Positions 1 to 33,525 of a DNA stretch of 33,525 nucleotides are shown here, one piece after another. Within the stretch, counting starts at the first letter, position 1, and each line of letters opens with the position of its first letter. The notes under the pieces are model-generated. The model was given only the letters and a program-made list of their open reading frames with translations, made no database searches and was not told the origin of the DNA. The position numbers and the translations under genes are program-made. The stretch lies in the NCBI GenBank assembly GCA_019636815.1, contig JAHBWT010000045.1, positions 1-33,525 of the forward strand. The letters are read 5' to 3'. Origin of the DNA: Nitrospira sp. Lineage in GTDB: Bacteria > Nitrospirota > Nitrospiria > Nitrospirales > Nitrospiraceae.

Positions 1-316
1 GCCTGAAAACAAAAGGAAAATACGCTGGCGCCTGCGGCAGGATAAAACCGTCGCGTCGGAGCGCCCTTCACCGCGCGCCTGACCCGCGCCCGCTGCCGAG
101 TTGCTCGGCTTCCGCGAAATTGAGAAAAATGACGCTACGGACGGGTTGTTCATGGCGATGTTTCACAGGTTCAGCCTGACTCATTTACCTATTCATGCGG
201 GCCGACCCCGCTCCGGCCCAAGGCACGCAACGTCATTGCTTCACCAGCAAGACTGCTCTTTCGCAAATAGCCGACATCTCCCAGAATGCTTTTTTCTATT
301 TTTGGATTGGGAAGGC
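1..316. other. Left edge, no supported gene
   Basis: No convincing gene is visible. One plus-strand frame is open from the window edge to a stop at 80-82 and could be the last 26 codons of a gene cut by the window, but nothing in it is recognisable. A perfect 6-bp hairpin with a 3-nt loop lies at 95-109 without a following T-run. A second inverted repeat, GGGCCG/CGGCCC, lies at 199-219 upstream of the TetR gene and could be an operator, though this is unsupported. Confidence 0.3.
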
Positions 317-871
317 ATGCCCCGGCGGAACGTGCTCCACGTACCAGAACCGCGTCCTCGCGTTCGCAAATGGAATCGCGAGGCAAGGGAAGAACGTCTG
401 AAGAGCGCGGTATTTGCTGCCATGACGGAGGGCCGTGCAAATCCTCTCAGCCCTTCCGACATTGCGAGACACGCCGGGGTATCGAAAGCTCTCATTTACA
501 AGCATTTCGGCTCTGTAGATGCGCTGGTCGACGATGCGATCCGCTCCCGCCTTCAACTTCTGGATCTCGATGCTCCAGCGGAACACGAAGACAAGGCGGA
601 GGTCTTGGAGCGTATATTGAGGGTCGTGTCCAAACTCCGCGAGGAGATTCAAAATCAACCTGAGCTTATCGATCTCATCGGCTGGAGCTTGGGAAATCCC
701 CATCCGCAAGCGCTGAGTGTGACTGAGGCTGTTCGGAGGTTCTGTGAGGAATCAGCCGCAAGAGCCGGTGCCGGCGCTGAAGCCGCGGTCTTCTTTCTGG
801 GGGCGTTCGCGAGTGTGTTGTGCGATCAACAAGATCGCGTTTCCGAGGAAATTCAGGGAGATAAATCGTGA
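317..871 (+). CDS. TetR/AcrR-family transcriptional regulator
   Basis: A 184 aa protein, a usual length for TetR-type repressors. The N-terminal third reads as a TetR helix-turn-helix: a basic stretch, then helices ending in the recognition segment SKALIYKHFGSVDALV, which matches the family pattern SKxxlYxHFxsKdeL. The rest is helical and would form the ligand-binding, dimerising domain; its ligand cannot be deduced. The frame is open upstream to 101, but that extension does not look like TetR sequence, so the ATG at 317 is preferred, although its purine-rich GGAAGG lies unusually close. It converges on trpS with a 72 bp gap. It is unclear whether it belongs to the mobile cargo or the host flank. 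Confidence 0.8.
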   Translation: MPRRNVLHVPEPRPRVRKWNREAREERLKSAVFAAMTEGRANPLSPSDIARHAGVSKALIYKHFGSVDALVDDAIRSRLQLLDLDAPAEHEDKAEVLERILRVVSKLREEIQNQPELIDLIGWSLGNPHPQALSVTEAVRRFCEESAARAGAGAEAAVFFLGAFASVLCDQQDRVSEEIQGDKS

Positions 872-943
872 CGCCCAATTAGAAGCAGCATTCAGCCAAT
901 TCCGAGCCTTTGGGGAAGTGGACGACCCGGAGGCGATGCCTGA

Positions 944-1945
944 CTACAACACGAACAGCCCAAGACCTTCCACAACCTCCCGCTTCGTAACCTCGGTTCG
1001 ACTGCGCGCCTTTTCAGTCCCGCTGCGAATCACGTCGAGCACGTAGGCATGGTCTTCGGCCAGTTCGGCGCGCCGTGTTCGGATTGGCCCAATGAGCGCC
1101 TGCAAAATGTCGTCGAGGCGACGCTTGATCTTGCCATCTCCCAATCCGCCACGCCGGTACTGCGCCTTCAACTCTTCGAGAGTGGCAGGGTCTTCGTCGA
1201 AAGCATCAAGGCAGGCAAAGACAACATTGCCCTCCACCTGTCCGGGGTCTTCGATCCGCAGATGGGTGGGGTCGGTAAACATCGCTTTCACCGCCGCCGA
1301 GATCGCCTCGGGCGAGGCTGACAGCGCGATCGCGTTGCCGCTGGATTTCGACATTTTCGCTTTCCCGTCCACACCCGGCAGGCGACCGACTTGCGGAATG
1401 ACAGCTTGCGCTTCCGGCAGGATCGTCTTTCCGGCGGTGGCATTGATGCGGCGCACGATTTCGTTGGTCTGCTCGATCAACGCGGTCTGGTCCTCACCGA
1501 CCGGCACCACTGTCGCCTTGAAGGCGGTAATATCGGCGGCTTGCGCCGCCGGGTAGCACAGGAAGCCCGCCGGAATGTCGCGTCCGAAACCGCGGGCCCG
1601 GATTTCATCCTTGATCGTTGGATTCCGTTCCAGCCGGGCGACGGTCACGAAGTTCAGGTAGAGCATCGAAAGCTCGGCCAGGGCCGGAAGGCCCGATTGC
1701 AGGCAGATCGTTGTTTTCGCGGGATCTATCCCTATCGCGAGATAATCCAGCGCGACTTCGATCACGCTGCGCCGCACTTTGTCCGGGTCATGGGCGTTGT
1801 CGGTGAGGGCCTGCGTATCGGCCAGAAGCAGGAATTGTTCGTGGCTGTCCTGAAACCGCAGGCGGTTGCGCAACGACCCCGCCAAGTGGCCGATGTGTAG
1901 CGGGCCGGTGGTGCGGTCGCCAGTCAGTATTACGGGTTTGGTCAT
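944..1945 (-). CDS. trpS: Tryptophanyl-tRNA synthetase
   Basis: A complete class I tryptophanyl-tRNA synthetase of 333 aa, which charges tRNA-Trp with tryptophan using ATP in the cytoplasm. The HIGH signature is at residues 17-20 (in PLHIGHL) and the KMSKS signature at 197-201, spaced as in bacterial TrpRS. Length is normal and no truncation is seen. An AAGAGG element lies 10 nt before the ATG. The upstream region carries a leader peptide with two adjacent Trp codons and an attenuator terminator, so expression should rise when charged tRNA-Trp is scarce. Its neighbours are a TetR gene and accessory operons rather than housekeeping genes, so this could be a second, inducible TrpRS of the kind known to give resistance to tryptophan-analogue inhibitors. 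That role is inference; it could equally be the only trpS of the host. Confidence 0.95.
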   Translation of the reverse strand: MTKPVILTGDRTTGPLHIGHLAGSLRNRLRFQDSHEQFLLLADTQALTDNAHDPDKVRRSVIEVALDYLAIGIDPAKTTICLQSGLPALAELSMLYLNFVTVARLERNPTIKDEIRARGFGRDIPAGFLCYPAAQAADITAFKATVVPVGEDQTALIEQTNEIVRRINATAGKTILPEAQAVIPQVGRLPGVDGKAKMSKSSGNAIALSASPEAISAAVKAMFTDPTHLRIEDPGQVEGNVVFACLDAFDEDPATLEELKAQYRRGGLGDGKIKRRLDDILQALIGPIRTRRAELAEDHAYVLDVIRSGTEKARSRTEVTKREVVEGLGLFVL

Positions 1946-1990
1946 GGGGTTTCATCCTCTTGAGATGAGGGGGACGCCGCATGGAAGGAT

Positions 1991-2023
1991 CATCAAAATA
2001 AAAGGCCGCCCAATACGGCGGCC
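1991..2023 (-). terminator. trp-type attenuator terminator upstream of trpS
   Basis: Read on the minus strand, GGCCGCC, a 6-nt loop and GGCGGCC form a perfect 7-bp stem followed by TTTTATTTT, an intrinsic terminator. A second copy of the right arm, GGCGGCC, lies upstream at 2046-2052, just past the leader-peptide stop, and can pair with the same left arm as the antiterminator. Ribosome stalling at the Trp codons would favour the antiterminator. The terminator ends about 45 nt before the trpS start codon. Confidence 0.88.
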
Positions 2024-2055
2024 CCGGGAATGCAAAGAAACGTCCGGCCGCCCTG

Positions 2056-2103
2056 TCAGCAGGCCAGCCACCAAAGCTTGGCAATGTCCATTTTGCGTTT
2101 CAT
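2056..2103 (-). CDS. trpS leader peptide (15 aa, tandem Trp codons)
   Basis: A 16-codon open frame encoding MKRKMDIAKLWWLAC, with AGGAG four bases before the ATG. The two consecutive TGG codons at positions 11-12 sit just before the segment that forms the antiterminator arm, as in classical trp attenuators. The rhizobial trpE(G) leader, which has three tandem Trp codons, is the known parallel. The peptide itself needs no function; its translation senses charged tRNA-Trp. It is too short for standard gene callers. Confidence 0.85.
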   Translation of the reverse strand: MKRKMDIAKLWWLAC

Positions 2104-2112
2104 GGATCTCCT

Positions 2113-2504
2113 CGTAAGCATGATACGGATGCAAGTCAACTGAGGTCGGGCTCCGATCCGGGATTACCACCCAGATGACGGTGCGGACAAGTATGGCCGC
2201 TATGCGCCAGGAGCAGCCATACTTTCATACGACTGGATGGGTATTGTGGTGGGTTCCGTGCGCTCTTCTGGTCGTATTGCATCGAAATAAAAATTCGAGT
2301 CCCGCATGTACCAAATCGCGACGGGGATCCATTCGGGGCGAGACGGCCACTTCCGGGGGCGTTCTCTGTGAGGGTATGGCTGTTTTACCACATGACGAGC
2401 CCGCGGTGCTTCGGGCGATCACGCTGGCTTGGCTCCCCCAATTAGGAACAGGGGTGGCCTGAAATTGTTGACTAACTAGATTGTCGAGAACTACTGACCG
2501 CCAC
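2113..2504. other. Intergenic region, nothing recognised
   Basis: It lies between the trpS leader and the VOC gene. It should hold the trpS promoter; a TTGACT lies at 2134-2139 on the minus strand, but no convincing -10 box is at the right distance. Several overlapping open frames of 60-110 codons exist, but none has a good ribosome binding site or recognisable composition. Confidence 0.4.
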
Positions 2505-2858
2505 TCAAGTACGTTCGACCAGTTCAATCTTATGGCCTTCGGGGTCACGAATAACACAGCGTCGTCCCCATTTTGTGTCGCTGGGCAGTAGCAGGAAATC
2601 CGACGCAGGATCTAATCCCGCTGTGGCCATGTCGATTGATGGCACCTGAAACCCAAGTCGGACACCAATCGATTTTTCACCCTCATCAAGGAGAGGGTAA
2701 ATTTCCAGAACTGAGTTATCCATAACGCAAGCTTGGTGCTCGGGACCTCTTCCGTGTTGTTCGAGCGCAAAACGCAATCCGAAGCGACTATAGAATTTGG
2801 CGAGTGCCGCAGGGTCGGAGGCTTTTAATACAAGCAGATTCAGGTTCGTACCAACCAT
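2505..2858 (-). CDS. VOC (glyoxalase/bleomycin-resistance) family protein
   Basis: A 117 aa protein with the two beta-alpha-beta-beta-beta halves of the vicinal oxygen chelate fold. The first half has the typical SDPAALAKFYSRFGLRF helix segment, and the second ends in IRDPEGHKIELVE, the family's usual closing strand with its glutamate. The usual first metal-ligand histidine near the N-terminus is replaced by leucine (in LNLLVL), so it may bind a ligand without a metal. Its substrate cannot be read from sequence. The start overlaps the XRE gene's stop by one base (TAATG), so it is translationally coupled as the last gene of a three-gene operon. Confidence 0.85.
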   Translation of the reverse strand: MVGTNLNLLVLKASDPAALAKFYSRFGLRFALEQHGRGPEHQACVMDNSVLEIYPLLDEGEKSIGVRLGFQVPSIDMATAGLDPASDFLLLPSDTKWGRRCVIRDPEGHKIELVERT

Positions 2859-3376
2859 TACCCCTCCTCCTTTGGACTGTTGAGATTCATTCGAACCTCC
2901 ATATCATCAAATACCACATTCACTTCAAGGCGCCCCCCCATCGCGCCGACATAACCAGCAAGGGTGTCGAGGCGAAGATTTTGACGTTTTTCGAAGCGTT
3001 GGACAGATGGTTGTTTGATATCCAGCCTTGACGCAATCTGAGATTGCGTCACTCCTATAAGCGCACGCATCTCTGGCAGGGTAAGTCCGTGCGGCTCATC
3101 TCCCATTGCCGTTTGTTCCAGCAATTGCCTTACTCTAACCGCGGACTTCTCTGGGTTTCGATATAACTCCTCAGGCCGACTGCCATAGGCACCCTCTGAG
3201 ATAGAAAAACCAAACCCTACTTTGGGGTGATACGAGACGCTTGTGCTGAAGTTGGTGCTCGCGATGTCGAGAAAAATTTCTCCATCTGGATCCTTTGGCG
3301 AGTCAATATAAACTTTCAGCTTCGGAGCACACTCTTGAAGCTTCTGGCAAAATCTTTCCAACTTTTCATCCATCAT
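2858..3376 (-). CDS. XRE-family DNA-binding protein (antitoxin-like)
   Basis: A 172 aa protein with two parts. Residues 1-95 are mixed alpha/beta and not recognised. Residues about 100-160 form an XRE/Cro-type helix-turn-helix with recognition segment SRLDIKQPSVQRFEKR, followed by a short strand-forming tail (GRLEVNVVF) as in HigA/HipB-like antitoxins. It overlaps the upstream 117 aa gene by ATGA, and a second ATG follows directly. The operon promoter contains palindromes, so this protein probably represses its own operon. The gene pair has the architecture of a toxin-antitoxin module, but the partner is not a recognised toxin, so that label remains inference. Confidence 0.8.
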   Translation of the reverse strand: MMDEKLERFCQKLQECAPKLKVYIDSPKDPDGEIFLDIASTNFSTSVSYHPKVGFGFSISEGAYGSRPEELYRNPEKSAVRVRQLLEQTAMGDEPHGLTLPEMRALIGVTQSQIASRLDIKQPSVQRFEKRQNLRLDTLAGYVGAMGGRLEVNVVFDDMEVRMNLNSPKEEG

Positions 3377-3726
3377 ACATTCTCCACGCGCTTCCCATTC
3401 ATTCCGGGCTTGTCGAGAAATACCTTGTTCTTCAAGTCACGAATGTGAATCGCACCATTTTCACCAATCCAAGTGTTGTGACCTCTCGAGCGATACCTCA
3501 CTACATCAGAGCGGCCAGAGACGTCTCGTCGGCTATCTGGTCGCGGAGGATAAAGCCGTCCGTCGATAGGAAAAGGATTTGGATCAAACGGAATGTCAGT
3601 CATCGCGTCTTCCACTTGATTCAATGTATTTTCTATCAGAGCAAAAGCTTCATCGTGACTTGATGCAGCAGGCGCACACATCATGCGGCGAATAAACTCT
3701 TCTATGCGCTCGGCTTTGGCAATCAC
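3373..3726 (-). CDS. Unknown 117 aa protein, first gene of XRE operon
   Basis: Not recognised. It has a helical first third (residues 1-45, acidic) and a Gly/Pro/Arg-rich second half with a conserved-looking block, YRSRGHNTWIGENGAIHI, that suggests short beta strands. The start shown is GTG at 3726; an ATG pair 14 codons in is an alternative, and neither has a strong ribosome binding site. It ends in an ATGA overlap with the XRE gene, so the two are co-translated. By position it could be the toxin or effector of an XRE-controlled pair, but no nuclease or RelE-like catalytic pattern is visible. Confidence 0.65.
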   Translation of the reverse strand: MIAKAERIEEFIRRMMCAPAASSHDEAFALIENTLNQVEDAMTDIPFDPNPFPIDGRLYPPRPDSRRDVSGRSDVVRYRSRGHNTWIGENGAIHIRDLKNKVFLDKPGMNGKRVENV

Positions 3727-3732
3727 CCTAAC

Positions 3733-3769
3733 ACCTTATAAGGTATATACCCTTGGAGGTATATTTCAA
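3733..3769 (-). promoter_or_regulatory. Promoter with overlapping palindromic operator
   Basis: Three nested palindromes lie just upstream of the 117 aa gene: ACCTTATAAGGT at 3733-3744 (perfect), GGTATATACC at 3742-3751 (perfect), and TATACC/GGTATA arms at 3746-3763 around a 6-nt loop. On the minus strand TTGAAA at 3764-3769 and TATACC 16 bp downstream make a plausible promoter inside the same palindromes. This fits autorepression by the XRE protein encoded in the operon. Confidence 0.6.
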
Positions 3770-3779
3770 GATCAAAAAC

Positions 3780-4165
3780 ATGAGGGATTCAAAAATCTTC
3801 TCTATCGGATAGGGTCGCGGGCAGCAAAATCCAAGGGTTTATAAGCCCTTGTCGGGCTAGGGACCGATGCGGCCTTATGAATTGTGAAGAGGCGGCTACC
3901 CAATTTTTGTTGTCGCCTGGATATACCCTCGTGCGCATATTCTGTTGATTGGTACGACTGCCAATCACTTTAATGTCCGCCTTGCGCCAGAAGCTGCCCT
4001 TGCCGAGCTAATCTCGAAATGTTGCCTTTGGGGCTGTAACCGGATTAGCAGATTTAGGCCAGGAGCTGATGACAGCAGACGTTTTGCGTGTAGAGGCTTG
4101 GTTCCCAATCAAGAGCCGGTATCGCAAAATGATGGTCTTTGACGGGGACTTCCTATCTGCGGGGA
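3780..4165. other. Intergenic region with possible gene remnant
   Basis: No intact gene is seen. A near-palindrome with CAAGGG/CCCTTG arms around TTTATAAG lies at 3832-3851. From about 4012 to 4230 one plus-strand frame reads like real protein (containing GLADLGQELMTADVLRVEAW and FPIKSRYRKMMVFDGDF), but it is closed upstream by a stop at 4009 with no start codon and ribosome binding site. It also runs into the end of the DUF4238 gene. It may be a truncated relic. Nothing else is supported. Confidence 0.35.
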
Positions 4166-5215
4166 TTATTCCCACAAACTGGCCTGGTCGACGCCGCGTC
4201 TGGCGCGGCGTGCGCGCTCCGTATAGGTGAGCAGCGCAGGCCAGGCGGCGGGCGCGGGTACGTTGCTTTGCGTATGAAGCATTTCCCTGCGTCCAGGGTG
4301 GTGGACCCAGCGGTCCACTACGGCAACGAATGTATTACTGCCGACCTCGGTTTCCTGCAGGGTCTCCACGTCAAACCATGTCCCCCTGCGGCGCGGCTTG
4401 GCATTTTCGTATATTGACGCGACCCGCGCCCGGTCGTTCCAGTCCCGGAAATAGAGATTGGTATGGCCACGGACCGCCTGCAGGTCGTTGAAGGCGGTCA
4501 CGTCCGAAGCACGGTCGATGACGCCGAGCTCCCTCAGCCGTTTATCGAGGCGGTAAATAGCCGGGTCGAATGACAATAGCAGGAGGCTGGGTGTCAGCGG
4601 CATCAGGAGCATAGCACCTGGACTACGAATGCCCGCCCCGCCCAGCACGTCCTTTTGTAGGTGGAAGCGGTTGGTGTAGACCACAGGATCATCGGACGTG
4701 AAGAACGGCGTTGCCGTTCGATTGAGTACAATCCGCGTCTGGAGACGGGCTGTACTTTCGATGCTGTCCCTGAAGGCGCTCAGGGCCAGCTGAAGGGCCA
4801 TTTCGTGAGTCACAACCAGGCTTTCCAGCAATTCTGGTGTGGCCTCATCGGCCACCGTCGCGCGTTGCGCCTCTGCTAGTCGGATTTGGCCCTCGACCCA
4901 CGCGGCGCTCCTGTAGGACTGCAACAGCATAAAGTTGCGTAGGGTCGAGATGTCTTGCCTTGTCGCTGCATGGGGATCATCGACGACGCGCCGCATGATC
5001 TCGCCGTATTTACCTTCGGGCTCCTGCAGCGCCCGTTCCAGTTCGCCGTCGCGCCCGTAGAAATAAGGCTTAGCGCACTGTCCCTTCGCGGGTGCCGCCT
5101 CTATCTGCAACTCGTGGGCCATGTTGAACACGTTGATGGCCGCGCCTTTACCGTCCGCGCAGAAGGCACGGAGATAGCAACGGGGTACGAAGTGTTGGGA
5201 CTTGTTGGCGGGCAT
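4166..5215 (-). CDS. DUF4238 family protein
   Basis: A 349 aa protein beginning KSQHFVPRCYLRAFC, the hallmark N-terminus of DUF4238 (HyvPqfyLrnF), followed by the family's helical core and a middle block, RTATPFFTSDDPVVYTN, with the conserved 'F-x-T-S-D-x-P-V' pattern. DUF4238 proteins have no established biochemical activity but are frequent in accessory islands. The ATG at 5215 places the motif at the N-terminus; a GTG 12 codons upstream (5251) is also possible, and neither has a clear ribosome binding site. It lies 180 bp downstream of the DUF2971 gene pair on the same strand and could share its transcript. A defence role is only guilt by association. Confidence 0.8.
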   Translation of the reverse strand: MPANKSQHFVPRCYLRAFCADGKGAAINVFNMAHELQIEAAPAKGQCAKPYFYGRDGELERALQEPEGKYGEIMRRVVDDPHAATRQDISTLRNFMLLQSYRSAAWVEGQIRLAEAQRATVADEATPELLESLVVTHEMALQLALSAFRDSIESTARLQTRIVLNRTATPFFTSDDPVVYTNRFHLQKDVLGGAGIRSPGAMLLMPLTPSLLLLSFDPAIYRLDKRLRELGVIDRASDVTAFNDLQAVRGHTNLYFRDWNDRARVASIYENAKPRRRGTWFDVETLQETEVGSNTFVAVVDRWVHHPGRREMLHTQSNVPAPAAWPALLTYTERARRARRGVDQASLWE

Positions 5216-5378
5216 GGTGGGTGGATGATGTGTTGCTTCGGCGACTGACACAACGTGTTGTCGGATTCTGGTGCGGGCGAGGGCAAACCCGTAATCCGTA
5301 CGGGCCTAAGCTGACACGATTAGAGACTAATCAGACTGGCAGCTTCAGGAAACCGACAAAGCGCCCGAACGGCCAGAA

Positions 5379-5392
5379 GCGCCAAGAGCGGA
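5379..5392 (+). repeat. Intergenic repeat copy (GCGCCAAGAGCGGA)
   Basis: The 14-base string GCGCCAAGAGCGGA occurs here, just past the end of the unknown 254 aa gene, and again identically at 17568-17581. Related GTCCGCTT/AAGC-type palindromes occur at 6946-6966 and 27266-27289. All lie between genes, which is the behaviour of the small dispersed palindromic repeats of rhizobial genomes. Confidence 0.45.
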
Positions 5393-5398
5393 TATCAG

Positions 5399-6163
5399 CT
5401 ATTCGCTTTTGTCTCGGGCAGGTGGATAGAAGGCTGATATCCACTCGTACTTCAATTGGGCGAACGCAACACGGGCGGGCGAGACCTGCATCCAGTCCGG
5501 GGGAAGAAAAGCGTTGATCTGCTCACCGACCTGCACGGCAAGGCGGCCCATTTCGGAGACAACCGCTTCGAGAGCCGTCGCCTCCATAAACGGGCCGATG
5601 ACAGCATCGCCTTCCTTTTGCGGTCGCATCATCCAAGCCGATTTCATGGTGGGATGGCCGGCCACCTCGGAAAAAAGTTCGTATATTTCAGCGCGCCGTT
5701 TTGAGGTAAAACCGTCGCGGGCGTCCAGCGCCTTGCGAACCTTTACCGGCGAGAAATCCTTCATTCGGATTTTCCTGTCTGCATTGCGCCACCGCTCTAT
5801 CAGAGTACGGTCGCCGGCGAAAAGGTTGAGAAGGAACACCGTCTCAAGCACATCGCGGAGGATGAGGGCGCTGTTCTGGTGGTAGCCGGAAAGCGCCAAC
5901 TTCAGGCTTGCGGCAAGCGCGTTGAATGTCCGCATGCCGAGGATCTGGGCCACTTTCAGATCTTCATCGCTGGTGTCGAACTGACGGAAGAGGTCGGCGA
6001 GATCCATGGCGGCTTCTACGACGGCGAGGTGCAATTGCAGCCGCTGGTCACCCGCAATGATGCTGAGAGCCTTCTCACGGAGTTGCTCTTCACCACCGTG
6101 TAGATTCTTGAGATTTTTCGGGATGATGTCTTGGCGCGTGGTCATAAATCGCGACCGCCTCAT
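5399..6163 (-). CDS. Unknown helical protein (DUF5677/HEPN-like?)
   Basis: A 254 aa, almost entirely alpha-helical protein. The stretch from about residue 50 to 130 (HLAVVEAAMDLADLF, then FNALAASLKLALSGYHQNSA and a following LRDVLETVFLLNLF) resembles the helical core of DUF5677-type proteins, which share the HEPN-like helical bundle; this assignment is tentative. No R-x4-H RNase motif is present. The ATG at 6163 overlaps the DUF2971 stop (ATGA), implying coupling; an ATG at 6145 with GAGGCGG nine bases upstream is an alternative. Together with DUF2971 it forms a two-gene unit. The function is unknown. Confidence 0.7.
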   Translation of the reverse strand: MRRSRFMTTRQDIIPKNLKNLHGGEEQLREKALSIIAGDQRLQLHLAVVEAAMDLADLFRQFDTSDEDLKVAQILGMRTFNALAASLKLALSGYHQNSALILRDVLETVFLLNLFAGDRTLIERWRNADRKIRMKDFSPVKVRKALDARDGFTSKRRAEIYELFSEVAGHPTMKSAWMMRPQKEGDAVIGPFMEATALEAVVSEMGRLAVQVGEQINAFLPPDWMQVSPARVAFAQLKYEWISAFYPPARDKSE

Positions 6164-6804
6164 TTCCACAGGGTGACGTCCCGGTTCTTGACGACCGAGA
6201 ACGTACCGAATGCTGGTCGGGCCTTGAATGCGACCACCTTCGAGGCCTGATCGCCAAGAGCGGCCGCGAGTTCCGCGCGGGTGATTGTCGACTGGTAGCC
6301 GACGATGACCTCGGCGAGCTTGAGGTTCGGCGAGAACGGCTCAAAATAGATACCGTTCGCGTGGATGCTCTCGTCGAGACGACAGAAGCAGCGATACTCA
6401 GATTCGTATCGCCAAGCGCTGAATTTGATCAGCAACAAGCCGTCCATGTCAGCGCCTACCAGCTCGCGGCCCACGGGCGTGGGCAGGCGGGTACGGCGAT
6501 ACTTCACCGGGCTGTAGAGATCGTTGTCAGGCACGTCGAAGCCAATCGCCATACCCCTATGCTTATCGGCGTAGTGGCCCCAGAGCAGCGAATTCGACCA
6601 CTTGCTGCTCAAACACAGAATGCCGAGTTCGGCGTTCCGGTCCGCTTTCCACTGCCGCATCTTGGCTCGCGTCCCGGGATCCCGAAGATTCCACCCAAGG
6701 AATTCGAATGGATCATTCAATTCGTTGATGCGTGCGATCTTGAGACGGCGATCCTTGATCGCAAGCAGTCCGAATTTCTGGGATGTGAAATGATAGAGAC
6801 GCAT
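6160..6804 (-). CDS. DUF2971 family protein
   Basis: A 214 aa protein starting MRLYHFTSQKFGL, the usual DUF2971 opening (lYHYTs...L). It continues with INELNDPFEFLGW (conserved NDPFE), LCLSSKWSNSLLWGHYADKH (conserved S..W.N.lMWgHYa..h) and GMAIGFDVP (conserved G.ciGfd). All the hallmark blocks are present and in order, and length is typical. The catalytic role of DUF2971 is not established; the fold has been proposed to relate to ADP-ribosyltransferase-like toxins and it is common in phage-defence neighbourhoods. The ATG at 6804 places YHFTS correctly, though its AGGAG is 16 bases upstream. It is the first gene of a pair with the 254 aa protein (ATGA overlap). Confidence 0.88.
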   Translation of the reverse strand: MRLYHFTSQKFGLLAIKDRRLKIARINELNDPFEFLGWNLRDPGTRAKMRQWKADRNAELGILCLSSKWSNSLLWGHYADKHRGMAIGFDVPDNDLYSPVKYRRTRLPTPVGRELVGADMDGLLLIKFSAWRYESEYRCFCRLDESIHANGIYFEPFSPNLKLAEVIVGYQSTITRAELAAALGDQASKVVAFKARPAFGTFSVVKNRDVTLWK

Positions 6805-6843
6805 GATGAAATGAAGTCGACTCCTTTTAAAGATAGCGATCAT

Positions 6844-7314
6844 ACCTGAAATCTTGTGTCTGTACCTTGTTCAAGCCGTCGTAGCTGTAGGGATGATAAG
6901 GGTTCGGCTGTACACCGCCTTGGAGGTACCCCGAGTGGCGCGAACGTCCGCTTCGGGTCAGAAGCTGCTTTTAAACGATGTGTCCGGACGATTCGCCAGC
7001 TTCGCACCAAAAATGGCTATCCGGTTGTGCCGAAGAATGTGGAATTAGTCGATGCTAGACCGTCGTGTGGTATCCAGCCGACCTCTTTCGACGTGTTGTC
7101 AATCATCGACGCCTGCTTGCCCAGATTTCCGTGGAGAGCGGAGATACCAGCTCGCTGTGAGAAACAACAATAAGTACCACGGCTTAGGTGGCGCAGCCGA
7201 TGGTTCTGTGTTTCTCGCCAACGACTGAGCAATAGGATAAGTTTGAGCATAACCTTCGGCTGTTCATGCGTGCCGCTCTACCCGACTTGTAGTGAGAAAG
7301 AGGGGTTCGAGGAT
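6844..7314. other. Intergenic region with repeat-like palindrome
   Basis: It lies between the divergent DUF2971 and SbcD-like genes. At 6946-6966 there is a GTCCGCTTC/GAAGC-type imperfect palindrome that belongs with the repeat at 27266-27289; its chance translation gives the ANVRFGSEA string that recurs as spurious ORFs in rhizobial genomes. No gene with a ribosome binding site is seen. The promoter of the SbcD-like operon must lie in the right part but no clear boxes were identified. Confidence 0.4.
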
Positions 7315-8427
7315 TTGAGTGTCAGGTTTCTGCATACGGCCGATCTCCAAATTGGAAAGGGTTTCGGCCAGCTTCCTTCCGAGATTTCTGTCGTTCTACG
7401 CAACGCACGACTTGAGACACTGAAAAAGATCGCAGTTCTTGCCCGTGAGCGCCGCGTTGACGCGGTCCTCGTGGCCGGGGATTGCTTCGATGATATTGCG
7501 GTTGGTGATGAGACTTTGCGTCGCTTCAAAGTAGCTTTGGAGCCATTCGGGGGAACTTGGGTGCTGCTACCGGGCAACCATGACCCTGCCACAGCTGAAT
7601 CTCCTTGGAGTCGGCTCAAGCGGTTGACTCTGCCTGACAATGTAATTGTCGCCGACGAACCGATTCCAATCGCACTCGGCGACAAAGCCATGATCCTGCC
7701 GGCACCACTGAAGCGTCGCCGTGACGCGGCTGACCTCACGGAGTGGTTCGATACGGCAGAGACAGATGATCACCTGATCCGTATCGGGCTTGCTCACGGC
7801 TCGGTGCGGGAGTTCCTGCCCGAAGCCAGCGAGGCGGCGAACCCGGTTGCGATGGATCGCGATATACGAGCCCGGCTTGACTACCTGGCTCTCGGCGACT
7901 GGCACGGCAAGCTCCAAGTGACAGATCGCACTTGGTATGCGGGTACGCCGGAACCGGATCGGTTCCGGGCCAACGAGCCCGGCTACATTCTCAACGTCGC
8001 CATCGAGGCTCCGGGAGCCAAGCCGACCATCGAGCCGGTAGCTGTCGCTGAATATCGGTGGATGGAACAGACCAGAGACATTATGCCCGGCGGCACTGAC
8101 GATGTGTCTCAGGGGTTGGATATCCCAGCAGCTGAGTTGTCGCGCCTTATTGTTCGGCTCGAGTTGCAAGGAACGATCGATCTCAGCACGCACGCTGCTC
8201 TCGACGAAGACCTCGGAGACCTGAGGGCGCGCGTGCAGTATCTTGAAGTCGACGACGCCGGATTGGTGGTCGAACCGACCGAAGATGATCTCGACATGAT
8301 CGACACCACCGGATTTGTTCGGACCGGGATGGAACGGCTGCGCGAACAGCTGAACGGGCCCGACGCGGAGACGGCGCGCCGCGCGCTTGCGCTGTTGTAT
8401 GGCCTTCATCACCAGACCGGCGGTTGA
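7315..8427 (+). CDS. SbcD/Mre11-like metallophosphoesterase (DNA exonuclease subunit)
   Basis: A 370 aa calcineurin-like phosphoesterase of the SbcD/Mre11/YhaO type, expected to be the nuclease subunit of a complex with the ATPase encoded next. Metal-binding motifs in order are HTADLQIG (residues 7-14, where SbcD has D-x-H; here H is Q), VAGDCFDD (GDxxD), LPGNHDP (GNHD), GLAHG and GDWHG (GxH). After the catalytic domain comes a short capping region and an acidic C-terminus. The TTG at 7315 is chosen because AGAGGGG lies nine bases upstream and the motif then sits at the N-terminus as in relatives; the frame is open to 7243. The stop is three bases before the ATG of the SMC-like partner, so they form an operon. 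The D-x-Q variant probably changes one metal ligand but occurs in bacterial homologues. Confidence 0.88.
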   Translation: MSVRFLHTADLQIGKGFGQLPSEISVVLRNARLETLKKIAVLARERRVDAVLVAGDCFDDIAVGDETLRRFKVALEPFGGTWVLLPGNHDPATAESPWSRLKRLTLPDNVIVADEPIPIALGDKAMILPAPLKRRRDAADLTEWFDTAETDDHLIRIGLAHGSVREFLPEASEAANPVAMDRDIRARLDYLALGDWHGKLQVTDRTWYAGTPEPDRFRANEPGYILNVAIEAPGAKPTIEPVAVAEYRWMEQTRDIMPGGTDDVSQGLDIPAAELSRLIVRLELQGTIDLSTHAALDEDLGDLRARVQYLEVDDAGLVVEPTEDDLDMIDTTGFVRTGMERLREQLNGPDAETARRALALLYGLHHQTGG

Positions 8428-8430
8428 ATT

Positions 8431-11100
8431 ATGCTCTTTCGCCGCATTGCCATCCGGAATTTTCGCAAACACCTGTCACCGGTGGTGATTGACGAGCTTG
8501 GCGAAGGTGTGACGGTGATTGCCGGCGACAATGAAGAAGGCAAGAGCACGTTGCTCGATGCGATCCGTACAGGACTCTTCGAACGTCAGAATCTCGGCGG
8601 CAAAGCTGCAGACACCATGCAACCGTTCGGATCAACAGTTCGCCCGGAAGTCCGGATAGATTTCGAGGTCGATGGTTCGCTCTACTCGATCACTAAGGGA
8701 TTTATCCAAAAGGCATCAGCGCGCCTGACGACGCCAGCCGGTACATTCGAAGGTGCTGCGGCCGAAGAACGGCTCGCCGAACTTCTTACGTTCCGGCTAT
8801 CGCAGCGTGGGGAATCCAAGCCGGATGATCGGGGCATTCTGGGGCTGTTCTGGCTGGAGCAGGGCCGTGTGCTTGATGGCCTCGGACTTGGCGAGACCGG
8901 AAGGTCGACGCTACGTGGTTCGCTGGAAGACGAAGTGGGAAATGTTCTCGGTGGCACCCGCGGCCGCAAACTTCTGGAAGCAGCGAGAGCACAGCGTGAC
9001 GCCCTTCTGACCTCTACCGGCAGACCGCGTGGTGATCTCTCGGCTGCCAATGACGAAGCCGAGAAGGCGACGGCGCGTGCCTTGGAATTGGAAGCAGAGC
9101 GAGCCGAGTATGATCAGGAGATCGATCACCTGACGCAAGTCCGCCGCGACCTTGCGCAGATCTCGCATGATCGCGTGCTCGAGAAAGCCGAAGAGGCTCT
9201 GAGCAAGGCTGAAAGCGAGGCCAGGTCGATCGAGCTGCTCATCCAGCGACACGAAGCGGCGGAGCAGGCGGTCGCATTGACTAAGGCCCAGCTGGACAAT
9301 GCAGCGGACCATTCCGATCGTCGGCAGGCGCTGATCCAAGCAGTGGAAGGACGGGAGCGTGACCTGATAGATAAACGGGACGCGCACACGCGATTGAGCG
9401 ATGAGGCAGGCCCCATCGCGGACCGCCAACAAGCGGCCGAAATCGAGATGATGGCAAAAACTGAGGCCAGGGAGACGGCGGAAACTCGCGTTGTTGTCGC
9501 CCAAGGCCGCTCCCGGATCGAGTCTCTGGACAAGCAGATCGCCGAGCTACACCGGAAAATCTCGGAGATCGAGAAGCTGGCTTCACAACGCAAGGCCGAC
9601 CAAGATCGTATTGCCCAGATCGCGATCGACCAGCGCGGCTACGAGAAACTTCAGACCCTTGAGAGCGATATTCGAGCGGCCAAGGCAGCGCTCGGGGCTG
9701 TAGCCACGCGCGTGCGCTTCGCACCGATCGGCGGCCAAAGAGTGAAGAGAAACGGCGTGGAACTCACGACTGGCGAGACGGTGCAGGTTACCGACAGATC
9801 GCATTTTGAGTTGGATGGGTTCGGTGAGATCGACATCGAACCCGGCACGTCGGAGTTGGCCGATCGGCGTGCGCGGCTAAAAAAGGCCGAAGATGCGCTC
9901 GACAAGGGACTGACCGCGGTGGGTATGGCAGATATCGCCGCCGCCAAAATCCAACTCGAACAACGCACGTCGCTAGACGCACAAGTCAAGGAAGCTAAAC
10001 GGTTGATTGATGCCTTGGCGCCAGAGGGCGCTGAGGCACTAGCAACGGTACTTGGAGAACAAAAGGCCGAGCGAAGTCGCCTCAGCGACACGACAAGTGC
10101 TCTCATGCTCGCCGATACTGCCGATCCGGAGACGGAAAGCCGCGTATTGACCGCAGCCAAAGATGCCGAGAAGGAGGCAAGAACAGCGCTAGATTTAGCT
10201 CAGAAGGAACATCAGGAACACGTCATTCAACTAACTGTTGCTGTCACAGCTTTAGAAGCGGCCGCTGAGGCGGTCACGACGGCCAAGGCCGATCTCCAGA
10301 AGGCGCGTGACTACGCAAGCGATACTGAACTTACAACCAAGCTGGAGAGCGCGAAGGACGCGCTGACAAAGGCACAGAATACCCACGCTGAATCTACAAA
10401 GCGGCTGAATGCGGCGAATCCCGAAGAGGTAGAGCTGCGGCGAGAGCGGGCTCAATCAACTCTCGCGACCGTTGACGCCGAGCGGCGCCAGTTGCGCGAG
10501 GAGCAAATCGGATTGCAAAGTCGTCTGACGGCACTTGGCAAGAACGGGATCAGCGAGCTACTCGAAGAAGCCCGAGGCCGTGAGACACGAACCCTTGCGC
10601 GTCGAGATCGCTTGCAGCGGGATGCTGCGGCCTGGAACCGGCTGGTGTCCACCCTTGTTGACGCTGAACGCGATGCGAAAGAGGCCTTCCTGGAGCCGGT
10701 TCTGAAGCGGGTCGATCCGTTTCTGCGCCTTTTGTTTCCTGACGCTCGGGTCACACTCAATGAAGAAACATTGGAGATCACGGGTGTTGTTCGTGGGGGC
10801 CGCGAGGAACCTTATCCATTGCTGAGCATTGGGACACGGGAGCAGCTTTCGATCCTCGTTCGACTTGCCTTCGCCGTCTATCTGCGAGAGAAAGGATTTC
10901 CTGCCGCCGTCATCCTCGACGATGCTCTGGTGTACGCAGACGACGACCGCTTCGAGCGAATGCAACTTGCGTTACGAAAGGCAGCGGAAACCGTGCAGGT
11001 CCTGATTCTGACCTGTCGTCCCCGGGATTGGCGCGAGTTTGGAGCTCCGATTCGTCGCTTGGGTGATGGGAAGACGAAGAAATTTGAACCGCTTCAATAG
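8431..11100 (+). CDS. SbcC/YhaN-like SMC-type ATPase
   Basis: An 889 aa ABC-type ATPase with long coiled coils. Residues 1-10 (MLFRRIAIRN) open the split ATPase head; Walker A is GDNEEGKST at 32-40. Heptad-rich helices run from about 190 to 430, are interrupted by a small globular beta domain around 430-490 (VRFAPIGGQRVKRNGVELTT region), and resume to about 760. The C-terminal head has the signature LSIGTREQLSILVRL followed by Walker B AAVILDDALVYADDD near 826-840. No CxxC zinc hook is seen at the middle, unlike Rad50/SbcC, so it is nearer the YhaN type. It should tether DNA ends for the upstream nuclease. The stop lies in a tandemly duplicated 13-bp sequence. Confidence 0.9.
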   Translation: MLFRRIAIRNFRKHLSPVVIDELGEGVTVIAGDNEEGKSTLLDAIRTGLFERQNLGGKAADTMQPFGSTVRPEVRIDFEVDGSLYSITKGFIQKASARLTTPAGTFEGAAAEERLAELLTFRLSQRGESKPDDRGILGLFWLEQGRVLDGLGLGETGRSTLRGSLEDEVGNVLGGTRGRKLLEAARAQRDALLTSTGRPRGDLSAANDEAEKATARALELEAERAEYDQEIDHLTQVRRDLAQISHDRVLEKAEEALSKAESEARSIELLIQRHEAAEQAVALTKAQLDNAADHSDRRQALIQAVEGRERDLIDKRDAHTRLSDEAGPIADRQQAAEIEMMAKTEARETAETRVVVAQGRSRIESLDKQIAELHRKISEIEKLASQRKADQDRIAQIAIDQRGYEKLQTLESDIRAAKAALGAVATRVRFAPIGGQRVKRNGVELTTGETVQVTDRSHFELDGFGEIDIEPGTSELADRRARLKKAEDALDKGLTAVGMADIAAAKIQLEQRTSLDAQVKEAKRLIDALAPEGAEALATVLGEQKAERSRLSDTTSALMLADTADPETESRVLTAAKDAEKEARTALDLAQKEHQEHVIQLTVAVTALEAAAEAVTTAKADLQKARDYASDTELTTKLESAKDALTKAQNTHAESTKRLNAANPEEVELRRERAQSTLATVDAERRQLREEQIGLQSRLTALGKNGISELLEEARGRETRTLARRDRLQRDAAAWNRLVSTLVDAERDAKEAFLEPVLKRVDPFLRLLFPDARVTLNEETLEITGVVRGGREEPYPLLSIGTREQLSILVRLAFAVYLREKGFPAAVILDDALVYADDDRFERMQLALRKAAETVQVLILTCRPRDWREFGAPIRRLGDGKTKKFEPLQ

Positions 11101-11113
11101 ACCGCTTCAATAG
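11088..11113 (+). repeat. 13-bp tandem duplication across a stop codon
   Basis: ACCGCTTCAATAG is present twice head to tail (11088-11100 and 11101-11113). The first copy ends the SbcC-like gene, with TAG as its stop. The second copy is non-coding. Slippage or repair at the edge of the neighbouring IS remnant is the simplest explanation. Confidence 0.8.
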
Positions 11114-11149
11114 AAAGACTACGACTAGCAAATATGTGCCATCGGGTCC

Positions 11150-11269
11150 TTAATTTCTGGCTGACGGTTCATGTCTCCCTGCCGTTGTCTCCCACTCTGA
11201 ACACCGTGACATCTCCCGCTCCCGCAGGTTCGCGATGATCTGCTCTTCCGTGAATCTCGATCGCTTCAT
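11150..11269 (-). pseudogene. Truncated IS3-family orfA (transposase N-terminus)
   Basis: The frame begins MKRSRFTEEQIIANLRERE, the standard N-terminus of IS3-family OrfA helix-turn-helix proteins (MKRsRFTEeQIiaiLrEqE). Similarity stops after about 20 codons; the frame then runs through unrelated sequence to a TAA at 11150-11152, giving 39 codons in total. The normal OrfA is roughly 90 aa, so this is a fragment without function. Confidence 0.75.
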
Positions 11270-11332
11270 CGTCCGCCCCCTTCAGTTGCCGGACTCTACT
11301 CAAATCGGGAGGAAGTTCAGGAACTCAGGTCA
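11150..11332 (-). mobile_element. IS3-family insertion sequence remnant
   Basis: Minus-strand reading from 11332 starts TGACCTGAGTTCCTGAAC, resembling an IS3-family terminal inverted repeat, and about 60 bp further in lies the start of an IS3 orfA transposase. Only this one end is present; the rest of orfA, all of orfB and the other terminal repeat are missing. It sits between the two converging DNA-processing operons and marks a past rearrangement there. Confidence 0.7.
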
Positions 11333-11410
11333 GTCCTAGCCACGTGGCAGAACGACCGCTCTTGGCGCATTAATCTCATTTTCGATAATGGAATTGAGAG
11401 TCCTCCTGCA

Positions 11411-13582
11411 TCATCCGCCAAGGATATTGGCGCAAATCCGAGGAAGAGACTGCTGATCCAGCTTAGACGATACGACGTCCAACCGAAGAAGATCGTCTGT
11501 CAAATAAGGATGGAACTTCTCGGATATCAAATTCGGGTCGGATGAGAACAAGTCAATATTTTCTCCTCGCGCGATGGCCTTCAATGTATCGATTGGCGAT
11601 GATTGCGCGTCGCCGAATGTCCCCTCGATAAAGCCGTCATGAACATGAACGCGATATCCTTGCGAGCGGAGAGCAAGCGCAAGTGTTTCAGTTTTGACGG
11701 TTCCGAGGCGGGTTGCGATGAGGAATTCGCTGTCCGCGGTCTGAACAATGCCGCCAGTATCGAAGCGGATCTGGGCATAATTACCGCGCGCCTCATCGAG
11801 AAGGCCGAGCGCGGTGAGGTCCATATAAACCGGCCGTTCCCGAGACTCCAGAACCTCGAACATCCGTTCGACGACCCGGTCGTGAATGATGCCGGGGTCG
11901 CCGCCAAATCTTGGCGGTACGCCTGCTTTCGCGGGTATGACGACTATAACACGTTCCCGATCGTGGATTTCCTGAACATGCCATCGCCGCCCGGAAAATA
12001 TCAACAGCATGCCGGGCGCCAGGATATTGTCGATTGAAACCGATCCGAGCGTCTTGCCATTTGCCACAATACGGTATTCTTCCGGCGTCTTGAAAACGGC
12101 GAAGAAGCTGTAATGGTCCGTCAATTTCTCGCCGGCCTCGCCAAGCAGCAAAATACCCTCCTCACCTTGTTCGATGAGCGCTATATCCGGACGCCCGATT
12201 GCGCGGAGCACATCGAGAAACATTGCCGACGAAACCGATCGGAAGGGGCCGTGTTGGCAAAGGGTCTTGTAGATATCGGGAGCCTTTGCGCCACCCCGCC
12301 CGGATATCACCGAAAGAATTTGATGAACCAGGGTGGAAAGATGAAGCGCGCCAGGCCGCGGCGGCTCACACCATCCCTCGAGGAGAAGCTCGATCATCGC
12401 AACGGCGCGCACGAGGCCAAGACGAAGCCTGTCCAGAACATTGCTGTCCGCGCGCAGTCCGGTTTCGATAGCGTATTGTCGCAGTATCGCGGGATTGCCC
12501 TCTCTTCGCCCGGAACGTCCCAATCGCTGACGAAGAGAGGCAACGCTGAACGGGGCACCTATCTGCGCGACACAGGTCACGTCTCCGATGTCGATCCCCA
12601 ACTCGAGCGTCGATGTGCAAATGGCAGTGGTCGGCACGGAGCCTTCCTTCAACCTGCGCTCCACGAACTCGCGGTGTTCGCGGGAGAGGTTCGCGTGGTG
12701 GGGATAGAACTCCTGCGGGAGATGCGCTTCCTCGCACAGCGTTCGTAGCCTGTCGGCGTAAATCTCGACGGACTGGCGCGTGCCGGCGAAAACGAGGTTG
12801 TCGCTCCCGCGCAGATGCGTAAAGAGATGGTCCGAAATAGCCCTGACCGGTGCCGGAACATCCTCATCCTTGTCGCTGGAAACATATCCGCGCAGCTGAA
12901 TCCGCAGTTCCGAGCCGCCCTTGTCCGCCTCGATGATATGGACGTCGTCAGGCGCGTCGGGGCGCAAATATTGGCGGGCGAGACCCATATCGCCAAGGGT
13001 CGCCGAAAGGCCGATGCGGCGGATGGGTCTCCCGACGGCAAGCTCCAAGCGGGCAAGCAAGGAACGAACCTGGATACCACGCTCAGTATCGAGAAGGCTG
13101 TGGAGCTCGTCGATGACGACCGCACGGGCATTCTTGAAGAGACGCGGAATTTCCAGACCGCGCCGGACGAACAGGGCTTCCAGCGATTCTGGTGTAATAA
13201 GCAGGATACCGCGCGGATTTTTGACCGCCCTCGATTTTGACGAGGCGGCGATATCGCCGTGCCAAGGTACGATGGGCAGTTCTGCTTCCTGGCAGATATC
13301 CTCGAGTCTTCGCGCCTGGTCGGATATCAGCGCCTTGAGAGGGCCGATATAGAGGAGGTCGAAGCCGGCGCCCGTCGCCGGATCATCAAGCACTTGCGAG
13401 ATGAGCGGCAAAAATGCTGCCTCTGTTTTCCCGCCGGCCGTTGACGCCGCAATGATGAGGTCCCCCTTGTCGTCGGCCAGGATATGAATGGCGCGAGCCT
13501 GTATGTCGCGCAATTCTCGCCAGCCTTGCGCGCGAATCCATTTCTGAACGGGCCTGGCAAGCTTGTCGAACGCTGGCGTCAC
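11411..13582 (-). CDS. Lhr/BrxHI-like DEAD/DEAH superfamily 2 helicase
   Basis: A 723 aa superfamily 2 helicase. RecA-like domain 1 carries Walker A ASTAGGKTEAA (motif I, around 46-56), PLKALISDQ (Ia), TPESLEALF, DELH (motif II, 158-161) and SAT (motif III, 193-195). Domain 2 carries VFAGTRQSVE (IV), TSTLELGIDIGDV (V) and QRLGRSGRR (VI, 352-360). The C-terminal half resembles the winged-helix and following region of Lhr-like helicases, as in BrxHI of BREX loci. The start is a GTG overlapping the stop of the BrxD-like gene, so it is translationally coupled as the third gene of the operon. It likely translocates on DNA or RNA and acts with the BrxD-like ATPase, with which homologues are paired in type 2 and type 6 BREX. 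Confidence 0.9.
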   Translation of the reverse strand: MTPAFDKLARPVQKWIRAQGWRELRDIQARAIHILADDKGDLIIAASTAGGKTEAAFLPLISQVLDDPATGAGFDLLYIGPLKALISDQARRLEDICQEAELPIVPWHGDIAASSKSRAVKNPRGILLITPESLEALFVRRGLEIPRLFKNARAVVIDELHSLLDTERGIQVRSLLARLELAVGRPIRRIGLSATLGDMGLARQYLRPDAPDDVHIIEADKGGSELRIQLRGYVSSDKDEDVPAPVRAISDHLFTHLRGSDNLVFAGTRQSVEIYADRLRTLCEEAHLPQEFYPHHANLSREHREFVERRLKEGSVPTTAICTSTLELGIDIGDVTCVAQIGAPFSVASLRQRLGRSGRREGNPAILRQYAIETGLRADSNVLDRLRLGLVRAVAMIELLLEGWCEPPRPGALHLSTLVHQILSVISGRGGAKAPDIYKTLCQHGPFRSVSSAMFLDVLRAIGRPDIALIEQGEEGILLLGEAGEKLTDHYSFFAVFKTPEEYRIVANGKTLGSVSIDNILAPGMLLIFSGRRWHVQEIHDRERVIVVIPAKAGVPPRFGGDPGIIHDRVVERMFEVLESRERPVYMDLTALGLLDEARGNYAQIRFDTGGIVQTADSEFLIATRLGTVKTETLALALRSQGYRVHVHDGFIEGTFGDAQSSPIDTLKAIARGENIDLFSSDPNLISEKFHPYLTDDLLRLDVVSSKLDQQSLPRICANILGG

Positions 13583-14886
13583 AAGCGAAAGCTCGCCATT
13601 TCGTCACCTTCCGGCGGCGCTCCGCCAACGCTCTCATCGACATCGCTCATGTCTTCGCCGCCATCCGCCCCGACATCGACATCCGACACCATATCCGTCC
13701 ATTTGACGTCGGGGTTCTGCTCGAGAACGGCCAGGAGATTGACGAAGGCGGTAATGGTATTTCTTGGTGTCCGGAAATACGCCTCGCCAATGCGCTCGGC
13801 GCAATGGGACATGAAGGCTTCGAGTGCCGCGTCGGGCAGCGTATCGCCACTACTCTGCATTATCGCTCTTATGTTCGAGAGCAGAATGAACAGGTCTTCC
13901 GGCGTGAGGTTCGCGAGGCGAATGACCGGCCCTGACAGATCGACCAGTCCATCGCGGGCGAAGCTGTTGGCGGCAAGCCGCGTCTGAAGCGCCTCGTAGC
14001 TGTAGAGCCCGCGCCTCGTATTCATCAGGAACTCCGGTGTCCCTCCCATGAGAAAACCGAGATGGCCGGCACTGCCCTGAAGCACGTCGTTCAGAATGCG
14101 GAGGATCTGCTCGTAGTTCGCGTTTCGCGCCTGCGCCGAACTGAGCTTGTAGAGATTGACCATTTCATCCAGGCCAACCAGCAGGCCCTTATAGCCTGCG
14201 GCTTTGACGAATGACGACATGAGCTTCAGGTGGTCATAGACGTTGGCGTCATCGACAATCGTTCGCACGCCGAGCGCCTTGCGCGCATCCGTGCGGGTCG
14301 AAAACTCGCCCCGTAGCCATCGCAGAGCAGAGGTCTGGAGCTCCTCGTCTCCAGCTTCGTGGCCTTCCCAGTAGCGCTTGATGACGGTAGCGAAATCAAA
14401 GCCACCCGTCAGTTCCTGGATATGGGATAGCCGCTCGTGGATGACTGCTCCGGTCGCGAGGTCCCCTTTTTCAGCGTCATGATGTGCTTGGCTGACGAAG
14501 CGCTCGACAACGCTGGAAAGGGCGCCGCCATCCGCCTTTGTTCTCGTTGCCATGTTTCTTGCCATTTCGGCATAGAGACTTCGTGCCTGTCCGCCGGAGG
14601 CGTGAATGCGCCGGTCCGGGGCGAGATCGGCGAACATCGCAACGAGCCCCTTTTCCAGAGCGACGAGCCGGATGAGGTTCATGAAGAAGGTTTTGCCGGA
14701 TCCGTATTCGCCGATAATGAAGCGAATAGTCGCCCCGCCATCCGCGATATGGTCGATATCCTTGACGAGTTGCTCGATTTCCATGGCTCGACCGACCTGG
14801 ATGTGCCGCAAGCCCTGTTTCGGAACGACGCCCGCGCGCAGAGCCTGTACAATTGCGTCGCGCTCTCGCGGTTTAATGTTGACCAT
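13579..14886 (-). CDS. BrxD-like P-loop ATPase (DUF2791)
   Basis: A 435 aa AAA/STAND-type ATPase of the BrxC/BrxD superfamily (DUF2791). Walker A is GEYGSGKT at residues 59-66, preceded by the family's GLRHIQVGRAME segment. A hydrophobic strand ending in GLDE (LLVGLDEMVNLY) supplies Walker B. FLMGGTPEFLMNTRRGLYSY matches the sensor region typical of BrxD (G-T-P-E-F..D..RG..SY). The C-terminal 40 residues are acidic and probably disordered. The ATG at 14886 has AGGGG seven bases upstream; a GTG at 14892 that overlaps the previous stop is the alternative. It sits between the TerB-domain gene and the helicase, overlapping both. In BREX types 2 and 6, BrxD neighbours BrxHI; here no other BREX gene is seen. 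Confidence 0.88.
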   Translation of the reverse strand: MVNIKPRERDAIVQALRAGVVPKQGLRHIQVGRAMEIEQLVKDIDHIADGGATIRFIIGEYGSGKTFFMNLIRLVALEKGLVAMFADLAPDRRIHASGGQARSLYAEMARNMATRTKADGGALSSVVERFVSQAHHDAEKGDLATGAVIHERLSHIQELTGGFDFATVIKRYWEGHEAGDEELQTSALRWLRGEFSTRTDARKALGVRTIVDDANVYDHLKLMSSFVKAAGYKGLLVGLDEMVNLYKLSSAQARNANYEQILRILNDVLQGSAGHLGFLMGGTPEFLMNTRRGLYSYEALQTRLAANSFARDGLVDLSGPVIRLANLTPEDLFILLSNIRAIMQSSGDTLPDAALEAFMSHCAERIGEAYFRTPRNTITAFVNLLAVLEQNPDVKWTDMVSDVDVGADGGEDMSDVDESVGGAPPEGDEMASFRL

Positions 14887-14888
14887 GT

Positions 14889-17243
14889 TCACGCCCCTAT
14901 TTCTTTCTTCAGCGCCGCCGATATGTTCGGCGACACGTCATATCCGTCATATTCATCAAGCAGGGCTTCGTCGTATTTCTCGAAAGCCCATTCATTGAGT
15001 GCTTCGAGGGTGCCGGACGGCATAAGTTCGTGCCTTCCGGAAAGCTTCAGAAATTCCTCTTCCGACCAGTGTTGCCGTTCGATGATCTCGACGACAAGGC
15101 CAGCATGTTTCACGCTCAATCCCGCAAGGGCCGATGACAAAGCGGGCGGTTCGTCCCCGTTGGTATCATTGGGTTCATCGGTCGAGAATATATCGCCCAA
15201 AACCGAGGAAACGCGCTTTGTATCTGACCTGATGGCGGCAATACGCTCCGGGTCTAGCCTGGACATCGCCGAGGAGGGGGCTGTCGGGATGGCTTCTCCG
15301 GGTGCGCCCGGTTCAGCGCCCCGCATGGCAACGGGTCCATCGAGGACGCGCCCGGCATGCAAGTCGCTATAAGCGGCCTTCGGGTCGATGCCCAGGGCTT
15401 TGTAAATTTTCTCTATTTCGGCCACTTCATCGGACTGAACAACGGTATCCGCATGAGCGATGGCAACCACCGCTGCCCGAATTGAAGCTTGTTGTTCGGG
15501 GCTGGCATCTTTCAATTTCTGGCGCAGAAGCGACATGTTGGGCGGCACTGCGATGAGCCAATCGAGATTGGCGAGAAGTCTTTTCTGCTCCTGTTCGCTC
15601 AGCCCTCCCGTGCTGACGATGCGGTTGCGCAACGCAAGGTGTTCGGCGTCGGTGACATCTCCGTCGGCATGGGCGACGAATGTGCCAAGGGCAAGTTCCA
15701 TCAAAGCATCGTGGAACCGGTCGGACACCTCTTCGAGTTGTTCGACCGGTGCGCCAAAATCGAAAATTACGACCGGCTCGCCTACTTTCGGAGCCCGCAA
15801 GGAGAAGCGCGGATCGGGCGCCATACCGAATCCGACGCGAGCAAGCGCATCGGCGGCATCCGTCAGTTGACGCTTGCCTATCTTGCCGCTCTCTCCGCCC
15901 TCGAGTCTGGCGATGACGTCGGTCACCGGCGTAAGTCCGCCTCCTTTAACCCTGGAGCGTGCCCAGGCCTTGAGGTTTTCCAGTTCAGCGGAAGGGAAGA
16001 GTTGACGGAGATCTGCGGGCAGCAGTGCCTGCGCTTCGAGGCTTCCTCTTCCATCCGGCTTGCGCCCGATGAAACGCGAGAATTTGTCCAGCTCGTCCAT
16101 CACCTGGTCAGCGATCTTCTGGGCGATATTGACGGGCTTTTTCAGATTGGAGATGTCGGGTATCGGCTGGCCATCGAGTACGGGACTAAGATCAACATGA
16201 AACTCGCCAGATGCTGCTCGGTAGCTTTCCTTGAGGATTTTCTTCGGTGTCTGAACCTTCAATCCACCGGGGAATTTCTCGTCGAAACGCAGCTTGAACA
16301 GAGCTTTGAATTCTTCGGGGCATCTCGTCGCGGGGGTGCGGAGATTGTGCTCCGGGTGACACATCAGCCAACTGAGCGCCCAATCAGATGAAAGCGTTTC
16401 GCCTGCTGCGACACTGGCGCCCAACGCTACCTTGAGCGAGAGGGGAATTTCCCACCCCGGATTCTTGAAAATTGGTTCCTGAAGAGATTTGTCGTTCAGG
16501 TCCAGCTTCGCGACCTCAATGAAGCTTCCGAGATATCGTCGGGCCGAACCGCTACTCTCATAGAGTTTCTGAAGCCGGAGAACCTCGTCGAGAATTTCTC
16601 TCTTTTCATCATCAGAGGGACGGTCGACCAGGAATCGCCGCTCGAGACCATAGAAATAAAGGAACATGTATCCAGGATTGTACGAGGCATCCGCGCGCCC
16701 TCCTGCCAACCAGTCGAGATAGGTGGCACGGCATTCCGCAGGGATGTCAGAGTATCCCGGCCAGTAGGGCATCGAATTCCCGGCCGCGTCTGTTCCTGCG
16801 TTGGCCACGGGCAGTGAAGGATCTATGTATGCCCGGCACTTGCTGTATCCGCCGGGGCTCAGAAGAGGAGGCGCGCCAACATAGATCATGCCGCCAAGAC
16901 TGCGGCCGCCGATATTGACGACCTCACTTTTTGGCATCCAACCCTTCGGATACTTGTGCTCCATCCAGCCGACATTCCTTCCAACAGCCCCACGGGTCAG
17001 CGGATGAGATCCGCCGCCAGGCACTCTTTCCGGCGAAGGCTTCGGTTCATGCGGCTTTGGATTTTTCCTTGCCGATCGCCGACGTTCACCTGCCCAAACC
17101 AGCAATCCAGGAACAACAAAGGCAAACAGCGCCTGTATCCCATCAGACCAATCTTGAAGGACGGTCACAACGGCAAACATGCAAGCAAAGAAATAGAGGC
17201 CGTATAGCGATGCAAGGCGTATGAATGTCACGGTGAAATCCAA
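14889..17243 (-). CDS. TerB-N/TerB/TerB-C domain membrane protein
   Basis: A 784 aa protein. Two hydrophobic helices at about residues 5-28 and 35-52 with a basic RRRSARK after them suggest an N-terminal membrane anchor with the bulk in the cytoplasm. Residues about 95-390 match the TerB-N domain (starting near GWMEHKYPKGWMPKSE), about 510-640 a TerB-like helical metal-binding domain (ALGTFVAHADGDVTDAEH, then AIAHADTVVQSDE; Asp/Glu pairs fit the family's metal sites), and the last 120 residues the TerB-C domain. TerB domains are known from tellurite-resistance and stress systems, where they are thought to link membrane and DNA-processing complexes. The start is TTG at 17243 without a clear ribosome binding site; a GTG at 17231 is possible. 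It leads the operon with the BrxD-like ATPase and helicase. Confidence 0.85.
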   Translation of the reverse strand: MDFTVTFIRLASLYGLYFFACMFAVVTVLQDWSDGIQALFAFVVPGLLVWAGERRRSARKNPKPHEPKPSPERVPGGGSHPLTRGAVGRNVGWMEHKYPKGWMPKSEVVNIGGRSLGGMIYVGAPPLLSPGGYSKCRAYIDPSLPVANAGTDAAGNSMPYWPGYSDIPAECRATYLDWLAGGRADASYNPGYMFLYFYGLERRFLVDRPSDDEKREILDEVLRLQKLYESSGSARRYLGSFIEVAKLDLNDKSLQEPIFKNPGWEIPLSLKVALGASVAAGETLSSDWALSWLMCHPEHNLRTPATRCPEEFKALFKLRFDEKFPGGLKVQTPKKILKESYRAASGEFHVDLSPVLDGQPIPDISNLKKPVNIAQKIADQVMDELDKFSRFIGRKPDGRGSLEAQALLPADLRQLFPSAELENLKAWARSRVKGGGLTPVTDVIARLEGGESGKIGKRQLTDAADALARVGFGMAPDPRFSLRAPKVGEPVVIFDFGAPVEQLEEVSDRFHDALMELALGTFVAHADGDVTDAEHLALRNRIVSTGGLSEQEQKRLLANLDWLIAVPPNMSLLRQKLKDASPEQQASIRAAVVAIAHADTVVQSDEVAEIEKIYKALGIDPKAAYSDLHAGRVLDGPVAMRGAEPGAPGEAIPTAPSSAMSRLDPERIAAIRSDTKRVSSVLGDIFSTDEPNDTNGDEPPALSSALAGLSVKHAGLVVEIIERQHWSEEEFLKLSGRHELMPSGTLEALNEWAFEKYDEALLDEYDGYDVSPNISAALKKEIGA

Positions 17244-17928
17244 ATAGAGCCGACAAAGAGTAAGCTACTATGCAACGCCCCTAAGCTATCCGTACACAAA
17301 GCTACTTTCTATGCAAAACCTCCTCTCGTGATGCGGGGTGGGCCACCCGACCCACCAAAATCCCATCCCGTTCATATCTTCGTGTAGCCGACGTCGGCGC
17401 GGTGTTATTTTTTTGCCGGGTATGAAAATGGAAAGACGGGCCGCGGCCGCTTACAGTTGTTAGCGGCGTGAAGCCGTTTGCCCATCGTCTAGGCTACCGC
17501 ATCACGGAATCCCAATCGTGCCGGAACGGTGTCTGCCGTTTGTTGATATCCGCCGGCGGCGCATATTGCGCCAAGAGCGGACACTTAGAACTTGTCCGGG
17601 TCGAGCGTAACCTCGCCAATTCCTAGTAGATCGGATACGGTCCAAAAGACCCGGAAAGACGGTCAGCGCGAGCTAGTGGACGTATGGCTTTCCCTCTCCG
17701 AACGAAGCCTGCGCTCATGAGAACGTGGAACTGTTGGACGTCCTGCACCTGCGGCAGCAAAGCCTCGGCCAAAACCGCTTCGTCTCAGTTGTTCAACGCC
17801 TACTTATCTGCACCTGCCGTGGTGACGATTCGCTTGAAGGCGCGCGATACCGGGCGGATCGTGATGCGCCTCGGGCGAAATGGCCGGCCGTTGATGCTGC
17901 GAGGCAAGCTGAGGACAGTTGGCAGGCA
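17244..17928. other. Intergenic region between operons
   Basis: About 685 bp with no gene I can support. It should contain the promoter of the TerB operon (leftward) and the end of the ubiquitin-like operon. A GGTGGG/CCCACC inverted repeat lies at 17337-17356 and a perfect GGCGCA-TAT-TGCGCC palindrome at 17558-17572. Plus-strand frames of 110-160 codons in the right part overlap the DUF6527 gene in antisense and have no good start signals. Confidence 0.4.
17568..17581 (+). repeat. Intergenic repeat copy (GCGCCAAGAGCGGA)
   Basis: Identical over 14 bases to 5379-5392, and attached to the palindrome at 17558-17572. A GATATCCGC on its left (17545-17553) is the reverse complement of the GCGGATATC that follows the other copy (5389-5397), suggesting both come from one palindromic element. 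Confidence 0.5.
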
Positions 17929-18264
17929 TCATTCACACCAGACGATCTTCCCTCCTTTGACCCAGAAGTGGGACTTACACCCTTCGCGCAGCCACACGGA
18001 CGGATGCAGCGATACATGACCTTTCGGATCGACCGAGATATCCCATCGCGGCTTTACTCCTTTCAGCAACATCATTTCGAGGCGCTGGCCGCAGCCGCAG
18101 GGACAGCGCAAGCCTACGGACCAATCCTCGCAGTCATCGCGCGCCATGACGAGACTCCAGAAGGGCAGTCGCTTGGGCAGCATGTCGCCTTCGACAACAA
18201 TCAGTGATCGGCGCGGCGTGAGCCGCACGATCAATCGACGCCACCAGAGAGGCTTGCGGCTCAT
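17929..18264 (-). CDS. DUF6527 family Cys-rich protein
   Basis: A 111 aa protein with the DUF6527 pattern: a basic N-terminus, then RCPCGCGQRLEMMLL (Cys 54, 56, 58), PRWDISVDPKGHVSLHPSVW and CKSHFWVKGGKIVWC (Cys 96, His 99, Cys 110). The clustered Cys and His residues suggest a small zinc-binding fold. DUF6527 genes are repeatedly found beside bacterial E1/E2/JAB genes, and here the ATG overlaps the E1-JAB stop (ATGA), so it belongs to the same operon. Its role is unknown; a substrate adaptor or E3-like part of the conjugation system is speculation. Normal length, intact. Confidence 0.85.
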   Translation of the reverse strand: MSRKPLWWRRLIVRLTPRRSLIVVEGDMLPKRLPFWSLVMARDDCEDWSVGLRCPCGCGQRLEMMLLKGVKPRWDISVDPKGHVSLHPSVWLREGCKSHFWVKGGKIVWCE

Positions 18265-19652
18265 GCTACCCTCCTTTTCACGCCGAGATCGGGCAAGCCG
18301 AGCAACGGCTCGGTCGGGCCGTAGGCTATCGGAAAGCGGTTGCCCGCCGCGAATTGGCGTTCGGCGAAGACATCTTCATCGGCCTCGGCAAGCATGAAGA
18401 TGGCGCGGGCGCGCGCCTCGTTTGGGAACTGACGAAATGGAAACACGCGCGCCAAGAACTCAATAACGCATGCGGACGCGGCACGCATATTCAGGGTGAT
18501 GACGCCGGGAGCTTCCTCGTGGACGCCCCGTAGATAGCCGTCGGCGACCTTCTGGGCGTGTGCTTGCGGCGCAACACGGGCCAGGTATTCGGCCTCCAAC
18601 AGCGCGCCGTCATAGACGCCGCGATCCATCAGGCTCGATCCGCCGGGATAGACGTAGTCCACGCGACCGTAGACTTCCGAGATGCGCCGCCCGCCGTCCG
18701 CTGTCGGCTCGGTCGGGATCGCGACACCGACATCGAACAAGGGCATCGCAAAAAAGGAACTCAGACGGTCGGCGATATGGCGGCCCTCGCCCGTATCGAC
18801 GCAAGAGAAGAGGACGTCGGACGCGCAGGCGGCGAGGACGGCTTCGCGGGTAGCGACGGATTGCGTCACGGGGACCACACCGCAATCCGGCCTGTAGCGA
18901 CGGATGGCGCCGGCGAACATCTCTACCTTGTCGAGACCGATTTCGGCGACGGTCGAATTCAAGATGCGGTTGAGATTGCGTTCCTCCAGCTTGTCGAAAT
19001 CGATCAGGATAATCTCGCCGATGCCCAGCCGCGTGAGCTGCTCGGCAACAATCGAGCCCGTACCCGAAACCCCGATGACGCAGACGCTCAGGCGAGAAAG
19101 CCAACCACGCATCGCACCGGTGAACGCCATCGGCGGACGTTGCGGGCCGTTCGGCGTCGCGCCTTCATTCCACCAGCAGCGCAGGTCCGGTCCGATTTCC
19201 ATCACGAGGTCGACCGGCGTCGCCGTGTGGTCGTCGTGATAAAGGCGCGCGCGCAGCGCGCCATCCGGAATCATGATCGCCGATCCGGCGATCTGGTCGG
19301 TGCCGTGCCGTAAAGCGCACATCAGAACCTTGTCGCTCTCGTCATCGGCGTAGGAAAACTCGTAAAACCCGCCCGGATGCGAGTGGACGGCGATGATTAC
19401 GTCGCCGCGCTGCGTTGCGCGATCGACGGCGGCCTCGACATACTCTCCGGGCCAGGTGAGGACGTTAGGCTTGCGAACGCATGCGTCATGCGGCACGGGA
19501 ATCACCTCCCGTCCAAGCAGCTTGTCGCGCGTCTGGCCGGCGGTCGCGCACAGGAGAAGCGCAGCGGCTTCAAGCCCGTCGCCCGGAAAGAGATGTTGCC
19601 GCAATTGGGTCGCGACTTGGTGCGGCAACACCAAGGTATGGCGCCTATTCAT
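18261..19652 (-). CDS. JAB deubiquitinase-like/ThiF E1-like fusion protein
   Basis: A 463 aa two-domain protein. Residues 1-150 form a JAB/JAMM metalloprotease with a full zinc motif: Glu28, H90-S-H92-P, Ser100 and Asp103 in the canonical HxHPx6SxxD spacing; this kind of enzyme trims or removes ubiquitin-like proteins. Residues about 180-410 form a ThiF/E1-like adenylation domain with GVSGTGS (194-200), LIDFDKLEERNLNR (216-229) and VDTGEGR (285-291), expected to adenylate the C-terminus of a ubiquitin-like protein. No cysteine occurs between residues 284 and 394, so a catalytic thioester cysteine is not obvious. The ATG at 19652 overlaps the UBL-E2 stop (ATGA); the frame stays open further upstream but that part is antisense-like. 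It works with its two operon neighbours. Confidence 0.92.
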   Translation of the reverse strand: MNRRHTLVLPHQVATQLRQHLFPGDGLEAAALLLCATAGQTRDKLLGREVIPVPHDACVRKPNVLTWPGEYVEAAVDRATQRGDVIIAVHSHPGGFYEFSYADDESDKVLMCALRHGTDQIAGSAIMIPDGALRARLYHDDHTATPVDLVMEIGPDLRCWWNEGATPNGPQRPPMAFTGAMRGWLSRLSVCVIGVSGTGSIVAEQLTRLGIGEIILIDFDKLEERNLNRILNSTVAEIGLDKVEMFAGAIRRYRPDCGVVPVTQSVATREAVLAACASDVLFSCVDTGEGRHIADRLSSFFAMPLFDVGVAIPTEPTADGGRRISEVYGRVDYVYPGGSSLMDRGVYDGALLEAEYLARVAPQAHAQKVADGYLRGVHEEAPGVITLNMRAASACVIEFLARVFPFRQFPNEARARAIFMLAEADEDVFAERQFAAGNRFPIAYGPTEPLLGLPDLGVKRRVA

Positions 19653-20455
19653 TGGCCAACCTCGCGGCAGAGCGATTCTTCGACGAGAGCTAGGTGGGTC
19701 GCCAACGTGTCCTGCGCCGGATCCCAGTTCCGATGCCGCGACCATCGCTGAAACTGCTGCCCGGCGATGGTCTCGTGGCTCTGAGTCTGTGGGATTTCTT
19801 CACCGCTACGGCGCGCGAGCGCGGGATGGCAATAGAACATGTCGAGCTGGGCACCGGGATAGCTGGCGGGAACCTCGATCGCGATGTCGGTTGCTTCCGG
19901 GCTGTAGCCCTCCGGAACGTGATAGCCGCGGATGATGAGCCAGCGCCGCCCGGCCTCGATGAAGGTGTCCCAACGCAATCCGAGGCGGTCGAGATGGTCC
20001 TCGTCCTGCGACAGCAGGGCGAAGTCCCTGCGCCGCCCAGCGGACACATCGCCATTATTGATCTGGCGCGGGGTCAGGCGCAGCTTCTCGATCCCCTTGT
20101 GGCGAAGGTCGAGAACGAACGTGAGATCGACCTCCCTTTTCGGTTCGCCCGCAACCTTCAGGATGATGATCCAAGGCGTCTCGGGATTGAACCCGGCCAG
20201 CTTGATGGCGTCGCGCACGGAGAGCTTGGGCTGTGGAACCTCGATTTCCACGCCTTGGACATTCAGCTTCCAGCGGATCACGACACCGTCGTCGTGTTGG
20301 TGCCCGTGTCCAGAACTATGGCCGTGATCGTGCCCGTCGTGAGAACCGGGGTGGTCACTGTCGCGGCCGGTCCCCTCATGGCCGCGCGATTCGCGACGGG
20401 TGCCGGTATGTTCGTGATCGCCACCGGCCGGCGAGTTTGTACTCTCATTGGTCAT
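19649..20455 (-). CDS. Ubiquitin-like/E2 fusion protein (multiubiquitin domain + Prok-E2 family E)
   Basis: A 268 aa protein with three parts. Residues 1-57 are low-complexity and very His/Asp-rich (eight His between 35 and 54). Residues about 58-136 resemble the bacterial multiubiquitin-type beta-grasp domain (VIRWKLNVQGVEIEVPQPKL to LRLTPRQINNG), present once. Residues about 141-268 match prokaryotic E2 family E: YHVPEGYSPEATDIAIEVP, then DMFYCHPAL with candidate catalytic Cys209, and FQRWSRHRNWDP near the end. The UBL has no free C-terminal Gly because it runs into the E2, so it may act in cis or be cleaved by the JAB domain; both are inference. AGGAG lies six bases before the ATG at 20455. 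First gene of the operon, transcribed away from the WYL regulator. Confidence 0.9.
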   Translation of the reverse strand: MTNESTNSPAGGDHEHTGTRRESRGHEGTGRDSDHPGSHDGHDHGHSSGHGHQHDDGVVIRWKLNVQGVEIEVPQPKLSVRDAIKLAGFNPETPWIIILKVAGEPKREVDLTFVLDLRHKGIEKLRLTPRQINNGDVSAGRRRDFALLSQDEDHLDRLGLRWDTFIEAGRRWLIIRGYHVPEGYSPEATDIAIEVPASYPGAQLDMFYCHPALARRSGEEIPQTQSHETIAGQQFQRWSRHRNWDPAQDTLATHLALVEESLCREVGQ

Positions 20456-20506
20456 TTTCAACTCCTTAGCTAATTGTTTCTGGCCACCTTTCGGACTTCC
20501 TGTGAC

Positions 20507-20553
20507 CGTCAGCTTGGAGTTTGCTATCCTGCTACGTCAGATTTGGACGTAGC
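20507..20553. promoter_or_regulatory. Divergent operator between UBL-E2 operon and WYL gene
   Basis: A perfect inverted repeat GCTACGTC-N7-GACGTAGC spans 20531-20553 in the 101 bp gap between the two divergent genes, ending four bases before the WYL start. For the WYL gene a TATCCT at 20525-20530, 18 bp from TGTGAC, abuts it. On the minus strand the palindrome is followed by ACTCCAAGCTGACG (20507-20520). The palindrome, its spacer and this block all recur before the nuclease-helicase gene. WYL regulators such as BrxR and CapW bind inverted repeats of this kind. Confidence 0.75.
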
Positions 20554-20556
20554 CTC

Positions 20557-21582
20557 ATGCGATACGACAAAGCAAAACAAATCCTAGAGCTGGCGCGGGC
20601 ACTCGCGAGCAGCGCCGAAGGCATGACCCTCGACGATATGTGCCGTCTGACCGGCGAAAAACGCCGTACGGTCGAGCGCATGCGCGATACGATTCGCGAG
20701 GTCTTTCCCCAGATGGAGGAGATTCCCGATCATCCGTCGAAGCGATTCCGTATCCCCAAGGGACTGGACGGCTTCTTCCAGGATCCGAACACGGAGGAAT
20801 TGAGCGACCTCGGAGTCGTGATTGCGGACTTACGCGAGAGCAAGGCAACTGCTCGTGGCGAAACCCTGGCATCGTTGGACCGGAAAGTCCGCGCGGCGAT
20901 GCGCCAAGGTCGCCGGCTTGTCACGGAAACCGATGTTGAAGCGCTCTTGCGCGCGGAACTCATCGCCGTGCAGGCCGGTCCCCGCCCAACCGAAGACCCG
21001 GCGGTTCTGTCGGCCCTACGCAAAGCCCTCCTCCAGATGAAGATGCTACGATTCACCTATTACGGAGGCTCGAAGCCGGGAACGAAGCGCGACGTCATCC
21101 CGTTCGGCATCATCTTCGGGAGGATGAACTATCTGATCGCCGCCGATCGAGGGACGTCAAAGCCGAAGAATTGGCGGCTGGACCGGATTGCCGACCTGCA
21201 ATGCTTGGACGAGACGGGCTCTTCCCCACCCGATTTCAATCTCCAGGAATTCGCCAATACGTCCTTCGGGTATTTCGAAACGAAACCCGAAGATGTCGTC
21301 CTGCATGTCCTACCGAGCGGCATGGAAGATTTCAAGAATTACCGATTCCATTCCAGTCAGACCGTTGAAGACCACCCGTCGTCCGGCGGCGCCATCGTGC
21401 GGTTCCGCGCCAGCGGCATGCTGGAACTGGCCTGGCACCTGTTCTGTTGGGGCAACAAGATCGAGATAGTCGAGCCGGTTTCGCTCCGCGAACAATTGAC
21501 GACGGAGCTCCGGGTCGCGCTCGCCCATCACGAAGAGCCGCTCCGTTTCCCCTACGAGCTGCCGCACAAAAAAGGATCATAG
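20557..21582 (+). CDS. WYL-domain transcriptional regulator
   Basis: A 341 aa regulator. Residues 1-70 form a DeoR-like winged helix-turn-helix (LDDMCRLTGEKRRTVERMRD as the recognition region). A helical linker carries on to about 150. Residues about 155-240 match the WYL domain (LRFTYYGG, VIPFGIIFGRMNYLIAA where the namesake WYL would be, then NWRLDRIADLQ with the typical R-x-DRI). A C-terminal extension follows (WCX-type), ending near FPYELP. WYL regulators such as BrxR and CapW repress phage-defence operons and respond to nucleic-acid or infection cues. The ATG at 20557 begins directly beyond the operator; an in-frame start at 20521 would lie within it. By position and shared operators it should control itself, the UBL-E2 operon and the nuclease-helicase. 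Confidence 0.92.
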   Translation: MRYDKAKQILELARALASSAEGMTLDDMCRLTGEKRRTVERMRDTIREVFPQMEEIPDHPSKRFRIPKGLDGFFQDPNTEELSDLGVVIADLRESKATARGETLASLDRKVRAAMRQGRRLVTETDVEALLRAELIAVQAGPRPTEDPAVLSALRKALLQMKMLRFTYYGGSKPGTKRDVIPFGIIFGRMNYLIAADRGTSKPKNWRLDRIADLQCLDETGSSPPDFNLQEFANTSFGYFETKPEDVVLHVLPSGMEDFKNYRFHSSQTVEDHPSSGGAIVRFRASGMLELAWHLFCWGNKIEIVEPVSLREQLTTELRVALAHHEEPLRFPYELPHKKGS

Positions 21583-21591
21583 CCAGACGTC

Positions 21592-21631
21592 CCTACGTCC
21601 AAATCTGTCGTACCAACTCCCTAAGCTGACG
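21592..21631 (+). promoter_or_regulatory. Second copy of the WYL-type operator, before the nuclease-helicase
   Basis: The 23 bases at 21592-21614 match the operator at 20531-20553 (read on the opposite strand) at 20 of 23 positions, including the whole 7-base spacer CAAATCT. The second half-site has two of the three changes. The block ACTCCCTAAGCTGACG at 21616-21631 corresponds to ACTCCAAGCTGACG beside the first site. Both copies point the same way relative to the gene they precede. It lies between the WYL stop and the nuclease-helicase ATG. Confidence 0.72.
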
Positions 21632-21636
21632 CCGCC

Positions 21637-24600
21637 ATGAAATCGCTTTCCGCATCTCGTCTGAATGATTTTCTCGGCTGCCAGCATGCGGTGGCACTGT
21701 GGCTGGCCGGCGTTAAACCGGACGAAGACACCGATGAGATGTTGAAACTCATCCGGGACAAAGGGTTCGAGCATGAAGCCCAGGTGTTGGCGCGGCTGGA
21801 GGCGATGCACGGCCCGGCCGCGAAAATCCCATCGGAAGGGACCCTCGACGAGCGTGTCCGTCTCACGAAGGATGCAATCGATGCGGGCGCGAAGCTCATC
21901 TATCAAGGCGCGTTGTCGCGCGAGCCGTGGCTCGGCTATCCCGACTTTCTCATCCGTCCGGAGGACGCCAATGGAGCCGCGTATCGGCCCGAGGACGCCA
22001 AGCTCGCGCGGCGAGCTAAGGGCGAATATGTCTTACAGCTCGGCATCTATGCCGAACTTCTGCAGGAGATGTATAGCACGCCGATTGGCGGGGGCGCGAT
22101 TCATGTCGCCGCCGGCGATCCCGAGCAGATCGATCTCCGCCGCACGCGTTACATCCTCAAGCGGTTGATGGACCGCTTTGAACGCTTCGTCGCTGACGAC
22201 AAAAGGACGACCAAAGCCGTTCCCTGCGCGGCCTGCGCGCAGTGCGACTACAAGGCGCGCTGCGACGACGAGTGGCGCAAGGCCGACAGCCCCATCTTCG
22301 TCGCCGGCCTCAGCGGCGCCCAACTCACCAAGATGGCAGCGGCGGGCGTGCAGACCCTTACGCAGCTGGCGAAATTGCCCGCGGGGACAAAAGTCGACGG
22401 AATGGGCGTCGAGACCGTCGCAAAATTGTCAGCCCAAGCTCGGCTTCAGCTTGCCGCGCGCGAAAGCGGCAAGCCCGCCTATGAATTGCTGTCCCGCTCG
22501 CGCGGCCGGGGCTTCGCCATGTTGCCCGCGCCCGATGACGGTGATCTCTTCTTCGATATGGAAGGCGATCCCCTCGCCGGGACTGGGATCGAATATCTCT
22601 TTGGCGTCTACGGCCGCCTGGACGGCGCGGCCGAGCCCACGTTCTGGCCGATCTGGGGGCACGACGCAGCGCAAGAGAAAACCGCATTCGAGACCGTCAT
22701 GCGTCTGTTCGTTGACCAGGTGCGCCGTCATCCCAACGCGCACATCTATCACTACGCCGCCTATGAGCCGAACGCCCTCAAGCGCCTAGCCATGCGCTAT
22801 GCGACCATGGAAGCCGAACTCGACCAGCTCCTGCGCGAATGTCGCTTCGTCGATCTCTACCGGGTCACGGTCCAGGCGTTGCGCGCCTCGACCGAGAGCT
22901 ATTCGATCAAGGATTTGGAGGCGCTGTACTGGCGTGACCGCAGCGGCGAGGTGAAAACCGCCGCCGCCAGCATTGTCGAATACGAACGCTGGACCATCAG
23001 CCGCGACGACACGATTCTCGATTCCATCGCGGCCTACAACAAGGACGATTGCGTTTCGACAGACCAGTTGCGCGATTGGCTAGAATCGCTGCGTCCGGCC
23101 GGAGTCGGTCTCGAAGTCGTCGATGAAAGGACGGAGAAACAGGGTCAATCCGAGGAGCGAGCACAGCTAGAGGCACGCAAGCAGGTGCTGGCGGCGGCCG
23201 TTCGCGCTTCGGCGCACGGCGACGGTCGGGTCCGCGATCTCGTCGCCGAGCTGCTGTGGTTCCATCAACGCTCGCAGAAACCGGGCTGGTGGGCATTGTT
23301 CGAGCGTCAGGGATGGTTGGAGGACGAGCTGATCGATGACGCGGAAAGTTTGGGCGGCGTCCAACTCGATCCCGACGTGGCGCCCGTTCCTGTGAAGAAG
23401 TCGACGGACACGACCTACAAATTCCCGCCGCAGGATACGAAGCTCAAGGACGGCGACACGCCCCGTATCGCCGAGACCCTTGGAACCTGCGGAACCATCG
23501 TGGACATCTCGGCTGAGGACGGACGGCTCGTGCTTCGGCGCGGTGTCAAGAGCGCGCCGCTTCCCGAACGGTTCAGCCTGGTCCCCGCACCGATCAATCA
23601 GCAAGGCGTGCCTGATGCCGTGTTTGCTTTTGCCGGCCGTTTCGTTCAAGGCCCTAATTTCTCGGATCAAGCTTTGCTCGACATCCTGATGCGTCGAGCG
23701 CCGCGTTTCAAAGGACGCGCTGCGGGCCAAGCGATCCGTGTGCCCGACGAGTCGCTGACCGACGCGGTGATCCGCGCCGTCATGGACCTTGATCATAGTT
23801 ACCTGTTCATTCAAGGGCCGCCGGGAACCGGCAAGACCTATACGGCGGCGAAGGCCATCGTCGCGCTCTTGCGCGCGGGAAAGCGCGTCGGCGTCTCGTC
23901 GAATTCGCACAAGGCGATCAATAGGCTTCTGAGCGAAGTGGAAGACCGCGCCAAGGACACAAACTTCCGTTTCAGGGGCGCAAAGAAAGGCAACAGGGAC
24001 GACGCCGACACATATTTTGACAGTCTCAACATCACGACCATCATCAAATCTGAGGAGGCCACGCGCGATCATGAATTGGTCGGCGGCACGGTCTTTCATT
24101 TCTGTCGCGAAGATCAACGGGGTGCCTACGACTATCTATTTGTCGATGAGGCCGGACAGGTCTCGCTCGGCAACCTCGTCGCCATGGCGGGCGCGGCGTC
24201 GAATATCGTGCTCGTCGGCGACCAGATGCAGCTGCCGCAGCCGGTGCAGGGCGTACATCCCGGCGAGACGGGTCTGTCGAGCCTGGAATACCTGCTCGAA
24301 GACAAGGCCACCGTTCCCGAAGACTGTGGTATCCTGCTCAACGAGACGCGCCGCCTTCATCCGGTGCTGTGTTCTTTTGTTTCCGACGCGATCTATGACG
24401 GCCGACTTCACGCCCACCCCTCGACGTCTGAGCGCTGTCTCGTCATCCGTCCGGGAGCAGATTCGGTGATTCAGCCGGCCGGACTTTCCTTCGTCTCAGT
24501 AGCGCACGACGGTTGCACGCAATCGAGCCGCGCCGAAGCGAATATGATTGTTCGATTGGTCACGGAACTTTGTCGGCAGAAAATCTTGCGCGGCGGTGAG

Positions 24601-24975
24601 GAAACACCGCTCGCCGTGTCGGACATCATGGTCGTTGCGCCCTACAATTTGCAAGTCAATCTCCTCAAACAGCTCTTGCCTGTAGGCGTACAGGTCGGCA
24701 CGGTGGACAAATTCCAAGGACAACAGGCTGCCATCGTTATTGTTTCGATGGTGACTTCCAAGGGCATCGATGTGCCGCGCGGAACGGAATTCCTGTTCAA
24801 TCCCAACCGCTTCAACGTGGCGATCAGTCGTGCACAGTGCCTTGCAGTTGTTGTCCATGGTGCAGAGCTGCTCGACGGCGCTTGGACGAAGATCGACGAT
24901 CTCCGCCGCCTCAATCTGTTTGCACACGCTGAATCGTTTGCTGCCGCAGGTGTGGATCGGCAGAGCCATCAATGA
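21637..24975 (+). CDS. TM0106-type RecB/Cas4-like nuclease, DEDD exonuclease and SF1 helicase fusion
   Basis: A 1112 aa three-part enzyme. Residues 1-215 form a RecB/Cas4-like nuclease: YPDFLIR (Asp103), PEDAK (Asp120, Lys122), QLGIYAELL, and cysteines 15, 200, 203 and 209 (with 197) placed like the Cas4/AddB iron-sulfur ligands. Residues about 300-500 form a DEDD-type 3'-5' exonuclease (DMEGDP at 307-312, YHYAAYEP, AYNKDDC). The C-terminal half is an Upf1/Dna2-type superfamily 1 helicase: GPPGTGKT (727-734), DEAGQ (837-841), GDQMQLPQ, LNETRRLHP, VDKFQGQQ and NRFNVAISRAQ. All key motifs are intact, so it should unwind and degrade DNA. There is no clear ribosome binding site. It follows the WYL gene with a shared operator in between. 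Confidence 0.92.
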   Translation: MKSLSASRLNDFLGCQHAVALWLAGVKPDEDTDEMLKLIRDKGFEHEAQVLARLEAMHGPAAKIPSEGTLDERVRLTKDAIDAGAKLIYQGALSREPWLGYPDFLIRPEDANGAAYRPEDAKLARRAKGEYVLQLGIYAELLQEMYSTPIGGGAIHVAAGDPEQIDLRRTRYILKRLMDRFERFVADDKRTTKAVPCAACAQCDYKARCDDEWRKADSPIFVAGLSGAQLTKMAAAGVQTLTQLAKLPAGTKVDGMGVETVAKLSAQARLQLAARESGKPAYELLSRSRGRGFAMLPAPDDGDLFFDMEGDPLAGTGIEYLFGVYGRLDGAAEPTFWPIWGHDAAQEKTAFETVMRLFVDQVRRHPNAHIYHYAAYEPNALKRLAMRYATMEAELDQLLRECRFVDLYRVTVQALRASTESYSIKDLEALYWRDRSGEVKTAAASIVEYERWTISRDDTILDSIAAYNKDDCVSTDQLRDWLESLRPAGVGLEVVDERTEKQGQSEERAQLEARKQVLAAAVRASAHGDGRVRDLVAELLWFHQRSQKPGWWALFERQGWLEDELIDDAESLGGVQLDPDVAPVPVKKSTDTTYKFPPQDTKLKDGDTPRIAETLGTCGTIVDISAEDGRLVLRRGVKSAPLPERFSLVPAPINQQGVPDAVFAFAGRFVQGPNFSDQALLDILMRRAPRFKGRAAGQAIRVPDESLTDAVIRAVMDLDHSYLFIQGPPGTGKTYTAAKAIVALLRAGKRVGVSSNSHKAINRLLSEVEDRAKDTNFRFRGAKKGNRDDADTYFDSLNITTIIKSEEATRDHELVGGTVFHFCREDQRGAYDYLFVDEAGQVSLGNLVAMAGAASNIVLVGDQMQLPQPVQGVHPGETGLSSLEYLLEDKATVPEDCGILLNETRRLHPVLCSFVSDAIYDGRLHAHPSTSERCLVIRPGADSVIQPAGLSFVSVAHDGCTQSSRAEANMIVRLVTELCRQKILRGGEETPLAVSDIMVVAPYNLQVNLLKQLLPVGVQVGTVDKFQGQQAAIVIVSMVTSKGIDVPRGTEFLFNPNRFNVAISRAQCLAVVVHGAELLDGAWTKIDDLRRLNLFAHAESFAAAGVDRQSHQ

Positions 24976-25089
24976 CTAAGCGGATCATTCCGAACTCGCG
25001 GACTTGGCCGCTTCTGGCGCATATGTGTCAGAAACAGACATTGGCGATCGCCGTTACATCGAGTTCCTTAAACGAAAGTTGAATGCGCA

Positions 25090-26235
25090 ATGGATTTAGC
25101 CGCGATTGAAGCTCGGGCACGAAAAGCAGTTGGCACGCTCGCACCGGCAGATGCAAACACCGGGTTTTGGGGTAGCCGCTCCAGCGCCGGCCGCTCGCTT
25201 CCGCCGTATTATCTCGTCTACTTCCTTCTGGTGAAGCTCCTGAATTTCAAGGACCTTGGGCGCTTTGAGAAGGTCGCGTTTTCAATTCCGGTCCAGATCG
25301 ACGGCACAATATTGATGGTTGAGTATCGGAAGTTTGGACTCGGCATTTTTGTCAAAGACGCCGCCGACGAAGACGTGGCCGAAGAAGCGGCAAAGTGCAT
25401 CCGTGCGGGGGTGAAGGCTGCACAGCGATATTTTGACACCCTCGCGGACGCAGCGGCCAAGGGTTCGGACCTCAACGTCGAGAATACCGCTCAAGAGCTT
25501 TTCGCGCGTTTCATTTATTTCGCAGGGCGCTACGCGGAGAGTTCGGCGGAGGCGGAGGCGAGGAAGAAAGAACGCGTTGAAACCGAGATGCCGAAGAGCC
25601 AAGACGTCATAAGCGCTGTCACAGTCACATTCCCCTCATATCAGCTTCGCAAGGAGGCCCGCTGGAACGCGACCGCCGCCATCGAAGCCTTCTATAGTTG
25701 GACCGAGCACGTCTTCATTCTGGTCGCGATCCTTCGGGGAAAGATTGCGACGGGCGAGGACGTCGCCAGAGCCGCTGGCGCCGAATGGAAGGAAAAATTC
25801 AAACTCGCGCTGGAGATTTCTAATCCCGACACGAAGCAATTCTATGATCGGCTGACTACGCTTCGGAACCAAGTACGAAATTTCGTGGCCCACGGCGCGT
25901 TTGGGAAGAACGGCCAAGCGCTGAGCTTCCACTCGGTCGTCGGTGCTGTCCCGCTCCTTATGCCCCATCGACAAAGTAAAGAGCATTTCCGGTTTGGGAA
26001 TGGCGTGGATTTCTTGCCGCCGGAAGCTATGCAATTGATCCACGACTTCATCACCCATATGTGGTCAGGAAATTTGTCCCCTGCCAAAATCTACATTGAG
26101 TCTGGCTTACCGCTCATCCTCTCGCACGCTTACGACGGCTCATACGCTCAAGCTATGACTTCGGATGAAGAGATGACGGATTTCACCGACCATTTGAGCC
26201 GTGTGATCGATGACGCGGCGAATATGGATTGGTGA
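25090..26235 (+). CDS. Unknown protein with HEPN-like R-x4-H motif
   Basis: A 381 aa protein, not recognised as a named family. The first 100 residues are mixed alpha/beta (LVYFLLVKLLNFKDLGRFEK, then VEYRKFGLGIFVK); the rest is mainly helical. Around 252-280, YDRLTTLRNQVRNFVAHGAF contains R263-N-F-V-A-H268, which fits the R-x4-6-H RNase motif of HEPN domains at the end of a helical bundle. HEPN RNases are common effectors in abortive infection, but the assignment rests on the motif and helical context only. It lies 114 bp after the nuclease-helicase on the same strand and may share its transcript. No strong ribosome binding site. Confidence 0.7.
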   Translation: MDLAAIEARARKAVGTLAPADANTGFWGSRSSAGRSLPPYYLVYFLLVKLLNFKDLGRFEKVAFSIPVQIDGTILMVEYRKFGLGIFVKDAADEDVAEEAAKCIRAGVKAAQRYFDTLADAAAKGSDLNVENTAQELFARFIYFAGRYAESSAEAEARKKERVETEMPKSQDVISAVTVTFPSYQLRKEARWNATAAIEAFYSWTEHVFILVAILRGKIATGEDVARAAGAEWKEKFKLALEISNPDTKQFYDRLTTLRNQVRNFVAHGAFGKNGQALSFHSVVGAVPLLMPHRQSKEHFRFGNGVDFLPPEAMQLIHDFITHMWSGNLSPAKIYIESGLPLILSHAYDGSYAQAMTSDEEMTDFTDHLSRVIDDAANMDW

Positions 26236-26301
26236 GCGCCGAGTTGTAATCAGAGGGAATGAGATGGGCGATGCAAAAAAACGGAGATATTAGGTGCTGA
26301 C

Positions 26302-27240
26302 ATGACTACGCAGCCAACCGAGCGCATCACGATTGATATGGTCGATCAATCCAAGCCCTTGGCCGAGTGGAAGCAGTCACTGGCAGACTTCGGTCGTCGT
26401 CGTCACTTGAGTTACGCCATGGACTTCGACACCCGGGCATACTTCTTAAAGGACCCGGGAGAGGGGTGGTCAGAGAATGCACGACGCCTCCACCTAGAGA
26501 ATCGAGAACGCGTGAAAGCCGAACTCGCCCAAGAGTTTGGCTCAGACCAGCTAGATCAGAAAATCAAAAATTTCGTCGATATCGGTTCCAAGCAGTTTTC
26601 AGTACTTGCCTATCATAACGAATTCTTTGATCAAACACGCCGCGCCTTCGTCGTTGGGGCATACTATCCAGCACTCGTAAGCGCGTGTGCGCTCGGCGAA
26701 CGGATTTTGAACCACCTGATACTGGACCTGAGGAACTTCTACAAACACACGCCGGAATACAAGCGGGTCTATCGCAAGAATTCCTTCGACAGTTGGCAGG
26801 TTCCCGTTGATACGCTGGAGGCGTGGAAAGTTCTGCTGCCAAAAGCTGTCATCGAGTTCCGGGCGCTCATGGCGCTACGACATCGATCGATACATTTCAG
26901 CGTCAACACCTACGCCACCTCGCGGGAAGATGCACTCGCCGCGATCCATCACATGCGCGAGATCATCGACCAGCAATTCACCGCCTTCGGCAATCGGCCA
27001 TGGTTCATTAAAGGTACGAACGGTCACATTTTCATCAAGCGAGAGTGGGAAGAAAACCCATTCATCAAGACATACTACCTACCCACGTGCCCATTCGTCG
27101 GTCCCTACTTCGCAATCTCTTTCGAGGGAGGGTTGAAGTTCCACGACCACGCCGACTACGGCGACGGCGACTGGACAGATGAAGAATTCGCTATTGCCTT
27201 CGAAGCAAGATCAAGTGAACAACTGATCAAGGTTCGTTGA
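26302..27240 (+). CDS. Unknown protein with HEPN-like R-x4-H motif
   Basis: A 312 aa protein, family not recognised. Residues about 95-230 are a helical bundle (QTRRAFVVGAYYPALVSACA, a following LGERILNHLILDLRNFY, then FRALMALRHRSIHFSVNTY) in which R193-H-R-S-I-H198 fits the HEPN R-x4-H pattern and lies where that motif usually does. The C-terminal 80 residues are beta-rich (NGHIFIKREWEENPF, then CPFVGPYFAISFEGG). AGGTG lies six bases before the ATG. It follows the previous unknown gene by 66 bp on the same strand. Like that gene it may be an RNase effector or a sensor; this is inference. Confidence 0.7.
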   Translation: MTTQPTERITIDMVDQSKPLAEWKQSLADFGRRRHLSYAMDFDTRAYFLKDPGEGWSENARRLHLENRERVKAELAQEFGSDQLDQKIKNFVDIGSKQFSVLAYHNEFFDQTRRAFVVGAYYPALVSACALGERILNHLILDLRNFYKHTPEYKRVYRKNSFDSWQVPVDTLEAWKVLLPKAVIEFRALMALRHRSIHFSVNTYATSREDALAAIHHMREIIDQQFTAFGNRPWFIKGTNGHIFIKREWEENPFIKTYYLPTCPFVGPYFAISFEGGLKFHDHADYGDGDWTDEEFAIAFEARSSEQLIKVR

Positions 27241-27265
27241 GCGTTGAAATGATTCCCAACTCTAT

Positions 27266-27289
27266 GTCCGCTTTTGGCGCAAAGCGGAC
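27266..27289. repeat. Intergenic palindromic repeat
   Basis: Perfect inverted repeat GTCCGCTTT-TGGCGC-AAAGCGGAC (9-bp arms, 6-base loop) 25 bp past the stop of the unknown 312 aa gene. No T-run follows, so it is not a typical terminator. It resembles 6946-6966 and the partial copies at 5379 and 17568, and is of the kind widely dispersed in rhizobial genomes. About 195 bp to the next gene hold nothing else recognisable. Confidence 0.7.
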
Positions 27290-27485
27290 GCTTGCCCGAA
27301 GCCTTGCCCATCTTCCCATGACAGGCGGCCGCACTCGGTACAGTCCGGCTCGTTTGTTCCATCACTCGTTCCAGGCGACCCTTTGCGCGGATATCAGCCT
27401 TGACTCGGGATATCGCACATGGTTTTGTTCTTGTTATGTTCCGCCGCTGCGCATAGTCTGCCTCCGATCCACGAGGAGGTCGGAC

Positions 27486-27833
27486 ATGGTCATTTATGTT
27501 GGAAGAGACGGCGTTCTGCAGGCCACGTATCTGAGTGAACAACTGGAACACATGAAGAGCCTGTGTGCCGATCTCGAATGGCTTAGGGCGGGTGTTGTCA
27601 GGCCCTCACTAGAGGAACTCGAGGGCGCGCCTCTCATTGATGACTACGCCTTCGTTCAACGTGGTGTGACGGCGCTTCAGGGCAAGGTCACGGGCCACCC
27701 CATTCTCGGGCCGACCACCGCCATAACGTCAGACCTTTATGTGTTCGCCCCCGATCTTGGGTGGGCCCGTACTTTCTCCCGCTATTACAGGCTCGGGTCA
27801 CCGTCGCTCACAATGGCGAAGTGGCTTTCCTGA
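27486..27833 (+). CDS. Small conserved protein (DUF6634-like)
   Basis: A 115 aa protein with a strong ribosome binding site (GAGGAGG, six bases before the ATG), so it is very likely translated. The body reads EELEGAPLIDDYAFVQRGV, then LQGKVTGHPILG, LTSD-like AITSDLYVFAPDLGWARTFS and RYYRLG. I associate this pattern with a short protein of alphaproteobacteria annotated DUF6634, with moderate certainty; its function is unknown. It converges on tniQ, with a possible small ORF just after it. It could be the last cargo gene or part of an older insertion. Confidence 0.7.
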   Translation: MVIYVGRDGVLQATYLSEQLEHMKSLCADLEWLRAGVVRPSLEELEGAPLIDDYAFVQRGVTALQGKVTGHPILGPTTAITSDLYVFAPDLGWARTFSRYYRLGSPSLTMAKWLS

Positions 27834-27860
27834 TGGGGGCGTCCAACAGGAGGCACAGCA

Positions 27861-27959
27861 ATGCATGCTGCGGCACAACTTCGGCGCGGCTATTCCATTT
27901 CCGTCGGACCCGAGCCGCTCTGTGTCGGCTTTACCGCGCCCAAATGTGCCATCGCGTAG
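27861..27959 (+). CDS. Possible 32 aa ORF downstream of the DUF6634-like gene
   Basis: An ATG with GGAGG seven bases upstream opens a 32-codon frame (MHAAAQLRRGYSISVGPEPL at the start) that runs antisense into the 3' end of tniQ. It follows the previous gene by 27 bp. It may be a real small gene, or the front of a gene truncated when sequence to the right was replaced. No family is recognised. Confidence 0.3.
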   Translation: MHAAAQLRRGYSISVGPEPLCVGFTAPKCAIA

Positions 27960-29695
27960 TCGTAGACGGACCGCCGTGCAGCTCTTCGTCCGGCGCCGCA
28001 GCCTTCCGAACGAATTTTTCGTTCCCTGGCCAATTGCACGATCGTACCGGGCGAAGTTCGCAACAAGGTTGCGGCATCGTTGTATGTCATGAGCAAGGGG
28101 GATTCCCTGAGTTCGGGAAGCACAATATTTCCGCTGATCTTTGCCTCGAACTGCTTTCGTCGCACCAGCAATGAGTCAATGAACGACGCCGACGGATCCT
28201 CGTGTCGTGAGACGTTTAAATCGCCCTTCAATATGAAGTCTATTGCCATCGTCCATGGCGATACAGGGACAGACGAGCAATCAACGGCCTTTCTCAGGGA
28301 CACAATATCTTCGTCGTCACAGTTCATCGGGGTACACCGTGCCAGAAGCCCGTCCTTGAGAGCAGTCACGGACTCCACTTCTATGAAACCCTTTCGGGGA
28401 TTCATGATCCTGGTCTCGGATGTAAGGAGCTTCAGATGTCCGAGTTCGAGCAGGTCCCAGACTGCATGCTCGGGAATCCCGATGCACTGCATCGCTTCCG
28501 ATACGTCGAGCGCCTCCTTCATCTTCTGTAGCCATCGGAGCAGGTCTGTCTCGTGCAGCAGGCTCGGTGACCTTTCCCCGCGCTCGTGAGTAATCCTCCG
28601 GACTTCCGGAGAACGCGAGGCCTGTTCAACAGTCCAGCCCGTGAGCTTGTACTTCTTCCTGGCTTCGATTGACGGCAGCCAGCCGGGTCTGTGCCACTCC
28701 GCACTGCTCCCGATGGGCCTCAAGGCGATCACGCCGTTGCGCGCATAGCTGTCGGTGACCACTCTCCTCAGAACCTTTGCCAGATCGGCATTCACCGGCA
28801 TGAGATGCGCAGCGACAGGACCAAGTTCCTCGATCATGCCATAGCCTGCATCCTCTTTCGGGATAGCAAGCTGTGCGTTGACGATCTCATATGCGGAATC
28901 AGGCCAGTTCCCGATACGCTCAAAGCCCATGCGCCACATCTCTAGAGACGGTGCGCTTGCTCTGTTCATTTCATAAAGCGCAGCATGAACCTGCTTTGGC
29001 GACCATTCGAAGCGGGAGGCCAGAGCGAGAGCCAGACAAAGAAGATCGACATCGACCAATTGACGCAGGTCCTCATGAAGCGAGGCCCGTATCCATGTCG
29101 CGGCGTCGCCGTTCAACACGAGGTCTGAAATCAGTCGAGCTGTGTCTTTCTCACTGTCGGAGACATATTCCGCGTCCTGCTCACGGACATCCGCTCCGCA
29201 ATGCTCGCAGGTATGGATGCCCGCCAGTTTTTCCCAGCCGAAGCTCTTGTCGCATGACGGGCAGTGGCTAAGAAGATACTGGAACGATTCCGGACACCAT
29301 TGGAGAAAACGCAATTCCCAAGCCGCTCGATGATGTGCCGATACGCGGAGGCTCTCCGGGGACAGGCGCCTTATCTTCGACTCCCGGCATCTCAATGCGA
29401 GGTGTGAGCCGAAGAATTCGATTTCAGCGCCTAAACCCGCAACTTGCCTGTCCATCCGCTTATAGAAGAGCGGCCGAAGCTCGTCCGCCATGGCACCAAT
29501 GAGATGGGCCAGGTCATTGCAGAAAGCGGAATGACGCGTCGCAACGCTCCCGAGGCGTGCTATCGGCATGCCCAGATGGGAGAAGACGTGGGCCGGGCTC
29601 GTGATCAGATTCTCATTGGCAGCCCGGGCGATAAGACCTGCGAGACTTTCTCCCGTCAACGGAGAAACCGGCACGACAAACTTTGGCAAGCTCAT
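27890..29695 (-). CDS. tniQ: TniQ-family transposition target-selection protein
   Basis: A 601 aa TniQ/TnsD-family protein, the component that selects the target site and passes it to the TnsC-like ATPase. The N-terminus has the TniQ pattern PLTGESLAGLIARAANENLI. A zinc finger follows: C145-P-S-C148 and C163-E-H-C166. The middle is helical with a repeat-like winged-helix build, and the last 60 residues (MTYNDAATLLRTSPGTIVQL) form a helix-turn-helix like MerR/excisionase domains, suggesting its own DNA recognition. It is longer than the short CRISPR-associated TniQ, closer to TnsD-size proteins. The ATG overlaps the tniB stop (ATGA). It is the only TniQ protein seen in the window. Confidence 0.9.
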   Translation of the reverse strand: MSLPKFVVPVSPLTGESLAGLIARAANENLITSPAHVFSHLGMPIARLGSVATRHSAFCNDLAHLIGAMADELRPLFYKRMDRQVAGLGAEIEFFGSHLALRCRESKIRRLSPESLRVSAHHRAAWELRFLQWCPESFQYLLSHCPSCDKSFGWEKLAGIHTCEHCGADVREQDAEYVSDSEKDTARLISDLVLNGDAATWIRASLHEDLRQLVDVDLLCLALALASRFEWSPKQVHAALYEMNRASAPSLEMWRMGFERIGNWPDSAYEIVNAQLAIPKEDAGYGMIEELGPVAAHLMPVNADLAKVLRRVVTDSYARNGVIALRPIGSSAEWHRPGWLPSIEARKKYKLTGWTVEQASRSPEVRRITHERGERSPSLLHETDLLRWLQKMKEALDVSEAMQCIGIPEHAVWDLLELGHLKLLTSETRIMNPRKGFIEVESVTALKDGLLARCTPMNCDDEDIVSLRKAVDCSSVPVSPWTMAIDFILKGDLNVSRHEDPSASFIDSLLVRRKQFEAKISGNIVLPELRESPLLMTYNDAATLLRTSPGTIVQLARERKIRSEGCGAGRRAARRSVYDYAMAHLGAVKPTQSGSGPTEME

Positions 29696-30633
29696 GCCGT
29701 CAACCTCTGCGTTTGTGTCTTGAACGGGTTTTGGGTAGCGAAGCCGCTCGACACCGCCCAGTCGTCAGTAGCCTTCACGAAATCGCATCTTTCAAGTGAC
29801 GCACCGCCCCGTGAGTAGCAGCAGATAAGTGCGTGATAGACGAGGTGCGAGGCTATCCCGATAACGCCGCCGGAGACCTCATACAGGCACGCAGGCACAT
29901 TACCTTCAAGGAGACCGTTCCTCGCATCTGTGACCTTCTCCTTCAGCATCAGATCGTCCAGACGTCCGATGAAGCCCAGGAACATCTCCCTTTCGGAGTT
30001 GTTCTGCATATCGAGCGGTCCCATGGGGACTGGACTGATGCACCTCCTTGCGAGCTGGCCACCCTTCTCAAAGAGAACGGCCGCCTTCTCGATACCGCTC
30101 AGAACGAGACAACAAGTCTTGTCATTCAGGATGTTCTTGAAGAGCTCTGCAACATCCCAACGAACCTTGTTAGTCTCGGCGCTGATCAGGTGATGCACCT
30201 CATCGATAATCAATAACTCGACGCCGCATTTGCGGATAAACGCCTGGGTCCGCTTTTCGAGCTGCTGCTGAGTGCCTCTGGCGAAATTCGGATCGCCGAA
30301 TCCCTTCAGGACGTCGGCGTAGAACCCCTTGACGGTGACATTCGTAGAGAGATTCACGACCACAACAGGCGAAATTCCCGGCGGGTACTGCTCCTTCTGA
30401 ACTTTCTTCTGGTAAGCGTTGATGATGCGGGTCTTTCCGCTTCCCGTTGGCGCTATGAGCGGCAAGGCGGACAGGCTGGTGATATCGAGCGCATCGGAAG
30501 GTCCGAGGTTGTGCACCGCCTGTGCCTCGGCACGCAGAAAATCGAACCTCTTGAAGACCTCATTCATTCGAGGATAGCGAATGGTGATCGCCTTGAAGCG
30601 CATCAATCGGGCATGTTGGTGATTATCAATCAC
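29692..30633 (-). CDS. tniB: TniB/TnsC-like AAA+ transposition ATPase
   Basis: A 313 aa AAA+ ATPase that links the target selector TniQ to the transposase. Walker A is APTGSGKT at residues 61-68 and Walker B is LLIIDEVHHL around 140-149, followed by the sensor region KTCCLVLSGIEKAA. Length and motifs are typical of TniB. The GTG at 30633 is chosen: it overlaps the tniA stop by eight bases and has GAGGG upstream; an ATG ten codons in (30603) is the alternative. Second to last in the tnsA-tniA-tniB-tniQ operon, overlapping both neighbours. Confidence 0.92.
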   Translation of the reverse strand: MIDNHQHARLMRFKAITIRYPRMNEVFKRFDFLRAEAQAVHNLGPSDALDITSLSALPLIAPTGSGKTRIINAYQKKVQKEQYPPGISPVVVVNLSTNVTVKGFYADVLKGFGDPNFARGTQQQLEKRTQAFIRKCGVELLIIDEVHHLISAETNKVRWDVAELFKNILNDKTCCLVLSGIEKAAVLFEKGGQLARRCISPVPMGPLDMQNNSEREMFLGFIGRLDDLMLKEKVTDARNGLLEGNVPACLYEVSGGVIGIASHLVYHALICCYSRGGASLERCDFVKATDDWAVSSGFATQNPFKTQTQRLTA

Positions 30634-32794
30634 GTTCGTCCCATCCCTCGGCCTTGCCGATGTGTGCCATGAAAGAAGAAGGGTCTTTGACCTCAAGACC
30701 TGTTGAGGGAACTGATATGGGTTTCTTTTTCGAGCGCGAGACAGCTGATTTATGACGCTTGTTCGCGTTCACTTTGCGCGCGGCCCTGCCGCGCAGAAAC
30801 CCAGCCGGCGTTTCTCCACCGTCCGCCCGGTTTTCCATGCCCAGTGTGATGTTTACCACCGGAGCATTGCCGTCGTGCCGGGGAGGTGCGTGCTGGACTT
30901 CCAACGAGGACGAAGATTCGATCTGCGTCAGAATGCGAGCGTTCCTGAGCTTGCTCGTCGCTCCGGCATTTTCCACGGAACGCGTCAGCCGTACTCGTGC
31001 CTTTACCCGGTCGCTTTCGGAGACGAATTCCTCCTGTTCCTGCTTGGCCCATTTCTTCAGAACCCTGTGGAACCAGAGAGAGACGCCTTTGCTGTAATGC
31101 TGCTGGACATTGGGCAATTCCTGGTAGGTCAACGTACATGAATTCCACACCCGGATCTTCGAGATATCCGCAGGGTCGAACTTGATTTTGACCGGAACGC
31201 TGTTAGATGATTTGCGTCGTCTCCCCCGGGGAGCCGATGGCAACAGATCGGCGAGAAGTTCGGTGACGGTATTTCTGTCGTGAAATCTCAGCCCCTCAAC
31301 CTTCACGCCGTCTCTTGTCAGATTCGCATTTTTGACATAACCGCAAGCATCGTCGATGCGCGTCAGATCATCGAGGACATCGATACCGTGTATTTTCGTC
31401 AGCTTCTCCCAACGCTTTAGCGGTATGTCATCAATGCCGCGGTGATGCTGGTACTGATAGACTTCAAGAACGAACTGAAGAACAAGCTTCTCCAGATGAT
31501 CGATCGTCATGCATGCCTGCTTGCGGGGATCTATGTCCTGTTCACGCAGCTCTTTCGGCGGTGCGGGAACGCCCCCGGGCAATTTGTGCAGCAGGCTTGT
31601 ATTGAGAGTGCCAAAGAAGCGCTCGATGTACACCTTGAACTCCGGTGTCTTGACGGGCGCCCATTCGACATCAACGCCGCAGTCGCGCAGAGCGTCCTGC
31701 AGCGAGGCGCCGACGTTCTCCAATCCATTGTCCAGAATAAAAAGGACCGGACATCCAAACGCCGTGAATTGCTTGCGAAGGTCGGGAAATTTCTGCGCGA
31801 TAATACCTTCCTTCGGCGTCAAAACCCCTTTGATGCAGTTCATGACGGCATAGATGCTGGGCGGTTCGAAAGTGATGAATATCGCTAGAATCATTCTCGT
31901 GCATACATCGATGGCAGCCACAAGCGTCGGACGTCCGAGAACACTGCGGCCGTCATTGGCCACGATGATGAAGGCATCGAGGGTCGTCGCGTCGATCATG
32001 ACGATATCGAGCGGCCGCTTTGCATCTCGGGCGCTACTGGATCCTCGATACCGCCAGCGTGCCGCTTTCTCCCCGTACTTCTTCTTGAGAAGGTCGTAAT
32101 TTTCGCACTGTCTGATCCAGGTACGGACGGTTTCGTGACTGGGACAATTGCGCCCGGAATACCGACCATATCTTCTTGCGCGCAAGTTGAGGATATCTAT
32201 GAGGCGCTTCAATCGATCATAGGCCCCTGCAACTGTTCTCTCTCGCTTCTCGTAGAACCAGTAAACGCATTTGAAAAGCAGCGTCACTGTTTCCTGTGAC
32301 ATGCGGAGGGGCGCAGACCGACTTGATCTGTAACCCATAATGGAGATCGGCCGAAGGCCGTTTTCGATTCTGTTCCTTATGTCTCTTCGCAATGTTCCTG
32401 CGCTTGGCCGATAATTTGCGTCGTCAAGATCCTTCGGCAAGTCAAAGTTCCGAATGAACGCATTCAGTGACTTGTCGGACAGGGCGACCGGTGATTTGTC
32501 GTATTCGATCAACAGCAGTTGACGGATCCTGGCCTGCGGATCGGGATCGATATTGGGATCTCGGGCTGTGGTTTTTCTGAATGTGTCTATCCTCACGCGC
32601 CTGCGGTCTTCCCGTCTCACAATCTTGAGTAGGCGATCGGCATAGCGCTTGAGGAGCTCGCTTTGCGTCATGAACAAGCTGTCATGCCCGAACTGCTTCA
32701 GCAGCAAGAGCTTGCCATCGGGCATGATGTTCTTGATCTCGTAGTCACCCTCGACTACCGAGATGATGTCACCAACGTCCAGTCTCAGAAACAT
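30626..32794 (-). CDS. tniA: TniA/TnsB-like DDE transposase (Mu/Rve type)
   Basis: A 722 aa DDE transposase of the Mu/TnsB/TniA family that joins transposon 3' ends to target DNA. The N-terminus (VGDIISVVEGDYEIKNI) opens with the Mu-type small domain, then helix-turn-helix regions that bind the element ends. The catalytic triad is Asp268 (IVMIDATTLD), Asp355 (LFILDNGLE) and Glu391 (YIERFFGTLN), spaced as in active enzymes. A Mu-type C-terminal beta-barrel and a basic tail follow; the tail of TnsB proteins contacts TnsC. GGAG lies eight bases before the ATG. It follows tnsA by 20 bp. No truncation is seen, so it is probably functional. Confidence 0.95.
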   Translation of the reverse strand: MFLRLDVGDIISVVEGDYEIKNIMPDGKLLLLKQFGHDSLFMTQSELLKRYADRLLKIVRREDRRRVRIDTFRKTTARDPNIDPDPQARIRQLLLIEYDKSPVALSDKSLNAFIRNFDLPKDLDDANYRPSAGTLRRDIRNRIENGLRPISIMGYRSSRSAPLRMSQETVTLLFKCVYWFYEKRERTVAGAYDRLKRLIDILNLRARRYGRYSGRNCPSHETVRTWIRQCENYDLLKKKYGEKAARWRYRGSSSARDAKRPLDIVMIDATTLDAFIIVANDGRSVLGRPTLVAAIDVCTRMILAIFITFEPPSIYAVMNCIKGVLTPKEGIIAQKFPDLRKQFTAFGCPVLFILDNGLENVGASLQDALRDCGVDVEWAPVKTPEFKVYIERFFGTLNTSLLHKLPGGVPAPPKELREQDIDPRKQACMTIDHLEKLVLQFVLEVYQYQHHRGIDDIPLKRWEKLTKIHGIDVLDDLTRIDDACGYVKNANLTRDGVKVEGLRFHDRNTVTELLADLLPSAPRGRRRKSSNSVPVKIKFDPADISKIRVWNSCTLTYQELPNVQQHYSKGVSLWFHRVLKKWAKQEQEEFVSESDRVKARVRLTRSVENAGATSKLRNARILTQIESSSSLEVQHAPPRHDGNAPVVNITLGMENRADGGETPAGFLRGRAARKVNANKRHKSAVSRSKKKPISVPSTGLEVKDPSSFMAHIGKAEGWDERD

Positions 32795-32814
32795 CGGTAT
32801 CGCTCCCTATGTAC

Positions 32815-33492
32815 TCAGTCGGTCGAAACAGGAAAGACAGGCGAGGCGCCGGTCAGGTTTGTATCGAGGTCGACGCCGAAATGCCTGCCGACGATCATGG
32901 CGCAGAGCTTCTTCTTGCCGACCACGCCTCCACCCAGAATCTCGACGGCTTGGGCAAAGGGTATGGTTCCAGTCGGATGTCGGAGGATTTGCTCGGTCAG
33001 CCAGAAGACTTCGCGCCGGAAGTAGCGTGTGCGCGCGTGACGCTGGATCTCTTCAGCGTTCGAATGGCGCGGCTCCGCTCTCAGATCGGAGAGGTCGAGG
33101 ACGCGGAATTTGATATTGACGGAGCGATAAATCTGCTCTGCCAGTCCGAGTTTGAAAGCGAGATCGCCTGAGATTTCGCTCGCTTTGTCCTGTTTGATCT
33201 CGACGACCTCTTCGCGCAAATCAGCGTAGAACACAGAGAAATCCGGAAAATAGGTCAGCGTTTTCCCTTCCGAGAACATTTCCAGACGATGAGGCTGCGC
33301 AAGCCACGCGACCACGTTGTGGTCAGCTTCGCACTGCTGCATGTAGAGACGCTCGGCCTGGGACTCATAGGGTTGTGCGTGCCCCGTCTTTGTGCTGTGA
33401 AAGATGCCGGTCGGGCGGCACTTGGTGCCGGTGATGATGGTCCGAAGGGGACCGCCGGTCGTACTGAATACGATCCGCGCGACGTTGTTCAT
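32815..33492 (-). CDS. tnsA: TnsA-like transposon end endonuclease
   Basis: A 225 aa TnsA-type nuclease, which cuts the 5' ends of the element so that transposition is cut-and-paste rather than copy-in. Restriction-enzyme-like catalytic residues are seen: Glu47 (YESQAERLY), Asp84 (YFPDFSV) and Glu98-x-Lys100 (VVEIKQD). The C-terminal part is helical and would contact TnsB/TnsC. Its presence separates this element from Tn5053-type tni transposons, which lack TnsA. The first gene of the operon: only 33 bp upstream are in the window, so the promoter and the transposon's right end lie outside. An AAGAGG sits immediately before the ATG, which is unusually close. Confidence 0.9.
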   Translation of the reverse strand: MNNVARIVFSTTGGPLRTIITGTKCRPTGIFHSTKTGHAQPYESQAERLYMQQCEADHNVVAWLAQPHRLEMFSEGKTLTYFPDFSVFYADLREEVVEIKQDKASEISGDLAFKLGLAEQIYRSVNIKFRVLDLSDLRAEPRHSNAEEIQRHARTRYFRREVFWLTEQILRHPTGTIPFAQAVEILGGGVVGKKKLCAMIVGRHFGVDLDTNLTGASPVFPVSTD

Positions 33493-33525
33493 CCTCTTGC
33501 AGTCGGCCCTTACCTGAGCGAGTTC

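Follow-up and report, generated by a model that had tools for sequence, protein, structure and literature searches.

A Nitrospira Bub operon and nuclease-helicase gene with a predicted DriD-type switch in common

DriD from Caulobacter crescentus is a transcriptional activator that is triggered by single-stranded DNA (ssDNA) and that binds the box ATACGAC-N7-GTCGTAT (PMC12340889). Its boxes overlap the -35 element and lie at one distance from the -10 element of weak promoters, and they serve scattered chromosomal genes (didA, bapE, recJ, and dnaG). At its own locus, the target of DriD is the operon divergent from driD, and driD itself is not activated (PMC12340889). Among other WYL regulators, CapW represses its operon (PMC9122588), and BrxR, from the pEFER defence island, is a demonstrated repressor with one box before its own gene (R-BOX1) and one before the defence genes (R-BOX2, before brxA); its boxes have 11-bp arms and a 5-bp spacer (PMC9122601).

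Bub operons are widespread, and no phage-protection function has been demonstrated for them (PMC13373217). An adjoining WYL regulator has already been reported for many of them, and in 219 of 544 cases the operon comes with CapW or with CapH+CapP (PMC13373217). In the literature that we searched, we found no function for the TM0106-family nuclease-helicases, and no DriD-type regulator that is dedicated to a Bub or TM0106 cassette.

Here we describe a locus from Nitrospira sp. in which a DriD-like regulator gene lies between a Bub operon and a gene for a TM0106-family nuclease-helicase. We analysed 33,525 nucleotides (contig JAHBWT010000045.1), which we call the window. We propose that a DriD-type, ssDNA-triggered activator drives both the Bub operon and the nuclease-helicase via two boxes, and that the five genes make up a single mobile cassette that regulates itself. 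Judging from sequence comparisons, we think that this reading is probably correct.

Genes of the cassette

The ubiquitin-like operon is on the minus strand and has three genes. The first (19649..20455) encodes a BubA-BubB fusion of 268 amino acids, with a His-rich leader, a ubiquitin-like domain, and an E2 domain (Prok-E2_E). The second (18261..19652) encodes a BubCD-like protein with JAB and E1 (ThiF) domains, and the last (17929..18264) encodes a DUF6527 protein of 111 amino acids. The start codons of the second and third genes overlap the preceding stop codons by 4 nucleotides in both cases (ATGA for the second gene). In comparisons with solved structures (PDB 9EA4, 9EAV), the fusion protein matches Citrobacter BubA (E = 4e-20) and BubB (E = 1e-32), and the JAB-E1 protein matches BubCD (E = 7e-133). 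By gene content, with BubA, BubB, and BubCD in one operon, this is a Bub operon; the assignment is based on the names of the PDB chains. It differs from the known Bub operons in the fusion of BubA to BubB with a His-rich leader, in its DriD-like regulator, and in the TM0106 nuclease-helicase, which carries the same box. The leader, HDHGHSSGHGHQHDD, opens the fusion protein (window 20295-20455) and is also His-rich in the Bradyrhizobium relative described below.

The nuclease-helicase gene (21637..24975, plus strand) encodes 1112 amino acids: a TM0106-family RecB-like nuclease fused to an SF1 helicase (Pfam RNase_H_2 and AAA_11/AAA_12). It matches TIGR03491 with 254.6 bits, which is well above the curated cut-off of 97.45. 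Like other TM0106 proteins with a DNA2/UPF1-type helicase, it matches over its full length, and in this family a WYL gene is often adjacent and divergent; what sets the window's protein apart is its grouping with a Bub operon.

Between them is the WYL gene (20557..21582, plus strand). It encodes a DriD-type regulator of 341 amino acids with a wHTH domain, a three-helix bundle, and the WYL and WCX domains (Pfam WYL and WCX). After the literature search, we initially read the locus as CBASS-like or BrxR-like repression; we dropped this reading after a search of the PDB pointed to DriD. The closest solved structures are those of DriD (PDB 8TP8, 9PFQ; phmmer E = 7e-100), and the two proteins align end to end, with 50.9% identity over 322 amino acids, so the window's protein is a full-length homolog of a homodimeric WYL activator. 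A profile of the family matches DriD with E = 1e-108 and BrxR only weakly (4e-5 to 1.5e-4, over part of the WYL domain), and the single WYL sequence had no match to BrxR or CapW at E = 0.01. Thus, a close relationship to BrxR or CapW was not found. Among the residues by which DriD contacts RNA polymerase, A20, E21, D71, F74, R120, and E128 are kept in the window's protein, and G18S, R121L, R122V, and P125T are changed; the last three changes count against our reading. A scan of viral contigs with the WYL protein found nothing.

Two boxes and the family motif

Site 1 (20531..20553) lies between the WYL gene and the Bub operon, 3 nt from the WYL start codon and 75 nt from the Bub start codon. 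Its sequence, GCTACGTC-AGATTTG-GACGTAGC, is perfectly palindromic, with two 8-bp arms that flank a spacer of 7 bases. Site 2 (21592..21614; CCTACGTC-CAAATCT-GTCGTACC) is 22 nt 5' of the nuclease-helicase start codon. On the minus strand, site 2 reads GGTACGAC-AGATTTG-GACGTAGG, with 3 mismatches to site 1 in 23 positions and an identical spacer. So, the original prediction of a palindrome that recurs with 20 of 23 positions and the 7-base spacer conserved holds, as does its statement that the two copies have the same orientation relative to the downstream genes.

These two sites are the sole matches in the window with 3 mismatches or fewer, and none of 100 dinucleotide-shuffled windows contained such a match. 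Across the window's own genome (4.01 Mb), nothing else matches TACGTC-N7-GACGTA with one mismatch or none, and nothing else matches TACGWC-N7-GWCGTA exactly. Both are placed before the putatively regulated genes and fit the DriD-type box (A)TACGAC-N7-GTCGTA(T) if A or T is allowed at one arm position. With W at that variable position, both sites match the published DriD consensus at 12 of 14 positions and rank highest in the window; in 60 shuffles, the second-ranked place never reached 12/14. By the strict consensus, the two sites match at 10 and 11 of 14 positions.

A scan of genome contigs with a nuclease alignment yielded a sample of at least 80 related loci. One of these, from a metagenome-assembled genome of Bradyrhizobium (L039), has the five genes in the window's order, and the proteins are 70–76% identical. 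At the DNA level, the similarity (72% identity) covers window positions 17962 to 24935 only, and the Bradyrhizobium cassette sits in a different island. It has TGCGTC-AGATTTG-GACGTA before the WYL gene (6900-6922) and TACGTC-CAATTCT-GTCGCA (CCTACGTCCAATTCTGTCGCACC) before the nuclease gene. Site 1 is 75 nt from the start codon of the ubiquitin-like gene in the window and 74 nt in Bradyrhizobium, and both intergenic regions have drifted outside the boxes. An integrase-like open reading frame, recognized by eye, adjoins the Bradyrhizobium cassette (L039 3020-4378).

We examined 77 regions upstream of nuclease genes, including the window's, of which 35 are from loci with a related WYL gene (many adjacent and divergent). 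From 22 non-redundant upstream regions of WYL-linked loci, with the window and the Bradyrhizobium locus excluded, we obtained the de novo motif cCAtGACAGat.cTGTCACCc, whose log-likelihood was 188.6, compared to 73–84 in three shuffled sets. A motif model was needed because most members have short, asymmetric arms; perfect inverted repeats of 5 or 6 bp in the family's promoters showed no excess at a spacer of 7. The motif's best match in the window is at 21593 (site 2) and the second-best is at 20532 (site 1), and in the Bradyrhizobium locus, that locus's two sites also rank first and second. The window's sites score 14.6 and 13.2, while most members score 20–26, and 16% of shuffled windows reach 14.6, so no proof comes from the score by itself. 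It comes from the rank: of about 67,000 placements, the top two are exactly the sites that had been named in advance. Just a few of the 42 nuclease promoters with no detected WYL gene have a site. The third-best match in the window (25023..25043; score 11.9) is 47 nt before a gene of no assigned family at 25090, and we rejected it as part of the system, as 48% of shuffled windows reach its score.

The two sites are real and conserved beyond chance, because the Bradyrhizobium relative has both sites as well as the same order of five genes. This search for the motif at the same genes in relatives, which the original prediction had proposed as a check, came out in its favour, with paired sites in Bradyrhizobium and both window sites at the top of the family motif's ranking. 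The de novo motif, the conservation in a relative with 72% identity, and the match to the DriD box all support both sites as predicted binding sites of the WYL family.

Not everything around the boxes is conserved. The original prediction also described an adjacent block (ACTCC..AAGCTGACG) as kept at both sites. The 9-mer AAGCTGACG is indeed near both (20507-20515 on the minus strand and 21623-21631 on the plus strand), but it has a third copy at 31397, its distance to the palindrome differs by 7 nt between the two sites, and Bradyrhizobium, the closest relative, lacks it beside site 2. At site 2, the block (ACTCCCTAAGCTGACG, 21616..21631, plus strand) overlies the predicted -10 element. We rejected it as a conserved element because it is not conserved in Bradyrhizobium.

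The 9-mer and the identical spacer could be taken to mean that a segment with the site and the block was copied recently, in which case the repeat would not imply shared regulation. We consider this very unlikely. Both sites were already present in the Bradyrhizobium locus, at 72% DNA identity and with the similarity confined to the box, which largely refutes a recent copy. Also, across the family, the two outermost spacer bases on either side (A at -3, G at -2, Y at +2, and T or G at +3) are informative, those at the centre less so. The recurrence of the same spacer bases in distant genomes speaks against duplication; the identity of the spacer, for which the original prediction had suggested promoter duplication or a binding mode that reads the spacer, is better explained if the half-site extends two bases into the apparent spacer on each side.

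Promoter geometry and the direction of control

Where the boxes lie relative to -10 elements bears on how the regulator might act. Among 25 non-redundant family loci, 14 have TA at +19 from the box centre in the direction of the nuclease gene. At any other offset, TA is found in at most 5 loci, and the maximum in 2000 circular-shift controls was 8. In the direction of the WYL gene, the same 25 loci gave no signal. The alphaproteobacterial -10 consensus GCTANAWC fits the family best with its G at +17 from the box centre. Matches to the -35 element at the expected place average 1.68 of 6, which is below the 2.71 at random positions. Thus, the family's box is at a fixed distance from a putative nuclease-facing -10 element and replaces a recognizable -35 element, which is the geometry of DriD-type promoters.

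At site 2 the window has this spacing to the -10 element: the predicted -10 element of the nuclease-helicase promoter, CCTAAGCT (21620..21627, plus strand), starts at +17 from the centre of site 2, and its TA falls at +19/+20. In Bradyrhizobium, CA replaces TA at +19 of site 2. At site 1 there is no -10 element at the standard offset of 17; on the Bub side, a weak candidate, GCAAACTC (20517..20524, minus strand), matches GCTANAWC at 5 of 7 positions at +18 only, and the corresponding candidate in Bradyrhizobium matches at 4 of 7. In the other direction, no -10 element is possible between site 1 and the WYL gene because the WYL start codon is 3 nt away. Reading the sequence just upstream of site 1, we noticed GTGACC-N17-TATCCT (20502..20530, plus strand), which is a candidate for the WYL gene's own promoter; GTGACC and GCTA are conserved in Bradyrhizobium. 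A consensus promoter scan of 20400-21700 found no sigma-70 promoter, and did not list this candidate either.

The mechanism that we propose starts with the appearance of ssDNA, due to DNA damage or phage replication, upon which the WYL activator would bind both boxes. It would then bring RNA polymerase to a pair of promoters, each with a -10 element but with no usable -35 element. Site 2 would drive the nuclease-helicase gene and site 1 would drive the divergent Bub operon (the BubA-BubB fusion, BubCD, and DUF6527). The WYL gene probably has its own constitutive promoter and would not be activated through site 1.

We also considered that site 1 might tune only the WYL gene and that the Bub operon might have its own promoter, so that only site 2 would act on one of the other genes, the nuclease-helicase. 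This would fit with the position of site 1 (3 nt from the WYL start codon and 75 nt from the Bub start codon), with the lack of a -10 element at the standard offset on the Bub side, and with the majority of relatives, which have the WYL and nuclease genes without ubiquitin-like genes. But at DriD's own locus, the divergent promoter is laid out in the same way and acts for the divergent operon alone (PMC12340889), the distance from site 1 to the Bub start codon is kept in Bradyrhizobium, and downstream of site 1 there is no room for a -10 element on the WYL side. We view such split control as unlikely, and co-control of the Bub operon and the nuclease-helicase as likely.

A second question is whether the regulator activates or represses. 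The WYL protein might act like BrxR or CapW, blocking both promoters and its own at rest and leaving upon binding ssDNA. The layout is like that of R-BOX1 before brxR and R-BOX2 before brxA (PMC9122601), CapW represses its operon (PMC9122588), and CapW or CapH+CapP accompany those 219 of 544 Bub operons (PMC13373217). Site 1 also overlies the predicted start of the WYL transcript, so that binding there would block transcription, and a fixed distance to the -10 element would suit a repressor that covers a -35 element, too. On the other hand, sequence groups the WYL protein with DriD, and BrxR is a distant match by the E values above; BrxR boxes have arms of 10–11 bp and 5-bp spacers; and there would be little basal activity to repress because the family's promoters lack a -35 element. 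Overall, we find the repressor model doubtful, and DriD-type activation appears to be the more likely mode. The original prediction's term "operator," in the sense of a repressor's site, does not fit with a DriD-like protein whose family has promoters without a -35 element and a box at DriD's distance from the -10 element. We infer that the protein binds the boxes, that ssDNA is the signal, that the mode is activation and not repression, and to which side site 1 acts, and likewise what role the cassette would have against phage or damage.

The cassette as a unit

According to the original prediction, the WYL regulator controls the ubiquitin-like operon, itself, and the nuclease-helicase as one system. 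The idea of one unit gains support from Bradyrhizobium and from two loci from Rhizobiales (L034 and L091), in which one DriD-type box is followed by genes for the nuclease, a ubiquitin-like protein, a PRK06153 E1, and DUF6527. Self-control is the least supported claim and we see no support for it, because what DriD activates is the divergent operon, and not its own gene.

Ubiquitin-like genes are near the nuclease gene in 6 of 88 related loci, and they are of more than one type. In Phenylobacterium (L031 5594-12327) and Caulobacter (L044 4675-11324), genes for a ubiquitin-like protein, E2, E1, DUF6527, a ClpP-like SDH-type serine protease, and the TM0106 nuclease-helicase are all on one strand, with no DriD-type gene. 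These operons possibly encode a system for ubiquitin-like tagging plus a protease. Together, the gene arrangements in L039, L031/L044, and L034/L091 support a functional coupling. In two other loci (L036 6058-9642 and L037 6053-9636), relatives of the Bub operon are accompanied by a helix-turn-helix gene upstream and by a gene for an ImmA/IrrE or DUF955 protease; their control looks like the CapH+CapP type.

Among the loci listed, Bradyrhizobium is the only close relative with the whole cassette, and no other full cassette turned up when we searched about 270 genomes from the class and 396 from the phylum. Most relatives have the WYL and nuclease genes but lack ubiquitin-like ones; probably, then, the nuclease and its regulator form the core, to which Bub was added as a partner.

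A Shango-type set (SngC, SngB, and SngA by PADLOC models; window 11411-17243) adjoins the Bub operon on its far side and is encoded on the same strand. We left the Shango genes out of the unit as they are absent from the Bradyrhizobium locus. At window 27890-33492 are genes for TniQ, a TniB/TnsC-like protein, a Mu-type transposase (TnsB-like), and a TnsA-like endonuclease; it seems that a Tn7-like element carries the cassette and Shango as cargo. At the cargo's other end (window 7243-11100), a gene for a calcineurin-like phosphoesterase precedes one for a large AAA ATPase, and the two make up an SbcD/SbcC-like pair. Two proteins at window 25090-27240 have no family match and each contain an RX4H stretch (RNFVAH and RHRSIH), which might be a HEPN-type nuclease motif.

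Of the described systems, DriD is like this cassette in its regulator (51% identical), in the arms and 7-base spacer of its box, in having a box before the divergent operon beside the regulator gene, and, for the family's promoters and site 2, in the fixed distance to the -10 element in place of a -35 element. DriD's targets are scattered on the chromosome; here, exact boxes are found only inside the five-gene cassette. Also, one arm position varies (A or T) and three polymerase-contact residues differ.

A switch that is common to Bub and a nuclease-helicase, that is kept in a relative, and that is repeated where a second type of ubiquitin-like operon lies behind one box points to the pathway in which Bub may work. 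We speculate, tentatively, that Bub and the nuclease-helicase act in one pathway under a private DriD-type activator; for example, Bub might modify or license the nuclease-helicase or DNA-bound targets. If that were true, Bub would have a DNA-processing partner. The locus also suggests that members of the family of DriD, which in Caulobacter regulates the chromosomal response to DNA damage, may serve as local switches of mobile defence-like cassettes, and that these would activate their targets, unlike the repressors BrxR and CapW.
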